Assembly (NCBI GenBank): GCA_003104905.1
Contig: PQAS01000021.1
Coordinates: 4,112 to 68,111, forward strand
DNA length: 64,000 nt
Source of the DNA: Candidatus Methanoperedentaceae archaeon
Lineage (GTDB): Archaea; Halobacteriota; Methanosarcinia; Methanosarcinales; Methanoperedenaceae
Direction: 5' to 3'
The notes below the pieces were generated by a model. That model ran no database searches, had not been told where the DNA came from, and saw nothing but the letters and a program-made list of their open reading frames with translations. The translations under genes and the position numbers were made by a program. Shown one piece after another: positions 1 through 64,000 of the stretch; the stretch's first letter is position 1; every line of letters begins with the position of its first letter.

Positions 1-2
1 CT

Positions 3-1790
3 ACTCCTGCTCCAACCGAGACCCCAACTCCAACATCTCCCCCCACCCCTGCGGCCAATAACATAACTATCAATGACGGTGCAGAATATACAAAATCGCC
101 TGATGTGACCTTGAGTTTTACATCTTATCTAAATTTTGTAAGTTTCAAGAATGAAGATAATAACTGGACTGACTGGGAACCTTTCACGCCGGTGGATTCA
201 AGGACGCTAAAATCATGGCAGCTTTCTCCAGGCGATGGCAAAAAAACAGTATATCTTAGTGCAATCAGATTTGAAATCATAAATCAAGATCAGGGAATTG
301 TCTCTTCTTCTTCCATTATTCTTGACACAACAGAACCGGAAGTAAAAGACCTCCATGTGATATCATCAATGCCGGTAATAAATGACCCGGTTGACATTTC
401 TGCGAGCGTCAGCGATAATAATCTGGATAATTCCAGCGTATTTGTTACTATAGTGTCTCCTGATTCCAAGGCGAATAAATGTATGATGACTTTGACGGAT
501 AAATATGGATGTAATTTTATCAATACTTCCGGCTACGGCAGGTATGATGTTTCAGTTTCAGCCGATGACATGGCAGGAAATACCAATAATACCCAGAAAA
601 CCTGGTTCGTAACAACAATGAAGCCCTATGAAAAGTGGTTAACCACAGTTACCAATGAGGTCATGGCAATAGATGCCTTAAACGAAGCGAATACGGCACT
701 TGAGTTTGTTACATCCAGGACTGTCAATGAAAATATAAAAATAACAATGAGTAACGATATCCCTCCCGAAATTGATCCATATGTGGGTTTGATTCGATTC
801 GGGAAATTCATTGCAATAGACTCAAGTCCAACTCTTGAAGAAAATCTGGACTGGATGAACATCAAGATATATTATACCGAAGATGAATTGAAAGCGTCCG
901 GTCTTGATGAAGATTCTTTGAAGATATTCTATTTCAATAAGAGCAGCAGAACGTGGGAGACTCCTTCCAGTGATGTAAATACATCAGATACAGGTAATTT
1001 TTCAGGATATGTTCAGGCAAACGTATCCCGCACGGGAACCTTTGCATTGGTGGGCTCCCAGCCTCCGGAATCCGGTAATTCCGGCACAGTGAGTTCTTCA
1101 GGCAGTATTGGCGGTGGAGGGGGCGGGCCATCGGGTGAAAAAAATTCAAATATAGAGGTTATTGAAAAATATGACCTCCCCATCTACAAGGATAGAACTA
1201 CACTCTTCCGGTTCACAAATTCGAAAAATCCCATACTCTATGTTAATATCACAGGAAATGTAAACGCAGACCTGATCACCACAAGTGTTGAAGTATTAAA
1301 GGGCACTTCAATGTTTGTGACAGCGGCTCAAAGCGGTATTGTATATATGAATGCAAATATCTGGGTCGGGTTAAATGGTTTTGCAACACCGAAGAACATA
1401 AAGAATGCCGTTATTATGTTCAGGGTCGAGAACTCATGGATCGATAATAATAACCTTACAAACAGTGATATCAATTTGCAAAGATGGGATGGAAGCAAAT
1501 GGAATCCACTTCAAACATCAGAGAAAGGAAAGGATAGTATATACACCTATTTTGAAGCGAATACAAACAGCTTTTCACCCTTTGCAATTACAGCTTCAAA
1601 AGAAACACTTACATTTTCGGATGTCACATTATCACCGGAACAAACTTCTATACCGAAAGGAAAGAAACCTGAAGGAAATAAAACCGGTGAAAATAAATCT
1701 GCCTTTCTTATGAACTGGTTTTTAATAAGCGGCATTTTCGTAGTACTCGGTTTAATTGTTGAGGTATACAAAAGGACCAAAAAGAAATAA
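3..1790 (+). CDS. PGF-pre-PGF domain surface protein, 5' end outside window
   Basis: The reading frame is open from base 3, so the gene begins before the window; a GTG at 105 is inside the gene and is not the start. The visible part opens with a Pro/Thr-rich linker, then an Ig-like domain, a middle domain, a Gly-rich linker near 1110-1130, and a C-terminal domain (about 1150-1610) that matches the C-terminal domain of the giant protein at 33272-37636 nearly block for block (for example NIEVIEKYD, KNPILYVNITGN, SVEVLKGTS, FSPFAIT). I recognise this as the PGF-pre-PGF domain of archaeal cell-surface proteins. A transmembrane helix followed by a basic tail ends the protein, so it is probably membrane-anchored and faces the S-layer. 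The specific function is unknown. Confidence 0.85.
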   Translation, partial: TPAPTETPTPTSPPTPAANNITINDGAEYTKSPDVTLSFTSYLNFVSFKNEDNNWTDWEPFTPVDSRTLKSWQLSPGDGKKTVYLSAIRFEIINQDQGIVSSSSIILDTTEPEVKDLHVISSMPVINDPVDISASVSDNNLDNSSVFVTIVSPDSKANKCMMTLTDKYGCNFINTSGYGRYDVSVSADDMAGNTNNTQKTWFVTTMKPYEKWLTTVTNEVMAIDALNEANTALEFVTSRTVNENIKITMSNDIPPEIDPYVGLIRFGKFIAIDSSPTLEENLDWMNIKIYYTEDELKASGLDEDSLKIFYFNKSSRTWETPSSDVNTSDTGNFSGYVQANVSRTGTFALVGSQPPESGNSGTVSSSGSIGGGGGGPSGEKNSNIEVIEKYDLPIYKDRTTLFRFTNSKNPILYVNITGNVNADLITTSVEVLKGTSMFVTAAQSGIVYMNANIWVGLNGFATPKNIKNAVIMFRVENSWIDNNNLTNSDINLQRWDGSKWNPLQTSEKGKDSIYTYFEANTNSFSPFAITASKETLTFSDVTLSPEQTSIPKGKKPEGNKTGENKSAFLMNWFLISGIFVVLGLIVEVYKRTKKK

Positions 1791-1867
1791 TCTTAACTAT
1801 CATATCGGATAATTTTATTTGTATCATTATCACCTGTCGAATTTATCTTCTGTAACGATCCTCTTTG

Positions 1868-2614
1868 TTATTCGGTCAGCGTGCGATTAAAGAAACCCAC
1901 CATCTCATTATAGGCATCCCTGGCTTCGAAACTCCGGGATAGTGAGCCATTCTCTATCATGAAACCATGAGGCCTGCCCTGATAAACCTTGAGTTCAAAG
2001 TACTTACCTGTTGCATTCAACGCCGTAGCATAGCGATAGATATCACTGATCGGACTTGGCGCATCGTGAGTCCCATGTATCATCAGCATCGGCGCCTTTA
2101 GCTGCCCGATAAAATCTTCGGGCTTTGATTGGTTCATAAATCCTCCGGAATAAGGAAAGCCGTACCATGCGACCCCTGACCTGAACTGTGTCATCTGCGG
2201 CAGAAAGAGCATGGTGTACCTCCCACCGGCGCAAAATCCCGTTAATCCAAGACGGTTCATATCAACATTCGGTTTTGCCTTAAGGTAAGCTACCGAGTCA
2301 CTTATGAGCCCTCCAACTACCTCATCGGCAGGCGTCTTGTTGAAGGTCTGCCATTCCGGGGATATCACAATGTAGCCATCATTAGCCATATTATCAGAGA
2401 TGTTCTTGTAACCGGGTTCAAGCCCATTGAAAGAATGAATAAGCACTATAGCTGGCATTTTACCTGCTCCGGTGGGTTCTGCAAGGTAAGCCGGATAAGC
2501 CAGGCCCTGGCTTATTATCTCAACATTTTCGTTTCTGCTGCTGTCCGATTTTTCTGTGCATCCGGAAATCACCACAAAAGAAATCATTATCAGCAATAGC
2601 ATCAAGAATTTCAT
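1868..2614 (-). CDS. Dienelactone hydrolase family lipoprotein
   Basis: A 248-residue alpha/beta-hydrolase of the dienelactone hydrolase family. The N-terminus is a lipoprotein signal with lipobox VISGC (Cys19), so the enzyme is expected to be tethered outside the membrane. The catalytic set is visible: nucleophile Cys128 in GFCAGG, Asp184 in HGTHDAP and His216 in GRPHGF. Cys rather than Ser at the nucleophile is typical of true dienelactone hydrolases. The natural substrate cannot be read from sequence. It is transcribed away from the sorbosone-dehydrogenase-like gene at 2707, with about 90 bases between the two starts. Confidence 0.88.
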   Translation of the reverse strand: MKFLMLLLIMISFVVISGCTEKSDSSRNENVEIISQGLAYPAYLAEPTGAGKMPAIVLIHSFNGLEPGYKNISDNMANDGYIVISPEWQTFNKTPADEVVGGLISDSVAYLKAKPNVDMNRLGLTGFCAGGRYTMLFLPQMTQFRSGVAWYGFPYSGGFMNQSKPEDFIGQLKAPMLMIHGTHDAPSPISDIYRYATALNATGKYFELKVYQGRPHGFMIENGSLSRSFEARDAYNEMVGFFNRTLTE

Positions 2615-2706
2615 AACAAACCCCCATTATATTACTTAACGGCCTTCTAATAAATGTTTTTCGGTTCGTGACCTAAAATATATCTCTACTCAAATACAAT
2701 GTAATT

Positions 2707-3858
2707 ATGGATATGAATAAGAAAATTGTGTTGATAGCAATTGCAATATTCTTGATAATCGTTATAGCTTCGATCTTTAGCATCAAGCCTGCAGTAAAAT
2801 CAGTTTCTTTTGATAATATCAACCTTCCCAGGGGTTTTAAGATAGAGGTTTTTGCTGATATCCCGGGCAGCTATCCGGGCCCTGGTCCCAGGATGATGTT
2901 ATTGAAGGATAATGTGCTTTTTGTTACAATACCGAACGTGGGAAAGGTCGCTGCGCTTCCTGATCGAAACGGCGATAAAAAAGCAGATGGCATTGTAACA
3001 TTTATTGACAAACTCAATAATCCGCACGGGATCGATTATTATGACGGCTGGTTCTACATAGCAGAAGAAAACAGGGTAATACGAGTAAAAAGAAGCGAAA
3101 ATGAACTGACTGCTGATATGGGTACCTTCGAAGTCCTGATCGACGATCTTCCCACAGGCGGTCATTTCACAAGGACTATTAAAATACATAATAACAGCTT
3201 GTACATTAGCATAGGCTCATCCTGCAATGTCTGCAACGAGCAGGACGAAAGGAGGGCCGCCATTATAAAATGCAATACGGATGGGACTAGTTGCAGTGTC
3301 TATGCAAGAGGATTGAGAAATTCCGTTGGGTTCGTTTTTCACCCCGTAACAGGAATGATGTACGCTACAGAAAATGGACGGGACATGCTCGGGGATGACC
3401 TGCCGCCTGATGAGATCAATATTATTGAAGAAGGGAAGAACTACGGGTGGCCGATCTGCTATGGAAAGAATATCCATGATACTGATTTTGACAAGAATGT
3501 CTATATCAGGAATCCATGCATGGAGCCCTTTGAGATGCCAAGTATTGTAGATCTCCAGGCGCACTCAGCACCCCTGGGACTTGCCTTTTACTACGGCGAG
3601 AGTTTTCCCCAGGAATACAGGGGTGATCTTTTCGTTGCTTATCATGGTTCCTGGAACAGGAAGGAAGCGACAGGATATAAGATTGTGAGCATTGACATGC
3701 CGGACTTTTTGGTGAAGGATTTTGCAACAGGCTGGCTAACAACGGGTGGGAACGTGCTGGGAAGACCTGTGGATATCATCGTTGCTGATGACGGTTCGTT
3801 ATTCATGAGCGATGATAATGCCGGGAAGATATACAGGATTTCATACCAGATTTCATAG
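2707..3858 (+). CDS. PQQ-type glucose/sorbosone dehydrogenase family protein, membrane-anchored
   Basis: 383 residues. Residues about 5-25 form an uncleaved-looking membrane anchor, followed by a six-bladed propeller of the soluble glucose/sorbosone dehydrogenase family (motifs NLPRGFKIEVFAD near the start, ARGLRNSVGF and GKNYGWP in the middle, AYHGSWNR and GRPVDIIVADDGSL near the end). Bacterial relatives oxidise aldoses with PQQ. No PQQ synthesis gene is visible here, so cofactor and substrate are uncertain in this archaeon. An extracytoplasmic location is inferred from the N-terminal helix. The gene ends at a hairpin shared with the convergent cytochrome gene. Confidence 0.8.
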   Translation: MDMNKKIVLIAIAIFLIIVIASIFSIKPAVKSVSFDNINLPRGFKIEVFADIPGSYPGPGPRMMLLKDNVLFVTIPNVGKVAALPDRNGDKKADGIVTFIDKLNNPHGIDYYDGWFYIAEENRVIRVKRSENELTADMGTFEVLIDDLPTGGHFTRTIKIHNNSLYISIGSSCNVCNEQDERRAAIIKCNTDGTSCSVYARGLRNSVGFVFHPVTGMMYATENGRDMLGDDLPPDEINIIEEGKNYGWPICYGKNIHDTDFDKNVYIRNPCMEPFEMPSIVDLQAHSAPLGLAFYYGESFPQEYRGDLFVAYHGSWNRKEATGYKIVSIDMPDFLVKDFATGWLTTGGNVLGRPVDIIVADDGSLFMSDDNAGKIYRISYQIS

Positions 3859-3897
3859 AATTAACCCTGTGATCTAAAAATTAACAACAAATTCGTA

Positions 3898-3923
3898 CGA
3901 ACTCCAAACAATCATGGAGTTCG
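3898..3923. terminator. Hairpin between convergent genes
   Basis: Perfect 9-bp stem CGAACTCCA / TGGAGTTCG with an 8-base loop. It lies between the ends of the sugar dehydrogenase gene and the 26-haem gene. T-rich sequence follows on both strands, so it could end transcription from either side. Confidence 0.6.
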
Positions 3924-3949
3924 TTTAGTTAGTTGTTTTCCAGATGTTT

Positions 3950-6900
3950 CTATTCATTGCCTGCATGGCAGCCCACGCAATTGTCACCTCCTGCTCCTGC
4001 CTGGATGGCTGCGTTGTGGAAGTCTACATTTGCCAGTGTTGAGACACTTGCATCTTTATGGCATGTGTCGCACTCACTGGTTAAAGTCTCTGGATGCGGC
4101 CTACCCGGAAGTGTACTGATATTCACCGGCGTACCCCATTCAGGATCGTTTGTATATGGGCCGTTATGGCAGAGGATACAGTTGGATGTATCGATAGTAC
4201 CGGAATGTCCGTATGGCGTTGTCCCCTTATCGGTTACATCTTTGACATAATGGTTTACCGTGCCAACACCAGTGTTACCGATATACATTCCATTATTGTC
4301 ATGGCAGTTAGTGCAGTTAACCGCAGTTATTATATCCTGTCCTGCCTGTTGATGTTCCGCTACGATAGGAGCGCTGTATGACCCTGTCCCGGTATGGCAG
4401 TTTTGACAGCCTGTTGGCGTCTTGTATGCGGCGGGATGACCATCGGGTTGAGCACCATCCCCGTGACATGCCCAGCATTTCTTATTTTCCGCATCGACCG
4501 TTGCAGATGCGCCGCTGTTCAGAGCCTTATGACCTGAGCTATTCATTGCACTGAAATTCACATGAACTGGTGCCGAGCCTCCTATATCATGGCAGGAGCT
4601 GCAATCAGGACCCCCTGAGGAACCTACTGATGCATTGTGCATCAACTGCCCCACGGTAATGCTTCCTGCTTTATCATGGCAGGATTTACATATTGAGTCT
4701 GTATAATCATTTAAAGTATGATTATAGTAGCCTGGTTTGCCATTCCAGCTCCCATTGGTGATCTCCGGAGGCTTCTCAAGGCTTGCATAAGCCGATGTCA
4801 TGATTCCGTAGTTACTATCCGACTTATAATGACAGTCTGCGCAATTGGTTCCGCTGCCAATAGTGGTATTGGGCACATATGAAGGAGCCCATATCAAAAG
4901 TCTTCCAAGAGGTGTCGCACTATGTTTTGTGTCGTTATGGCAGTACAGACATGCCTCTAATTGATTCGTCCAGTAGCTGCCCCATATTGAACCGTTATTG
5001 ATATCCTCCGAATGATGTAACGGATCACTTACCTGAGGTGGGGCTAATAGAAGAGAACTATTTACTGCATCTGATTGGTGGCATGTGGTACAATCTGCAG
5101 CATTTGTCTTATTGGCTGAGATGTTATTGTCCTTCTGGAGATATCCGATACCATGTATCTCTCTTCCGGCCTTACTTCTGTCAGTATTGTTGGTATGACA
5201 TTCTGCGCAATATACGGTCTTGTGTTCATCCTTATTGCCGTGACAGGTCCTGCAATATGTATCATTACTGCTGGCTGGCATGGTCAAAGCAGCATCATGC
5301 AGCATTCCGGAACCGTGGCATGTTGTGCAAACAGGTGTTGCAGGATTTCTCGAATGATTGGACTGATTATTGTTCCGTATATTGCTCATCATAGCGGCAG
5401 TAAAAGCCGTGCTTGAATTCTGGTGGCAGTATTGGCAATCACGTGCAGTGCTGCTGTTCTTTCCATAATGTGATCCAATGGATAATTCAGTAGATTCATT
5501 ATCCGTATAAGATACCGTCATCTCCGGTACATTATGGCATAATGCACATGAAGAGGATTCATCGATAGCGAATATTCCGGCCTTAATATCTGCACCGCTC
5601 TTGAAATGTTCATTTATGGTCATTGCACTGCTTACTCTTGCATATGGTTTCGTTGGACCATGGCATTCATAACACCCGTATGGCCTGGTATATTTATCTC
5701 CCATCCCTGTGGGTTGATTTCCATCGCTTTGATGGCATCCCCAGCATTTCTTATTTGCCGCCGGTACGCCGCTTGCTGAAGCCCCGGAATTCAGATTATT
5801 GTGTACTCCTGCAGCAACAGCACTGGAATCTACCTTATGCATTGCATTTCCGGTAAGGCCGTGACAGGAAATACAATCAGGTCCGCCCCCGGATACACTG
5901 GCATTATGAATATCCTGGGAGTGGCAGCCTGTACAACTTTCTCCGTAATGTATTCCTGTTCTTTGAGTGTGACATGTCCAGCACTGCTCATTTTCTGTTA
6001 TGCCATTGCTCGTAATAGAACTATTATAGGGTTTGCTTATATTGTGGCCTGCATTATGACAGATAATACAGCTTACACTTGTTATAGTATGTGAATCTGC
6101 AGAACTTGGCACATTCGAATATAACGACCTGTAATTTCCTCCGGCAGCATATCCTGAAGTGGAATTTTCCCTGCTAACATTTGAATTCTTATTTGGGTGG
6201 CAGCCTGGCGTATCATAACATCCTGCGATATCCGGGTTCTTTCCCTGTGGATTTGAAGATATGTTTGATCCTGCATGACAGCCTGAACATACGATTTTTT
6301 CTTTGTGCCAGTCAGGGCTATATTCATTTTCAGTATATATTGTTGGAGAATTATCATTATAGCCGCGATCCCTCGGAATACCGTCATACATCTGGTGGCA
6401 TGTTACGCAATTGCCCTTTGCCATAGTCTCTGTATGTTTTGCCTTGTCCTGGCTTTTATGGAAACCATATCCCTTTGAATAATATGATTTTGGAGTATAG
6501 AGTGAACCCCACTTTCCAGGACTCTCGGGCCCATGGCACTGCCCGCAGCCCCACCAGTATAGCGTGAAGGATGAACTGCCTGCAATATTGCTGCTATCTA
6601 CTGTTACATTAGCTTCAATCTTCCAGCTGCCCCAATAATTCCTGCTGTTAAGATCATAAGAATAATATGCTGCTCCCTCACCATCTGTAATTGATGCTGC
6701 CGTATTTACCGGAGTTGTGCCTGCCGGGTTTAGAAGTTTAAATGTTACTGTTGCACCTGGCAATTTTGATCCGCTATTGTTCATTACGATAGCTGAGGCT
6801 CTTATAGTGGTAGATTCTCCGCTCCAGTAATTTGTGCCCCAGTTACCCCCTATTACATCTGCCGGACTGAAAAATCCGGGAGCGGTTGTTCCTGCGTTGG

Positions 6901-7636
6901 GATCATCAAGCACAATAAATCTATTGGATTTTACTATGATTTGCGGACCTGTTCCAGGAGTTGGCGCAGGTGTTGAGGTGGGGGTCGGTGTGGGAGTAGG
7001 TGTGGGCGTCGCCGTTATCTCGCTTACATAGAAGCGGCCGCTGTTAGAACCTGTTGATCCGCCATTTGTTCCCAGATAAACCCGTCCGCCGTTTGATGTG
7101 GTCACTGAAACTTTCAATGCAGGATATGATCCAGAAGGCGCAGTGCCGCTGATGCTGCTAAGATCAATGGTATATTTCTGGCCATTTGAAGAAGATACCG
7201 CCTGCGTTTTGTTTCCAAGCGATGTGAAAGTTCCCTGTTTTGCATATCCAAGATCAAAACGATATGTTGCAGTATAGCCGCTCTGCCTGCTTGCAAGATA
7301 GAAAGTGGCGCCTGTTTTACCTGTTACCTGTGTATCGGAACTATAAGCCGCCGGAAAAATCGCAAGGAACTGATCGCCTGAAGAAGTTCTTGTCAATCTA
7401 TCGCTGCTGCATGTGAATCCCGTATCGCTTAATTTGGTTATCCTGTAGGATGTTGGCTGTGCATTACAGTTACCCCAATTGGCTGTGAATCCTGACGAAT
7501 CTATACTTCCTGATGAAGGAATCCAGTAATATGTCTTATCCAGGGCGCTTGCCGCATCGAATGAAAATAAAATCAACAGGGAGAGAGAAAGCAAAATTCT
7601 AAATTTCCTTGAAAATTTAATGCAATCAATTCTCAT
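3950..7636 (-). CDS. 26-haem c-type cytochrome (26h-A)
   Basis: 1228 residues. A signal peptide (about residues 1-31) is followed by a beta-rich domain of roughly 180 residues, a Thr-Pro linker (DNA about 6966-7013), an Ig-like domain, and then haem sites to the C-terminus. I count 25 CxxCH motifs plus one CX5CH (Cys codons within 6200-6220, residues about 473-480), making 26 haem sites. All 26 align one to one with 26h-B at 11284-14388. No membrane helix follows the signal peptide, so the protein is probably secreted or held in the S-layer, where it would conduct electrons. The start ATG overlaps the stop of the upstream subtilase gene (TAATG), which implies translational coupling. The N-terminal domain plus linker is absent from 26h-B. 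Confidence 0.93.
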   Translation of the reverse strand: MRIDCIKFSRKFRILLSLSLLILFSFDAASALDKTYYWIPSSGSIDSSGFTANWGNCNAQPTSYRITKLSDTGFTCSSDRLTRTSSGDQFLAIFPAAYSSDTQVTGKTGATFYLASRQSGYTATYRFDLGYAKQGTFTSLGNKTQAVSSSNGQKYTIDLSSISGTAPSGSYPALKVSVTTSNGGRVYLGTNGGSTGSNSGRFYVSEITATPTPTPTPTPTSTPAPTPGTGPQIIVKSNRFIVLDDPNAGTTAPGFFSPADVIGGNWGTNYWSGESTTIRASAIVMNNSGSKLPGATVTFKLLNPAGTTPVNTAASITDGEGAAYYSYDLNSRNYWGSWKIEANVTVDSSNIAGSSSFTLYWWGCGQCHGPESPGKWGSLYTPKSYYSKGYGFHKSQDKAKHTETMAKGNCVTCHQMYDGIPRDRGYNDNSPTIYTENEYSPDWHKEKIVCSGCHAGSNISSNPQGKNPDIAGCYDTPGCHPNKNSNVSRENSTSGYAAGGNYRSLYSNVPSSADSHTITSVSCIICHNAGHNISKPYNSSITSNGITENEQCWTCHTQRTGIHYGESCTGCHSQDIHNASVSGGGPDCISCHGLTGNAMHKVDSSAVAAGVHNNLNSGASASGVPAANKKCWGCHQSDGNQPTGMGDKYTRPYGCYECHGPTKPYARVSSAMTINEHFKSGADIKAGIFAIDESSSCALCHNVPEMTVSYTDNESTELSIGSHYGKNSSTARDCQYCHQNSSTAFTAAMMSNIRNNNQSNHSRNPATPVCTTCHGSGMLHDAALTMPASSNDTYCRTCHGNKDEHKTVYCAECHTNNTDRSKAGREIHGIGYLQKDNNISANKTNAADCTTCHQSDAVNSSLLLAPPQVSDPLHHSEDINNGSIWGSYWTNQLEACLYCHNDTKHSATPLGRLLIWAPSYVPNTTIGSGTNCADCHYKSDSNYGIMTSAYASLEKPPEITNGSWNGKPGYYNHTLNDYTDSICKSCHDKAGSITVGQLMHNASVGSSGGPDCSSCHDIGGSAPVHVNFSAMNSSGHKALNSGASATVDAENKKCWACHGDGAQPDGHPAAYKTPTGCQNCHTGTGSYSAPIVAEHQQAGQDIITAVNCTNCHDNNGMYIGNTGVGTVNHYVKDVTDKGTTPYGHSGTIDTSNCILCHNGPYTNDPEWGTPVNISTLPGRPHPETLTSECDTCHKDASVSTLANVDFHNAAIQAGAGGDNCVGCHAGNE
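6966..7013 (-). repeat. Thr-Pro linker coding repeat
   Basis: Degenerate 6-base repeats on the minus strand encode alternating Thr-Pro residues between the N-terminal beta domain and the Ig-like domain of 26h-A. A similar Pro/Thr linker is coded at bases 3-60. Such stretches act as stiff surface spacers and are prone to slippage in copy number. Confidence 0.8.
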
Positions 7637-9516
7637 TATACCCTCCTTATCGTTATTCTTCCCGTTGTACCCGCATCTCCATATGGCACAAATACGAGAT
7701 CAAGTTCAGGAGATCCAATATTTATATTGAAGCTGATGACCTGGTATTTGGCGAGCTTGAACCTGGTCGACATATCCTCTCTTTGCACGCCATTCTCGTA
7801 GACGTTCATATTGATTTTAGATAGTCTGCTGTTATTGATAGTTATTGAATAGTTCCCATTCATGAGCGAGGCGTTCCTTGCGCTTTCATCAGGAGGGCCC
7901 GGATTTACTATGAGATCCAGTATGACTTCTACAATATTTTTGTCCTGGGCATTGTTATTAGTGATGATATTGTCACTTACAAGCGAAGTGGCACTTGCGA
8001 AATTTATGTAGTCTCCCGGCGATACGGTATCCGGTACTGTATAGCTGATATTGATAATTGCAACGGAATTTTTTGTAAGGGTTCCAAGGTCGCATGAAAA
8101 GTTCACGGCATTATCACATGTTCCCCGGGAGGGCGTAATAGCCCCCCTGATAAATCCGGACGGCCAGGTGTCAAATATCCGAACACCCGAAGCATCCGAT
8201 GGACCATTATTTCTTACCGCAATACTGTAAGTATATGTAATTCCATCACCTGCTCTTATAGTTGAAACGCCATCATCCACGGTTATCGATAAATCTGCAA
8301 ATGCAAAAGCTGAAATTCCAAGTGTGGCATTTGATACATCCAGCAGGCCATATCCATAAATATTATCTTGGCCCGGATCTCCCACATCGAATGCCGAATT
8401 CCTGATTATTTCCCTTACATCCACATGATCTCTTTTTCCGTCGCCATTGACATCAGGAAAATTTGACGAAAATATAAGAGCAGCTGCCCCTGTTACATGT
8501 GGGGCCGCCATTGATGTCCCGCTTCTTGTTCCATATCCCCCGCCAATAATAGTGGAAAGTACATTGACTCCCGGCGCTGAAATTTCAATTTTCGGATCAA
8601 TTGGAGAGAAACTCGCTTTCTGGCCATTCTGATCTATGGCTGTCACAGCGATAACAGCATCGTATGCCGCAGGATATTTCACGGTTCCTGTGCCCGTCCT
8701 GTCATTGCCTCCTGCCGCTACCAATAATATGCCTGAATTATTCGCGGCATTAATTGCTTCAAGAAGAGCGGGATTATTTTCAGTGCTTTCTATGCTCATG
8801 GAAATTATGTCAGCACCATTTATCATAGCCCATTCTAACCCCGATATGATGAAACTGGCCATACCAAAACCTGCTCCATCCAGTACTTTTACCGCATATA
8901 TATCGGCTTTAGGTGCAACCCCGACTGGTCCGATACCATTATTCTGTGCAGCTATGATGCCGGCTGCATGTGTACCATGGCTGTTTACCGCAATTCCGGT
9001 GCTGTCATCCATCGGATCAGCATCATTGAAAACGAAATCATATCCTCCCTTATAGTTAGTATTGAGATCGGGATGATTATAATCAATACCCGTGTCAAGT
9101 ATGGCTATCTTTACCCCTGTCCCGTTTATGTTTTGATCATGTACTGCCCGGCTCCCGATATACTGTACTCCCCATGAACTTGAATATTCATCAGAGGCTT
9201 TGAATACCGTATCATTGACTATATATTTGATATTCGAGTTATTTTTCAAATTTTTTATGTTATTTTCAGGTATTCTTGCTGAGACAGCGTTGATCACATT
9301 CAGATTTTTTTTAACTATACCGCCATTATCCGTAATCAGTTTCTTTTCGGAGGCTCCAACGGTTTTCTTATAACCCACTATGACGTCACGATCTGCCGCA
9401 AGCGTTGTTCCATTCAGAATAATCAAAACAATACAGGAACAAAGAGCTATTTTCAGAATTGTTTTACTTTTTTGTTCTATTTTCTTTTTGTTAAATATAT
9501 TGAAAAAACTCATCAT
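7636..9516 (-). CDS. Secreted subtilisin-like (S8) serine protease with DUF11 domain
   Basis: 626 residues: signal/anchor segment (about 20-41), an inhibitor-I9-like propeptide (about 43-106), and a subtilase domain with Asp141 (ILDTGID), His180 (SHGTHAAG), oxyanion Asn271 (AAGGND) and Ser335 (SGTSMAAPH). A DVNGDGKRD calcium-loop-like segment lies near residue 356, and a DUF11 beta-sandwich (about residues 405-520) precedes a final beta domain. All catalytic residues are intact. It sits between octahaem cytochrome 8h-4 (15 bases upstream) and 26h-A (1-base overlap downstream), so it is co-transcribed with them. By analogy with Geobacter OzpA, which trims the nanowire cytochrome OmcZ, I infer that it processes the cytochromes. 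It could instead be a general exoprotease. Confidence 0.92.
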   Translation of the reverse strand: MMSFFNIFNKKKIEQKSKTILKIALCSCIVLIILNGTTLAADRDVIVGYKKTVGASEKKLITDNGGIVKKNLNVINAVSARIPENNIKNLKNNSNIKYIVNDTVFKASDEYSSSWGVQYIGSRAVHDQNINGTGVKIAILDTGIDYNHPDLNTNYKGGYDFVFNDADPMDDSTGIAVNSHGTHAAGIIAAQNNGIGPVGVAPKADIYAVKVLDGAGFGMASFIISGLEWAMINGADIISMSIESTENNPALLEAINAANNSGILLVAAGGNDRTGTGTVKYPAAYDAVIAVTAIDQNGQKASFSPIDPKIEISAPGVNVLSTIIGGGYGTRSGTSMAAPHVTGAAALIFSSNFPDVNGDGKRDHVDVREIIRNSAFDVGDPGQDNIYGYGLLDVSNATLGISAFAFADLSITVDDGVSTIRAGDGITYTYSIAVRNNGPSDASGVRIFDTWPSGFIRGAITPSRGTCDNAVNFSCDLGTLTKNSVAIINISYTVPDTVSPGDYINFASATSLVSDNIITNNNAQDKNIVEVILDLIVNPGPPDESARNASLMNGNYSITINNSRLSKINMNVYENGVQREDMSTRFKLAKYQVISFNINIGSPELDLVFVPYGDAGTTGRITIRRV

Positions 9517-9530
9517 TTTATATATCCCCT

Positions 9531-10913
9531 TTATGTGACCGGTGCGGAATTGCTGCCATAGATACTATTGACCGTTGCCGTATCTCCTGCTACTGCATCA
9601 GTGCTTGTTACATTGATCAATGTGTCTGACCAGCCGGTTATCTGAACCTGACGACTTGCGTTATTTATTGTTACATTGGTCCAATTCCGATATGCAATAT
9701 CATATGTCCCGAATCCCGAACCTGTGATTGTAACTATAGTTGAATTGATTATGGCGGAATTAATGATAACCGGGGGCATGGACACCAGCGGCTTTCTATT
9801 GCTCTCCATATTTCCATCTTTTAGTGCATATATTCCGTACAAACCATCATTCAGCGATGGAATCGTTACAATAATCCCATTATGGGTAATATTGGTCGGA
9901 GTAAGATTGATATTGTTTATTCCGTCTGTTATAGCGATGATCGATGATCGGGTGATTCCATCGACAGTTGTGACAAAATCGTCTCCTGAGATGTTCATTA
10001 CAGTTGTTTGTCCTTCAATGACTTTTTTTGCACTGAGTGAGTAAATCGTCGGAACAATAAGGTCGGAACCGGGCGCTAAACTGCCTGCCACATATGATGC
10101 ATGGCACCCCTGGCAGTCGTTTGGCCCCAGATGTCCGTAGCCGCTGAGTGATGCGGTATTTGTAATATCCCACTGGATGTTATGCAGTGAGTTTGTGCCA
10201 TGACACCTCTCACAATATCGTATGGAATCAGATCCATATGTAGCATTATGAAAATCATGACACATCGCACATTTTGTATTATCGTTATTTATGAATCCGC
10301 TTAAATTTCCCAGCCTGTGATGGGATTTATTATTAAAGGCTATGAATGGGCTCGCGTTCAGATTCTCTTCATGGCATGATTCGCAGCCGCCCCATTTCCG
10401 CCCGCTTGTCTGGTTGACCACTTTGAATTTAGTGTCAGGCGTCATGCTGGAGGGTGCATAAGTTGGTATATAGTGGCCGTCGTCATAATTATCCACAACG
10501 CTGCCGTGACATGATTTACAATGCCCGCTTAATGCGCCCGATGACTCATGATGCGGTTTTCCAATAGCCATTCCATTAAAAGTCGTATTATGACATTGCA
10601 GACAATCCCTGATCATCGTAATACCGCTGCCGTTGGGAAGGACAGGATGACAATTTGTACACCCGAATTCACCTGTCGGAACAAGATTATGATGTGAGTC
10701 AGGTACATCTGAAGCATGACAGTCCCGGCATTTGCTTTCATTAAAATCCACGAATAAAGTATCATATATCCCCATATTTTGATTTGCAGGCGGGGGTGGT
10801 ACCACTGCAAGAACTATGCCAGCAAGCACTAAAAGCATAGATATTAAGATTATATGTACTCTTAATTTATGTTCATAATTTTTATATCCTGTATATATTA
10901 TATTTAATTTCAT
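9531..10913 (-). CDS. Octahaem cytochrome c with two C-terminal IPT/TIG domains (8h-4)
   Basis: 460 residues. A signal peptide (hydrophobic about residues 19-36) is followed by VPPPPANQ and GIYDT, then eight CxxCH motifs (CRDCH, CTNCH, CLQCH, CKSCH, CESCH, CAMCH, CERCH, CQGCH) in about 280 residues. Paired HH residues before several motifs could supply distal ligands. After the last haem, two IPT/TIG Ig-like domains fill the C-terminus, with no membrane helix. A GAGG Shine-Dalgarno sequence precedes the ATG. It is the closest paralogue of 8h-3 at 14408. Haem number, overall length and a separable beta-domain tail recall the OmcZ precursor; this is inference. It heads the unit 8h-4, subtilase, 26h-A, with its own promoter upstream. 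Confidence 0.92.
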   Translation of the reverse strand: MKLNIIYTGYKNYEHKLRVHIILISMLLVLAGIVLAVVPPPPANQNMGIYDTLFVDFNESKCRDCHASDVPDSHHNLVPTGEFGCTNCHPVLPNGSGITMIRDCLQCHNTTFNGMAIGKPHHESSGALSGHCKSCHGSVVDNYDDGHYIPTYAPSSMTPDTKFKVVNQTSGRKWGGCESCHEENLNASPFIAFNNKSHHRLGNLSGFINNDNTKCAMCHDFHNATYGSDSIRYCERCHGTNSLHNIQWDITNTASLSGYGHLGPNDCQGCHASYVAGSLAPGSDLIVPTIYSLSAKKVIEGQTTVMNISGDDFVTTVDGITRSSIIAITDGINNINLTPTNITHNGIIVTIPSLNDGLYGIYALKDGNMESNRKPLVSMPPVIINSAIINSTIVTITGSGFGTYDIAYRNWTNVTINNASRQVQITGWSDTLINVTSTDAVAGDTATVNSIYGSNSAPVT

Positions 10914-11070
10914 TTCTCTCTACCTCAGTTATTTATCTCAATCCATACAGTCTTCAATCCTTTATTCTGACACTCATTTTTAGATAGTAATGAGTCGACA
11001 AGTCGTTATTATTGTCTAAATAACCTCACACCAATCCGTTTTTCCCATTTAAAAGATGGAATCTATTTTG

Positions 11071-11082
11071 GTATATATAAAA
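11071..11082 (-). promoter_or_regulatory. TATA-box promoter of the 8h-4 / subtilase / 26h-A unit
   Basis: The minus strand carries TTTTATATATAC preceded by a purine-rich BRE-like stretch. A start about 25 bases downstream would leave a 5' leader of roughly 130 bases before the 8h-4 ATG. Confidence 0.5.
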
Positions 11083-11227
11083 TCTTCTGTTTGTTCAGTA
11101 AATCAAAAATAAACACAAAATATACCGTTTTTCTCAAAAAAAAGCAACTACGCCACCTACAGCTAAGTTAAACGCATTCATGTCCCATCTATAGTCTAAT
11201 TCCTAAATTATCGCCTGAACGCTGATG

Positions 11228-11277
11228 ACACGGATTACGCGGATTTTCACGCATCCTGAATCAGCGTCAATCCGTGT
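11228..11277. repeat. Imperfect inverted repeat 3' of 26h-B
   Basis: Arms ACACGGATTACGC and GCGTCAATCCGTGT pair with one bulge around a 23-base centre. It lies seven bases beyond the stop of 26h-B. It may be a transcript-end hairpin or a dispersed intergenic repeat unit. Confidence 0.55.
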
Positions 11278-11283
11278 TCCAAT

Positions 11284-14200
11284 TTATTCATTACCTGCAT
11301 GGCACAGCAGACAATTAGCACCTCCTGCCCCCGGTTTGATAGCTGCGTTGTGGAAGTCAACGTTAGCTAGTGTTAAGATGCTGGCATCTTTGTGACATGT
11401 ATCGCACTCACTGGTTAAAGTCTCTGCATGCGGGCGGCTTGTTAGTGTACTGATATTCACAGGCGTTCCCCATTCAGGATCGTTTGTATACGGGCCGTTA
11501 TGGCAGAGGATACAGGCGGATGTATTGATCGTACCGGAATGTCCGTATGGCGTTGCCGTCGTATCAGTTACATCTTTGATATAATGGTTTACAGTCCCGA
11601 CACCGGTGCCGCCGATATACATTCCATTATTGTCATGGCACTGGGTGCAGTTAACCGCGGTAATTACATCCTGTCCTGCCTGCTGATGCTCCGCTACGAT
11701 AGGAGCGCCGTATAATCCCGTCCCGTCATGGCAGTTTTGACAGTTTAAAGGTGTCTTGTAACTGGCGGGATGACCGCCCGGTTGAGCGCCGTCTCCGTGA
11801 CATGCCCAGCATTTCTTGTTTTCTGCATCGACCGTTGCAGATGCGCCGCTGTTCACAGCCTTATGACCTGCAGCGCTGTTATTCATTGCACTGAAATTGA
11901 CAAGTTTGGGTGCTGATGTACTACTTGCATCGTGGCAGGACTTACAATCAGGTCCGCCCTGTATGCCGGGATCAAGACTGTGTGTATAGTTCACGGGCGT
12001 TCCTGAAAGAGCCCCGTTTATGCTGTGGCAGGACTGGCAATTACTGTCTTTGAATCCTCTCATACTGCCGTGATACGCAGATAACAGTACTGGCGGAACC
12101 GGAGACCATTGAGCGCCCCTATAATATGAGCTGCCATTATAATGGCAGCCGGCACACCACTCGGTATTTGTGAGTGCTCCGTTCCTGGTATTGACCGGAT
12201 TATCCATTAATGCAGCCGCCTTTCCGAGTGATGCGGTGTTATGCCTGGTATCGTTGTGGCAGTAGATACAGGCGCTGCCTTCGGATGTCCAGTAGCTTCC
12301 CCATATTGTGCCATTTAAGATATTGGAGGAATGCTTCAGATCATCAGGGACCTTCGGGGATGAAAATCCATTCATTCCACTGCCCTGGTGGCAATCCGTG
12401 CAATTGACTGAATTACTGCTCAAAGATGTTGACCATGTGGCATTCTTTTGCAGATATTGTACAGGATGTATATTCCTGGCAGAACTCAGGTGGCAGCCGG
12501 CACAGTCCACGCTATTATTATGTCTATCTTTTCCGGTATGGCATGTCTTGCACAGACTGGTAGTGACAGATGGCTTTTCGATCGTTGAGAAATGTATCCT
12601 GCCTGTATTATGGCAGTTGGCATTTGTACAATCAGGATTTGATGCCATTGCCGTATGGTTCTGTATGGAAGAGTTCCATGCGGCATTATTCATTTCCGTG
12701 CTGAACGCACTTGTTCCTTTATGGCAATAGGAGCAGTTTGAACTTGCGCCCGAATTATAGGGAGCATCTCCGGTCTTATTATCACCGTAATGGCTCACGC
12801 TTGCATATATTGACTTCGGGCTTCCCGGATCAGTATTTGCGAGGATCATCTCGGTTTTGTTATGGCAATTCACGCACGAATCAATGACATTGGTATAACT
12901 CTTTGTCCTGATATCCGAAGAATTCGAGAAGTGCGCATCAACGACCAGAGCGCCGAACTTTGATTGTATATGGCAGTTGCCGCAATTCTTTGGCATGTTA
13001 TAGCCATTCGGATGAGCATCCGATGGAAGCTCTTCCTCATTGACAATGCCGTCAGCACTTACTGAATCATTCGTGTGGCATCCCCAGCATATCTTATTAT
13101 CAGCTCTTAGCGAGGTTGTGCCGCCTGTATTCAGGTTGATATGGATAGAATCGGATGAATTTATCTTGCTGACATCTACCATTTCAAGAGACTTTCCTAA
13201 ATCATGGCAGCTTATGCAGTCTTTGCCTCCTCCGCCTGATATACCTGTAACATGGGCATCCTGGGAATGGCAGCTTATGCAATTCGTATTTGATTTGTGA
13301 GTGGCTGCCCTGCTTGTGTGGCATGTCCAGCACTGCTCATTTTCCGTAACATCATTACTGGAACTTGCCGCATTATAGGGTTTGGAATTATTATGTGCAG
13401 GTCCGTGGCATGCAAGACAGGGTACGGAATCCTCAAGACTGAACATCGTGCCATTATGAGCCGCAAGAGGTTTCTTGACGTCATAGTTGTATGAATATAC
13501 GGATATGTTGTTTCCGGCCGCTAAGTTAGCAAGAGTGTTGATATTCATCACGTTACTATTGAGTACAGGATGACATTGCGGACAGCCGGGCATCTTTGGT
13601 ATTCCATTCCCTGTACCTGTGATATATGCCCAATTTCCATGACAGAATTCACATGTCCTGTTCTTGTGCACATCCGCAGTCTTTCCATAGACTTTTCCAT
13701 CTGTTCCTTTTGCCGTTTTGTTGCTTGCGTAACCTGTATGGCATCCGGGACATCCCGCATTCTGGTGGTTATTCTTTTTGTGCGCCGAGGCTGCCCTTGT
13801 TGAAGTCTGGCCGTATCTATCCGTATACGGCGATAATGGTTTTGCTCCCGTAACTGTAGAGGTTTTATGGCAATTATCCTGGCCGCAGCCTCCAAATGCT
13901 TTTCCTCCCGCTTCTATTTGCAGATTCGTACGATGATTTACACTGAGGTTATCGGTCAGATTTGCCTCTATTCTCCAGGTTCCGTAGTCAGTATCCGTAC
14001 TGCTTGTGAAATCCGGATATGTATCATATGATACGCTTGCCAGACCATTCTGCCGGGTAATGTTATATTTAGTGGCCTTTAATACCCCTGCGCCGGAATA
14101 TATCTTAAATACAATATTAGCTCCTGATACCGGCTTTCCGCTGTCATCCAGCAGCAGTGCAAATCCTGTAAAATTCGCGCTAAGACTGGCATCGTTTGCC

Positions 14201-14388
14201 TTGCTCACGTAAGGAGCAAAGAGAGAATATCTGCTGCTTGATACATGCAGCTCCTGGGCAAAAGCGTTCGAAGAAAGGATAATTATTGAACACAGTAAAG
14301 CCAATAGTATCCTCAAGTTCTTTGTATCTTCAACCACTCCTTTTTCACTCATTTTTATTTTTTTTCTATCCCTGATTAATCCAATCAT
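11284..14388 (-). CDS. 26-haem c-type cytochrome (26h-B)
   Basis: 1034 residues from the ATG at 14388, which has GGAGGAG 11 bases upstream. The frame is open to 14445, but that longer version would overlap the upstream cytochrome and lacks such a site. Order: signal peptide ending near SNAFA, an Ig/invasin-like domain, then haems. I count 24 CxxCH plus two CX4CH motifs (CGQDNCH at 13867-13887, CTNANCH at 12610-12630), giving 26 sites that line up with 26h-A. The last seven haem sites (20-26) are nearly identical to those of 26h-A in both protein and DNA. It lies 19 bases after 8h-3 and is presumably co-transcribed with it. An exported electron conductor is inferred. Confidence 0.93.
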   Translation of the reverse strand: MIGLIRDRKKIKMSEKGVVEDTKNLRILLALLCSIIILSSNAFAQELHVSSSRYSLFAPYVSKANDASLSANFTGFALLLDDSGKPVSGANIVFKIYSGAGVLKATKYNITRQNGLASVSYDTYPDFTSSTDTDYGTWRIEANLTDNLSVNHRTNLQIEAGGKAFGGCGQDNCHKTSTVTGAKPLSPYTDRYGQTSTRAASAHKKNNHQNAGCPGCHTGYASNKTAKGTDGKVYGKTADVHKNRTCEFCHGNWAYITGTGNGIPKMPGCPQCHPVLNSNVMNINTLANLAAGNNISVYSYNYDVKKPLAAHNGTMFSLEDSVPCLACHGPAHNNSKPYNAASSSNDVTENEQCWTCHTSRAATHKSNTNCISCHSQDAHVTGISGGGGKDCISCHDLGKSLEMVDVSKINSSDSIHINLNTGGTTSLRADNKICWGCHTNDSVSADGIVNEEELPSDAHPNGYNMPKNCGNCHIQSKFGALVVDAHFSNSSDIRTKSYTNVIDSCVNCHNKTEMILANTDPGSPKSIYASVSHYGDNKTGDAPYNSGASSNCSYCHKGTSAFSTEMNNAAWNSSIQNHTAMASNPDCTNANCHNTGRIHFSTIEKPSVTTSLCKTCHTGKDRHNNSVDCAGCHLSSARNIHPVQYLQKNATWSTSLSSNSVNCTDCHQGSGMNGFSSPKVPDDLKHSSNILNGTIWGSYWTSEGSACIYCHNDTRHNTASLGKAAALMDNPVNTRNGALTNTEWCAGCHYNGSSYYRGAQWSPVPPVLLSAYHGSMRGFKDSNCQSCHSINGALSGTPVNYTHSLDPGIQGGPDCKSCHDASSTSAPKLVNFSAMNNSAAGHKAVNSGASATVDAENKKCWACHGDGAQPGGHPASYKTPLNCQNCHDGTGLYGAPIVAEHQQAGQDVITAVNCTQCHDNNGMYIGGTGVGTVNHYIKDVTDTTATPYGHSGTINTSACILCHNGPYTNDPEWGTPVNISTLTSRPHAETLTSECDTCHKDASILTLANVDFHNAAIKPGAGGANCLLCHAGNE

Positions 14389-14407
14389 AACTTTCTTTAC
14401 TCCTCCA

Positions 14408-15769
14408 TTAATTCGTAACAGTTGAAGCATTGGTGCCATAGACACTGTTGATGGTTGCCGTATCCCCTGTCCTGGCGCTGGAACTCAAGACATTTATCGA
14501 TGTGTCAGACCAGCTGATAATCTGTGACGAACGAGTGGTGCTTCCTCTTTTGATCGTTACATTTGTCCAATTATCGTATGCAGGATCATACGTTCCGAAA
14601 CCTGAACCTGTGATCAAAACATTTGTAGAATTAACCTTTCTTGCTGAACCAATGATCACTTTTGGCACACTGACCAGCGGTTTCTTATTGCTCTCAGTGT
14701 TTCCGTCTTTCAGAGCATATATTGAATATAATCCCCTGGTCAAAGCCGGTATTGATACGATAATCTCTGATGAAGTAATATTTGTTGGAGTTATGGTCAC
14801 ATTATTTGTTCCATCGCTAACTACAACGACCGATGATCGTGTAACATTATCAATAGTTGTGACAAGATCGTCTCCGTATATGGTCAATACCGTAGCAGAT
14901 CCCTCAAATACTTTATTTGTGCTGAGCGAAACGATAGTTGGCACAATAAGGTCAAATCCCGGCCCCAGACTTCCCGCTACATACCAGGCATGACAGCCCT
15001 GGCAATCGTTAGGTCCGAGATGACCATAACCTGGCAATTGCGATGTATTGCTAAAATCCCACTGAATATTATGCAATGAAGCTGTACCATGGCATCTCTC
15101 GCAATACCGTATGGAGTCGGATCCATAAACACCGTTGTGTGTATCATGACACATTGAACATTTTGAAACATCCTGATTCCTGAAACCACTCAAATTTCCC
15201 AGCCTGTGATGGGTTTTATTATTAAAGGCTATAGGGGGACTCGCTGTGGAATTCTCTTCATGGCATGATTCACAGCCGCCCCATTTCCTGCCGCTTGTCT
15301 GGTTGATTACTTTGAATTTGGTGTCGGGTGTCATAATGGACGGGGCATAGGTTGGTATAGTGTGCCCGTCGTCATAATTATCCACCAGGCTGCCATGACA
15401 TGTTTTGCAATGCCCGTCTAATGCAGCCTGTGTCTCATGATGCGGTCTTCGGATAGCTATCCCATTAAAAGTCGTATCATGACACTGTATGCAGTCCCTG
15501 ATCAAAGTTATCCCGCTTCCATCTGGAAGCACAGGGTGGCAGTTCGTGCATCCGTATTCTCCTGTTGGCACCAGATTGTGATGCGCTCCCGGTACTCCCA
15601 ATGCATGACATCCTCTGCAATTGTTTTCTGCAATATTAGAGAACAATGTGTCATAAACTCCCATTTTTTGATCGACGGGAGGAGGAGAAACAGCATATGC
15701 CAGACCTACCAATATCAAGTAAACGGTGATCGGCATTAAATAGTATAACAAGAAATGCTTTTTATCCAT
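14408..15769 (-). CDS. Octahaem cytochrome c with IPT/TIG tail (8h-3)
   Basis: 453 residues from the ATG at 15769, which has GGGAG nine bases upstream; an open frame to 15856 adds residues with no signal-peptide logic. The signal peptide runs to about LAYA, followed by SPPPVDQ and GVYDT. Eight CxxCH motifs follow (CRGCH, CTNCH, CIQCH, CKTCH, CESCH, CSMCH, CERCH, CQGCH), then two IPT/TIG domains. It is the closest paralogue of 8h-4, sharing for example YGSDSIRYCERCHG and LHNIQWD. It forms a two-gene module with 26h-B immediately downstream and, unlike the 8h-4 module, has no protease gene between them. Confidence 0.92.
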   Translation of the reverse strand: MDKKHFLLYYLMPITVYLILVGLAYAVSPPPVDQKMGVYDTLFSNIAENNCRGCHALGVPGAHHNLVPTGEYGCTNCHPVLPDGSGITLIRDCIQCHDTTFNGIAIRRPHHETQAALDGHCKTCHGSLVDNYDDGHTIPTYAPSIMTPDTKFKVINQTSGRKWGGCESCHEENSTASPPIAFNNKTHHRLGNLSGFRNQDVSKCSMCHDTHNGVYGSDSIRYCERCHGTASLHNIQWDFSNTSQLPGYGHLGPNDCQGCHAWYVAGSLGPGFDLIVPTIVSLSTNKVFEGSATVLTIYGDDLVTTIDNVTRSSVVVVSDGTNNVTITPTNITSSEIIVSIPALTRGLYSIYALKDGNTESNKKPLVSVPKVIIGSARKVNSTNVLITGSGFGTYDPAYDNWTNVTIKRGSTTRSSQIISWSDTSINVLSSSARTGDTATINSVYGTNASTVTN

Positions 15770-15829
15770 AATTCCTATCTCCCAAGTGTTATTCTCATTT
15801 CCATAATTAAAATAATCAGTAAAAAATAA

Positions 15830-15868
15830 TATGAAAGAAGTGTGTTTTTCCGCCACTCTTCTTTCATA
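15830..15868 (-). terminator. Terminator-like hairpin after 8h-2
   Basis: 11-bp perfect stem TATGAAAGAAG / CTTCTTTCATA with a 17-base loop, seven bases beyond the stop of 8h-2. On the minus strand it is followed by TTATTTTTT. Its stem shares GAAAGAAG with the hairpin behind 8h-1. Confidence 0.65.
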
Positions 15869-15874
15869 ATTTTC

Positions 15875-17233
15875 TCATCTCGTTATCACTTTTGATGCCG
15901 AGCCTGTTGTTGTTGTTACAGTCAACGTGTCGCCTACTGCGGCTGCCGGTGATGTGGTCTTCTTTGCCTTTATCTGGGTAGTACTCCAGCTTGTGATGCT
16001 GTCAGAATAGAATATTCTTCCATCTGCTTTCTTAATAGTCACATACTGGTTGGCATTCTGTGCCGGCTGGGTTCCAAATCCGGTACCTGTGATGGTTATT
16101 ACGCCATTTCTCAACTTCGCAGATGAGATCGTCACCGGTGAGACAACAGTCAGAGCAGACAATTTGCTTGATGTTGAATCAGTGGCGCCGGTCTTCACAA
16201 CCTGTATCTGGTGTACACCTGCTGCTAATGCCGGAACAGTCACAACTATCTCAGAGTTTGTTACTGATGTAGGTGTAATGCCAGTTCCATCCACTTTTAC
16301 CGTAGTCGTGTAGGTATCCTGCACAAAGTTGTCACCCGCTATAGTCACAACAGTAGCCTGATTTGCGGTCAATACTGATGGAGTAAAGCTTGATGCATCT
16401 ATGACTATTGGTCCTCCGAATGGCGGTATTTCACCTGCGTCCCAGAATGCGTGGCATCCGTTGCAGTCCCAGTTGGCTCCGATATGACCGGATCCTGCCG
16501 TTCCGTTCGTAGAAGAATAGTTGTTCTGGATATTGTGGATTGTAGCTACACTGTGGCAGTCTTCACATCTTCTGATATCTAATGCAGTACCCTGCGCGAC
16601 ATGGCACCATGTGCACTGATATCCCTGTGTTACGCCAAAGATCTCATTGTGATGTGAATCCACGTTAGACAATATATCAGGAGTAGAACTGACGTTGCCC
16701 TGATGACAGGCTTCACAACCGCCCCAATATCTTCCGCTGGTTGAATTGAATATCTTGTAGCTTGTATCCGGAGTTACGATTGACACATTATAACTTGGTA
16801 TATAATGTCCATCATTATAGCTGTCAATAAATCCGCCGTGACAGGCTTCACAATTTCTCTGCTGCGCAGGAGCTGTATTGTGATGCGGTCTTCCGGCCAC
16901 AAGGGCGGGATTGGCATAGAACGCCGAACCATTATGGCAGGCTATGCAATTCCTGTCTACCAATACTGACTGTCCGTTCGGACCGGATACTACCGGATGA
17001 CAGGCCGTACACCCATATTCTCCCGTTTGTACAAGGAGGTGATGCCTGTTGGGCACACCTCCAAGGTATGTCGAATTGTGGCAATTTCTGCAATTACTTT
17101 CGGCGAGTTGGTTGACTGATGTATCGTATATGCCAATCGCCTGGTTCGCGGGCGGCGGTGGTATAAATGCCATCGCTATCGCAGCCAGCGCTATAATAGC
17201 GACGACTGAGACTAATATATTTCTTTTATTCAT
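15875..17233 (-). CDS. Octahaem cytochrome c with IPT/TIG tail (8h-2)
   Basis: 452 residues. Signal peptide, then IPPPPANQ and GIYDT, eight CxxCH motifs (CRNCH, CTACH, CIACH, CEACH, CEACH, CTWCH, CEDCH, CNGCH), and two IPT/TIG domains ending in SKVITR. GGAGG lies four bases before the ATG. It pairs with 8h-1: their TIG tails are almost identical while the haem domains differ more. Haem 6 to 7 spacing is short here compared with 8h-1. Hairpins with T-tracts follow both genes, which suggests that 8h-1 and 8h-2 are at least partly separate transcripts. Extracellular electron transfer is inferred from the signal peptide and haem density. Confidence 0.92.
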   Translation of the reverse strand: MNKRNILVSVVAIIALAAIAMAFIPPPPANQAIGIYDTSVNQLAESNCRNCHNSTYLGGVPNRHHLLVQTGEYGCTACHPVVSGPNGQSVLVDRNCIACHNGSAFYANPALVAGRPHHNTAPAQQRNCEACHGGFIDSYNDGHYIPSYNVSIVTPDTSYKIFNSTSGRYWGGCEACHQGNVSSTPDILSNVDSHHNEIFGVTQGYQCTWCHVAQGTALDIRRCEDCHSVATIHNIQNNYSSTNGTAGSGHIGANWDCNGCHAFWDAGEIPPFGGPIVIDASSFTPSVLTANQATVVTIAGDNFVQDTYTTTVKVDGTGITPTSVTNSEIVVTVPALAAGVHQIQVVKTGATDSTSSKLSALTVVSPVTISSAKLRNGVITITGTGFGTQPAQNANQYVTIKKADGRIFYSDSITSWSTTQIKAKKTTSPAAAVGDTLTVTTTTGSASKVITR

Positions 17234-17363
17234 TTTACCTCCTATATTTTATTTTTTGTCATTATGGAACGTGCCTGGAAAATTCGCTTTTATTGCTCCA
17301 TAAATAACTGTAATGCTATGTGTTTTGTATTATGCCAATCATATAATTATAATCAAAAATTTT

Positions 17364-17389
17364 AAAGAAGAGATATAAATCTCTTCTTT
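17364..17389 (-). terminator. Terminator-like hairpin after 8h-1
   Basis: Perfect 11-bp stem AAAGAAGAGAT / ATCTCTTCTTT with a 4-base loop, 15 bases past the stop of 8h-1, followed on the minus strand by AAAATTTTTG. It separates 8h-1 from 8h-2. Confidence 0.65.
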
Positions 17390-17403
17390 CATGGTTTTAT
17401 TTC

Positions 17404-18921
17404 TTAACTTCTCGTTATCACTTTTGATGCCGAGCCTGTTGTTGTTGTCACAGTCACGGTATCGCCTATTGCGGCTGCCGGTGATGTGGTCTTCCTCGCC
17501 TTTATCTGTGTAGTGCTCCAGCTTGTGATGCTGTCAGAATAGAATATCGTTCCATCCGGTTTCTTAATAGTCACATACTGGTTGGCATTCTGTGCCGGTT
17601 GTGTTCCGAATCCGGTACCGGTGATGGTTATAGTGCCTGATTTCAACTTCGCAGATGAGATCGTTACCGGTGAGACAACGGTCAGAGCAGACAATTTGCT
17701 TGTTGTTGAATCAGCGGCGCCAGTCTTTACAACCTGGATCTGGTGTACACCTGCTGCTAATGCCGGAACAGTCACATCTATCCGGGAGTTTTCTACCGAC
17801 GTAGGTGTAATGTCAGTTCCATCCACTTTTACCGTAGTCGTGTAGGTATCCTGCACAAAGTTGTCACCAGTTATTGTCACAACAGTAGCCTGACCTGCGG
17901 TTAATACCGATGGGGTAAAGCTGGATGCATCTATGACTATTGGTCCTCCGAATGGCTGGGCTTCACCTGCGTTCCAGAATGCATGGCATCCGTTACAGTC
18001 CCAGTTGGCTCCGATGTGACCATAGCCCTGCTGTCCATTCGTGCCGGAATAATTGAACTGGATGTTATGTATGGACATTACGCTGTGACACTTCTCGCAC
18101 GCAGTACCATTGAGGGCATCAACGGACGAATTCCTGAGCTCCAGGAGTCGAGCGCCGCTTGAACCATTGTTGAGAGGTCCGCAGCAACCCTGTCCCCAGG
18201 CTCCGGTTCCATTAATTCTTAATACACTGGTTGGTGATACGGCCACGTTAATAACATGGCACCAGTTGCATGCAGCACCTAATGTTCGGTCTGTTTGATG
18301 ACCTACGCCAGCGCTATTGCCAAGAATTTCTCCATGGTGATTGTCGTGGTTGTTTAAAACAATTGGCGATGTAGACGATGTGTTCTGATGGCATGCCAGA
18401 CATCCGCCCCAATACCTGCCGCTGGTGGCATTATACACCCTGTTATCGGCGTATGGGGTTACAAGGGATGTGTTGTATGAAGGAACATAGTGCCCATCAT
18501 CATAGTCGGCGATGAAACCGCCATGGCAATCACTGCATTGTCTTGTTTGTGCAGCCACTGTATTGATGTGATGCGGTCTGCTGATGTTCAATCCTGTCGG
18601 GTTTGCATAGAATGCCGTACCATTGTGGCAATTTATGCAGTTTCTGTCTACCAATACTGACTGTCCGTTCGGACCGGACACTACCGGATGACAGGTCGTA
18701 CAGCCATATTCTCCTGATTGCACAAGGAGATGATGCCTGTTGGGCACGCCTCCAAGAGACGTTGAATCATGGCAATTTCTGCACAATGGCTCATTGTAAG
18801 TTGCTATTCCCGTGTCGTATATCCCTATGTTCTGGTTTGCCGGCGGCGGCGGTACTAGCGCCCACGCCAATCCAACAAACGCCAGAAAGACGATAGCTGC
18901 TGCTATATATAATTTTTTCAT
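17404..18921 (-). CDS. Octahaem cytochrome c with IPT/TIG tail (8h-1)
   Basis: 505 residues. Signal peptide, VPPPPANQ and GIYDT, eight CxxCH motifs (CRNCH, CTTCH, CINCH, CSDCH, CLACH, CNWCH, CEKCH, CNGCH), then two IPT/TIG domains. GGGAG lies seven bases before the ATG. Relative to 8h-2 it carries about 45-50 extra residues between haems 6 and 7 (about 18102-18255), rich in Gly/Asn/Ser and containing adjacent cysteines (GQGCCGP) that do not form a haem motif. It is the first gene of the island in the direction of transcription, behind a good TATA promoter. Likely secreted. Confidence 0.92.
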   Translation of the reverse strand: MKKLYIAAAIVFLAFVGLAWALVPPPPANQNIGIYDTGIATYNEPLCRNCHDSTSLGGVPNRHHLLVQSGEYGCTTCHPVVSGPNGQSVLVDRNCINCHNGTAFYANPTGLNISRPHHINTVAAQTRQCSDCHGGFIADYDDGHYVPSYNTSLVTPYADNRVYNATSGRYWGGCLACHQNTSSTSPIVLNNHDNHHGEILGNSAGVGHQTDRTLGAACNWCHVINVAVSPTSVLRINGTGAWGQGCCGPLNNGSSGARLLELRNSSVDALNGTACEKCHSVMSIHNIQFNYSGTNGQQGYGHIGANWDCNGCHAFWNAGEAQPFGGPIVIDASSFTPSVLTAGQATVVTITGDNFVQDTYTTTVKVDGTDITPTSVENSRIDVTVPALAAGVHQIQVVKTGAADSTTSKLSALTVVSPVTISSAKLKSGTITITGTGFGTQPAQNANQYVTIKKPDGTIFYSDSITSWSTTQIKARKTTSPAAAIGDTVTVTTTTGSASKVITRS

Positions 18922-19403
18922 ATTTTTTCTCCCTATTTTATTTTCTAATATGATCGCAGCATCGTTGAAGTCGAATTATCTACATATTTACAAATTGAAT
19001 TTTAAAATATACAGATATTTTTTTATTCTCCTATCCTCCACTTTGTTACGATCCGCCCGGATTATCCCAATTAATACAGGCAGGTTATAAGAAATTGTTA
19101 TAGTATATATATCTTTCGATTTGATTTTACATCATTAAAATGCAATGCTTACAGCATACGATTAAATTTTAACATGTGATACGTTATATCACCACAAACA
19201 TATCGAAGAAAATAAACAATATCAAGTTATTTATAAATACACAGCCAGTTATTTACTAAGTCACAATTTAAAATCTTCACGCAGTAGTTCAATGCATCAT
19301 AAGGAAAGATTCGGATTCAAATAGCAATTATTTAATAATACAACGTAATATTGGACACCTTCAGGAGTGAAAATATAACGAAACAATCCGGAGATAATAA
19401 CAA
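18922..19403. other. Divergent promoter region between 8h-1 and mptA
   Basis: 482 bases, AT-rich, no supportable ORF or structured RNA. It contains the TATA element of the cytochrome island (19103-19113, minus). A GGAG Shine-Dalgarno sequence lies just before mptA near 19391. Confidence 0.7.
19103..19113 (-). promoter_or_regulatory. BRE/TATA promoter of the cytochrome island
   Basis: The minus strand reads CGAAAGATATATATAC, a BRE-like CGAAAG directly followed by a TATA box. Transcription would start near 19080, giving a leader of about 160 bases before the 8h-1 ATG, long enough for post-transcriptional control. Confidence 0.55.
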
Positions 19404-20354
19404 ATGAAACTTCCTGTAGTTCATCTACCCGACATACAGGCGAACCAGCCTGATATACCAATAACATTGACACGCGTGGGGGTAACGGATGTCAAGAAAC
19501 TTGTAGAAGTGGCTCGAAGGGATAAGCGTCCTATCGTGCTTGTTTCCACATTTGATATTTTTGTGGATCTTCCATCTGACAGGAAAGGCGCGAATCTATC
19601 GAGAAATTTCGAGGCCATAGACGAAGTGCTGGAGGAAATGATAGCATCTCCTGTTTACGAGATCGAGGATCTATGCAGCGAAGTGGCAAAAAGGCTTATT
19701 GACAGGCATGAATATGCCCTGATCGCCGAAGTAAGGATGAAAAGCGAATATGTCCTGAAAAGGGAAACACCTGCGACAAAATTAAATTGCCAGGAAGTGG
19801 TGAATATTTTCGCAGAGGCAAAGGCTATACGGGGTAAAGAACTCACGATAAGAAAACTTGTAGGCGCTGAAGTTCTTGGCATCACAGCATGCCCCTGCGC
19901 CCAGGAAATAATGGTGGATAAGGCCAGAAAAGAATTAAAAGCGCTGGGTGTGGAATTCGCAGTTATCAAGAAATTCTTGTATAATGTGCCCATGCCTACG
20001 CATAACCAGAGAGGCCGGGGTATAATTTCGATCGAAGTCCAGAACAGTCATTTTGTCTCGCTTGAAAAGATCATCAATATAATTGAGCATTCCATGAGCT
20101 CGCAGATGTTCGAATTACTTAAGCGCACCGATGAAGCAATGATCGTTGAAAGGGCTCATAAGAATCCCAAATTTGTGGAAGATTGTGTGCGCACAATGGC
20201 CCAAAAAGTAGTCAAGGAATTTCCGGAGCTGCCTGATGATTCTGTAATTATTGTAAAACAGATAAATGAGGAAAGCATACACAGGCATAATGCTTTCGCG
20301 GAGAGGAAATCCACACTGGGGGAATTGAGGCAGGAGATCAGTAATATTGTGTGA
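19404..20354 (+). CDS. mptA: GTP cyclohydrolase MptA (FolE2-type, archaeal)
   Basis: 316 residues. MptA is the Fe(II)-dependent GTP cyclohydrolase that makes 7,8-dihydroneopterin 2',3'-cyclic phosphate, the first step of tetrahydromethanopterin synthesis. Family features visible are the metal/catalytic Cys region ITACPCAQE, the PTHNQRGRG segment, and the N-terminal [21 protein letters not shown]. The length is normal for the family. It is a strong sign that the organism uses methanopterin-linked C1 chemistry. It is a single gene reading away from the cytochrome island, with convergent neighbours on its 3' side. Confidence 0.95.
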
Positions 20355-20369
20355 GATTTCTGTAATATC

Positions 20370-21359
20370 CTAAATCCATCCAAAATATCTCTGGAAAAAT
20401 CCTATTTCCTTCACCTCAACAGGCGCCTGTAAATTTGAGGAGTATTTAATATCGCCTTCCGGTGTCTCATACCTCAGCACCATATCCATAGAATAGAATT
20501 TTGAGACTGACTTGCTGTCTGCTTTTATCCTGTATTTTGCCGCTACAACTTCTTCCGGTTCAATGTTATACAGGAATGCCTTGTCATCTGTCGTGCTTAT
20601 AGGATCAGAGGGATTGATTATTGCCATGACATCTCTTGCTTCTTCTTCCCCGGTATTTTTAATCGTTATTTCAATAATGTCTTCGTTACCGGGAAACAGG
20701 CTTCCATTGGTTTCAATTATCTCAAAATCAGCCTGTTTTTTTACCCTGATCATAATTGTCTGGTTTTGTGCCATCATACCATACCAGTAGTTCGCATCGT
20801 ATGTTTCCCGGGATGCATTTGCATCTATGATCTGTACGTTTTTCTGGTAATCGTATGTAACATCCAGTTTGAGAGGATATTCTCCAGCCTTTGCTTTTTT
20901 ATCGATTTTGATATCAAATTTTAACGGTGAAATAGCGTTCTGTCCGCTTCTTATTGAGCCTGCCTGCTGGCTTACTGACTTTACTTCGATCGGGCTATCA
21001 CCTGACAGTGACGCGACCAGGCCCATTGCATCTACTATCTTCCCCTCAACCTTAATTTCAGTCTGGGCCGCAAAGATTTCATTGTCACCTGAAGGACGCT
21101 CGTCAGCCTCAAATCCGAGAAATTTTCCCCTGTTCATAAGATCGATATTCAGCGTGGCGGTCTGTCCCCGTTCAAACTCATTGCTTCCGACAATGGTTGC
21201 ATTAATATCCGGACTTCCGTATACATTATAATAATTCTTTGCGAAATCAAAGCTTCTTGGCACATTGTACATGGCAGGCGCATCATAACCTGCTGAGGCA
21301 ATTGTTATTGTAGTTAAATAAAGAAATATTAATATATATAATTTATCTATTTTATTCAT
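20370..21359 (-). CDS. Secreted S-layer-like/CARDB protein, partner of ABC transporter
   Basis: 329 residues with an N-terminal signal (ending near IASAG) and no C-terminal anchor. It has beta-rich repeats resembling the COG1361 S-layer-like/CARDB adhesion-domain proteins: a typical phrase is FPGNEDIIEITIKNTGEEEARDV. Its ATG follows the permease stop directly (TAAATG), so it is the last gene of a three-gene operon: ATPase, permease, secreted protein. It is likely the extracellular part or cargo of that transporter. The substrate is unknown. Confidence 0.8.
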   Translation of the reverse strand: MNKIDKLYILIFLYLTTITIASAGYDAPAMYNVPRSFDFAKNYYNVYGSPDINATIVGSNEFERGQTATLNIDLMNRGKFLGFEADERPSGDNEIFAAQTEIKVEGKIVDAMGLVASLSGDSPIEVKSVSQQAGSIRSGQNAISPLKFDIKIDKKAKAGEYPLKLDVTYDYQKNVQIIDANASRETYDANYWYGMMAQNQTIMIRVKKQADFEIIETNGSLFPGNEDIIEITIKNTGEEEARDVMAIINPSDPISTTDDKAFLYNIEPEEVVAAKYRIKADSKSVSKFYSMDMVLRYETPEGDIKYSSNLQAPVEVKEIGFFQRYFGWI

Positions 21360-22481
21360 TTATACTTCCCTCCTGAAAATACGGATGGCAACGGAAAAAA
21401 TAATTATCGAGTATATGAGTAGAATTATCAGGTCACCGGCTATTGCATTGATACCCTGCCCTTTTATCATGACGATACGCATTGCATCATTTGCATATGT
21501 AAGCGGGATTAAATACGCTATCCAGCGCATCCAATCAGGTATTGAGTCCAGAGGGAAAAATACGCCTGTTGCGAACATGGATGGAAGCGTAAATAACATA
21601 CTAATCTGCTGGAATGATGTCATATCTTCTGATTTTGCAGATATGGCTATTCCCATGCCTACAGCCCCGAAAGTAAATATAACCAGTATCAATGCAACAA
21701 GGAGCCATGACCCATTCATCGTAACGCCAAAGATAAGTATTGCAGCAAGGATCAGGATAACAGCACGGGCAAGCTGCAGGATAAGCTGGTGAATGGTCTT
21801 TCCAAAAATAACAGCCCCCCTGCTGACAGGCGTCATCAGTATTCGGACTATTGTGCCATCTTCCCTTTCGCCTGCAACCGCATAGCCGGTACTCATCACG
21901 GTACCGAAAAATACTGTGAGCGCTATAACCGCCGGTGTAAGAAAGTCTATGTATTTCAGGCTGCCATACAGATCAGGAACAGTCAGGAGGATGGTTCCCG
22001 GCTGGCTTTTTGCAAGTATCTTGTTCATGGTTTCAACTATGATACCTGTTGATGTGGTGTCTGACTGGTCGGTCAGCAAAGTGACTTCAGGCTTCTCATT
22101 TTTGGCGAGTCTGTCGCTATAATCCACAGGTATTATCAAAACCGCCTTATATTCCGCTGAATTTATTTTGTCTTCAGCTTCGGATTGTGACATGTCCTTT
22201 GTATATGTTATCTCGAACATCTTGTTATCGCTGTTCTTCGGAATGAAAGTCCCAAGCTCCTGAACCAGTGCATTTGAGCTCACGCCCATATCATTATTCA
22301 CGATGAGCAGGTTTACATTATTGACACTTCCCCCCATACCGTATCCGAAAAAAACGATCATAACTATAGGGAATACAAATAATGGCACAACGAGGACTTT
22401 TTTCCTGAAAAGCTGCTTAAATTCCTTTATCATTATTATCCGGGAATTTTTGAGCTCCCTTTTGATGTTCATTTCAATCAC
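21360..22481 (-). CDS. ABC-2 type transporter permease
   Basis: 373 residues. One N-terminal transmembrane helix (VLVVPLFVFPIVMIVFFGYG), a large extracytoplasmic loop of about 140 residues, then five or so helices in the C-terminal half, the layout of ABC-2 / YhgE-like drug or polymer exporters. The chosen start is GTG at 22481, four bases after AGGAG; ATG at 22472 is an alternative. It overlaps the ATPase gene by eight bases and is followed without a gap by a secreted protein. Confidence 0.9.
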   Translation of the reverse strand: MIEMNIKRELKNSRIIMIKEFKQLFRKKVLVVPLFVFPIVMIVFFGYGMGGSVNNVNLLIVNNDMGVSSNALVQELGTFIPKNSDNKMFEITYTKDMSQSEAEDKINSAEYKAVLIIPVDYSDRLAKNEKPEVTLLTDQSDTTSTGIIVETMNKILAKSQPGTILLTVPDLYGSLKYIDFLTPAVIALTVFFGTVMSTGYAVAGEREDGTIVRILMTPVSRGAVIFGKTIHQLILQLARAVILILAAILIFGVTMNGSWLLVALILVIFTFGAVGMGIAISAKSEDMTSFQQISMLFTLPSMFATGVFFPLDSIPDWMRWIAYLIPLTYANDAMRIVMIKGQGINAIAGDLIILLIYSIIIFSVAIRIFRREV

Positions 22482-23223
22482 GTATCTCCTCGCCTGTAAG
22501 GTGGATAAAGACTTCTTCCAGACTTGTGCTATTTGACGTTTTCTTCAGGTTTTCCGGTGTATCAAGCGCCACGAGTTTCCCGGCATTCATTATCGCGACC
22601 CTGTTGCACAATTTATCAGCTTCTTCCATATAATGCGTGGTGAAGATCAGAGTTTTGCCTTCTTCATTGAACTTCATTGCAAGTTTCCAGATAGCCTGCC
22701 TGGTCTGCGGATCCAGGCCCGTCGTAGGTTCATCCCAGAAGATTATTTCAGGATCGTGTATGATGGCACATATGACCGACAGGCGCTGTTTCATTCCCCC
22801 TGAAAAGCCCCCCGTAAACCGATCCGAATGCGTTTTGAGATTTACAAGTTTCAGGTAGTAATCTATTCTTTCATCCATTAATTTTTTTGGAACATCATAC
22901 AGGTTTCCCATAAGTTCCAAATTTTCCCTGGCTGTAAGATCAGGATAAAGACTGTGCTGCTGCGGAACGACCCCGATTTTCTGCCTTATCTTTTCATCTT
23001 CCTTTTCCACATCAAGCCCTGATACCATTATGCTTCCTCCTGTTGGTTTTACCAGTGTTGTCATCATCGCAAAAGTTGTGGATTTGCCTGCACCGTTGGG
23101 TCCGATCATACCGAAGATCTCTCCCTTATATATTTCAAAACTGATATGATCTACTGCAATTAATTCAGTTCTTCTGGTCTTGAAGACTTTGGTGAGTCCC
23201 TTCACTTCAATAATTGTCTCCAA
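22474..23223 (-). CDS. ABC transporter ATP-binding protein
   Basis: 249 residues from a TTG start at 23223 with GGAGG six bases upstream. Walker A GPNGAGKST, Q-loop in VVPQQHSLYP, signature FSGGMKQRL, Walker B IIFWDEP and the H-loop TTHYMEEAD are all present. It belongs to the DrrA/ABC-2 exporter ATPase group and energises the permease encoded immediately downstream. Confidence 0.95.
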   Translation of the reverse strand: METIIEVKGLTKVFKTRRTELIAVDHISFEIYKGEIFGMIGPNGAGKSTTFAMMTTLVKPTGGSIMVSGLDVEKEDEKIRQKIGVVPQQHSLYPDLTARENLELMGNLYDVPKKLMDERIDYYLKLVNLKTHSDRFTGGFSGGMKQRLSVICAIIHDPEIIFWDEPTTGLDPQTRQAIWKLAMKFNEEGKTLIFTTHYMEEADKLCNRVAIMNAGKLVALDTPENLKKTSNSTSLEEVFIHLTGEEIRD

Positions 23224-23545
23224 TCCTTACCTCCATTTGCATATACAGATATCATCGTTGAAAAGGTAAGGCTTTTTCGCTTTAGTGGATAGGAGAAGGC
23301 AGTACGAAAATAGGGGTGGATGGTATGGAAAACATGTTTTACTGCCTTCTTCGGTTCAATTATTTGTTTTTTGAATGAATAAATAGGATTGCCCATTCTC
23401 AAAGTTTGATAATAGCTGGAAAAATGCAACAGTGACCAGGAATATAGAACGCGGATGCTCCAATCCGCGCATGTTTGATGTTACAATTCAAGCTCTATAG
23501 AACCTTGCGTTAACTTTTGAGTTAACCTTTGCGTTAACTTAACCC
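23224..23545. other. Intergenic region with short GTTAAC repeats
   Basis: 322 bases without a convincing gene. It holds the Shine-Dalgarno sequence and probable promoter of the ABC operon at the left end and a short tandem repeat at 23505-23540 beside the stop of the RPA-associated gene. Confidence 0.6.
23505..23540. repeat. Three 12-base repeats centred on GTTAAC
   Basis: TTGCGTTAACTT, TTGAGTTAACCT and TTGCGTTAACTT lie head to tail, so the palindrome GTTAAC recurs every 12 bases. They lie just past the stop of the RPA-associated gene. Confidence 0.7.
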
Positions 23546-24121
23546 CTACCGCACCTTCATCGACTCCAGCGCCATTGCCACCATCGCCTTATACTGCTCC
23601 ACATTAGTAGAATAATGCTCCTTTGCCTTCACTGCATCAGGCTCGGTACCATTTAATTTCGAAAGTCTCTTTGCGGTCAGGTCAGCAGTCTCAACAACCC
23701 ATCTGTCCCGTGTGGCGCCATCCACCACATGCATGGATTCAGCCCTGATGGATACAAGGACATTTCCTTCTTTGGTCGTAAAGGTCGTGGGTTTCCCTAT
23801 GACGGCCAGGAACTCCGGGGGTGCGGACCTGGCAAGCACCTGCGCGGCTTCGGGCTGGTACTGCCCGGCTGATACGAAGAATGCGCCTGTTGGGTCAACG
23901 ATGCGCCCTCGCCAGAATTCGGAATCAGTCCCGATGTCTTCTTTTTCAGTCAGCGTGCCCACGATGAAGACGCGATTTGCTTTTGCGCCTGTGGGTGTGA
24001 TAAGATATGAAGGTGAATACTGGTCATGTCCTTCCTTTGCCTGGAGGTTTGATTCTTTCAGCTCTGCAGCAAATATGCGATGAGCTATTTCCCTTACAAA
24101 TCCCGATGAGCTGTCAGCCAT
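23546..24121 (-). CDS. RPA-associated protein (COG3390-type)
   Basis: 191 residues. It resembles the archaeal RPA-family accessory subunit (COG3390) encoded next to replication protein A in Euryarchaeota. Visible features are the N-terminal SSGFVREIAHRIFAAEL, an OB-fold-like middle (VFIVGTLTEKEDIG, WRGRIVDPTGAFFVSAG) and a helical C-terminus. It starts two bases after the RPA gene and is presumably made with it as part of the single-strand DNA-binding complex. Confidence 0.85.
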   Translation of the reverse strand: MADSSSGFVREIAHRIFAAELKESNLQAKEGHDQYSPSYLITPTGAKANRVFIVGTLTEKEDIGTDSEFWRGRIVDPTGAFFVSAGQYQPEAAQVLARSAPPEFLAVIGKPTTFTTKEGNVLVSIRAESMHVVDGATRDRWVVETADLTAKRLSKLNGTEPDAVKAKEHYSTNVEQYKAMVAMALESMKVR

Positions 24122-24123
24122 GG

Positions 24124-25053
24124 TTACGCCTCTACCGCAGTTGCTGCAAGTATCCTCTTTATATCTTCCTCAATGGGTTTTACATCCTGCTTGATGGTAT
24201 CAACGAGTATGAATCTGTCAAGCTTTGCCCCGGTCACGACATAATATCGTCCAACGAGCCTGCTTTTTATTACATCAAGAACTACCGCCTGGTCAAGAGC
24301 TTCCGTTGCCATTTCCTTTGCTTTATCAAGAGTGATCCCCGTGAAGGCTTCCGTCACTTCCCTGTTCATCAGTATATCCTGTACTTTTTCCCCGTCATCC
24401 ATTACTGCTTTGACTCTCAGGTCATATATTCCATCCACTTTCCCATGTTCACCGCATGCGCCTTTTATCAGCGCCCTGTTACATTCCGGGCATCGCTTTA
24501 TCAAGCCTGAGCCGCTCTGGATATCCACTATTGCGCCATGGAATTCGACAAGCGTTTTCCCTACTTTGATATCTTCAGTTATCGGTATGATTTCACTGGT
24601 TTTGTTCAGGCTGACACTGAACCGCCCCTGCCATAGCGACGTTGCCACGTTCTTAAATATGTAATTTTTTCCTTCTTCAACCTGGGGAAGGTTTGCTTTA
24701 GTCCATTTCTTGAATGCTATTGTTCCTGATTCATCCCCCAGCAATCCGTTCTGGGAAAGGGATTCATGATTTGTCTCCCACAACTGGACCACTTTGCAGC
24801 GAAGGGTTATCCACTTACCATCCTCTTTTATATCTGCCGCTTTTACCTGCGGCGCGGCTCGCGGAGTGAAAAATTCAGTCTTGGGGATATTATGTTTCTT
24901 TAAAAAGTGATTTGTTACGTTTCGACGGGCTTCTTCAGCCGGGACCTTGAACTTGTTGATCAATTGATCAAGCATTGTATCTATTTCCCCTGTCTCCACC
25001 TTAACGCCAAGTTCCAGAAATCTGGCTTCTATCTGTTTTGTTATTTCATTCAT
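24124..25053 (-). CDS. rpa: Replication protein A large subunit with zinc finger
   Basis: 309 residues from the ATG at 25053, which has TGAGG six bases upstream; a TTG at 25065 is less likely. An N-terminal helical segment is followed by an OB fold (ITLRCKVVQLWE, SGTIAFKKWTKANLPQ), then a second OB-like region holding a zinc finger (CPECNRALIKGACGEHG). This is the arrangement of euryarchaeal RPA that binds single-stranded DNA in replication and repair. It is followed by its accessory gene. A TATA box lies about 65 bases upstream. Confidence 0.9.
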   Translation of the reverse strand: MNEITKQIEARFLELGVKVETGEIDTMLDQLINKFKVPAEEARRNVTNHFLKKHNIPKTEFFTPRAAPQVKAADIKEDGKWITLRCKVVQLWETNHESLSQNGLLGDESGTIAFKKWTKANLPQVEEGKNYIFKNVATSLWQGRFSVSLNKTSEIIPITEDIKVGKTLVEFHGAIVDIQSGSGLIKRCPECNRALIKGACGEHGKVDGIYDLRVKAVMDDGEKVQDILMNREVTEAFTGITLDKAKEMATEALDQAVVLDVIKSRLVGRYYVVTGAKLDRFILVDTIKQDVKPIEEDIKRILAATAVEA

Positions 25054-25118
25054 ATATTTCCTCAAGCCTCCTGTTTGATTTTTGTGTTTTGAGAGGCAAC
25101 TTTACCTTGTCCTGTGAA

Positions 25119-25126
25119 TATATAAA
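25119..25126 (-). promoter_or_regulatory. TATA box of the RPA operon
   Basis: The minus strand TTTATATA lies about 65 bases before the RPA ATG and would give a leader of about 40 bases that contains the Shine-Dalgarno sequence. Confidence 0.5.
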
Positions 25127-25184
25127 GCTATCCGGAGCGGTGTGAAAGTAATATTTTAATTAGCTGGAATTTCATTAAAAATAG

Positions 25185-25958
25185 ATGAAAAAGATAAGTT
25201 ATCCTGAAATAAAAGAAAAAATTGTTGCTTTCATAAGTTCCCGGGTATCGGGGGCTGTCATCGGTTTAAGCGGAGGCATAGATTCCGCATTGACGGCATA
25301 CCTCACGGTTCTTGCACTGGGAAAGGAAAATGTGCTTGGTTTGCTGCTCCCGGAAAAAGATATAACATCGAAGGCTGATATCGATGATGCCATTGAAGTT
25401 GCAAATATACTGGGTATTGAATACAAAATAATCGAAATATCCTCAGTCTTGGCTTCATTTTCATCCGTTATTCCTGTTTTTGATAATAAGTCAATAATCG
25501 CAAACGGTAACCTGAAAGCAAGAACTCGCATGTGCATTCTCTACTATCATGCCAACCTCATGGGCCGCATGGTGATCGGGACGGGGAATAAGACCGAATT
25601 GCTTCTGGGTTATTTTACAAAATACGGTGACGGAGGAGTTGATATCGAGCCTATCGGGGATCTTTATAAGACCCAGGTACGCGGACTCTCCAGACACATC
25701 GGGATTCCTGGCAGGATCATAGAAAAAACACCCACGGCAGGATTATGGCCCGGACAGACGGATGAAAGCGATCTTGGTGTATCATATGAAGTGGCTGACC
25801 AGGTGCTGACCTTGCTTGTTGATGAAAAAACAGATATTTCCGAGATAAAACGCAAATATCCGCCTGAGATAGTTGATAAACTGGCAGCACGCATCTCATC
25901 CAGCGGACATAAAAGAATATCACCTTGCACGATTGAGATAGGCAGACAATTATATTGA
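25185..25958 (+). CDS. nadE: NH3-dependent NAD+ synthetase
   Basis: 257 residues. It catalyses the ATP-dependent amidation of deamido-NAD, the last step of NAD synthesis. The PP-loop SGGIDSALTAY near the N-terminus, TGNKTELLLGYFTKYGDGG, and PTAGLWPGQTDESDLG are characteristic. The length fits the short, glutaminase-less archaeal form, so ammonia is the nitrogen donor. It stands alone and ends at a hairpin. Confidence 0.96.
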   Translation: MKKISYPEIKEKIVAFISSRVSGAVIGLSGGIDSALTAYLTVLALGKENVLGLLLPEKDITSKADIDDAIEVANILGIEYKIIEISSVLASFSSVIPVFDNKSIIANGNLKARTRMCILYYHANLMGRMVIGTGNKTELLLGYFTKYGDGGVDIEPIGDLYKTQVRGLSRHIGIPGRIIEKTPTAGLWPGQTDESDLGVSYEVADQVLTLLVDEKTDISEIKRKYPPEIVDKLAARISSSGHKRISPCTIEIGRQLY

Positions 25959-25990
25959 TTTTATCTGTAAATCGGCCTAAAGGGGCAGGA

Positions 25991-26015
25991 AACCTCTTAC
26001 CCCAATAGAGAGGTT
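25991..26015. terminator. Hairpin between nadE and convergent membrane-protein gene
   Basis: Seven-bp stem AACCTCT / AGAGGTT with an 11-base loop, followed on the plus strand by ATTTTTAATTT. It lies between two converging genes. Confidence 0.45.
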
Positions 26016-26410
26016 CAGATTTTTAATTTGTCCGTTTCTAAATTTATCGACTTTTGTTTGATCTTTTTCAAAATTGTATACCATTCATACAGAAACAATA
26101 CTAAACCCGAAAATGCTATGAGTTCAAGTAGTTCATATGTTGTAGAATCCGGCTCCAATTCCGCAAGACCTTCAAAGATTTCATGGGAAAGCATAAAGAA
26201 ACCTGTAATGACTATGAATATGCTGCTTCGAATGAAACTTCCTTTTTGTGAAATTATTTCATCGGAATTTCCCTGTGGATTCAGGAATCGCCATGTCAAA
26301 GCTATCTGGATTCCAATATAAACCGTGAACATTGAGAGTATTATTATAATTGATTGAATAATCCTGTATAGTGTAAAATCATCAATTACATTCCCCAATA
26401 ACCTATCCAT
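26015..26410 (-). CDS. Small integral membrane protein, unknown
   Basis: 131 residues, not recognised. Three hydrophobic helices are visible (about residues 17-38, 57-76 and 95-112), with a Lys-rich C-terminal tail on the probable cytoplasmic side. No catalytic motif is seen. It converges on nadE; the tiaS gene behind it is on the same strand but about 125 bases away. Confidence 0.65.
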   Translation of the reverse strand: MDRLLGNVIDDFTLYRIIQSIIIILSMFTVYIGIQIALTWRFLNPQGNSDEIISQKGSFIRSSIFIVITGFFMLSHEIFEGLAELEPDSTTYELLELIAFSGLVLFLYEWYTILKKIKQKSINLETDKLKI

Positions 26411-26535
26411 TATATCATCTCCACAAATTTTGGCATTATCAATTTCTCACAACCATTTAAGAAACCTTTTCCATATTATTTTAGTTAGATATTATTTCCG
26501 TATATACTTAGATAATAGAATATAAAACTTATCTC

Positions 26536-27780
26536 TCAAGGAAATCTGATAAGTGGCTTTGATAAGTGGCGCCTTGCAGAGGGAGGAACTTCATAGAATC
26601 CCTCGGAAATGTTTCTCGATAGTTTCTCAATCGCCTGTTCTTTTTTTATTGTGCCGCATTTTTCGCATCTGTAGCCCTGCCTTTTTCCCATGGATTTCAT
26701 TCGTTTCTCGCAGCACACAGGATTTCGCAATTGGGTCATGTTCAATCGATTGACTCTTATCTTTTCAAGGTTCAAAGTATCTGCCTTAACGCTTCCGAAT
26801 ACTGTTATTTCATCTCCTTTCATCAGTTCCCTGATAATTCGCCTGAAACCTTTTGTAGGTTCAAAGGCTGCACACTCAATGTATGCGCCGTCTTCCGAAA
26901 GCCCAAAAATAATATGCCCTCCCGTTATCGTTCGTGGGGATTTGCTTATACTGCCTGAAAGAATGTATGAGCGATCATTCTTTACTTCCTGTATTTTTGC
27001 ATTTATAAGATGCATATCAGTATTCTGGTTGGTTCTGTAAACAATGTACCTTTCAACAGGTTCGCTTTTGATTATGGAAAATGCTATTCTGACAGCGTCT
27101 TCGTTTTTTCCCCTTATCCCGAAGAGAATGGGATCAGGCGAGTGCGGCGCAAACACTATTCGCTTATTATCGATATCTACCGTATCCCATGTATCCGGGC
27201 GCGTCGCGGCATCGGCTGACCATACTGTTGCCGGGTTTATTTCACGCAATGAGCCACATTTTTTCTGTTCCCTGTAAGCAATAAGTTCATAAGTATGATC
27301 AGGAAGACCGCATAAGGAAAAACCGGCTGCTGCAAGAGCCCCTATTAACCCCCTTTCGTTCTTATATCCCTTATGGGAAATTTCATGACGTATTAATAAC
27401 TCCTTTGCTTCACGAATTTCCAGAACATCCTGAACCGCGCGAAGTGAGAATGCAGAAAGGTCGTTTTTCAAATCAGGTGTGGGATTCTCTATAAAAACAA
27501 TTCCAGGGTTTGTGTTTTCTTCAGAAAATACTGCCATTTTGTCGACTGTTTTAATAACAATTTCCATGACTTTTTGCGAGTCATTTCGGTCCTTGAGTTC
27601 AAGCTCCATGGCTAATGCCGCATTGCCTCGTGTTTTGTATTTGATATTCGGATTAAGCCGGATAAGCAGCGGGTAATCTTTCAAACTTCCGAAAGCTTTG
27701 AGTTTTTCGATCAGTACCGCTAAAAGATAGGTCGTACACATACCATCTCTTGAATCGGTGTCGTCGAGTCCGATAATCAT
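26536..27780 (-). CDS. tiaS: tRNA(Ile2) 2-agmatinylcytidine synthetase TiaS
   Basis: 414 residues. TiaS attaches agmatine to C34 of tRNA-Ile(CAU) so that it reads AUA codons. The N-terminal IGLDDTDSRDGMCTTYL is the hallmark kinase-like motif. An OB-fold region (ITGGHIIFGL onward) and a C-terminal zinc ribbon (CCEKRMKSMG to CEKCG) complete the family layout. I place the start at ATG 27780, not the upstream in-frame codon at 27795, because a TATA box at 27803-27810 predicts transcription starting almost exactly at 27780 (leaderless). Confidence 0.94.
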   Translation of the reverse strand: MIIGLDDTDSRDGMCTTYLLAVLIEKLKAFGSLKDYPLLIRLNPNIKYKTRGNAALAMELELKDRNDSQKVMEIVIKTVDKMAVFSEENTNPGIVFIENPTPDLKNDLSAFSLRAVQDVLEIREAKELLIRHEISHKGYKNERGLIGALAAAGFSLCGLPDHTYELIAYREQKKCGSLREINPATVWSADAATRPDTWDTVDIDNKRIVFAPHSPDPILFGIRGKNEDAVRIAFSIIKSEPVERYIVYRTNQNTDMHLINAKIQEVKNDRSYILSGSISKSPRTITGGHIIFGLSEDGAYIECAAFEPTKGFRRIIRELMKGDEITVFGSVKADTLNLEKIRVNRLNMTQLRNPVCCEKRMKSMGKRQGYRCEKCGTIKKEQAIEKLSRNISEGFYEVPPSARRHLSKPLIRFP

Positions 27781-27802
27781 GAGGCTCTCAATCACATACA
27801 GG

Positions 27803-27810
27803 TATAAAAA
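27803..27810 (-). promoter_or_regulatory. TATA box of tiaS
   Basis: TTTTTATA on the minus strand, about 26 bases upstream of the ATG at 27780, predicts a leaderless transcript. Confidence 0.55.
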
Positions 27811-27822
27811 TTATTGGCAACC

Positions 27823-27830
27823 TTTTATAT
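27823..27830 (+). promoter_or_regulatory. TATA box of the HTH regulator gene
   Basis: TTTTATAT centred about 28 bases before the ATG at 27855; transcript likely leaderless. It sits back to back with the tiaS promoter within 60 bases. Confidence 0.55.
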
Positions 27831-27854
27831 AGACGAAGAAACAATCAAAATTTA

Positions 27855-28820
27855 ATGAACAAAGAGTCGTTAATAAACCGGGCATTCGTCATTTTGAGCA
27901 AGTCAGGTTTTATCGTTTCAGAACGCTGCGACATCCGACCTAGAAGTTTTGATATTGCGGTAAGAAGAGACAATTTACTGCTCTTGATAAAGGTCATCTC
28001 AAATATTGACGGCCTGAATGAAGAAACGACAAGGGAAATGCAGTTCCTTTCAAAGCAATTGCACGGATATCCAATAGTCATCGGTGAAAAAACCCGTGAC
28101 CATTCATTGGAAACAGGTGTAGTATATTTCAGGTATGGGGTTCCGGCATTTGACATAAGAACAATGCAGGATTATTTCATGGAAGATTTGCCGCCCCTGA
28201 TTTATGCAGAACACGGCGGCTTGTATGTAAATATCGAGGGAAATATCCTTAAAGAAGAGCGCATCAAGAAAAATATCTCTCTTGGGGCTATGGCCTCAAT
28301 GCTTGGTGTTTCGAGAAGAACCATAAGCAAGTATGAAGAAGGGGAAATGGCAGCAAGCGTTGATGTGGCAGTGAAGCTGGAAGAGGTAATGGACCGTGGA
28401 TTTACGGTTTCTGTTAATTTATTTGATAAACTCCATCGGGATAATGCCCAGAAGACCGAGACGGTACCGGAACATTCAAATGTTTTCTCCATATTGCAGG
28501 ATATGGGTTTTAATGTCATGCCTATTTCACAGGCGCCATTTGACGCAGTATCACAATCTTCGAACCGCAAAGATGAAGACGCAACGATATTAACGGGAGT
28601 TGCGCAATATTCACGGACCATTGTGAAAAAAGCTCATCTTATGAGCAGTATCTCAGAGGTCGCCCATACACAATCATTGTTGATTATACAGGGAGCGAGT
28701 AAAACAAAGAATATCGAGGGAACAGTAATTATCGATAATAAAGAGCTTGAAAAATTCAATGACAAAGATGATTTCATTGAATTATTGCAGGAAAGACGGC
28801 GAAAAATCAAAGTTTCATGA
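27855..28820 (+). CDS. Archaeal HTH-type (XRE) transcriptional regulator, MJ1164-like
   Basis: 321 residues. The N-terminal ~120 residues look like a nuclease-fold-like domain (ERCDIRPRSFDIAVRRDNLLLLIKVISNI). A Cro/C1-type helix-turn-helix follows (LGAMASMLGVSRRTISKYEEGEMAASVDVAVKLEE in the middle of the chain), then a C-terminal domain ending in FNDKDDFIELLQERRR. This matches the conserved archaeal putative HTH regulators of about 320 residues. Target genes are unknown; the divergent tiaS promoter is only about 45 bases from its start and is an obvious candidate. Confidence 0.9.
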   Translation: MNKESLINRAFVILSKSGFIVSERCDIRPRSFDIAVRRDNLLLLIKVISNIDGLNEETTREMQFLSKQLHGYPIVIGEKTRDHSLETGVVYFRYGVPAFDIRTMQDYFMEDLPPLIYAEHGGLYVNIEGNILKEERIKKNISLGAMASMLGVSRRTISKYEEGEMAASVDVAVKLEEVMDRGFTVSVNLFDKLHRDNAQKTETVPEHSNVFSILQDMGFNVMPISQAPFDAVSQSSNRKDEDATILTGVAQYSRTIVKKAHLMSSISEVAHTQSLLIIQGASKTKNIEGTVIIDNKELEKFNDKDDFIELLQERRRKIKVS

Positions 28821-29144
28821 TCTATGGATCATCCCTACAAAGGGAGATGTATCTTCTGTCAGAAAAACTTTATTCAAATTCTTATGCCATTATAATGTTA
28901 CTGGATTTAACAAAATAACCTCCCTATTCCCTTTCCGCCAACCGTAAGAGACTGCTAATAGCCAGTAAAGAAAGGTTGGTTCGGAAAAACCAGAGAGTTG
29001 TATTCATAAAAGAAATGATTGATTTTTATTCAGGAAAGAAAAACCGGTTTTTGAAGCGTTGGTAATAGACTAAAACCATTAAACCTTATAATTCTCGATT
29101 AAACATTATGCAGAGCAGGCTTCTCTAATCCTTTTGTCAACGTT
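28821..29144. other. Intergenic region without recognised content
   Basis: 324 bases between two converging genes. I see no ORF with protein-like features, no tRNA fold, and only scattered T- and A-rich tracts that could end transcription. Confidence 0.6.
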
Positions 29145-29990
29145 CTAAACAGATAGCTCTTGCGTATATCTTTCTATCAAACCGATTTCCTTTTTGCTTC
29201 CAGCATAGACCGGAGTTATATTATCAATAGCATCTGGCAGGATAGAAAGTATATCCTTTTTTCCGTTGCTGATTGCCCCGCCTGCTTCTGCTATTATCCT
29301 GCCCATGGGATTTGCTTCAAAAAGCAGCCGAAGCTTTCCTTTTTCTTTTCCCTTAATCCCCGGATATGTGAATACGCCGCCCTTATGAAGTATCTGGTGC
29401 ATATCTGCAACAAAAGAGCCGCTGAAACGCAATTTATAACCATCATTCTCAAGACTTTCAATGAACTTTGAATGCGCCGGCAGGTAATCCTTGCGAAGGG
29501 CCCCAGGCGCATATATTTTCCCGTCAGGGATCCTGATATTTTCTGCGGTCAGGTAGAATTCACCTTTTTCGCCCATTACGAAATCATGGACACCATTCCC
29601 TGTTGTAAAAGTCAGCGTTGTAAGCGGCCCGTAAAGAATATACATAGCAGCTATCATGTTCTCACCCTTATCAAGAACAGTTCCCGGATAGATCCCGATA
29701 ATTGTTCCCACGGCAAGGTTCACATCGATCAGTGAAGAACCATCCAGTGGGTCGATGACAACTCCGAACTGGTTCCGGGGATTATCGATCTCAATGATAT
29801 TTGGCTGCTCTTCCGTTGCAATATAGCGTACCAGCCTTGTTTTCTTCAATCCGTTTATGAGGACTTCGTCTGCCCATTTATCAAGAGCCATCTGCTCTTC
29901 GCCATAAATGTTACTTGTCCCTGCCTTGTTCTGGCTTTTCAGGAATCCGTTCTTTATTTCCTGTCCATTTTCCGCAAAGAAAAGGATCAA
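29145..29990 (-). CDS. fbp: Fructose-1,6-bisphosphatase class I (start uncertain)
   Basis: 281 residues from a TTG at 29990. The class I phosphatase motif [12 protein letters not shown], the upstream GEEQMALD acid site and the late [15 protein letters not shown] are intact. It hydrolyses fructose 1,6-bisphosphate in gluconeogenesis. The frame stays open upstream to a TGA at 30057-30059, and the extra residues (about [20 protein letters not shown]) read like the genuine family N-terminus, yet contain no ATG, GTG or TTG. The true start is probably an ATT at 30042-30044 or another rare codon. No co-transcribed partner is evident. Confidence 0.92.
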
Positions 29991-30116
29991 TTCTGATAAT
30001 TTCGGGTCAGTGTTTTTCAGGGAAAGAAAATCTTTAAGGTTAATACTCTCACACTCTCAATTTTTGTTCAATCTTAATTAAGATACGGGGCACTAAATAG
30101 TTATCGTTTCTCCACA

Positions 30117-30177
30117 ACCACAGAGATCACAGAGATCACAGAGCTTTAATCTCTGTGTCCTCTGTGCGCTCCGTGGT
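30117..30177. repeat. Long inverted repeat with CACAGAG / CTCTGTG units
   Basis: Two 27-base arms (ACCACAGAG... and ...CCGTGGT) pair at 22 of 27 positions around a 7-base loop. Each arm is itself a short tandem repeat of CACAGAG or CTCTGTG. It looks like a dispersed intergenic repeat able to fold into a strong hairpin, lying upstream of both flanking genes. Confidence 0.75.
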
Positions 30178-30229
30178 TTTTTCCTCTTTGATCAGAGAGT
30201 TCCAATATCATCATGTCCTACTCAAGATA

Positions 30230-30240
30230 TTTATATATAT
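30230..30240 (+). promoter_or_regulatory. TATA box for the 30292 gene
   Basis: TTTATATATAT lies about 55 bases before the ATG at 30292, giving a leader of about 30 bases. Confidence 0.5.
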
Positions 30241-30291
30241 CGTTAATTTTAATAAATGTAATGGTACTAAAAATGAAGTCGAAGTGAAAGA

Positions 30292-30630
30292 ATGGAAATC
30301 AAAAATATAAAAGGAATAGGATATGGCCTGCTTGCATTTGGCCTTCTATTCATACTCTTTTCGGTATATTCGATGTACAGCGTATATACAGGAGCAGAGG
30401 CTGCGCCTTCTGTAATTCAAATGGACGGCGTCAAGTTATCGCTGCCAACAGGCCCGGGAATCCCGCCTATGGAAACTGAGCTGATATCAGGAAAGGAATC
30501 AAGCACGATGACCAATATGGGACTGTGGTTCATACTTATGACTTTTGTTGCTTCAGCAGGCGGAAGGATCGGAGGACTGGGCGTCAAATTGGTCCGGGAT
30601 ATAAAAGTCGAAGTGAAAAACGAAGGTTAA
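30292..30630 (+). CDS. Small membrane protein, unknown
   Basis: 112 residues, not recognised. Hydrophobic helices at about residues 9-29 and 76-93 flank an outward-facing loop, with a charged C-terminus (VRDIKVEVKNEG). It is followed after 30 bases by a second small membrane protein on the same strand; the two are probably co-transcribed from the TATA box at 30230. Confidence 0.65.
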   Translation: MEIKNIKGIGYGLLAFGLLFILFSVYSMYSVYTGAEAAPSVIQMDGVKLSLPTGPGIPPMETELISGKESSTMTNMGLWFILMTFVASAGGRIGGLGVKLVRDIKVEVKNEG

Positions 30631-30660
30631 AATACTGGTTCACCGATATCACACCCATTA

Positions 30661-30978
30661 ATGAATAAGAAAATTGCCCTGTTGGCAGTACTGGGTTCTA
30701 TAATTCTATTATCGGGGATATTTTATGGAAATATCGCTTTTGTGTATCTTGGTGTGGGCACATATTTGTCCGGCCTGATATTTTTCATCCTTTTTCCCAG
30801 GTTCAAGGAGATAACATCAATTATTCTAGGCCTCCTTGTTCTGCATAGCGGAGTATTGCTTCTTCTAAAACAAAATATATCAAATACGAAATTGCTGGGT
30901 TTTTTAATTTTCACTATCGGTATTGTTTTTGTTCTTAATTCAGGTTTTTCGGATTATATAAAGAACAGGAAAAAATAG
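30661..30978 (+). CDS. Small four-helix membrane protein, unknown
   Basis: 105 residues, nearly all hydrophobic, with four likely transmembrane helices and a basic C-terminus (YIKNRKK). Not recognised. It resembles DUF-type archaeal small membrane proteins in size only. It lies downstream of the 112-residue membrane protein and converges on the FAD oxidoreductase gene with four bases between them. Confidence 0.65.
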   Translation: MNKKIALLAVLGSIILLSGIFYGNIAFVYLGVGTYLSGLIFFILFPRFKEITSIILGLLVLHSGVLLLLKQNISNTKLLGFLIFTIGIVFVLNSGFSDYIKNRKK

Positions 30979-30982
30979 AAAG

Positions 30983-32392
30983 CTAAAGTATCTTATCCTC
31001 TTTCATGGCTTTTAGCATCTCAAGAACCGAATATGCTGCCCTCGTTACTCCCATGCTGCGGCTATCGGTATCAGTCCCTGCCAGATAGAGGTTCCTGACA
31101 GGTGAACGCGTTCCTGCGAAATATCCATTTATGGTCACCGCGGCTTTTTCGGGTATCGTCACCTGGTAGTGTGTCATTTCGATCATCTTTTCAATACCGG
31201 GTACAGCCTTCATGATCAATTCCATCGCTTTTTTCTTTTCGCTTTCGAGGTCATTTTTTTCATCAATAACAAAAGTAAATCCAACAAGCTGCTTGCCTTT
31301 TGGCGCAATGCTTGCATCGTAGTTACTGATAGGCATCGCCCAGTATGCGCCGCCCCTGAACCATACCTCGGAACCAGTATAATCAAATTCTTTCATTTTT
31401 TCCTTTAATCCCAGCCATATAGTAAGACTGAGTGTCTGGTCTATCGTTGAAAGTTTTTTCACATAATCCGAAGGTAATTGAACAATGCGCGGGAGGCTTT
31501 TTACAAAACCAGTATAAACAACAATATTCGAAGAATAGGAATCAGTATCTGTAGCAACACCAATTGCATTTTCACCCTCAGTCAATATACTGCACACTTT
31601 TGAACCGGTTTTTATTTGCACTGTTTCCGGCATCGAATACAATACCGCATTTAACAGTGATCTCAATCCTCCGCGAGGGTAAGCCTGCGCGTAGGCTACT
31701 TTATTGGTGGCAAGCCGGCTGAATGAGGTAAGATGACCTTTTAACTGATATTTTGATAATTTATCTGTGATAAGTGAAGCATAAGATGTACCCGGTGCCA
31801 TCTCGACATCCTCAAAAATATCCTCTGATACGCTGTCCCTTACAAAACTGCTCCCGTATAATACACGGTTTACAGATGTGTCTTTCATGGATTTCCCGGA
31901 AAGGAAATATGCGATGGCATTAACGAAATCATAGGTATCATCGGAAAGTCCTTTAGGAAGATAATTGTAAACAGGCTGCTCGCCGTCCAGCATTCCAAAG
32001 ATCATCTGGGTAAGGGCTTTCGTCAATGCCTGTGAAAGCATGAGCCGGTCTTTTCTCGGAAGAACATCAAAAGTAACAAAATCTTTTATATTGGAGGGGA
32101 TCTTTGTGAGACCTTTTTCGGTACGCACATAATAGTGCCCGTAATCAACGAAAAAAGGCATATATGTAAAATATTCATCCATCAACCTGCGTAAAGGTCC
32201 TTCCCGCAGGTGTGTGATCGCATGGGGACCAGTATCCACCTGAAAACCATCCACCATGTAACTATTGCAATTGCCCCCAACGGCATTATCCTTTTCAAGC
32301 AAAAGCACTTTCTTTCCGTGTTTTGATAGAGTCAGAGCGGATAATAGCCCGCTTATTCCTCCTCCTACGATAATTACATCATATTCTGCCAT
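30983..32392 (-). CDS. Phytoene desaturase-like FAD-dependent oxidoreductase
   Basis: 469 residues. An N-terminal dinucleotide-binding motif (IIVGGGISGLLSALTLSKHGKK, then LLEKDNAVGGNCNSY) and a C-terminal FAD motif (NLYLAGTDTDSRSMGVTRAAYSVLEM) place it in the COG1233 carotenoid desaturase / protoporphyrinogen-oxidase-like group. In archaea such enzymes desaturate or reduce isoprenoid chains, but the substrate is not determinable here. The start is set at ATG 32392: a TATA box at 32418-32425 predicts transcription beginning near 32394, which rules out the in-frame ATG at 32419. Confidence 0.88.
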   Translation of the reverse strand: MAEYDVIIVGGGISGLLSALTLSKHGKKVLLLEKDNAVGGNCNSYMVDGFQVDTGPHAITHLREGPLRRLMDEYFTYMPFFVDYGHYYVRTEKGLTKIPSNIKDFVTFDVLPRKDRLMLSQALTKALTQMIFGMLDGEQPVYNYLPKGLSDDTYDFVNAIAYFLSGKSMKDTSVNRVLYGSSFVRDSVSEDIFEDVEMAPGTSYASLITDKLSKYQLKGHLTSFSRLATNKVAYAQAYPRGGLRSLLNAVLYSMPETVQIKTGSKVCSILTEGENAIGVATDTDSYSSNIVVYTGFVKSLPRIVQLPSDYVKKLSTIDQTLSLTIWLGLKEKMKEFDYTGSEVWFRGGAYWAMPISNYDASIAPKGKQLVGFTFVIDEKNDLESEKKKAMELIMKAVPGIEKMIEMTHYQVTIPEKAAVTINGYFAGTRSPVRNLYLAGTDTDSRSMGVTRAAYSVLEMLKAMKEDKIL

Positions 32393-32417
32393 TGCGTATT
32401 TCATATTACGGATGAAC

Positions 32418-32425
32418 ATTTATAT
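32418..32425 (-). promoter_or_regulatory. TATA box of the FAD oxidoreductase gene
   Basis: GATATAAA on the minus strand, about 27 bases before ATG 32392. It overlaps an alternative in-frame ATG, so it decides the start. Confidence 0.55.
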
Positions 32426-32429
32426 CTTT

Positions 32430-33080
32430 TTAATGAGGCTTCCTCAGACGTCTGAGGACTCCGCGAAATAACTGGATTATAATAATATATATCGGAGCGT
32501 TCTTTCCTCCCGGAAGAGTCTTTCCATTTCGTATGGCATTTAACACGGATGCTTCATCAGGTTGGGCATCTATTTCCGTATATCCTATCCCGATAGTTCC
32601 CAGCATATGGGAATCACTTCCTCCGACTTGCGGTTTTCCAAGTGCTATTGCCATATTTCGGGCTTTTTCATTTTCCCCGAACAGGCATCTGGAATTAAAT
32701 GTCTCGATAGCATCAATATCCAGACCATCCACATTTCCGATACTTCTTACTTTGAAAGGATGAGGGGCTATGACAACTCCGCCTTTTTGCCGTGCTATCA
32801 TAATCGTATCCTGTGGCGTCATGCCAGCCGGAATGTTCTCCCTTACCCCAAGTACTATGAGATGACCCTGTGTAGTTGAGACTTCCACACCTGGCAGGAC
32901 CAGCAAAGGGAGATTCAATTTTGTAACATACTTTCTTGCATGGTAACTTCCCGTTATAGTATTGTGGTCACATATTGCGATCCCATCCAGCCCTTTTTTC
33001 ACGGCTTTTTTTAATATATCCTCAATTGCCAATCCACTATCAGAGGAATATTTTGAATGGATGTGCAGGTCAAAACGCAT
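32430..33080 (-). CDS. PHP-domain phosphoesterase
   Basis: 216 residues from ATG 33080; a GTG at 33095 is an in-frame alternative. The PHP metal-binding motifs are clear: FDLHIHSKYSSDSG at the N-terminus, GIAICDHNTITG, PGVEVSTTQGHLI, APHPF and GGSDSHML. It belongs to the small archaeal PHP proteins related to polymerase/histidinol phosphatase domains and likely hydrolyses a phosphoester using two or three metal ions. The substrate is unknown. The adjacent oxidoreductase has its own promoter. Confidence 0.92.
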   Translation of the reverse strand: MRFDLHIHSKYSSDSGLAIEDILKKAVKKGLDGIAICDHNTITGSYHARKYVTKLNLPLLVLPGVEVSTTQGHLIVLGVRENIPAGMTPQDTIMIARQKGGVVIAPHPFKVRSIGNVDGLDIDAIETFNSRCLFGENEKARNMAIALGKPQVGGSDSHMLGTIGIGYTEIDAQPDEASVLNAIRNGKTLPGGKNAPIYIIIIQLFRGVLRRLRKPH

Positions 33081-33271
33081 ACTCTGATATTTCACAGGAT
33101 GTAAAAAAACTTACCTGAGATGGGAAATTCTAATGTCTCAAAATTTTTGTCAAGGTGAACAAAGTTATATATATTATGATGACAATCATTATTGGCATGT
33201 AAATTTCATGGGTATGGCTAATGAAATTTATAATTATCGCATTATTTAAATCGAAGGAGGATATGGAAATA

Positions 33272-36200
33272 ATGAGGCGGAAAGAAAATAACTTATGGAA
33301 TGTTTTAAGAATTGTGATCATACTGCTGCTATTCGGGATGGCAGCAGGAACTGTGAATGCGGCAACGCAGGCTGGCGTGGGTGCAGCAGATGCGGGCAAT
33401 AATATTACTTTGAGCGTCAATACGGCCACGTCATTAACCAGCGTACCGATCCTTTTAACGATTAACATGACAAATGCTTCTGCAAACGGCAATGCTTTCA
33501 ACATAAATGTAACAGGCGCGCCGACTGTCAATGTTAATAATTCCGGTTTTGACAATACAACAACAAATGTTACAAATATGGCTAATATCACTTTTCCCAT
33601 AGTCAGTATTGTTCCTACGGGTTTCTTCAGCGTCACCATTACAAATCCCCAGAATGTTTCTGAAACCGCAACGCTAACCGGATTCAAGTTCGTTAATTCC
33701 ACAGCAATAATAGCCACTAACACTACTGTAACATATTACAATGGCAGTATTCCCACTTCTATTCCAACAAGTGTATATTACTTCTTCAATGGCACTTCGA
33801 TCAAGATTTCAGTAAAAACAATTGCAAAAATGGATAATGTCACAGCCAATTATACAAACGTTACAGGCGGGAAAGGATTCAATATCACGGGTCAAAATCA
33901 GAGCGGCGATTGGTACTATAATATTACCAACGTAACTGCGACCACTGCAGCGGCTGCAACTCCGTCCATCATCAATATCAACTTAACCGTGAATAACCAG
34001 AACCTCACAGTTATTCAGCCATTCGTAGCCCTGATGAATTTCAACCCATCAAATTTGGATCCGACACTTGGCGGGGCAACAACAGACTGGACAACCATCA
34101 CCGACTTTACAAATATTTTAAATCTGACATTTGAGAAAGCTTCTCTTGGAAAGATTGTATTTAATTCTCCTATTAATTTGGCCGATTACACTACCGCTCT
34201 TGCACTTGCTAACCTCGGGCAAAACCTGAAACTTTCCCAGAATAACATAAGCCTGAACAGCGCAGCGCAGGCACTGGCTGCTATGAATGTAAGCGCAAGC
34301 CTGACTATGTATGGCCTGTATCTCCCCGGTTTACCTGCTATACTGAGCGAAGGACAGATGATCGTACAACAGGGCAACGATACTGGCGGGGAAGTATCCG
34401 GTCTCAATTATAATACAGCCACCAGGGATCTTACATTTATTGTTAGCGGCTGGTCTGATTATACGATTTTTGCTCTCACTAATGAATCCGTATCTGCACA
34501 GGCAGACAGTGTAAGCAAGTTATCCATGAGGTTGTTAGGCAAACCAAACACGATTTATATCGTAAATTCGAATAGATCCAATGAAAGTGTGAACGGCAAT
34601 TCCGTTCCATACAATCTCACAACGGATGCTAATGGCACGATTGGCTTTAATGTGACCAGCAACCTGATCGGAACAGCAAATGTCTCTGCGACGAACGGAA
34701 CGAATGTTTCGTACAATAATAAAGTGGTCTTTACCCAGGTATTCGGGACAAATGTTACACTTACCAGCATTTCAGGATTGAACGCTTCAACAAGACCGGG
34801 AATAAATGCGACCTACCTGCTTCTCCTGACAAATGCAGGAGAATCATCGGACACTTTTAACATGACAATAGCCGGAGATGCATCCTCGGTACAGTCCTTA
34901 AATATCACATCTGTTCTCCTGGGTGCAGGAGCCTCAAGAACTATATCGCTTAATGTTACAAATACTACGCAAGGGATAGTCCGTATAAATGTTACTGCGA
35001 CCTCGGCAGCGAACTCCAGCACAAAAGCGTTTGTTAATACTTCAACCTATGTGACTTTATCAAATCCTGATGTGCCTGTTGCTTATTGGGGTAATGTTAC
35101 AGTTAACGGTGTCCTGAAATCCGCAAATGTATCCGTGTATGGTTCAGACGGCGTTAAAGTTGCAAATACCACAAGCAATGCTGACGGCTCGTATCTGATA
35201 TCAGTACCATGGGATGATCTCGATACAGTTCAGGATGAAGGCGTGAACGTTAGTGAAACCATAACTTTCAATGTGAATAATATATCCGTGCATTCAAGAG
35301 TGATCGGTTTTAGCGGAACGAATAATAATCTCGATCTTGCGATGAACAACGGAACATTAACAGGGAGTATTATCAAGAAGGGTACAATTATCGGGATAAG
35401 CGGTGCCTCACTCAATTTCACAAATGCCACATTTGGTTCAGTGGTTACGACAACAGATGCATTGGGAATTTATACTGTTTCGCTTTATCCGGTCAAATAC
35501 ACGATCAATGTTTCAAAGGCAGGATATTCAAGCAACAATACCATCAATGCAACAGTTGTGAGCGGCAGTTCCACCATAATTCCGGATATTTTGCTTTCAG
35601 CCAATACTGTCACAGTAACAGCCAACAGGACTGTAGGGTCAGCAGACTCAGGTCAGAATGTCAGCTTCAACCTGACCGTGGTAAATACAGGCGACAATGC
35701 CACATTTAGTGTGTTAACTTCAAAAACCAATGCATCAATGGTCGTTACAAATAATACGATACCGGGTACACTGCTTCTGAATACCACTACATCCACAGGA
35801 TATGTTGTTGTGGAAGTAAATAATACCAACTTTGGGGGCTGGCCGTTGACAATAACCATAAGCAACATTTCCCAGTCAAAGAATGCAAGCGTTACACTGA
35901 ATGCGATCATCAGGAATGCAAGCGCAATTTACACCAATGTCAGCAGCACTGTTGACAATAATTCAAACGTTAGCGGGGGCGCAACTCTTGTAAATTCGAA
36001 TATCACTGAGGGTGCAAACATTATCGGCGCAACCATCGTAAACTCGAATGTAACTAATGGAGCAGATGTCCAGGGCAACTCAACGCTTATAACGGATTCA
36101 ACTGTGACGGGCGACCTTACAGTGATCACTGATAACTCAGTTATCAAGGGTACATACAGTGATTCCAATGTTGATAATTCCACTATCGGAGGCTCAACTG

Positions 36201-37636
36201 TAGATAGTTCGAACCTTACCACTTCAATTATAACCGGTAATGCATTGGTCATAAATTCTACTCTGACCGGTGCGACAGTTTCCAACTCCACACTCGATAA
36301 TGTGACCGTGAGCGGCACAAGTACGATAACGGATGTTGCCAGCCTGAGCGATATTATCCTTTCAGGCGTAACAGTAATCGGCAGCCCGGCTTATGAATAT
36401 GAAGGCGTAATTTCAGCCACAAGTACCGGATGGGCGCTGTACAAGACCATAAATTTCACACAAGTTTATGAAAGCGTACGCATATCGCAGCTGGTAATTG
36501 AACAGAGCCAGGATAAGATTATTCCGAAAAATATACTTACCCCGGTAAATGACAGCAGTATGGGTACTTCGATGGGCTTTGCAATGTCTGTTCTTCTCAC
36601 AAATGATATGAAAGTGAACATAACGGAGACTTACATAAATCCTGATGGTGCAGCATTATCTTCAGGAACAAAGCTTGGAAATTTCATTGTCGTCCGGAGC
36701 AATGATACGGCTGCATCTAATGTGACAAACCATACGCTGAGATTATATTTCGACACTGATCCGGCCACTTACAATGGCGGTGTTGCGATGTATTATTATA
36801 ATACGACCACCCTGGCCTGGGAAAAACTCACCACAACAGCCAGCGGAAATCTGAGCGGCAGATGGTATGTGGAAGCGTCGCCAAACCACTTCAGCACCTT
36901 CGCATTGGCGGGTACAACCACAAGCAGCGGTGACGGCAGCACCAGCGGTGGAGGCGGCGGAGGCGGCGGTGGAGGCGGAGGCGGCAAATCCGCTGAGAAC
37001 CAGTCCAATATCGAAGTAATTGAAAAATATGATGTGCAGATATTAAAGGATGCTTTAACATCCATCATGTTCAGGGATCCCAAGAATCCGATATTGTTCG
37101 TCAATATCACAGGCAACGCCAGCCTTGGTGTAGTCACGACATCGATAGAAGTATTGAAGGGTACTTCGACAACTGTGAGTGCAGCGCCGACCGGGCTTGT
37201 ATATAAGAATGTAAACATCTGGGTCGGAACTTCCGGCATGGCAGTTCCAAAGAACATCAAGGAAGCCCGTATCAAATTCAAAGTAGATAACTCATGGATG
37301 AGTACGAACGGTGTTGCCTCAAAAGATATCGTGCTGTTGAAATGGGACGGAAGCAGCTGGATACAGCTTGAGACAAAGGAATTGTCCAAAGACAGCACCA
37401 ACACATACCTGGAAGGAAAGACCAATTCCTTCTCACCATTTGCAATAACCGCAAAGTTGGCAGCTGAAAAACCCACTGTCACAGGAACACCAACTCCTGC
37501 CGGGTCGCCTACACCTGCAGGTACACCTCCTGCGCCGGCCGAGGAGTCGAGTATTATGACATGGATAATCGGCCTGATCATTTTAGTGATCATCGGTGCT
37601 GCCGTGTATTTCCTGGTGGTGAAAAAGAATGAGTGA
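33272..37636 (+). CDS. Giant Thr/Asn-rich surface protein with PGF-pre-PGF domain
   Basis: 1454 residues from ATG 33272, 11 bases after GGAGG; an ATG at 33263 is only two bases from that site. A signal peptide (LRIVIILLLFGMAAGTVNA) is followed by several N-glycosylation-rich beta domains, a carboxypeptidase-regulatory-like module (about 35080-35345), a stretch of short Asn/Ser/Val repeats resembling a beta-helix (about 35950-36330), a poly-Gly linker, a PGF-pre-PGF domain (about 37000-37460), a Pro-rich linker and a C-terminal membrane helix with a basic tail. Many N-x-S/T sequons are visible. Likely an S-layer-associated or adhesion protein. It precedes a multihaem cytochrome by 89 bases. 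Confidence 0.9.
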   Translation: MRRKENNLWNVLRIVIILLLFGMAAGTVNAATQAGVGAADAGNNITLSVNTATSLTSVPILLTINMTNASANGNAFNINVTGAPTVNVNNSGFDNTTTNVTNMANITFPIVSIVPTGFFSVTITNPQNVSETATLTGFKFVNSTAIIATNTTVTYYNGSIPTSIPTSVYYFFNGTSIKISVKTIAKMDNVTANYTNVTGGKGFNITGQNQSGDWYYNITNVTATTAAAATPSIININLTVNNQNLTVIQPFVALMNFNPSNLDPTLGGATTDWTTITDFTNILNLTFEKASLGKIVFNSPINLADYTTALALANLGQNLKLSQNNISLNSAAQALAAMNVSASLTMYGLYLPGLPAILSEGQMIVQQGNDTGGEVSGLNYNTATRDLTFIVSGWSDYTIFALTNESVSAQADSVSKLSMRLLGKPNTIYIVNSNRSNESVNGNSVPYNLTTDANGTIGFNVTSNLIGTANVSATNGTNVSYNNKVVFTQVFGTNVTLTSISGLNASTRPGINATYLLLLTNAGESSDTFNMTIAGDASSVQSLNITSVLLGAGASRTISLNVTNTTQGIVRINVTATSAANSSTKAFVNTSTYVTLSNPDVPVAYWGNVTVNGVLKSANVSVYGSDGVKVANTTSNADGSYLISVPWDDLDTVQDEGVNVSETITFNVNNISVHSRVIGFSGTNNNLDLAMNNGTLTGSIIKKGTIIGISGASLNFTNATFGSVVTTTDALGIYTVSLYPVKYTINVSKAGYSSNNTINATVVSGSSTIIPDILLSANTVTVTANRTVGSADSGQNVSFNLTVVNTGDNATFSVLTSKTNASMVVTNNTIPGTLLLNTTTSTGYVVVEVNNTNFGGWPLTITISNISQSKNASVTLNAIIRNASAIYTNVSSTVDNNSNVSGGATLVNSNITEGANIIGATIVNSNVTNGADVQGNSTLITDSTVTGDLTVITDNSVIKGTYSDSNVDNSTIGGSTVDSSNLTTSIITGNALVINSTLTGATVSNSTLDNVTVSGTSTITDVASLSDIILSGVTVIGSPAYEYEGVISATSTGWALYKTINFTQVYESVRISQLVIEQSQDKIIPKNILTPVNDSSMGTSMGFAMSVLLTNDMKVNITETYINPDGAALSSGTKLGNFIVVRSNDTAASNVTNHTLRLYFDTDPATYNGGVAMYYYNTTTLAWEKLTTTASGNLSGRWYVEASPNHFSTFALAGTTTSSGDGSTSGGGGGGGGGGGGGKSAENQSNIEVIEKYDVQILKDALTSIMFRDPKNPILFVNITGNASLGVVTTSIEVLKGTSTTVSAAPTGLVYKNVNIWVGTSGMAVPKNIKEARIKFKVDNSWMSTNGVASKDIVLLKWDGSSWIQLETKELSKDSTNTYLEGKTNSFSPFAITAKLAAEKPTVTGTPTPAGSPTPAGTPPAPAEESSIMTWIIGLIILVIIGAAVYFLVVKKNE

Positions 37637-37644
37637 GAATTCGG

Positions 37645-37660
37645 GGGCTTTATGCCCCAT
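37645..37660 (+). terminator. Short GC hairpin after the giant surface protein
   Basis: GGGGC / GCCCC stem with TTTAT loop, followed by ATATTTTATT. A weak terminator or attenuator before the cytochrome gene. Confidence 0.45.
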
Positions 37661-37725
37661 ATTTTATTGTCATAAAATTTTGGTAACTAAAAAGGAGATT
37701 AAAGGAAACGAAGGAGGATAAAATT

Positions 37726-40449
37726 ATGAGAAAAGGAATTATATTAGGAATAGGGATTTTGATAATACTGCTTGCGCTGGCAGGGACAGGAAGTGCGAAA
37801 ACTGCTTATGGAGTTAGTTGCGCCTATTGCCATCCGGGCGGTGCTCCCCCCGCATTAACTGCAGAAGGAATGAATTATAAATATAATCATGCATTTGATG
37901 GCACAGCAATCCCTTCAGTTGTTACGGGTTGCCTTGAATGTCATTCAGATTTGACTTCATTCTTGCCATTGACGTCAAATGGCTCGTTTTATAATGAAAC
38001 CCACAGATACAACGCCACAACCCTGGCAGCTAATATTTCCGCAGCGCCTGGATGTGCCAACTGCCATGGGAATGTTAGCGCGGACAATTTCACAATTAAA
38101 ACAGGCACTCCAACTTACACGAACTCTTCATTGTGCAAAACCTGCCATGAGAAGAAATACAATGATTGGTACAGCACAATGCACCGCGTCATGTTGACAA
38201 CAAACACTTCAGGTGCGGTGATGAATCTCACGGTTCCTGATGGTAAGAACTGGACCACTACGAATGTATCGTATATGATCGTGGGTAAAACATCATTCTA
38301 TTACTTGAACGAGACTGGTCAATTCTTCTCAAAATATTATACTGCAAATAGTACATTTGCTTCTTACAGCGGAAGTTATTCCTGCGGAGGCTGCCACACC
38401 ACAAATTATAGTGCAACTGGCAACCAGAGCGGTTTATCAGGTATAGTAGGAACGTGGACTGAAGAAGGAATCACATGCGAGAACTGCCACGGGCCCGGAG
38501 GCAACGGCCATCAGGTAACGATCAATAAGACCGGTGGAGATTGCAACAAATGCCATTACGGTGACAGCAGACAGGGACAGGCATTGACGAACAAACATGC
38601 TACCGGCCCTGCCGAAGAATCCATGTCCCGCAGCTGTACCCAGTGCCATTCTCCGTATGACAGGTATATGACAGGATATGCGGCATCACTTGAAACTGCT
38701 GCAAATGTAACATGTTTCGTATGCCACAATCCTCACGGTACCACAGACGACAAGTATGCAGCTCTGCTCTCGCCAGGAGGTTTCAACAATACCACCTATG
38801 CCGAAGTTGGAGACGTGAAATTAGGCTTCTTTAACGCAACTGCGAGCAATGTCAGCAGGTTTAACAATGGAAGCACGTTCACAGGAACGAATGCTTCGCT
38901 TACAGCAGGGAACGACATATATGATAATCTGAGCCTTATCAATTTGCTGTATACTGGAAACTCCCCAAAAACCTATGGTACCAGTTTGAAAGATGGCGGC
39001 TATGGTAATGGAAGCATTGACCTGACAGGCCGCCCCGATTCTGAGAAACTGTGCTCATTGTGCCATTACAGGCATGGTATTGCCCATATAAGAGAGGTGA
39101 ACCTTACTCACGGCAGAAATGATGCATCAGACGCCGAATGGGCAACATGCACGGACTGCCACAATTCGGGCAGCAAGGCCGATCATTCATTCGATGCATA
39201 TAATGCAACGAACTATCCAAAGAGTACATGTTCAAAGGGCACTAATTGCCATGTTACAAGTTCGGAGAACGTGACTTTGAGCAACCTTTCAATAGTGCCG
39301 ATAGAAACTGAATGGAATGCAAGCCTGCATAATGAAAAGGAAAATGGGGTTTATTACACCAGCAATTATTATAACAACAGTTCATGCAATAAATGCCATT
39401 CGCCGACAAATTGGGATCCTGCGAATGAAAGTGGTCTAGTAGCTCAAAAGGACTTCAAGGGTATCACATGCGCCGTCTGTCATGACATCCACAATATGGG
39501 TGGCTCGATCAACTCATCCGGCTTAAAATATAGCTGGTACAATCGTGATGCCAGTTATTCAAGCTCAAGCAACAGATACAGCGCCAATTACACATTGATG
39601 GCTAATACCACAGAACTGTGCGGCAACTGTCATTCTAATGTCAAAATAGATGGACAAGGGCCAGGCTGGAACGGAACAAACAGCAACCCTACAAGTCCAC
39701 ACGGCTGGCCGGCAAAGGATATATTCGTTGGTTCATGGAAGCAGTCAGGCATGTTGAAATACGAATGCATTGATTGCCACATGTATATCAACAAGACAAA
39801 TGCTACCGGATATCAGCTGGTTGATGCCAATAAGACGACAGGACACAGTTTTGCTGTGGACGCCACAGGACTACAGAACACCTCAAAATGTAATGTATGC
39901 CATGAAAATGGAACAGCTATCGATACTATCCAGGTCGTGGTAAATAAGATACAGGCAGACACCATTGCAAAGCACACAACTGTTAATGCGACAGTTACTG
40001 CGGCACTGGAGAATTATAAGAGTTATGGCGGTATAAAGACCCTCAGCGCCAGTAAGATCGCTCAGGCATACTGGAATGTAAATCTTGTAAAGTCCGATGA
40101 AAGCTGGGGCGTGCATGACCCTATAGGAACCAATCAGCTTCTTGACGACGCTCTTGTCCTTGCAGCGGCATCAAATAGTTCACTTGGTATGGCTGTGACC
40201 TCAAATGTGGACCTGATAACAGGCTGGAACCTGGTATCTCTTAACGGTACACCCGCAGACACCACGCCATCATCGGTGATGAACTCGGTGAAAACCAACA
40301 TAACCGTGGTATGGACATATAATGCCACAGGAGCGGTATGGGAACTGTATGATCCTTTAATGCCCTCTGCGCTCAATACTCTTAAGAGCATGGTGCAGGG
40401 CAAAGGATACTGGATATACGCAACACAGGGCTGTAAGTGGACTGTTTAA
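37726..40449 (+). CDS. 17-site multihaem c-type cytochrome
   Basis: 907 residues; GGAGG eight bases before the ATG. Signal peptide ends near GTGSA. I count 16 CxxCH motifs and one CX5CH (CSKGTNCH, 39229-39252). The segment CKTCHEKKYNDWYSTMH with downstream CGGCH and CENCHGPGG resembles cytochrome c554-type arrangements. After the last haem (CNVCH) comes a helical region and a domain with LITGWNLVSLNGTP and KGYWIYATQG, a type seen at the C-terminus of other archaeal surface proteins. No membrane anchor is seen, so the protein is secreted or bound to its neighbours. It lies between two PGF-pre-PGF surface proteins, which suggests a role in moving electrons through the S-layer. Confidence 0.93.
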   Translation: MRKGIILGIGILIILLALAGTGSAKTAYGVSCAYCHPGGAPPALTAEGMNYKYNHAFDGTAIPSVVTGCLECHSDLTSFLPLTSNGSFYNETHRYNATTLAANISAAPGCANCHGNVSADNFTIKTGTPTYTNSSLCKTCHEKKYNDWYSTMHRVMLTTNTSGAVMNLTVPDGKNWTTTNVSYMIVGKTSFYYLNETGQFFSKYYTANSTFASYSGSYSCGGCHTTNYSATGNQSGLSGIVGTWTEEGITCENCHGPGGNGHQVTINKTGGDCNKCHYGDSRQGQALTNKHATGPAEESMSRSCTQCHSPYDRYMTGYAASLETAANVTCFVCHNPHGTTDDKYAALLSPGGFNNTTYAEVGDVKLGFFNATASNVSRFNNGSTFTGTNASLTAGNDIYDNLSLINLLYTGNSPKTYGTSLKDGGYGNGSIDLTGRPDSEKLCSLCHYRHGIAHIREVNLTHGRNDASDAEWATCTDCHNSGSKADHSFDAYNATNYPKSTCSKGTNCHVTSSENVTLSNLSIVPIETEWNASLHNEKENGVYYTSNYYNNSSCNKCHSPTNWDPANESGLVAQKDFKGITCAVCHDIHNMGGSINSSGLKYSWYNRDASYSSSSNRYSANYTLMANTTELCGNCHSNVKIDGQGPGWNGTNSNPTSPHGWPAKDIFVGSWKQSGMLKYECIDCHMYINKTNATGYQLVDANKTTGHSFAVDATGLQNTSKCNVCHENGTAIDTIQVVVNKIQADTIAKHTTVNATVTAALENYKSYGGIKTLSASKIAQAYWNVNLVKSDESWGVHDPIGTNQLLDDALVLAAASNSSLGMAVTSNVDLITGWNLVSLNGTPADTTPSSVMNSVKTNITVVWTYNATGAVWELYDPLMPSALNTLKSMVQGKGYWIYATQGCKWTV

Positions 40450-40457
40450 GTCCACTT
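40435..40457 (+). terminator. Terminator/attenuator hairpin overlapping the cytochrome stop codon
   Basis: Perfect 9-bp stem AAGTGGACT / AGTCCACTT, 5-base loop, followed by TTAATTTTTT. The stop codon of the cytochrome gene lies at the loop and stem edge. It precedes the PGF-CTERM gene by about 25 bases. Confidence 0.65.
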
Positions 40458-40479
40458 TTAATTTTTTAGGAGTGACAGA

Positions 40480-41508
40480 ATGAAAAAATGTATTTTATTT
40501 TTTTTAGTATTGCTTTTGATCCCCTCAGTGCAGGCTATGCCGAGTGCTACGTCATACTGGGGTATCGTGAGTATTGACGGGATCACAAAATCAAATGCGC
40601 TGGTAACAGTGTATGATTCTTCAGGAATAGAAGTTGCAAGCGCAACGAGCCTTCAGGATGCCACATACCAGGTAACAGTGAAATGGGATGATTTGTCCAC
40701 CCCGGCTATTGATGAAGGTGTTGTGGATAACGAAATGATCACTTTCAAGGTAGACGGCAAGACAGCAGGATCGAGGGCAATTGACGCTAAAGGGACAAAC
40801 AATAAACTTGATCTTTCTGTAACAGATTCCTCCTCATCGGGAGGCTCTTCAGGAGGCTCTTCGGGAGGCGGCGGGGGAGTAGTCTCTGCGGAACCTTATG
40901 AAAACATTATGAAAAAAGAATCAAAGGATGGACCCCTGGCAAAAGATATTTCAAAAACATTCAGTTTCACAACTCCGGAATTACCCGTTTCCCAGATTGC
41001 CATAACCAGCAATATCAATACGGAAACGATAAGTGTCCAGGTCGAGCTTCTTAAGAATAGATCAACTCTGGTAAAAGAAGATGCGCCCGGAAATGTATAT
41101 GAATATCTGAATATCTGGGCGGGTACGTCAGGTTTTGCAGTGCCCAAGAATATTAAGGAGGCGGTTGTAAAATTCAAACTTGAGAGTTCCCGGATAACAT
41201 CAAAAGGCTTAACAGATGGGGATATTGCAATGCTGAAATGGAACGGGACACAGTGGGTCTCACTTGTTACTGAGAAAACAAACAGTGATAGCAAGTACAC
41301 GTACTTTGAGTCAAAGACAAACGCATTTTCCCCATTTGCAATATCAGGTGTTAAAGGGACAACAGTGTCAACAGCGGTGCCTGAGGCGGCCGAAGTGACA
41401 GCGCAAAAACCGGAAGCAACTGCGACCACGAAAGAAGCGCCTGGATTCGGTTTAGTTCTTGCATTTGCGGGATTGATGGCGGTAGTTTTAAGAAAGAGAA
41501 GCAATTAG
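40480..41508 (+). CDS. PGF-CTERM-anchored surface protein with PGF-pre-PGF domain
   Basis: 342 residues. The signal peptide ends near SVQA. An N-terminal beta module (SYWGIVSIDGITKSNA... to NNKLDLSV) matches the one inside the 33272 protein, followed by a Ser/Gly linker, a PGF-pre-PGF domain, and a C-terminal PGF-CTERM signal: APGFGLVLAFAGLMAVVLRKRSN-type sequence with PGF, hydrophobic helix and basic tail. PGF-CTERM proteins are cut by archaeosortase A and attached to membrane lipid. It is the third gene of the surface cluster and the one most likely to anchor it. Confidence 0.92.
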   Translation: MKKCILFFLVLLLIPSVQAMPSATSYWGIVSIDGITKSNALVTVYDSSGIEVASATSLQDATYQVTVKWDDLSTPAIDEGVVDNEMITFKVDGKTAGSRAIDAKGTNNKLDLSVTDSSSSGGSSGGSSGGGGGVVSAEPYENIMKKESKDGPLAKDISKTFSFTTPELPVSQIAITSNINTETISVQVELLKNRSTLVKEDAPGNVYEYLNIWAGTSGFAVPKNIKEAVVKFKLESSRITSKGLTDGDIAMLKWNGTQWVSLVTEKTNSDSKYTYFESKTNAFSPFAISGVKGTTVSTAVPEAAEVTAQKPEATATTKEAPGFGLVLAFAGLMAVVLRKRSN

Positions 41509-41540
41509 CTCTCTTTTTTTATACTTTTTTTATAAAATAT
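41509..41540 (+). terminator. T-tract terminator after the surface cluster
   Basis: CTCTCTTTTTTTATACTTTTTTTATA directly follows the PGF-CTERM gene stop: two T7 runs, the usual archaeal terminator type. Confidence 0.6.
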
Positions 41541-41586
41541 TTTGTCGATATTACCTGTTGAGCAATCTTTTCAATAAATATGAAGA

Positions 41587-42042
41587 TCAAAGATATGTAT
41601 ATCGGCTAAAAGTCGCTGCCTGCCCGGCATATTCTTTATTTTCATCAACGATATTCCAGACAGTACCCTTTTCAATCATGAAGCGCCGGCCACTCCTGGA
41701 AATTCGTACACCGCGGTAGGTATCGATATAGCCATTGAGCCTTACCTGTTCCAGCAGTTTCCCGCGATCTTCACGGTTTACAGGTTCTGCAGTGAGGCGC
41801 GATGGTGTTTTGGTAAATTCTTCCCATGTCATCTCCCACAGGTCAAGAGCTGCCTGGTTGCCGTAGTTCAATATGGGATCATCCTGGGTTCCGTGGGAGA
41901 GAACCACGAATGGCTGGAAGAAAACTGCCCTGCAGCGCTCCGGCCCTGGAGGTAGAAGCTGCCTTCCTGTCCAGAGTAAGTAGCTTTGCAGGAGTTGATC
42001 AACATGAATTTTCAAACGTGGATCATTAAATGGAAGAAACAT
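41587..42042 (-). CDS. MEKHLA domain (PAS-like) protein
   Basis: 151 residues. The layout matches the MEKHLA family: SYLLWTGRQLLPP near the N-terminus, VVLSHGTQDDPILNYGNQAALDLWEMTWEEF (a PAS-like strand-helix), PSRLTAEP, and a final GYIDTYRGVRISRSGRRFMIEKGTVWNI. The function is not established; the domain is thought to be a sensory fold. It follows pcc1 by five bases on the minus strand, so it is probably the last gene of the rps15 operon. Confidence 0.85.
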   Translation of the reverse strand: MFLPFNDPRLKIHVDQLLQSYLLWTGRQLLPPGPERCRAVFFQPFVVLSHGTQDDPILNYGNQAALDLWEMTWEEFTKTPSRLTAEPVNREDRGKLLEQVRLNGYIDTYRGVRISRSGRRFMIEKGTVWNIVDENKEYAGQAATFSRYTYL

Positions 42043-42047
42043 GGATA

Positions 42048-42287
42048 TCAGTCTTTTTGCGATCCTGAATTTAGTATTTCATATGCGATTTTTGCGTTCA
42101 TCAGATAATCATCAACCGAAGAAAGGATGGTCCCAACTTTTTCTCCGTCGAATATTACTGTGGCAGAATCGTCCTTTAAAATTGTCTTTATTCCTGAGAC
42201 ATTATCCGGCGCCAGAGATTGGGCAATAATATTGACAAGGTCTTCTGCTCTTTCGCTTTTGAATGTTAATTTTCCTTTTATCTTCAT
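42048..42287 (-). CDS. pcc1: KEOPS complex subunit Pcc1
   Basis: 79 residues, the normal archaeal size. Pcc1 is the small dimerising subunit of KEOPS, which makes t6A37 on tRNAs with Kae1. Sequence features are KGKLTFKSERAEDLVNIIAQSLAPDN, the conserved strand ATVIFDG and the helix SSVDDYLMNAKIAYEIL. It overlaps the RecJ-like gene by four bases, an order also known in other Euryarchaeota. Confidence 0.88.
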   Translation of the reverse strand: MKIKGKLTFKSERAEDLVNIIAQSLAPDNVSGIKTILKDDSATVIFDGEKVGTILSSVDDYLMNAKIAYEILNSGSQKD

Positions 42288-43597
42288 GGCTTCAACTGTT
42301 TTTCGATGATCGGATCGATCAGGTCTATGAATTTCATCGCCGTTCCCTTTGGTATCGTGGCGCCTGATGCCACATCATGTCCTCCGCCCATACCTCCAAC
42401 AATTTGTGATGCTTCCCTCATGGCGGCTGCCAGGTCAAGTCCAGCATCTACCAATTTCCTTGTCCCGCGGCCAGAGATCCTGATGATTCCTTCAACCTCA
42501 TTCAATGTAAGGAAAGGCTTATCGGGATATAAATATCGCGTCATTGTCCCTGCAATGATCCCGGTACCTCTTGAATCTTCAAGAAGCACATACCTGAAAC
42601 TGCGGGCTGACTTGATCTGTGCCTGCGCTTTTTTGACCACACTTATCAAACTGCGCTGGTTTTCAAGCGCCAGGCTCTTTGCTTCATCAATTACCGAATC
42701 ATCCCGCATACATAACGAAAGGGCAATTCCTGCCTTGTCGTCTTTACCGCATGCGTTCAGGATATTTACAAAATCGTATATGTTTTGTATCAATTCTTTG
42801 TTCAGGTTATAGTTCTCGCCGATCAGGGAATCTATTGCCGGAATGCTTCCCTGTTTCACGAGCTTTAATATGATAGCGGAAGAAAGCTTTATCAATTCTT
42901 CTTCTGATAGGTTTCTTAATTCACCTTTTATTCTAAGATCTTCAAGAAAAGCCTTGATTTTACCCTTATCACCAGTTATATCAAGATAAGGATCCAAGTT
43001 ATTCTCAAAGATTTCCTCTAATGGCCCATCCCCCATTCTAAGCCCTTTTCCGGATGTTATCGTTTTCTTGCTGATGGCTTCTTCAAGGATAAATTTATTA
43101 GTGCCTTTCATTGGCTGCTTATCCCCTATCGCCCCGGCAATAGCAAGCCCTGCAAGGTCGCTATTGTCCCCCATCTGGCGTGCTACCATATAGGCACCGC
43201 AGGCTGCACATAAATCAGTTGAGCCGTCAATACCCACAAGATGCGGGTTGAAATGGACATGTTCAAGTTTTCCTGTTGGCTTATGGTGATCTATTATTAT
43301 GGCTTCTTTTATTTTTGAGGTTAATTCTACCTGTCCGCTTCCCATGTCGCAAAGGATGACAGGTCCATTAGATGTTTTTCCGATCAGGTCTAAAGTGGAT
43401 TGGTCAAACTGGCTTACTATTGTAGTATGAAAAAGTATATTCTTCCTGTGCAGGGCATTGCACATGATCCCGGCAGCAGATAAGCCATCAGCATCGTTAT
43501 GGGAAATAAGCCTTACGATGTCATGCTCCAGTATGGCTTCTGCTACCTGTCTGCTTAAAACCTCAAATTCAACGAGGCTTTCCTGTCCATCGGTCAT
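42284..43597 (-). CDS. DHH-family single-strand nuclease (archaeal RecJ/GAN-like)
   Basis: 437 residues. DHH phosphoesterase motifs are present: SHNDADGLSAAGI, ILCDMGSGQ, IIIDHHKPTG, and a C-terminal DHHA1 domain with GGMGGGHDVASGA. Archaeal members act as RecJ-like or GINS-associated nucleases in replication and repair. It sits between rps15 (six bases upstream) and pcc1 (four-base overlap), a conserved archaeal arrangement. The precise polarity and partner are not visible. Confidence 0.9.
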   Translation of the reverse strand: MTDGQESLVEFEVLSRQVAEAILEHDIVRLISHNDADGLSAAGIMCNALHRKNILFHTTIVSQFDQSTLDLIGKTSNGPVILCDMGSGQVELTSKIKEAIIIDHHKPTGKLEHVHFNPHLVGIDGSTDLCAACGAYMVARQMGDNSDLAGLAIAGAIGDKQPMKGTNKFILEEAISKKTITSGKGLRMGDGPLEEIFENNLDPYLDITGDKGKIKAFLEDLRIKGELRNLSEEELIKLSSAIILKLVKQGSIPAIDSLIGENYNLNKELIQNIYDFVNILNACGKDDKAGIALSLCMRDDSVIDEAKSLALENQRSLISVVKKAQAQIKSARSFRYVLLEDSRGTGIIAGTMTRYLYPDKPFLTLNEVEGIIRISGRGTRKLVDAGLDLAAAMREASQIVGGMGGGHDVASGATIPKGTAMKFIDLIDPIIEKQLKP

Positions 43598-43603
43598 CGA
43601 GAC

Positions 43604-44062
43604 TTATCTGGAAATGAGCATTTCTGCTCTCTGGATAGAGAATTTCCAGTCTGCTGGAAGTACGCCCTCACGGCGATAATATTTTTCAAGTCGCCTTATT
43701 TTTGAAATCTTGTTATTGAGAGAACGCTTGTTGTGTACATCTTTAGGATTCTTAATAAGGTGTTTATTGAGTTCCAGTACGTTGATTATGATATTATGAA
43801 TGTCTTCCGGGACTTTTGTAGTAATATCTTTTTCTTTCAATATCTTTACGATTTTCTTCCCGGTCACAAGTGTGACGTCGGGGACTCCATAACGGTCTCT
43901 CAGGATCATACCTATCCTGCTGGAGGAGTTTCCGGCAATTCCGAGCTGCTGTATCGTATTCTCAATCTCATCCTTGTTTGTGTTCGACCACTTTGGGGGC
44001 TCCGTCCTGATTGGCTTCGTGGACCCTGCCTGACCTTTTCTGCGCGTGTGCATTCTTGCCAT
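43604..44062 (-). CDS. rps15: 30S ribosomal protein S15
   Basis: 152 residues, the archaeal/eukaryal S13e-type length. MARMHTRRKGQAGSTKP at the N-terminus, LARDRYG-like IGMILRDRYGVP, and the C-terminal KIRRLEKYYRREGVLPADWKF are typical. It is the first gene of an operon with the RecJ-like gene, pcc1 and the MEKHLA gene. TTGGAG precedes the ATG and a TATA box lies about 50 bases upstream. Confidence 0.97.
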   Translation of the reverse strand: MARMHTRRKGQAGSTKPIRTEPPKWSNTNKDEIENTIQQLGIAGNSSSRIGMILRDRYGVPDVTLVTGKKIVKILKEKDITTKVPEDIHNIIINVLELNKHLIKNPKDVHNKRSLNNKISKIRRLEKYYRREGVLPADWKFSIQRAEMLISR

Positions 44063-44108
44063 TTAATTTTCTCCAATAATCATTATTTTTAATTGATTTT
44101 TCTTTGTC

Positions 44109-44116
44109 TATATAAG
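44109..44116 (-). promoter_or_regulatory. TATA box of the rps15 operon
   Basis: CTTATATA on the minus strand, about 50 bases before the rps15 ATG; leader about 25 bases with the TTGGAG ribosome site. Confidence 0.55.
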
Positions 44117-44145
44117 CGAAGGCAACTCATTATGGAGGTTGTATA

Positions 44146-45177
44146 TTAAATAACTTGTGATGAGACCTGAAAATCGATGCATATATTATATTGGTACGGT
44201 GCGTAAGGTCTTACGATCCTCCGGTCAAGAGAAAACACCTGTAAACCTGCTTTTCTTGCACATGCTTCAATTTCTCCGGTCAATCCTTCAAAAAGATCAG
44301 CTTCGTGCGAGATGGCATAAAAATGAATGATCCCGCCTCTTTTAATTATTCCAAAAGTGCTATCCAGGAACTCAAATCCGCTGTGGGGAAGGTTCATTAT
44401 TACATGGTCTGCATCAGAAATCCCTTTAATTTCATTTTTTGCATCACCTTCTCTTATCTCAATATTTTTTATCTTGTTGAGCCGGGCATTTTCCCGGAGA
44501 TATTTAATTGCTACAGGATTTTTATCAACTGCTATCACATAACTGTCAGGATATGTTTTGGCGATAAGAATGCTAAAAGGACCTATGCCTGCGAACATAT
44601 CGACTACTGTATCACCATTTTTTACCTGGGCTGTTATCCTCATCCTTTCAGTCGACAATCGCGGAGTAAAATATACCTGTGTAACATCAAGAAGGTATTT
44701 ACATCCGTTTTCCCTGTATATGGTTTCTGTTTTTTTCTCACCTTTAATAAATGAAACCTCACGCGTCCTGTACTCTCCGGAAACAGCACTTGTTGCCTGG
44801 AATATGGTTTTTATATTCTTATGCTTCAAAAGGACATTTGCCATTTCAAGGGGATTTTTTTCATGCTGGTCTATGATCGCTATATCCCCGATTAATTCAT
44901 AAGCCCCAGAAACCGGAGGCATGGGATTTTCGTGGCCTGCTATTTCAAAGAACTCTGTTCCCAGTTCCCCTAATCCTTCAATGGGTTTTGAAACAGGAAT
45001 AAATATGTAGTGTTTGTTTGATTTTATTTTCAGGTTATTGTCAAGGAGATGAAGTTCGATTAAACTCTTCCTTGTCGATTCCCCTGCAGGTCTTGGTACT
45101 TTGACACACAGGGATTCAATCATTTCTGGTTTCACGGGAATTATCTTCTTGTTATTCTGCAAAAAGAATTGTTTCAA
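44146..45177 (-). CDS. trm5: tRNA (guanine37-N1)-methyltransferase Trm5
   Basis: 343 residues. Trm5 makes m1G37 in tRNAs. The N-terminal domain leads into a Rossmann methyltransferase: VTQVYFTPRLSTERMRI, DMFAGIGPFSILIAKT (SAM site), VIAVDKNPVAIKYLRENARLN and the catalytic-site MNLPHSGFEFL. The C-terminal RRIVRPYAPYQYNICIDF also fits. The length matches the archaeal Trm5b type. Its 5' end overlaps a putative 41-codon membrane ORF on the same strand. Confidence 0.93.
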   Translation of the reverse strand: MKQFFLQNNKKIIPVKPEMIESLCVKVPRPAGESTRKSLIELHLLDNNLKIKSNKHYIFIPVSKPIEGLGELGTEFFEIAGHENPMPPVSGAYELIGDIAIIDQHEKNPLEMANVLLKHKNIKTIFQATSAVSGEYRTREVSFIKGEKKTETIYRENGCKYLLDVTQVYFTPRLSTERMRITAQVKNGDTVVDMFAGIGPFSILIAKTYPDSYVIAVDKNPVAIKYLRENARLNKIKNIEIREGDAKNEIKGISDADHVIMNLPHSGFEFLDSTFGIIKRGGIIHFYAISHEADLFEGLTGEIEACARKAGLQVFSLDRRIVRPYAPYQYNICIDFQVSSQVI

Positions 45178-45277
45178 GGATCAAGAATGTTAATATGATT
45201 CCTGCAAAGATAGCAATATATCCAAGGATGCTTCCTATCGTGAGACCTATTCCATTTATATCTTGTCCGGTTTCCAT
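45152..45277 (-). CDS. Putative 41-residue membrane peptide overlapping trm5
   Basis: ATG at 45275-45277, stop at 45152-45154. The peptide begins METGQDINGIGLTIG and then forms a single transmembrane helix (about residues 12-35), with ILETILFAE at the end. It overlaps the first 26 bases of trm5 in another frame. No clear Shine-Dalgarno sequence. It fills most of the gap between trm5 and dphB. Expression is unproven. Confidence 0.45.
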   Translation of the reverse strand: METGQDINGIGLTIGSILGYIAIFAGIILTFLILETILFAE

Positions 45278-45285
45278 CGCTTTGA

Positions 45286-45299
45286 TTAAGTTCACTTAA
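45286..45299. promoter_or_regulatory. Palindrome in the trm5/dphB divergent region
   Basis: TTAAGT and ACTTAA arms around two bases, lying between the divergent starts. Possible operator; no further support. Confidence 0.3.
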
Positions 45300-45356
45300 T
45301 TATTATAGTTTTCCGTGGACAAGACTTACAAATATTAGATTGACTGTAAAGGAATT

Positions 45357-46145
45357 ATGCTGACATTTATCGGATTAGGGCTTTATGATGAAAAAGATAT
45401 CACAGTAAAAGGACTGGAAGCAGTAAAAAATGCTGACGCTGTATATGTTGAATTCTATACATCAACTCTCATAGGAACTTCCCTGGAAAAGATTGAAAGA
45501 TTTTATGGAAAGAAGTTAATCGTATTGTCAAGAGAAGAAGTTGAACTTGAACCAATATGGTTATCACGCTCAATAAAAGAAAATGTAGTCTTCTTAAGCG
45601 GAGGTGATGCCATGGTGGCTACGACACATATAGACCTTCGACTGCGCGCAAAAGATATGGGTGTCAAAACTATGATTATCCATGCGCCTTCCATATCATC
45701 TGCTGTTTCAGGTTTGAGCGGGCTTTCAAATTACAGGTTCGGGAAATCCACTACCATTCCATTTCCTTATACCAGAAATGATAAGATGATCATTTCCGAA
45801 GCGCCGTATGATACCATAAAAATGAACAAGAAAAATGACTTGCACACTATTGTTTTTCTTGACATCGATAGGGAAAAAGGCTTTATGGATATTAAGAAAG
45901 CAGCTTCGCTGCTTCTTGAAATGGAAGGAAGAAGGGGTGAAGGAATGCTTGTGAATGCTCTTGGAGTTGGTATTGCACGAGCCGGGTCTTCATCACCCGC
46001 CGTGCATTCGGATTATATTGAGAGATTAAAAGATCATGATTTCGGAGGGCCGCTGCATATTCTCCTGATCCCTGCCAGCCTTCACTTTATGGAAGCTGAA
46101 GCTCTTGTAAAATTTTGCGGCGCCCCCCCTGAAATTCTAAAATAG
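45357..46145 (+). CDS. dphB: Diphthine synthase
   Basis: 262 residues. The SAM-dependent methyltransferase of the tetrapyrrole-methylase fold that acts on the modified histidine of elongation factor 2. The N-terminal MLTFIGLGLYDEKDITVKGLEAVKNAD, the SGGDAMVATTH loop, and IIHAPSISSAVSGLSGLSNYRFGK are hallmarks. Monocistronic as far as can be seen, divergent from trm5. Confidence 0.95.
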   Translation: MLTFIGLGLYDEKDITVKGLEAVKNADAVYVEFYTSTLIGTSLEKIERFYGKKLIVLSREEVELEPIWLSRSIKENVVFLSGGDAMVATTHIDLRLRAKDMGVKTMIIHAPSISSAVSGLSGLSNYRFGKSTTIPFPYTRNDKMIISEAPYDTIKMNKKNDLHTIVFLDIDREKGFMDIKKAASLLLEMEGRRGEGMLVNALGVGIARAGSSSPAVHSDYIERLKDHDFGGPLHILLIPASLHFMEAEALVKFCGAPPEILK

Positions 46146-46147
46146 GA

Positions 46148-46285
46148 TTACTTTAATTTTCTTTTTTCTTTTGCAAGTTTCTTCTTGGCTTCCCCGCTTC
46201 CTGACGCTGCCATTTTTTCAAGTTCTGCTATTTTTTCCTTGCGATCACGTTCTTTACGTTCCATAATCTTTTTAGACATTGCCAT
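46148..46285 (-). CDS. Putative 45-residue highly charged protein
   Basis: ATG at 46283-46285, stop at 46148-46150. The peptide is almost all Lys/Glu/Arg/Ala (MAMSKKIMERKERDRKEK, then a Gly/Ser break and KKKLAKEKRKLK) and should form a basic helix or nucleic-acid-binding tail. A TATA box at 46310-46317 predicts a leaderless message starting at this ATG. Not recognised as a family. Confidence 0.6.
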   Translation of the reverse strand: MAMSKKIMERKERDRKEKIAELEKMAASGSGEAKKKLAKEKRKLK

Positions 46286-46489
46286 GATATATATTTTCGT
46301 TGCTTAAAGTATTTAAAACCAACTCGAAATTCAAGTTTTGCGTTAGATATATGTATATCCGGGTAAATCTACTATTGGTGTGTGTTTACTTTCAGGACTC
46401 AGATGGTCTTGTAAAATAATTCACAATAGAAAATAACTTGTATATGGTCGTACCCGGAACGGTCACTATATTCATACGGAGAATCGAAG
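46286..46489. other. Divergent region upstream of the kelch protein
   Basis: Contains the TATA box for the small charged protein at 46310-46317 (TTTAAATA on the minus strand). No other recognised element or ORF before the kelch gene ATG. Confidence 0.5.
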
Positions 46490-48277
46490 ATGTTTTCCAT
46501 TAAATGCAGAGAGCAAACCATAGGAATAGCAATTGGATTTATATTGATTATATTATTTGTTCTTAGTGCAAGTGCCGTTAAAAACACAATTTATCCTTCC
46601 GGAGACATTGTAAAAGTCGCGGGTGGGTTAAATGTTAGTCCGGAATCGCCTACAGTTAACTGGACAACGAAAGCCAGTATGCCTACTTCCAGATCAGATT
46701 TATACCGGGGAACAATGGCCATAGGCGACAAAATTTACGTAGCAGGAGGATGGAATAACGGGTCCCTTGATGTAGTTGAAGTCTATAATGTTCGCAAAGA
46801 TAAATGGACCAAAGCAGCACCTTTGCCGTCTCCGGGAATAGATGGAGCTATTCAGGCAGTAAATGGAAAATTATATATTATCGGCGGAAATAATAATGTT
46901 GGCGGCGATGTTGATGTCTGGGAATATGATCCAGTTTCAGATAATTATTCAAAAAAGGCCTCTTTCAGTGGAGAGTACGATCCCGCTACTGCCGTAGTAG
47001 ATGGTAAAATTTATGCATTCGGCGGCGGCATGGCTGAAAGCGGCGAGAAAAAAGTCGCGCAAATGTACGATCCTATTAATGATACATGGACGCCTATTGC
47101 ATCCCATCCTTTACCCCGACAATATCTTACTGCTGAGACGGTTAATGGTAAGATTTACACATTTGGCGGGAACAAGAATGGAAATTTGACACACGAATAC
47201 GATCCTATCACTGATAATTGGACCGAAAAGTCCTCAATGCAAGTCATGATAGATAGCCCTAATTCAGTAGTTATCAATGAAAAAATATTCATAGTAGGCG
47301 GAGATAATTCAAAAGCTGTCTGGATGTATGATCCTCTGGTGGATGCCTGGCAAGGACCGCTGGATTATGAGATACCAACGCCCAGAGCGCTAGCTGCAAC
47401 AGCCCAGGTTAATGGAAAGGTATATGTCATAGGCGGATGCTGCCCTGAGGTGAATTCTAATGCCAATGAAGAAGGAACTATCAAATTTCCGATATCTGTG
47501 GATACTATTCCTCCTTCAACGACAATAAGTGGCGTAACTGAGAACAGTTCGTATAAAAATAGCGTAACTGTTACTTTGAATGCTACGGATAATGGGAGTG
47601 GAGTCAATGAGACGATGTTTAAAGTTAACGGTGGTCTAACTTTTACTTACACTAAACCATTTGTGGTTAATTCTTCAGGTCGGAATAATGTAACATACTG
47701 GTCAACAGATAAAGCAGGAAATGTTGAACAGCAAAAGACTGTTAACTTTACAATTGGCATACCATCACTAAATGCAATACGTGAAATCGAGAAAGATTCT
47801 CTCAGATTAGGTGAATCAACAAATATAACTATAAGTATTCAAAGCGATGTAATTCAAGCATTGGCTCTTCGAGAGTCCATTCCCAAAGGATGGAAATTTA
47901 CAATAATTTCTAATGATGCTGATGATTTCAATAAGAAATCTCATGAATGGGTATGGTTAAATATAACGCCAGGAATAACCAGAAAGGTTATCTATTCAAT
48001 AACAGCACCTGCTAATGCTACTATAGGGACATATTATATTAATGGGACAATAAGAAACTCAAGTGGAGTTATTGCAATTGTGGGTGAAAATAACATGATC
48101 ACACTTGATATTTTTGAATACTACCGAAGACTTGGGAGTTATCCTGACATTTTGGAAACCACAGATTTACTAAAAGCCATTGATGATTGGGGAAGCGGGA
48201 CAGCACCGGTTGGATTTGCACGTCCTGTAACAAATATTGAGCTGAATGATTTGATTCGTGAATGGGCTAAGACGTAG
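46490..48277 (+). CDS. Secreted kelch-repeat propeller protein
   Basis: 595 residues. An N-terminal hydrophobic segment (about residues 10-27) is followed by six or so kelch blades in residues 55-320, each with a GG...Y..GG pattern such as IYVAGGWNNGS, LYIIGGNNN, IYAFGGGM and VYVIGGCCPE. An Ig-like domain follows (TTISGVTENSSYKNSVTV...), then a COG1361-type beta domain. The last 50 residues (RRLGSYPDILETTDLLKAIDDWG...) look like a short helical tail seen in archaeal surface proteins. Probably a cell-surface binding or adhesion protein; no enzyme signature is seen. Confidence 0.85.
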   Translation: MFSIKCREQTIGIAIGFILIILFVLSASAVKNTIYPSGDIVKVAGGLNVSPESPTVNWTTKASMPTSRSDLYRGTMAIGDKIYVAGGWNNGSLDVVEVYNVRKDKWTKAAPLPSPGIDGAIQAVNGKLYIIGGNNNVGGDVDVWEYDPVSDNYSKKASFSGEYDPATAVVDGKIYAFGGGMAESGEKKVAQMYDPINDTWTPIASHPLPRQYLTAETVNGKIYTFGGNKNGNLTHEYDPITDNWTEKSSMQVMIDSPNSVVINEKIFIVGGDNSKAVWMYDPLVDAWQGPLDYEIPTPRALAATAQVNGKVYVIGGCCPEVNSNANEEGTIKFPISVDTIPPSTTISGVTENSSYKNSVTVTLNATDNGSGVNETMFKVNGGLTFTYTKPFVVNSSGRNNVTYWSTDKAGNVEQQKTVNFTIGIPSLNAIREIEKDSLRLGESTNITISIQSDVIQALALRESIPKGWKFTIISNDADDFNKKSHEWVWLNITPGITRKVIYSITAPANATIGTYYINGTIRNSSGVIAIVGENNMITLDIFEYYRRLGSYPDILETTDLLKAIDDWGSGTAPVGFARPVTNIELNDLIREWAKT

Positions 48278-48372
48278 AATTTCCGGAAAAATTGTTAATG
48301 TCATGATAGGAATATTGGTTTAATGCCCAGTAGGGTTACTTTTTTATGACCACAAGTCTATTAGGAGATTCC

Positions 48373-49710
48373 ATGGCAATCCATCCAATAGAATACCGCT
48401 ACGGGCACGATGAAATGAAAGCTGTATGGAATGAAGAGGCGCGGCTTTTGAAAATGCTGTCTGTTGAAGCTGCCCTGGCAAAATCCCAGGCGCAACTGAA
48501 TTATATTCCGAAAGGAATGGATGAAAAGATAGCCCTTGGGGTGAAGGCGGTAAAACTTAACCGTGTCAAAGAGATAGAAGATGAGATCCATCATGATGTA
48601 ATGGCTGTGGTCCTTGCTCTGGCCGAGCAATCCGGGGATGCGGGAAAATGGATACATTTCGGTGCTACTTCCAATGATATTTTAGATACGGCAACAGCTC
48701 TCCAGATAAAAGACGCCATCCTGATATTACGAAAAGAGACAATCAAATTACGTCAGGTTCTTATTGAAAGCGCTTTGTCACATAAAAATACCGTATGTGC
48801 AGGACGTACGCACGGCCAGATAGGTGTTCCCACTACTTATGGACTGCGTTTTGCGATATGGGCATCTGAGATTGACCGGCACATTGAAAGGCTTGACCAG
48901 CTTATGCCCAGGGCAATCGCAGGCAAGATGAGCGGGGCGGTAGGTACGCAGGCCGCATTCGGGAAAAAAGGTATTGAAATTCAAAAAAAGACCATGGAAT
49001 ATCTCGGGATTGAAGCTGCCGATGTTTCAAACCAGATAGTCCAGAGGGACAGGCATGCAGAATTCGTGATGTGGATGGCAAATACTGCTACCACTCTTGA
49101 CAAGATATGCATCGAAATCCGAAGCCTTGCCAGAAGCGAGATAGCAGAACTGGAAGAAAGCTTTGGCAAAAAACAGGTAGGCTCATCTACAATGCCGCAC
49201 AAGCGCAATCCCATAAAATCAGAACAGGTGTGCGGACTTTCAAGGATAGTAAGGGCAATGGTGGAACCTGAACTCAGAAACAATACACTTTGGGATGAGA
49301 GGGACCTGACAAACTCATCGTGCGAACGCATTGTATTTCCGGAATCCTGTGTGTTAACCGACCATATCATACGCCTTACTACAACAATTATCCGGAACCT
49401 TCGCTTTTATCCTGATAATATCAGGAAAAACCTGGAGCTTCTCAATGGGCTGAATATGGGGGAAGCCATAATGATCGAACTCAGCAAAAAAGGTGTGGGG
49501 CGGCAGGAAGCACACGAGATAGTACGCCAGTGCGCAATGTCTGCCCGGGAATCGGGGATCCACATGAAGAATGCTCTTCTAAATAATGATATTGTATCAA
49601 AATACATGAATGAAAGTGAGATAACGAGGATAATGAATCCGGATAACTATATCGGTACGGCGGTAGAACAGGTGGATTCCCTTGCTGCAAAACTAACAAA
49701 ACGGAAATAA
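48373..49710 (+). CDS. purB: Adenylosuccinate lyase
   Basis: 445 residues from the ATG at 48373 with AGGAG five bases upstream; an ATG at 48346 lacks a site. PurB acts twice in purine synthesis (SAICAR and adenylosuccinate cleavage). The family signature GSSTMPHKRNPIKSEQ with its catalytic Ser loop, RTHGQIGVPTTYG and FGATSNDILDTATALQ are all clear. The length is normal. A GNAT gene follows 13 bases downstream. Confidence 0.96.
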   Translation: MAIHPIEYRYGHDEMKAVWNEEARLLKMLSVEAALAKSQAQLNYIPKGMDEKIALGVKAVKLNRVKEIEDEIHHDVMAVVLALAEQSGDAGKWIHFGATSNDILDTATALQIKDAILILRKETIKLRQVLIESALSHKNTVCAGRTHGQIGVPTTYGLRFAIWASEIDRHIERLDQLMPRAIAGKMSGAVGTQAAFGKKGIEIQKKTMEYLGIEAADVSNQIVQRDRHAEFVMWMANTATTLDKICIEIRSLARSEIAELEESFGKKQVGSSTMPHKRNPIKSEQVCGLSRIVRAMVEPELRNNTLWDERDLTNSSCERIVFPESCVLTDHIIRLTTTIIRNLRFYPDNIRKNLELLNGLNMGEAIMIELSKKGVGRQEAHEIVRQCAMSARESGIHMKNALLNNDIVSKYMNESEITRIMNPDNYIGTAVEQVDSLAAKLTKRK

Positions 49711-49723
49711 AGAGGATACATAA

Positions 49724-50176
49724 TTGTTAAGAAAAGCAACGATTAAAGATGTAGAAAAGATATGGAAACTTGTGAATAGTTATGCAGATAAACGCATAAT
49801 GCTTCCTCGTTCATTAAGTGAATTATATGAAAATCTCAGGGATTTTTATGTGGTCATTGAAGATAATAAACTTGCAGGCTGTGGGGCACTTCATATTACA
49901 TGGGAAGATTATGGGGAGATACTTTCCCTTGCAGTTGAACCTTCACTTGCCCGGCAAGGAATAGGTTCAAAGATATTAAAAGCGTGTGAAGAAGAGGCAA
50001 GAACAATTGGATTAAATAAACTTATTACCCTTACATATGTGCCTGAATTTTTTGAATCGCATGGGTTCGTCAGAGTGAAAAAGAGCACGCTTCCGCATAA
50101 GATATGGAGCATGTGTATAAAGTGTCCAAAGTTTCCAGAATGCGATGAGATACCCCTTGTCAAAAAGATAAGTTGA
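49724..50176 (+). CDS. GNAT N-acetyltransferase, ArgA-like
   Basis: 150 residues from a TTG start with GAGG upstream. The GNAT acetyl-CoA loop VEPSLARQGIGSKIL is intact, and YVPEFFESHGFVRV and the closing KIWSMCIKCPKFPECDE resemble the short N-acetylglutamate synthase-like (COG1246) acetyltransferases. The C-terminal cluster of three cysteines could bind a metal. A role in arginine synthesis is possible but not demonstrated by context. It is probably co-transcribed with purB. Confidence 0.85.
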   Translation: MLRKATIKDVEKIWKLVNSYADKRIMLPRSLSELYENLRDFYVVIEDNKLAGCGALHITWEDYGEILSLAVEPSLARQGIGSKILKACEEEARTIGLNKLITLTYVPEFFESHGFVRVKKSTLPHKIWSMCIKCPKFPECDEIPLVKKIS

Positions 50177-50370
50177 GGAAGTAACATAAGATCCATTCAA
50201 GGGATTTCCAGGATATTGCAAAGGTTACAACCGCTTTTACATCATGATTCTTCAACATACGCAGTTATTATAAAGAATGACATAATATAACATAAAAATA
50301 CAAAAATCTTGTGAAATAGGAGACTCAATAATAGAGGGATTTAGAAGATCCTATAATTAAAGGATGATAC

Positions 50371-51018
50371 ATGCCATACGCAGCAAAAGACAGACAAGAA
50401 TTCATAAAACGTTCTAACTTAAAACCTGATTCCCGCATTCTTGATTTCGGAGGAATGTTAATTGGTGAACTCCCGGGTGCAGTTTTGGGAATAACATCGA
50501 AAAGATCGCTTTTAAATGCCGTTCTTATAAGACCACTCCTCTTGCCATTTAAGAATTCAGTATTCAAATCGGTAATTTCTTATCATTATTTTGACCTGGT
50601 TTCATCCGATAAACTCGGATATGCATTTGAAGAGGCTTCCAGAGTCCTTGATAAAGACGGCGTCTTTTCTTTTATGATACTGCAATGGACTGCAAATAAT
50701 GAAGCACAGAAGTCAAATTTGCTTTTCGATGAAGTCCTAAAAAGTATCGGTGCTCTTTATCAGCATGATTTTGAAGAAATAAGCATGAATCTGAATAAAT
50801 CAGGATTCACCGAGATTACTGTTGAAAGTATTAAACGGGAGATAACGATACCGCAGGAATTTATCAATGAACACTTATTGATGCTTGGGAACCTTGTAAA
50901 AATAGAGAAAACAAATGATAGAACGGATATAAAAGCGTTTGCAAAACAGTATTTCCATCATATAAAAGAGCATGGTGAAGCCCTGCTTCCGGCCGTACAT
51001 TTTATCGCAAAGAAATGA
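50371..51018 (+). CDS. Methyltransferase-fold protein, possibly degenerate
   Basis: 215 residues. RILDFGGMLIGELPG occupies the place of the SAM-binding glycine loop but lacks the usual DxGxGxG pattern. NSVFKSVISYHYFDLVS and EEASRVLDKDGVFSFMILQW match motifs of class I methyltransferases (post-II and the late helix-strand). It may have lost SAM binding or bind another ligand. The METTL5-like gene starts one base after its stop, so the two are coupled. Confidence 0.65.
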   Translation: MPYAAKDRQEFIKRSNLKPDSRILDFGGMLIGELPGAVLGITSKRSLLNAVLIRPLLLPFKNSVFKSVISYHYFDLVSSDKLGYAFEEASRVLDKDGVFSFMILQWTANNEAQKSNLLFDEVLKSIGALYQHDFEEISMNLNKSGFTEITVESIKREITIPQEFINEHLLMLGNLVKIEKTNDRTDIKAFAKQYFHHIKEHGEALLPAVHFIAKK

Positions 51019-51019
51019 T

Positions 51020-51619
51020 ATGAAAAAAATACATCTTGAGATGATCCTTGAAAATGTGGAAGGTTTCAAATCACCCAGACCTGACAAAGAACAATATGCA
51101 ACACCAGCAACAGTTGCCTCTGAGCTATTGCATTTTGCTTTTATGAGGGGAGACCTGGTGGATACGGTTTATGATCTTGGGTGCGGAAGCGGTATCTTTG
51201 CAATCGGTGCAAAACTCCTGGGGGCAGAAAAGGTTATAGGTTTTGATGATGATAAAGATGTCCTTGAGATTGCACGGGCAAATGCAAAGAAACTTGGCGT
51301 TGAGGTTGAGTTCGTATGTTGCAATATTTCCGATGTGACTGGAAAAGCGCATACAGTTGTAATGAATCCGCCTTTTGGCGCACAAAAAAAAGGAAATGAT
51401 CGCCCTTTTTTGAGGAAAGCCCTCGAATTAAGCAGCGCGGTTTATTCCATACATAATGCTGGAAGTGCAGAATTCATAAAAAAATTCATAAGCCCATCTG
51501 TCATAACAGAATACAGATTAATAGATTTCCCGATAAAAAGGACATTCGGGTTTCATAAGAAGGAAAGACTGGCCATAAAAGTTGAGATATACAGGATAGA
51601 GAAAAGAAACGAGGGATAA
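51020..51619 (+). CDS. METTL5-like N6-adenine RNA methyltransferase (COG2263)
   Basis: 199 residues from ATG 51020 (TGATATG junction with the previous gene). The SAM loop YDLGCGSGIFAIGAKLLGA, the acidic GFDDDKDVLEIARANA, and catalytic MNPPFGAQKKGNDRPFL place it with METTL5/COG2263 RNA methylases. The N-terminal EQYATPATVASELLHFA also fits this family. Human METTL5 modifies 18S rRNA; an rRNA target here is inferred. The adjacent upstream gene resembles how METTL5 uses a partner, though any physical partnership is speculation. Confidence 0.9.
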   Translation: MKKIHLEMILENVEGFKSPRPDKEQYATPATVASELLHFAFMRGDLVDTVYDLGCGSGIFAIGAKLLGAEKVIGFDDDKDVLEIARANAKKLGVEVEFVCCNISDVTGKAHTVVMNPPFGAQKKGNDRPFLRKALELSSAVYSIHNAGSAEFIKKFISPSVITEYRLIDFPIKRTFGFHKKERLAIKVEIYRIEKRNEG

Positions 51620-51642
51620 TTATTAGAATCAAAAGAAAGAAA

Positions 51643-52383
51643 ATGACAAGCAGGAGAAAGCTTGGAAAGGGTGAAGAAAAAGAACCTAAAGAGGCAAAGG
51701 AAAGTGAGATCGAGCTGGAAGAAGAAATTGAAGAAGTAGCTGTGGAATCGGAAATTGCGGAAGAGAATACAGAGGTTGCGCCCGAACAACCTGTTGAAGA
51801 AGCAGTCCAGGAAGAACCAAAAGAAGAAATCAGGAATGTTTTACCGGGGGATCTTATCGGAACTTCGGAAGAATTCATTCCTAAAACCGGGGCGTATCTG
51901 GACAGAGGAAATATTTACGCATCAACAAGCGGTATTGTAAAGATAAACAATAAAGAGCGTTCCATATCGGTTGATCCGGTCACGAATACCCCCCCGCATC
52001 TCCAGGTTGGCGATATCGTTATCGGACAGGTTACGGACGTAAAAGATTCAGTCGCCCTTGTTGAGATCGCAGGAATTAAAGGCAAAGGTGAACGTGAGAT
52101 TGTCAATGCTGATCAGGCCGCAATTCACGTGTCAAATGTAAAGGATGCATATGTGAAGGAATTATATTATGAATTTGCACCGTTTGATATAGTAAAGGCT
52201 AGAGTACTTGATCTTCGTAATATGCGCCTTTCCACAGTCAATAAGGAACTTGGCGTCATGAAAGCTTATTGCGGAAATTGCAGGAATGTATTGAAAATAG
52301 ATAACAGTAAACTTAAATGTCCCAAATGTGAAAGAACCGAAACACGAAAATTATCATCCGATTATGGGACAGGCATTATTTAG
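51643..52383 (+). CDS. csl4: Exosome RNA-binding subunit Csl4 with acidic N-terminal extension
   Basis: 246 residues. The core (about 66-246) is typical: N-terminal beta domain (VLPGDLIGTSEEFIPKTGAYLDRGNIYAS), S1 domain (VGDIVIGQVTDVKDSVALVEI) and zinc ribbon (CGNCRNVL, CPKCERTE). It caps the archaeal exosome. In front is an extension of about 60 residues made largely of Glu, Lys, Val and Pro, which is unusual for archaeal Csl4. The next gene, rpoL, begins nine bases after its stop, a known archaeal neighbourhood. Confidence 0.93.
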   Translation: MTSRRKLGKGEEKEPKEAKESEIELEEEIEEVAVESEIAEENTEVAPEQPVEEAVQEEPKEEIRNVLPGDLIGTSEEFIPKTGAYLDRGNIYASTSGIVKINNKERSISVDPVTNTPPHLQVGDIVIGQVTDVKDSVALVEIAGIKGKGEREIVNADQAAIHVSNVKDAYVKELYYEFAPFDIVKARVLDLRNMRLSTVNKELGVMKAYCGNCRNVLKIDNSKLKCPKCERTETRKLSSDYGTGII

Positions 52384-52391
52384 GTGAAATC

Positions 52392-52667
52392 ATGGAACTT
52401 ACAATCCTTAAAAAGACGGACAAAGAAATTAATATTAAGGTAGCAGGCGAAACCCATACCCTGCTCAACATGTTAAAGACAGCGTTACTTAATAACAAAC
52501 ATGTTGAAATAGCAACATACGATATAAAGCATCCAACAATAAGTGAACCTATCCTTTTTGTGAGAACAGACGGTGCAGACCCTATAGATGTGATAAAAAA
52601 AGCATCGAAGGAAATGGTCAAGGAATGTAATGAGTTTATAGATCTTTTTACGAAGAAGACAAAGTAG
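52392..52667 (+). CDS. rpoL: DNA-directed RNA polymerase subunit L
   Basis: 91 residues, the normal length of archaeal Rpo11/RpoL. VAGETHTLLNMLKTALLNNKHVEIATYDIKHP is the dimerisation motif shared with eukaryal RPB11. It follows csl4 directly and overlaps the convergent DUF2240 gene by 20 bases. Confidence 0.96.
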   Translation: MELTILKKTDKEINIKVAGETHTLLNMLKTALLNNKHVEIATYDIKHPTISEPILFVRTDGADPIDVIKKASKEMVKECNEFIDLFTKKTK

Positions 52668-53109
52668 TTAAAGCTTTATATTCTTCTTCGATAAGGTCAT
52701 CAACAATTACTCCATTCTCAACTGCAACGAGAATGGCGCTGACTTCTATTTCCACCTGTTTTGAAAGGTCTTCCTGTTTCTTATTTATCATCGCTATCAC
52801 CTTTCTTTTGTCTATTCCTGCGCCCGCTATTATGCGTTCTATTATCCTGTCAAATATCGGCATTTTCTCAAGTTCCGGCTTGAATCCGGAAGGTATTTCG
52901 ATCCCGGATATATCAAATGTAGGACGCACCAGATCACCTTCGCGTTTTAAAAGCCCTGATTTTTGCGCTTCACTCAATATGATCTTTGCCTGTTCAGGAT
53001 TGAACCATTTCAAATCCAGGGAAAGTGCCAGAATGAATTCCATGTCTTTCATGGCATCTTTTCCCTTTCTTTTAAAGGGCATCGACACGGTATAAGTAAG
53101 ATCAGACAT
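52648..53109 (-). CDS. DUF2240 family protein
   Basis: 153 residues resembling the archaeal DUF2240 (COG3612) family. The N-terminal half looks like a winged helix (LALSLDLKWFNPEQAKIILSEAQKSGLLKREGDLVRPTFD), the rest is helical. Function unknown. It overlaps the end of rpoL on the opposite strand and is itself overlapped by eight bases by the gene upstream. Confidence 0.8.
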   Translation of the reverse strand: MSDLTYTVSMPFKRKGKDAMKDMEFILALSLDLKWFNPEQAKIILSEAQKSGLLKREGDLVRPTFDISGIEIPSGFKPELEKMPIFDRIIERIIAGAGIDKRKVIAMINKKQEDLSKQVEIEVSAILVAVENGVIVDDLIEEEYKALTTLSSS

Positions 53110-53602
53110 TTCCAGCCTTTCTTTTTATCTCTTCGACTATTGTATCGGCTATTCTCTCACAACCGGTTCTCGCCAGCCCGTCTACAAGATTAATGTTCAT
53201 GGTCAGGACACCATTATCAAGATTTGTTCTTATAAGGTATGTATCACCTTTGAAAGCTACACGGTTATAATTTGTATCCAATACGGAATATTTAAGATTT
53301 ATTTTAAAATCAATTATCCCTTCAGGTGAAATGTCCCTCAGTACTGAATCAAGGGTATTCTTGTTGAGCGGTACAAAATCAACGCTTTTCTCTGCAATTT
53401 CAACCTCAATGCTTCTCTTGGCCTTTATAGGAGTAGCTTTGCGGTCAGGGCCATCCGTTACGAAGGTCCCGAACTGGCCATCCAGTCCGGCCATAGTGCT
53501 GACAAGAAAAGGGAGATCAGCTTCGAATCTAAATTTGCGTTCAAATTCCGGGTTTTGCGGGAAAAGATGATAAGTACGTCTCATACCAGCATGTATCGTC
53601 AT
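53102..53602 (-). CDS. Conserved-looking archaeal protein, unknown
   Basis: 166 residues, not firmly recognised. Mixed alpha/beta, no membrane segment; one cysteine, in ARTGCERIADTIVEEIKRK. The sequence suggests a compact cytosolic protein (ISPEGIIDFKINLKYSVLDTNYNRVAFKGDTYLIRT). It overlaps the DUF2240 gene by eight bases, so the two form an operon. The start could also be ATG 53584. Confidence 0.7.
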   Translation of the reverse strand: MTIHAGMRRTYHLFPQNPEFERKFRFEADLPFLVSTMAGLDGQFGTFVTDGPDRKATPIKAKRSIEVEIAEKSVDFVPLNKNTLDSVLRDISPEGIIDFKINLKYSVLDTNYNRVAFKGDTYLIRTNLDNGVLTMNINLVDGLARTGCERIADTIVEEIKRKAGNV

Positions 53603-53652
53603 GGAATATTAAAAGCTTATTGCTATATTACTAAAATAAATTTTAATTGAAA

Positions 53653-54783
53653 TCACAGCAACCCGATATTGTTCTTCCTCACGACCTCGTCATAATTCTT
53701 GTATCCGAGTATCTTTTCGATCATATCGGAATGTTTGCCCTTGATCCTGGCAAGCTCGGAAGATGCATAATCCGTTATCCCCTTAGCAAACAGCTCCCCC
53801 TCGCTCTCTATAGCCACGATATCCCCGCGGTCAAACATACCTGCAACCTCAATGATACCTGAGGGCAAAAGCCCCCTGCTCTTTTTAATAGCATCCTTTG
53901 CGCCTTTATCGACAATGAGCTTGCCAGATGTCTTTGATAGAATTATCCAGCGTGTCCTGTTCTTGAATTTCCCGTTGCGTGCGAGGAAAAGCGTTCCGAT
54001 ATTCTCCCCGCGTATGATTTTAATAACAACCTCATTGATGGTGCTGTTAGCTATTACCATATGGCATCCGGCGATAGAGGTAATTTTGGCAGCATCAATT
54101 TTTGTTCTCATCCCGCCAACGCCTTTGGTGCTTGTTGGGCTCCCTCCATAGCTTTCAATTTCAGGCGTGATTTTTTCCACAATACTTATGAGCCTGGCAT
54201 CCTCATTCTTTTTTGGATTCTTATTATATAATCCATCTATATCCGACAAAAGTATAAGAAGTTCGGCCTCAACTTTGCTTGCGACCATTGCCGAAAGTTT
54301 ATCATTATCACCGAAGGTCGCTTCTATCTCATGCACGCAAATAGGATCGTTTTCATTGATGATAGGAACCACGCCTGCATCAAGGAGTGCTGAAATGCTG
54401 TTTCGCAGGTTAAGATATGTCATCCTGCTGGAGAAGGCTTCGTATGTCAGCAAAATCTGTGCAACTTTGAGGTCATGCTTTTTGAATGCAGTCATCCATT
54501 CCTGCATAAGGATATTCTGGCCAACAGCCGCTGCAGCCTGGCGAAGTGGAATTTCACGTGGATGCGATATCATCTTAAGTTCGATGACGCCGATACCGAT
54601 AGCACCGGAGCTTACGATTATTACTGTTTTCCCTAGTTTTCGCAGATGCGCTACCTGGCTGGCTATGTCTTGCGTCAAATTTCGATTAAAGCTTCCATCT
54701 TCGTTGGATAAGGAAGATGTACCGATTTTAATAACTATTTTTTTCAGGCTGGAAAAAAGCTCACTGCGGTCAACATCCATCAA
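53653..54783 (-). CDS. proB: Glutamate 5-kinase
   Basis: 376 residues. Amino-acid-kinase domain (KIVIKIGTSSL, SSGAIGIGV, NENDPICVHEIEATFGDNDKLSAMVA, GVGGMRTKIDAAK) followed by a C-terminal PUA domain (about residues 280-376). It phosphorylates glutamate, the first committed step of proline synthesis. It overlaps proA by four bases, downstream of it; proC is not in the window. Confidence 0.95.
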   Translation of the reverse strand: MMDVDRSELFSSLKKIVIKIGTSSLSNEDGSFNRNLTQDIASQVAHLRKLGKTVIIVSSGAIGIGVIELKMISHPREIPLRQAAAAVGQNILMQEWMTAFKKHDLKVAQILLTYEAFSSRMTYLNLRNSISALLDAGVVPIINENDPICVHEIEATFGDNDKLSAMVASKVEAELLILLSDIDGLYNKNPKKNEDARLISIVEKITPEIESYGGSPTSTKGVGGMRTKIDAAKITSIAGCHMVIANSTINEVVIKIIRGENIGTLFLARNGKFKNRTRWIILSKTSGKLIVDKGAKDAIKKSRGLLPSGIIEVAGMFDRGDIVAIESEGELFAKGITDYASSELARIKGKHSDMIEKILGYKNYDEVVRKNNIGLL

Positions 54784-56138
54784 AATTCCAATCCCATTTT
54801 TTCCGAAAATTTTGCTTTCAATTTCTTATGTGTATATTTCCTGGCATCCTTTCCAGCATAATCAGCTACCTTATGGCCATTACCGAGAAGCGCATACTTG
54901 TAGATCAGCAGACCTTCCATTCCCACAGGCCCGCGGGCATGTATTTTGTTAGTGCTGATACCAACCTCGGCTCCTTTTCCATAACGGAACCCGTCCGCAA
55001 AGCGGGTAGACGCATTCCACATCACGCTGGATGAATCCACAAGATCAATGAATTTACCGGCACTGGTTTTGTTATTCGTGATAATGGCGTCCGTGTGATG
55101 TGAACCATATTTGTTTATATGGTCGATCGCTTCTTCTATTGAATCTACTATTTTGATGGAGAGGATAAGATCATTATATTCTGTTTTCCAATCCTCCCGG
55201 GTCGCATGCATTATCGCTTTTAAGAATCCCATATCTTTTAGCAGATCGAATGATGGTTCATCGCACCTGAGTTCTACGCCTGATGCATCATATTTCTTTC
55301 CCATTTCAGGAAGAAATGTTCCTGCAATATCCCTGTGAACAAGCAGAGTTTCCATTGCATTGCACACAGCAGCATACTGGACCTTTGAATCATAACAAAC
55401 ATCATATGCTTTAGAGAGGTCAGCCTCTTTATCCACATACACATGGCAGATACCCGATGAGTGGCCAAGAACCGGGATGCGTGTGTTATCCTGGATGTAT
55501 TTTACGAACTCGTTTGAGCCGCGCGGGATTATGAGGTTGATGTAATCATCAAGTTTTAGCATCTCATTTACTTCTTCCCTTGTTTCCATAAGCGCAAATG
55601 CGCCATGCGGCATTCCCTGCGTATTTTCGATCGCATTTACAAGTACTTCAAATATTGCCCTGTTGGAATTACCTGCCTCACTGCCGCCCTTGAAAATGGT
55701 AGCATTTCCGCTCTTTAAGCAAAGTGACATTATCTGGGGAACAACATCGGGTCGTGATTCGAATATAACCCCGATCAATCCGATAGGACAGCTTACCTGA
55801 TACAATTCAAGACCGCTGTCCAGCTCAAGGGCTGAAAGTGTTTTCCCGACAGGGTCTTCAAATTTCAGGACATCCCTTACGCCTGATATCATCTCGTCAA
55901 TTTTTGTATCATCAACTTTGAGCCTCTTGACAAGAGATTTTGAGAGCTTTCCTGCCTCAGCGAGCTTTCCTGCTGCTGTGACATCTTTCTTATTTGAAGA
56001 GATTATTATCTCCCGGTTCGAATCCAGTGCCTGTGCCATTGCAGCAAGCGCACTATTCTTAATGGCGCCAGATACGCTTGCCAGGGGTATTGAGGCGCTC
56101 TTTGCACGTGTAACTTTTGTTATGATGTCATTGGACAT
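54780..56138 (-). CDS. proA: Gamma-glutamyl phosphate reductase
   Basis: 452 residues. Aldehyde-dehydrogenase fold; the active-site Cys lies in KVQYAAVCNAMETLLVH. Also visible are FESRPDVVPQIMSLCLKSGN and SSVMWNASTRFADGFRYGKGAEVGISTNKIHARGPVG near the C-terminus, all typical of ProA. It is the first gene of the proA-proB operon. It is longer than the usual 415-420 residues of bacterial ProA. Confidence 0.95.
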   Translation of the reverse strand: MSNDIITKVTRAKSASIPLASVSGAIKNSALAAMAQALDSNREIIISSNKKDVTAAGKLAEAGKLSKSLVKRLKVDDTKIDEMISGVRDVLKFEDPVGKTLSALELDSGLELYQVSCPIGLIGVIFESRPDVVPQIMSLCLKSGNATIFKGGSEAGNSNRAIFEVLVNAIENTQGMPHGAFALMETREEVNEMLKLDDYINLIIPRGSNEFVKYIQDNTRIPVLGHSSGICHVYVDKEADLSKAYDVCYDSKVQYAAVCNAMETLLVHRDIAGTFLPEMGKKYDASGVELRCDEPSFDLLKDMGFLKAIMHATREDWKTEYNDLILSIKIVDSIEEAIDHINKYGSHHTDAIITNNKTSAGKFIDLVDSSSVMWNASTRFADGFRYGKGAEVGISTNKIHARGPVGMEGLLIYKYALLGNGHKVADYAGKDARKYTHKKLKAKFSEKMGLEF

Positions 56139-56276
56139 GATGATAAAAACCTGTATTTTAATTGGGATTCTTTACATCATTTTAGTTTTTATAGATATGG
56201 TCTTTTTTGCAGAACTTCCTGTCTGCAATATCTATTTATCTCATAAGTATGAATATATTTGGTGGGAGCGAAAAAT

Positions 56277-56489
56277 ATGGAATGTCAAATTTGCGCAGAA
56301 TCAACCTCAAATAAGAAATATTGCGGCAGATGCGAAAGGATTATGGAAAAAGTAATCAGAGATGTCGGGCCCTTATGGGAGAAGATTGATGATTGCAGCT
56401 ATATTTATCCGATGGTAAAAAGAGTTGTTGATGGTGACCTCAAGACACAGGATGTGGTGAACGAAATCCTCAAGGGTGAAGCCGACTGA
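56277..56489 (+). CDS. Small zinc-finger protein, unknown
   Basis: 70 residues from ATG 56277, preceded by GGTGGGAG. Two CxxC pairs (CQIC, CGRC) near the N-terminus probably hold one zinc, followed by a helical region (RIMEKVIRDVGPLWEKID...). Not recognised as a named family. It is divergent from proA and ends about 50 bases before a convergent surface-protein gene. Confidence 0.75.
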   Translation: MECQICAESTSNKKYCGRCERIMEKVIRDVGPLWEKIDDCSYIYPMVKRVVDGDLKTQDVVNEILKGEAD

Positions 56490-56538
56490 AAAAGAACAGA
56501 GATCAGTGGGAAGCCTCTCATTTGTAGCGTTAGGTATT

Positions 56539-57456
56539 TCACTTTACTACCGTGTTTACAATTTTTGTATCTACTTTTACACCATTTAACAATGCGTCTA
56601 TTGTTATTGTATATTTTCCGGAAGGTCTTACTCCGCTTACTTTTTCCGGGATCGTCATCTGTATCGGGATTTCATAGGTCTCACCCGGATCTATATCCGC
56701 TTTATACTGATCCGAATATTGTCTTTTCGCCCTGTCTCCCATCCATGCATAATCATTATTTACCACAAGGGTGTTTGTTGCGAATTCCGTGATCGCCACT
56801 GACCCTGTATTCATAAGAACGAGTTTTGCCTTAACAACGCTTCCTGCCGTATAACCAGGCGCAATTTCGATCCTGTTGATTTTCAATTCGCTCGTTTCCT
56901 TGATATCGAAAGTGCCGGATGCTATGTTGGCCTCATGATATCTGGCTTTCCATGTATGTTTTCCCGAAAAAAGGGCTTTTGTTGAAGCTGCACCGCAATC
57001 ATTTACCTGTAAAGGGGGTAATGAATCAACATAGACCATCACATCTTTTACGCCTGTATTTTTTCCCTTGAACATGGTCTGGAATCCCCACTGGTTTTTT
57101 GAAACCGCATATTCGTTCATAGTTATGCCATCAACTGAATCAATGACCTGGATTGATTTTTTGGCAGAAAGCGCCTGGCCATAGAAAGTGACATTGAGTA
57201 ATATCGAATAATCCCCGACCCCAAATTTTTGTATGAGCTTCTGGCTCGTGCCGATGAGGTTATCGTTCATTTTCCATTCAAATGACGGATTACTTATGTT
57301 ATTGACAGTTGCTTCCAGAACTTCCTGTGAATCATCCCATAAGACCCTGTTACAGCCAATAGAAACCAAAGGCTTTGGTTTTTCTTTCTTTTCCCGGGGT
57401 GTTAAATTATCTGAATTAAAGATCAGGAAAAAAATTATTATTGCTCCCAATATCAA
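56539..57456 (-). CDS. Membrane-anchored beta-domain surface protein (start uncertain)
   Basis: 305 residues from a TTG at 57456, with an N-terminal membrane helix and two or three Ig/CARDB-like domains (LKINRIEIAPGYTAGSVVKAKLVLMNTGSVAITEF, DPGETYEIPIQMTIPEKVSGV). The frame is open upstream to 57514, and AAGGAG lies exactly nine bases before an ATT at 57493-57495 that would add NIFKITKPKIKYLL-type residues. That longer version gives a better basic start to the membrane helix, so a rare ATT start is plausible. Function unknown; likely exported. Confidence 0.75.
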   Translation of the reverse strand: MILGAIIIFFLIFNSDNLTPREKKEKPKPLVSIGCNRVLWDDSQEVLEATVNNISNPSFEWKMNDNLIGTSQKLIQKFGVGDYSILLNVTFYGQALSAKKSIQVIDSVDGITMNEYAVSKNQWGFQTMFKGKNTGVKDVMVYVDSLPPLQVNDCGAASTKALFSGKHTWKARYHEANIASGTFDIKETSELKINRIEIAPGYTAGSVVKAKLVLMNTGSVAITEFATNTLVVNNDYAWMGDRAKRQYSDQYKADIDPGETYEIPIQMTIPEKVSGVRPSGKYTITIDALLNGVKVDTKIVNTVVK

Positions 57457-57816
57457 TAATAAATATTTTATTTTTGGCTTAGTTATTTTGAAAATATTAT
57501 ATATCTCCTTATGCTAGAATTATGCTCTGATTGAACTGATTTTAGTGTATGTCTTAATAATATTTATGTTTCATATGCGAATACGATGAATGTAGCTTCT
57601 ATTGGAAAAATGCTGCGGAATGTGTTGATGTCACACTTAATAGTGGTTCTAACAAGCTTTGGATGAAATATTATGATAATTTTAATTATATATATTTAAA
57701 AATTAAAAACGGAAGTTTTTTTATAGTTTCATGGGAACGTACCTCAAAAATAATAGTTGGTTTCATCAAAAAAGAGAGTTGGGAACCATCAAACAATATT
57801 ATCTCAGGTGAAAAAA
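57457..57816. other. Divergent AT-rich region
   Basis: 360 bases between two surface-protein genes. The first 40 bases probably code the N-terminus of the leftward gene. The rest is AT-rich with no ORF over 30 codons that I would support and no structured RNA that I recognise. Confidence 0.5.
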
Positions 57817-59044
57817 ATGATATCTTATGATTTATCTGGAGGGCGAGTTCTCAGGATTGCAACGCTCTTGTTAGTAATTATGGTGGGCGGGGCGAGTGCA
57901 GTGACGCCCATAAATGAATGCACCACAATTTCTTCGCCAGGTGAATATATACTCACCAGGAACATAGAAGACTTTTCTCAGGGTAACTGTATTACTATAG
58001 CCTCTAACGATGTTGTTTTTGATGGCGCGAATTTTACAATAGACGGAGTAACCAAAAATTTTACTTATGGAGTTTATATCAATAATCCATTAACGACTCT
58101 TAAACACGTTACTGTTAAAAATCTAAAGGTAACAGACTGGTATTACGGCATATCCTATGAAAAAATACAATATGGAAGTATAACCAATAGCATTGTAAAC
58201 TTGAACGGTAATGAAAGCCTTTCCATAATTAAAAACAATAGCTATTTTTTTTATTCTGGCGGCATCTCTCTTGACGATTCGAATGATATTATCATAACTG
58301 ATAACAATATCATCTCAAATAACCAGAGCGGAATCCACCTTTACCATTCTTCAAACAATAACATATTAAAAAACAACATCGAATCAAACAACTTTAGTGG
58401 AATCATGCTCCTAGACGATTCTTCAAACAATAACGTTGAAAATAACCAAATCTCGAACTATGCATTTCAGGGAATCACTGTCAGCGGTTCTTCAAACAAT
58501 ATTATTAAAAATAACAAAGTATCGAACAATCAATATGGGATTAGACTCCTTTATTCCAACAAGAATACTATTTATAATAATTATTTCAATAACACCAACA
58601 ATTCCATAATACAAAATAGCACAGATAACATATGGAACATTTCAAGAATATCGGGTATCAATATCATAGGGGGCCCTTACATTGGCGGGAACTTCTGGGC
58701 TAATTCAAGCGGCACAGGTTACAGCCAGACCTGTCTGGGAGAACCACACAGCATGGACAAAAACTGATTTCAATCCACCTGTGAATGTCACGAAACTGAA
58801 GAATATAACCTATGAGAAGAATTACATCAACTGGACATGGAAAGATCCAAAGAATATTGATTTTAAGAAAGTCATGGTGTTTATTGACAATAAGTTTAAA
58901 AAAAATGTATCAAAGGGCAAGATGTATTATAATGCCACTAATTTCAAATCTAATACAAAGCATACAATATCCACATGGACTGTGGACATGAATGGGAATA
59001 TTAATAAAACATGGACTAATCATTCATCAAGGACAGCGAAATGA
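57817..59044 (+). pseudogene. NosD-like beta-helix surface protein, frameshifted
   Basis: The first frame (57817-58767) has a signal peptide (ending GGASA) and a right-handed beta-helix of NosD/parallel-repeat type with repeated SNNNxIxNN strands, and reaches GGNFWANSSGTGYSQTC before stopping early at SMDKN. The following sequence is coherent only in another frame (within 58682-59044): PPVNVTKLKNITYEKNYINWTW... and a fibronectin-like end, a module commonly attached to this protein type. The +1 shift falls between about 58715 and 58765, and the expected calcium-loop segment after SQTC is missing, so a deletion may be involved. Start ATG 57817 follows AGGTGA. Confidence 0.75.
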
Positions 59045-59171
59045 TGAATCAAAATGCTGATATGAGTAATCAGGCTATATTCAGGGTTTTTGAGATTATT
59101 TTCACTTGAGTTCGAATATTTTCCAAAAAATATATTAACATGTAGTACCCTTTCGTTTGCGGTGGCGACAT

Positions 59172-59876
59172 ATGGTACTTCCGGATAAATTCAAATGTGT
59201 CATAACTAACTGGGACTATATTTACGACCTTTGCAGGCATGTAGCGAATGATGTGAAAAAATCGGGGTATGAACCCGATACGATAATAGCACTGGCACGC
59301 GGCGGATGGTTCGCCGGAAGGGTTCTGTGCGATTTTCTCGGGCTGAATGACCTGACAAGCCTTAAGATCGAACATTACGTTGGGACTGCAAACGCAGGCA
59401 GTGGGCCCAGTATTAAGTATCCCCTTGCAGACAATGCAGTGGCTGGAAAGAAAGTCCTGATCGTTGATGATATTACCGACACAGGTAAAAGTATCACACA
59501 CTCAAAAGAATATGTGTGTAAACAGAATCCCAAAGAAGTAAGGACTGCAGTACTCCAATACCTGTACACATCGGAGATAAAACCCGATTATTGCGGCGAA
59601 GTGGTTTCTGAATGGGGCTGGATAGTATTTCCCTGGAATTTTATTGAGGACATGATAGATATTATTTCAAGGCTTATGGTCAAAGAAAAGAAAAACGAAT
59701 GGAATATTGAACAGATCAGGGCAGGACTATTAAAATATCACAACATTGACCCGATAAGCTTTGAGATCGCACAGCCTGACCGTATGGAAGAGATACTCGA
59801 CGAGATGGCCAGAAGAAAACTGATCAAATCCAGGAACATTTCAGGAAAAAAAACATGGACTTATGAAGGGACGTAG
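59172..59876 (+). CDS. Phosphoribosyltransferase (COG2236-type)
   Basis: 234 residues from ATG 59172. The PRPP-binding loop VLIVDDITDTGKSITHS is intact, and IIALARGGWFAGRVLCDFLGL is the phosphate loop region. The C-terminal 60 residues look like a winged-helix (EEILDEMARRKLIKSRNISGKKTWTYEG), so the enzyme may also bind nucleic acid or act as a regulator. A purine salvage role is likely since MTA phosphorylase follows after four bases. Confidence 0.88.
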   Translation: MVLPDKFKCVITNWDYIYDLCRHVANDVKKSGYEPDTIIALARGGWFAGRVLCDFLGLNDLTSLKIEHYVGTANAGSGPSIKYPLADNAVAGKKVLIVDDITDTGKSITHSKEYVCKQNPKEVRTAVLQYLYTSEIKPDYCGEVVSEWGWIVFPWNFIEDMIDIISRLMVKEKKNEWNIEQIRAGLLKYHNIDPISFEIAQPDRMEEILDEMARRKLIKSRNISGKKTWTYEGT

Positions 59877-59880
59877 AGAT

Positions 59881-60732
59881 ATGCAGGCTGATATTGCAGT
59901 AATTGGAGGAACCGGTGTTTACGATACGGCAATGCTGGATAATGTACAGGAAGTTGAAATAGATACTCCTTTTGGGAAACCATCCGATGCTATCACAATT
60001 GGTTCTTTTGGTGAAATTAACGTGGCATTTCTCCCCAGACATGGAAAAGGTCACAGGATCTCACCGAGTAAATTGAATTCCAGGGCAAATATCCTGGCAC
60101 TTAAGAAACTCGGCGTGAAAAGGATTATATCCGCGTCAGCAGTGGGGAGCCTTAAACTTGAACATGCGCCACTTGACATCGTAATACCTGACCAGATATA
60201 TGACAGGACAAGAATGAGAGACAGCACATTCTTTGAAGATGGAATAGTTGCGCATATCGGTTTTGCTGATCCTTTTTGTCCGGACATGTCTTCGATGATC
60301 GCCAGGATAACAAGGAAACTGGGGTATTCCGTACATGAAAAAGGAACGTATGTCTGTATGGAGGGCCCGCAATTTTCAACACGTGCAGAGTCAAGAGTTT
60401 ACCAGGCGCTGGGTTTTGATATCATCGGGATGACCGCTCTTCCCGAAGCAAAACTTGCCAGAGAAGCTGAGATATGTTACAGCATGATAGCAACCGTTAC
60501 TGATTATGATGTATGGCATGAAACTGATGTCAATATTGAGACGGTTATTTCCAATGCAATGAAAAATGAGGATGCAGTCCGTAAAATTATTAAAGAAATC
60601 ATTCCACGGATTTCCGTTGAGAGAAATTGCGTCTGCTCAAATGCATTGGCAGGGGCGATCGTCACCGCACCTGATAAGATTCCCTTTGAAACAAAACGGA
60701 AATTGGCGGATTTGGTCGGTAAATACATATAA
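59881..60732 (+). CDS. 5'-methylthioadenosine / methylthioinosine phosphorylase
   Basis: 283 residues from ATG 59881. Phosphate-binding IGGTGVYD, FLPRHGKGHRISPSKLNSRAN, SAVGSL, and VCMEGPQFSTRAESRVYQALGFDIIGMTALPEAKLAREAEI are hallmarks of the MTAP family. It splits methylthioadenosine or its inosine analogue from polyamine and SAM metabolism. The exact base preference is not settled by sequence. Second gene of a run of six on the plus strand (59172-63500). Confidence 0.93.
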   Translation: MQADIAVIGGTGVYDTAMLDNVQEVEIDTPFGKPSDAITIGSFGEINVAFLPRHGKGHRISPSKLNSRANILALKKLGVKRIISASAVGSLKLEHAPLDIVIPDQIYDRTRMRDSTFFEDGIVAHIGFADPFCPDMSSMIARITRKLGYSVHEKGTYVCMEGPQFSTRAESRVYQALGFDIIGMTALPEAKLAREAEICYSMIATVTDYDVWHETDVNIETVISNAMKNEDAVRKIIKEIIPRISVERNCVCSNALAGAIVTAPDKIPFETKRKLADLVGKYI

Positions 60733-60761
60733 TTATTTAATAATAATATTAGGTCAGGTAA

Positions 60762-61277
60762 ATGATTGCGAAAAAGGAGGGTTCCGGAAAATCCATTTTT
60801 TTCAAAGATAGTCCGGATGTAAATGTTGTTGAATTCGGGCGCGATGATATCACTGTTTCACTTTCCACAGGCAAGATCATACTATGGTTTGGCAGGCGGG
60901 CGGGTGAATCGTTGATTCACGATGTGATTTTTGGAATATCCAGTATTGATTCATCCGTTACTCTTGAACAGGAAATATTATGCGAATATAAGAACATTGG
61001 TAAATATGAGAATATGGGATATGTTTTGACATCATACGCAAAAACCAGAGGAGGTTACAGGGTTATTTTTAATATACCTTTCTACAAAAAGATAGCAATG
61101 GCGCATTTTGTAAGATCGATCGTAGAACAACTCCGGGAAAAGGACGTAAGGAAAACTCTTCATTGGGATGGAAGCTTGGAGAAAATCAACTTTATTTACA
61201 ATAAATTGAAAAATCTTGAGGGATGGGAGATAAAAAGAATCGAATATAAAGACAAAGAGGAAAAAGTATTAATATGA
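60762..61277 (+). CDS. Unknown alpha/beta protein
   Basis: 171 residues, not recognised. No membrane segment; a single cysteine (ILCEYKN). Beta-rich first half (ITVSLSTGKIILWFGRR, HDVIFGISSID) then a helical end rich in Lys/Glu. It overlaps hxlB by four bases (ATGA) and follows the MTA phosphorylase gene by about 30 bases, so it is made with them. A partner role in sugar phosphate or nucleoside metabolism is possible only by context. Confidence 0.7.
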   Translation: MIAKKEGSGKSIFFKDSPDVNVVEFGRDDITVSLSTGKIILWFGRRAGESLIHDVIFGISSIDSSVTLEQEILCEYKNIGKYENMGYVLTSYAKTRGGYRVIFNIPFYKKIAMAHFVRSIVEQLREKDVRKTLHWDGSLEKINFIYNKLKNLEGWEIKRIEYKDKEEKVLI

Positions 61278-61882
61278 AATCCAAAAAGAAAGAATGTGAA
61301 GCAACTGTTGTATCAATGAACCTTATCGCTGATCATATAAAAAAGGTGGCATCAAAACTTGATACAGGCTCAGTGACATTGCTTGTTAATGGCATAATAG
61401 ATTCTAAAATAATATTCCTGATGGGAGCCGGAAGATCCGGACTTGCAGCAAAGGCTTTTGCAATGAGGCTTATGCATCTTGGTTTTAATGTTTATGTCGT
61501 AGGCGAGACAACGACTCCGGCAGTGCAGCCGGATGATCTTGTAATTGCAGTTTCAGGTTCCGGGGAGACTCCTTCTATTGCTAACCTGGGCGGGATCGCC
61601 AAGAAAATAGGCTCAAACCTTGCGGTAATTACATCAAACAAGGATTCTACACTTGGCAGGATTTCAGATATTGTTTTGATAGTCCCGGGAAGACCCAAAG
61701 ATGATGTTGTTTATGAGGATTATCACGAACGAAGAATGGTAGGCTATCCCCAGTTAGCTCCTCTTGGAACGATTTTTGAGATATCTGCGCTTGTTTTCCT
61801 TGATGCTGTGATCTCGGAACTGATGGTCAGGACGGGTGCAAGCGAAGCCGAATTGAAGAAAAGACATACCGTTTTTGAGTAA
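61274..61882 (+). CDS. hxlB: 6-phospho-3-hexuloisomerase
   Basis: 202 residues. SIS-domain sugar isomerase: IIFLMGAGRSGLAAKAFAMRLMHLGFNVYVVGETTTPAV and VIAVSGSGETPSIANLGGIAKKIGSNLAVITSNKDST are family hallmarks, ending in EAELKKRHTVFE. With hexulose-phosphate synthase it runs the ribulose monophosphate pathway, which many archaea use in reverse to make pentoses. The synthase partner is not in the window. It overlaps its upstream neighbour by four bases and the downstream gene by eight. Confidence 0.92.
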   Translation: MKSKKKECEATVVSMNLIADHIKKVASKLDTGSVTLLVNGIIDSKIIFLMGAGRSGLAAKAFAMRLMHLGFNVYVVGETTTPAVQPDDLVIAVSGSGETPSIANLGGIAKKIGSNLAVITSNKDSTLGRISDIVLIVPGRPKDDVVYEDYHERRMVGYPQLAPLGTIFEISALVFLDAVISELMVRTGASEAELKKRHTVFE

Positions 61883-62987
61883 AACCATGTTCTCCGAACG
61901 CGTAAAAAGCATTGACATCTCAGGGATACGAAAGATGTTTGAGGGGGCAGGTCCGGATTCGATCAACCTCGGGCTTGGACAGCCTGATTTTGATACACCG
62001 CAGCACATAAAAGATGCGGCGATCGAAGCTATCAACAAAGGCTTAACCGGTTATACAATGAATCTTGGATTTCCTGAATTGCGGTCAGCTCTTTCCAGGA
62101 AGTTAGAATCCGAGAATCATTTCGCTGTATCGCAGGATGAGGTTCTAGTTACTTCCGGGGCTTCTGAAGCCCTCCATCTTGCGCTTGCGGCGCTCATCGA
62201 CAAAGGGGATGAGGTTTTAGTACCGGACCCGGGATTTGTTTCTTATAATGCTTTGACAAAGATCTCAGGAGGAAAAATCGTTGGCGTTCCTCTTGGTGAA
62301 AAATTGACCATGACACCCGGGGCGGTAAATGAATTGATCACTCCACGGACGCGTGTGCTTATTGTTAACTCACCCTCAAATCCTACGGGTACGGTGCAGA
62401 CAAGAAAAGAAATAAAAGCGCTTGCTGAAATTGCAGATGATAATGATATTACGATAATTTCCGATGAAGTGTATGAACATTTCATTTATGAGGGCGAGCA
62501 TGTGAGCCCTGCACAATTCACGGATAATGTGATAACAATAAATGCGGTCTCAAAAACATATGCAATGACGGGCTGGCGCATCGGATATGCAGCCGCGCGG
62601 AAGGAATATGTGGAGCAGATGCTAAAAATCCACCAGTATATTCAGGCATGTGCAAATTCGATCGCCCAGAAGGCAGCGCAGGCAGCCATTGAAGGGCCTC
62701 AGGATTGCGTGAATCAAATGCGGGATAGTTTCAGGAATAGAAGAGATATTATTTTGGAAGGACTGGATGCAATGGGTATAAAATGCATAAAGCCGGAAGG
62801 GGCGTTCTATGCATTCCCCGAAGTCAGTGATGATGATGCGCCGCAAAAATTGCTGAAAAATGGTATTATCGTGGTTCCTGGTTCGGCATTTGGTGAGAAT
62901 GGGAAAGGGCATATCAGGATATCGTATGCGACCTCAGAGGAGAAATTAAGGAGGGCGCTTGTTGTGATGGAGACCGTATTAAGATAA
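61875..62987 (+). CDS. PLP-dependent class I aminotransferase
   Basis: 370 residues from TTG 61875 or ATG 61887. The PLP lysine lies in NAVSKTYAMTGWRIGYAAA; also visible are NLGLGQPDFDTP, SPSNPTGTV and ISDEVYEHFIY. It belongs to the aspartate / aromatic aminotransferase group (fold type I, subgroup Ib as in AspC-like archaeal enzymes). The amino donor is not decidable from sequence. Overlaps hxlB by eight bases. Confidence 0.93.
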   Translation: MSKTMFSERVKSIDISGIRKMFEGAGPDSINLGLGQPDFDTPQHIKDAAIEAINKGLTGYTMNLGFPELRSALSRKLESENHFAVSQDEVLVTSGASEALHLALAALIDKGDEVLVPDPGFVSYNALTKISGGKIVGVPLGEKLTMTPGAVNELITPRTRVLIVNSPSNPTGTVQTRKEIKALAEIADDNDITIISDEVYEHFIYEGEHVSPAQFTDNVITINAVSKTYAMTGWRIGYAAARKEYVEQMLKIHQYIQACANSIAQKAAQAAIEGPQDCVNQMRDSFRNRRDIILEGLDAMGIKCIKPEGAFYAFPEVSDDDAPQKLLKNGIIVVPGSAFGENGKGHIRISYATSEEKLRRALVVMETVLR

Positions 62988-62993
62988 AATTTT

Positions 62994-63500
62994 ATGTTTC
63001 CTCTTCATTTTTACCATGCCGACCAGTGTGACCCCAAGAAGTGCACAGGTAAAAAGCTGGCAAGGTTCAATCTTGCAAAGCTCCATAAAAATCCAAGGAC
63101 ACTTCCAAGGCAGGCGGTATTTCTTGATCCCTTTGCCCTGCAGGCTTTGTCTCCTGCCGATGATGCAAGAAACGGTATCGTAGTCCTGGACTGCTCATGG
63201 GAAGAAGTTGAACGTGTGTTCCCCATACTCCAAAAACTCATGATGAGGCACCGCGCCCTTCCATACCTTCTTGCGGCAAATGCCGTAAATTTTGGCAAGC
63301 CTTTCAAATTGAGCTCAGTAGAGGCTTTTGCTGCGGCGCTCTACATACTTGGGGAGAAAGAACAAGCAGCGCTTATTCTCAATAAATTCAAATGGGGGCC
63401 TATATTCCTTGAATTGAACCAGGAACCGCTTGATAGATATTCAGAAGCGAAGAATAGCACCGAGGTTGTGAAGATCCAGGCAGATTATCTGCCTTCCTAG
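62994..63500 (+). CDS. tsr3: rRNA aminocarboxypropyltransferase Tsr3 homologue
   Basis: 168 residues of the DUF367/Tsr3 family. Tsr3 moves the aminocarboxypropyl group of SAM to a hypermodified uridine of small-subunit rRNA. Features include [32 protein letters not shown] and [33 protein letters not shown]. The length fits archaeal members. It shares a CTAG with the convergent gene: both stops use the same four bases. Confidence 0.93.
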
Positions 63501-63787
63501 TTCGATTCGAAATCCACAGCAGCCACAGATTCCTTTGCCGACATTATATATTTTGCCACTTCAAGGTGGACGGGATGAACCTGATAAGCCTGCAGATCTT
63601 CCATTGAATCAAACTTCGTTATCAGGGCGACATCATACGAACGTTCGGAGTGCAGGACATCGGTTCCTACTTCGATGAAGCGAAGCTGTGAGATCTTACC
63701 TTTCAGGCCAAGCAGGATATCCCTGGCTTTTTCAATGCTCGCGGGACTTCTGTCTTTCAATTTGAAAAGAACTACGTGTGTGATCAT
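63497..63787 (-). CDS. Dabb-domain (stress-responsive A/B barrel) protein
   Basis: 96 residues. [25 protein letters not shown] at the N-terminus and [25 protein letters not shown] at the C-terminus match the Dabb family of dimeric alpha/beta barrel proteins. The biochemical role is unknown. It converges on tsr3 with a four-base overlap and lies about 10 bases downstream of tyrS. Confidence 0.88.
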
Positions 63788-63795
63788 AAGACTCC

Positions 63796-64000
63796 CTAAT
63801 TCTCCAGCATAAGCTTGCGGACCGGTTCAAGTATCTCATTCATGTACCGGGCTGCTGCCGCTTTCAAGTCCATGGGATGCAGCGTCTTAGCCGCAAAATC
63901 AGACTCAAGCGCCTCGTAACTATTATAATTGAGGTTGCCGCCGTATTTTTCAGGGCGTGTTATGATAATTTCAGGAAAACGCGGCGTGATATGATACTTA
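63796..64000 (-). CDS. tyrS: Tyrosyl-tRNA synthetase, C-terminal part (5' end beyond window)
   Basis: The frame ends with TAG at 63796-63798 and is open to the window edge. The visible 67 residues contain TRPEKYGGNLNYNSYEALESDF and LHPMDLKAAAARYMNEILEPVRK, closely resembling the end of archaeal TyrRS. The catalytic domain is off the edge. The Dabb gene follows downstream. Confidence 0.88.
   Translation of the reverse strand, partial: KYHITPRFPEIIITRPEKYGGNLNYNSYEALESDFAAKTLHPMDLKAAAARYMNEILEPVRKLMLEN

What the first reader, a model, noticed from the sequence alone, without database searches (positions are those of the whole stretch)
33272..41508. Surface cluster that sandwiches a 17-haem cytochrome between two proteins sharing modules
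The giant protein (33272), the cytochrome (37726) and the PGF-CTERM protein (40480) run on one strand. The first and third share two modules: the YWG-V ... KSNA-type beta module and the PGF-pre-PGF domain. The middle gene has haems but no anchor. This looks like a designed assembly that holds a secreted cytochrome in the S-layer.
Basis: partly seen in the sequence, partly recalled or inferred. Interest (0 to 1): 0.6.

Follow-up and report, generated by a model that had tools for sequence, protein, structure and literature searches.

The report
Cytochrome with plug-and-socket surface anchor
In a methane-oxidising archaeon, a secreted many-haem protein that has no anchor of its own ends in a small tail domain, and the next gene encodes a membrane-anchored partner; the two modules occur together so strictly across relatives, and in so many other archaeal surface gene pairs, that they look like a previously undescribed plug and socket for fixing proteins to the archaeal cell surface.

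Summary
In a Ca. Methanoperedens contig three same-strand genes lie between opposite-strand neighbours: A (giant, C-terminal TM), B (secreted cytochrome, 16 CXXCH plus one CX5CH) and C (PGF-CTERM-like). A and C share a ~90-aa YWG beta module and a PGF-pre-PGF domain. A profile of this tail hits 12 of 31 genomes of the genus, and a YWG profile hits the same 12. All 14 tailed cytochrome loci with visible neighbours, including one in another family, have an adjacent YWG gene, although order and copy number vary. Six longer-tailed homologues with full context have none. A accompanies only 7 of the 14. Broader profiles over 238 Methanosarcinia genomes show non-haem surface proteins with C-terminal GWN domains followed directly by FYG/YWG membrane proteins (55 of 112 GWN loci; 40 of 85 without seed genomes), plus GWN-GWN-FYG fusions. 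Best reading: a passenger-tail/anchor-socket pair, here displaying a cytochrome. Linkage is shown; binding is inferred. 'In the S-layer' is only indirectly supported, by one YWG + S-layer + dockerin protein elsewhere in the genome. I found no earlier description in the papers searched.

The parts
33263..37636 (+). Gene A: giant surface protein (signal peptide, Thr/Asn/Ser-rich body, YWG module, beta-helix-like repeats, PGF-pre-PGF, C-terminal TM). Start may be 33221, 33263 or 33272
35075..35347 (+). YWG (FYG-type) module in A, putative second socket
   Evidence: HMM hit aa 619-709, E 5e-37
36995..37453 (+). PGF-pre-PGF domain of A (TIGR04213)
   Evidence: E 3.1e-46
37644..37658 (+). GGGGC..GCCCC hairpin plus T-rich run after A
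   Evidence: present in relatives with A
37726..40449 (+). Gene B: secreted cytochrome, 16 CXXCH + 1 CX5CH, no membrane anchor
39229..39252 (+). CX5CH motif (CSKGTNCH), possible 17th haem site
   Evidence: kept in 11 of 12 relatives
40192..40446 (+). GWN tail of B (aa 823-907), putative plug, ends exactly at the stop codon
40435..40457 (+). RNA hairpin whose 5' arm is the last codons of B, followed by a T run and C's ribosome site
   Evidence: z -3.7 here; -2.4 to -6.1 in 7 of 8 other sequences folded
40480..41508 (+). Gene C: signal peptide, YWG module, Gly/Ser linker, PGF-pre-PGF, PGF-CTERM-like anchor
40546..40824 (+). YWG module of C (aa 23-115), putative socket for B's tail
   Evidence: HMM hit E 6e-42
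40891..41349 (+). PGF-pre-PGF domain of C (TIGR04213)
   Evidence: E 6.3e-44
41425..41490 (+). PGF-CTERM-like sorting and membrane segment of C
   Evidence: 17.3 bits, below cut-off 24.5; genome encodes two archaeosortase A homologues

Best explanation
B is exported as a free multihaem cytochrome. Its C-terminal GWN domain acts as a plug that binds, probably non-covalently, the N-terminal YWG module of C. C is fixed to the membrane by its C-terminal sorting/TM segment, with PGF-pre-PGF as spacer or processing domain, so it holds the cytochrome at the cell surface in trans. Where A is present it offers a second, larger YWG socket. The cytochrome is one passenger of a wider archaeal two-gene surface-display scheme in which unrelated secreted proteins carry C-terminal GWN domains and the next gene encodes an FYG/YWG membrane protein. 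Shown here: anatomy, linkage, phyletic match, reuse of the pair on non-haem proteins, and fusions. Inferred: physical binding, its strength, A's role, and electron transfer through the surface.
For: (1) GWN-tail and YWG profiles hit exactly the same 12 of 31 genomes. Over 238 genomes of the class, strong tail hits are those 12 plus G069 and a contig-end fragment in G031; strong YWG hits are the same 12 plus G069. (2) An adjacent YWG gene is found at 14 of 14 tailed loci despite reversed order (G015, G024), tandem B-C-B-C (G019) and a different family (G069). (3) In G019 C keeps YWG but has lost PGF-pre-PGF, so YWG is the constant part. (4) Long-tailed B homologues with full context (6) have no YWG neighbour. 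(5) In other surface proteins GWN is at or near the C-terminus and the FYG gene follows at -28 to +97 bp; 55 of 112 loci, 40 of 85 without seed genomes. (6) Single-chain fusions GWN-GWN-FYG in G043 and G080. (7) In G018 a cytochrome and a non-haem protein share the same C-terminal region (78% over 364 aa; last ~185 aa nearly identical), so the tail moves between passengers. (8) Mantel r 0.87 over 38 pairs, 0 of 5000 permutations.
Against: No binding data and no usable structure: AlphaFold models of B and C had mean pLDDT 27 and 34. Linkage and the Mantel correlation also follow from inheritance as a cassette. Tail type changes only about 3 times on the cytochrome tree, giving 2-3 independent contrasts. 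About half of the wider GWN loci have no FYG neighbour, including most ~300-aa double-GWN proteins. The wide profiles were seeded partly from adjacent pairs, although the count excludes those genomes. Hairpins after A and B leave open whether the genes share one transcript.
Confidence: 0.52

Rival explanations
1. Generic surface-domain cassette: GWN and FYG/YWG are ordinary beta modules of archaeal envelope proteins, and the genes travel together because they are co-expressed parts of one surface structure, without direct binding of the two modules.
For: PGF-pre-PGF alone is common (9 copies in this genome). About half of wide GWN and FYG loci are unpaired. Cassette inheritance explains the correlated distances.
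Against: The 12/12 phyletic match of tail and module, 14/14 adjacency despite rearranged order, reduction of C to the YWG module in G019, and GWN-GWN-FYG fusions point to the two modules themselves.
Confidence: 0.27
2. C (and A) is a membrane-tethered assembly or export factor that handles the GWN tail during folding or haem loading, and the mature cytochrome is then released into the matrix.
For: Strict pairing also fits a dedicated chaperone. A conserved hairpin plus T run between B and C could keep C sub-stoichiometric.
Against: Non-haem passengers use the same kind of pair, so haem loading is not the reason. C has no enzyme domain. Tail and module are sometimes fused in one protein.
Confidence: 0.1
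3. The GWN tail is a self-assembly element that polymerises the cytochrome, and YWG proteins cap or tether the fibre.
For: Archaeal and bacterial multihaem cytochromes can form filaments, and this window also encodes OmcZ-like proteins.
Against: The B-family profile finds no filament cytochrome among solved structures; it matches 6i5b, MccA and NrfA. GWN also sits on non-haem passengers.
Confidence: 0.06

Closest known systems
Cohesin-dockerin pairs (described in ANME by Chadwick 2022, PMC9012536)
   Same: A small module on a passenger and a complementary module on an anchored protein would join proteins outside the cell in trans
   Different: No cohesin or dockerin domain in A, B or C; module sequences unrelated; here the pair is encoded by adjacent genes and GWN is at the passenger's C-terminus
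[quoted passage not shown]
   Same: Large multihaem cytochromes meant to carry electrons at the archaeal surface; a 22-haem S-layer cytochrome lies beside B-C at 8 relative loci, and this genome has a 73% identical copy elsewhere
   Different: There S-layer domain and anchor are in cis; B has neither and would be anchored in trans
PGF-CTERM / archaeosortase A surface anchoring (archaeosortase substrates are lipid-anchored in haloarchaea, PMC7157517)
   Same: C ends in a PGF-CTERM-like segment and the genome encodes two archaeosortase A homologues
   Different: Only C would be a substrate; the cytochrome carries no sorting signal. In Timmers 2017 (PMC5244752) the sorting domains reported are in the same gene as the multihaem domain
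OmcZ nanowire cytochromes
   Same: Secreted multihaem cytochromes for extracellular electron transfer, present elsewhere in this window
   Different: B has 16-17 haem motifs and does not match OmcZ structures

Membership tests
PGF-pre-PGF domain proteins (TIGR04213) | Match above curated cut-off (28 bits) | tested here: met
   A 157 bits, C 150 bits
PGF-CTERM / archaeosortase A substrate (C) | PGF-CTERM model above cut-off | tested here: inconclusive
   17.3 bits vs 24.5 and 17.7 vs 18.8; PGF + TM + basic tail visible
PGF-CTERM / archaeosortase A substrate (C) | Cognate archaeosortase A in the genome | tested here: met
   Two TIGR04125 hits over cut-off in G000
ANME MHC-A/B S-layer cytochrome (B) | S-layer domain PF07752 within the cytochrome | tested here: not met
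   Absent in B, present in the 22-haem neighbour L022
ANME MHC-A/B S-layer cytochrome (B) | C-terminal transmembrane helix | tested here: not met
   Only the N-terminal hydrophobic segment in B
Cohesin-dockerin system | Dockerin and cohesin domains on the two partners | tested here: not met
   No such hits in A, B, C
Cohesin-dockerin system | Specific high-affinity binding of the two modules | not testable with these tools
   Needs a binding assay
OmcZ-type nanowire cytochrome (B) | Sequence match to OmcZ structures (8d9m, 7lq5) | tested here: not met
   No match with single sequence or family profile
GWN-tail / FYG-socket pair (proposed here) | C-terminal GWN domain plus adjacent FYG/YWG gene | tested here: met

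The most novel reading that the evidence does not exclude
GWN tails and FYG/YWG modules are an undescribed plug-and-socket system, widespread in Methanosarcinia, by which secreted proteins are displayed on archaeal cells in trans; Methanoperedens uses it to fix 16-17-haem cytochromes to its surface, and interchangeable tails let one socket serve haem and non-haem passengers.
Probability: 0.45. Interest if true: 0.76.

Novelty: new variant of a known kind. Interest (0 to 1): 0.62.

Why it matters
How extracellular cytochromes that lack any anchor or S-layer domain are kept on the surface of methane-oxidising archaea is an open question. This gives a concrete and cheaply testable answer (one tail domain, one socket domain), predicts the partner of each orphan tail, and would give a name and a function to two common, unannotated domains of archaeal surface proteins.

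Tried and rejected
AlphaFold models of B and C: only two eligible sequences each, mean pLDDT 27 and 34, so no fold search was run. Viral-contig scan with the B alignment: 29 pattern matches, no relative. Named genome scan: one relative only. Module profiles against solved structures: no meaningful match. BLAST similarity of A to B (E 2e-10, no composition correction) rejected as Asn/Thr-rich low complexity. 'Sharing PGF-pre-PGF' alone rejected as special evidence because the genome has 9 copies. Formal phylogenetic test of tail type against neighbour: too few independent changes to reach significance. No paper describing the pair was found in four text searches aimed at sorting signals, PGF-pre-PGF and surface gene pairs. 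Two broader Methanoperedens searches only supplied context.

Full report
WHAT IS THERE. The window lies on an 88-kb contig (G000:C21) of a Ca. Methanoperedens genome; the closest named relative of gene B is in a Methanoperedens MAG (77% identity). Genes A (33263-37636), B (37726-40449) and C (40480-41508) run on the + strand between opposite-strand neighbours, with gaps of 89 and 30 bp. B has a signal peptide, 16 CXXCH motifs and one conserved CX5CH motif. Its nearest solved relatives by profile are 6i5b, MccA and NrfA-type cytochromes, and its haem motifs are all of the CXXCH kind apart from the CX5CH. A and C share a YWG module and PGF-pre-PGF. A ends in a plain transmembrane helix, C in a PGF-CTERM-like segment below the formal cut-off; the genome has two archaeosortase A homologues.

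THE MISSING PIECE. B ends in an ~85-residue domain (..GWNLVSL..VVW.YN..W.LYDP..LNTL..MV.GKGYWI....CKWTV, stop) with no Pfam or NCBIfam hit. B homologues come in two kinds. One ends exactly in this GWN tail. The other has long tails with SdrD/SpaA, CHRD or other beta domains instead. The YWG neighbour goes with the first kind only: 13 of 13 loci in the genus and 1 of 1 in G069, a genome of another family, against 0 of 6 long-tailed loci with complete surroundings. The order is reversed in G015 and G024, and the pair is duplicated in tandem in G019, where C is cut down to the YWG module plus anchor. Gene A accompanies 7 of the 14 pairs, counting G003, where its place is taken by two genes, and G004, where it is frameshifted.

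PHYLETIC TEST. Independent profile searches of whole genomes gave the tail in 12 of 31 genomes of the genus and YWG in the same 12. Across 238 genomes of the class, strong hits outside these are G069 for both and a truncated contig in G031 for the tail. The only strong YWG hit in the genus away from a B locus is in this genome: a 1773-aa protein with YWG, four S-layer domains and a dockerin. That is the sole indication that such sockets can sit in the S-layer.

GENERALITY. Weak hits led to other families. Secreted non-haem proteins with one or two GWN domains at or near the C-terminus are followed, typically within -28 to +97 bp, by genes with signal peptide, FYG/YWG-type module, often PGF-pre-PGF, and a C-terminal membrane segment. 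With broader profiles, 55 of 112 listed GWN loci had an FYG module 3' on the same strand within 2.5 kb; 40 of 85 when every genome that gave a seed is left out. With one to a few FYG loci per 2-4 Mb genome, chance would give well under one (my estimate). Lists were cut at 150 rows, so these are samples. Two proteins carry GWN-GWN-FYG in one chain (G043, G080). In G018 a B-family cytochrome and a non-haem protein share the same C-terminal region (78% over 364 aa, the last ~185 aa nearly identical); only the latter has a socket gene beside it. Pairwise distances of tails and modules correlate (r 0.87, 38 pairs), which is also what cassette inheritance would give.

MECHANISM. I read this as plug and socket: the tail is the address, the YWG module the receptor, C the anchor, A an optional second receptor. 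The anatomy and linkage are shown. Binding, its non-covalent nature and electron flow are inferred. No lysine is invariant in the YWG module alignment, so an isopeptide link looks unlikely. The rivals are an ordinary co-expressed surface cassette, a dedicated export or assembly factor, and a polymerisation tail; the fusions, reuse on non-haem passengers and reduction of C to YWG argue against them but do not exclude them.

EXPRESSION. A hairpin whose 5' arm is the last codons of B (W-T-V or W-V-V, stop) and whose 3' arm lies in the spacer, followed by a T run, recurs at the B ends, with matching changes on the 3' side when the codons change; it is weak in G014. A second hairpin follows A. They may terminate or attenuate transcription, so a single operon should not be assumed, and C may be made in smaller amount than B.

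KNOWN OR NEW. Known surface cytochromes of these archaea carry S-layer domains and helices in cis (PMC9012536) or sorting signals in cis (PMC5244752). Cohesin-dockerin is the nearest known principle but not a relative. I found no description of the GWN/FYG pair in the papers searched. A possible expression link is the 16-haem extracellular cytochrome up 38.2-fold on soluble iron in Ca. M. nitroreducens (PMC10542353); whether it is the G015 member could not be checked.

Noticed in passing
3950-18921 (- strand): Cytochrome cluster with four 8-CXXCH proteins carrying a C-terminal IPT/TIG domain (two tested match OmcZ structures 8d9m/7lq5, E 1e-56 and 4e-64), two large 24-25-motif cytochromes with near-identical ends, and a subtilase like the protease reported beside OmcZ.
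   Followed up: partly
40435-40457 and 37644-37658: Hairpins plus T runs at the ends of B and A. The B hairpin uses the last codons of the protein as one arm and shows matching changes on the other arm in relatives.
   Followed up: partly
L059 (G000:C58), 1883-7204: Same genome: a 1773-aa protein with signal peptide, YWG module, four PF07752 S-layer domains and a C-terminal dockerin.
   Followed up: partly
L027 (G003), 2459-11754: Two consecutive GWN/YWG pairs: a non-haem 1315-aa GWN protein with its YWG partner, then cytochrome B with C.
   Followed up: yes
L021/L041 (G004), gene A: A is split by a frameshift just after a poly-glycine stretch; real break or sequencing error unknown.
   Followed up: partly
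L022 11037-14579 and relatives; G000:C53:165676-169215: A 22-haem S-layer cytochrome lies beside the B-C pair at 8 relative loci but elsewhere in this genome (73% identity).
   Followed up: partly
B aa 502-509 (39229-39252): Conserved unusual CX5CH motif that may bind a 17th haem.
   Followed up: partly
3-1790 (+): Another PGF-pre-PGF protein with a C-terminal TM and no YWG module.
   Followed up: no
L067, L069-L071, L074, L077, L079, L080, L083, L085: Small (~300 aa) proteins ending in two GWN domains with no FYG neighbour; their partner, if any, is unknown.
   Followed up: no
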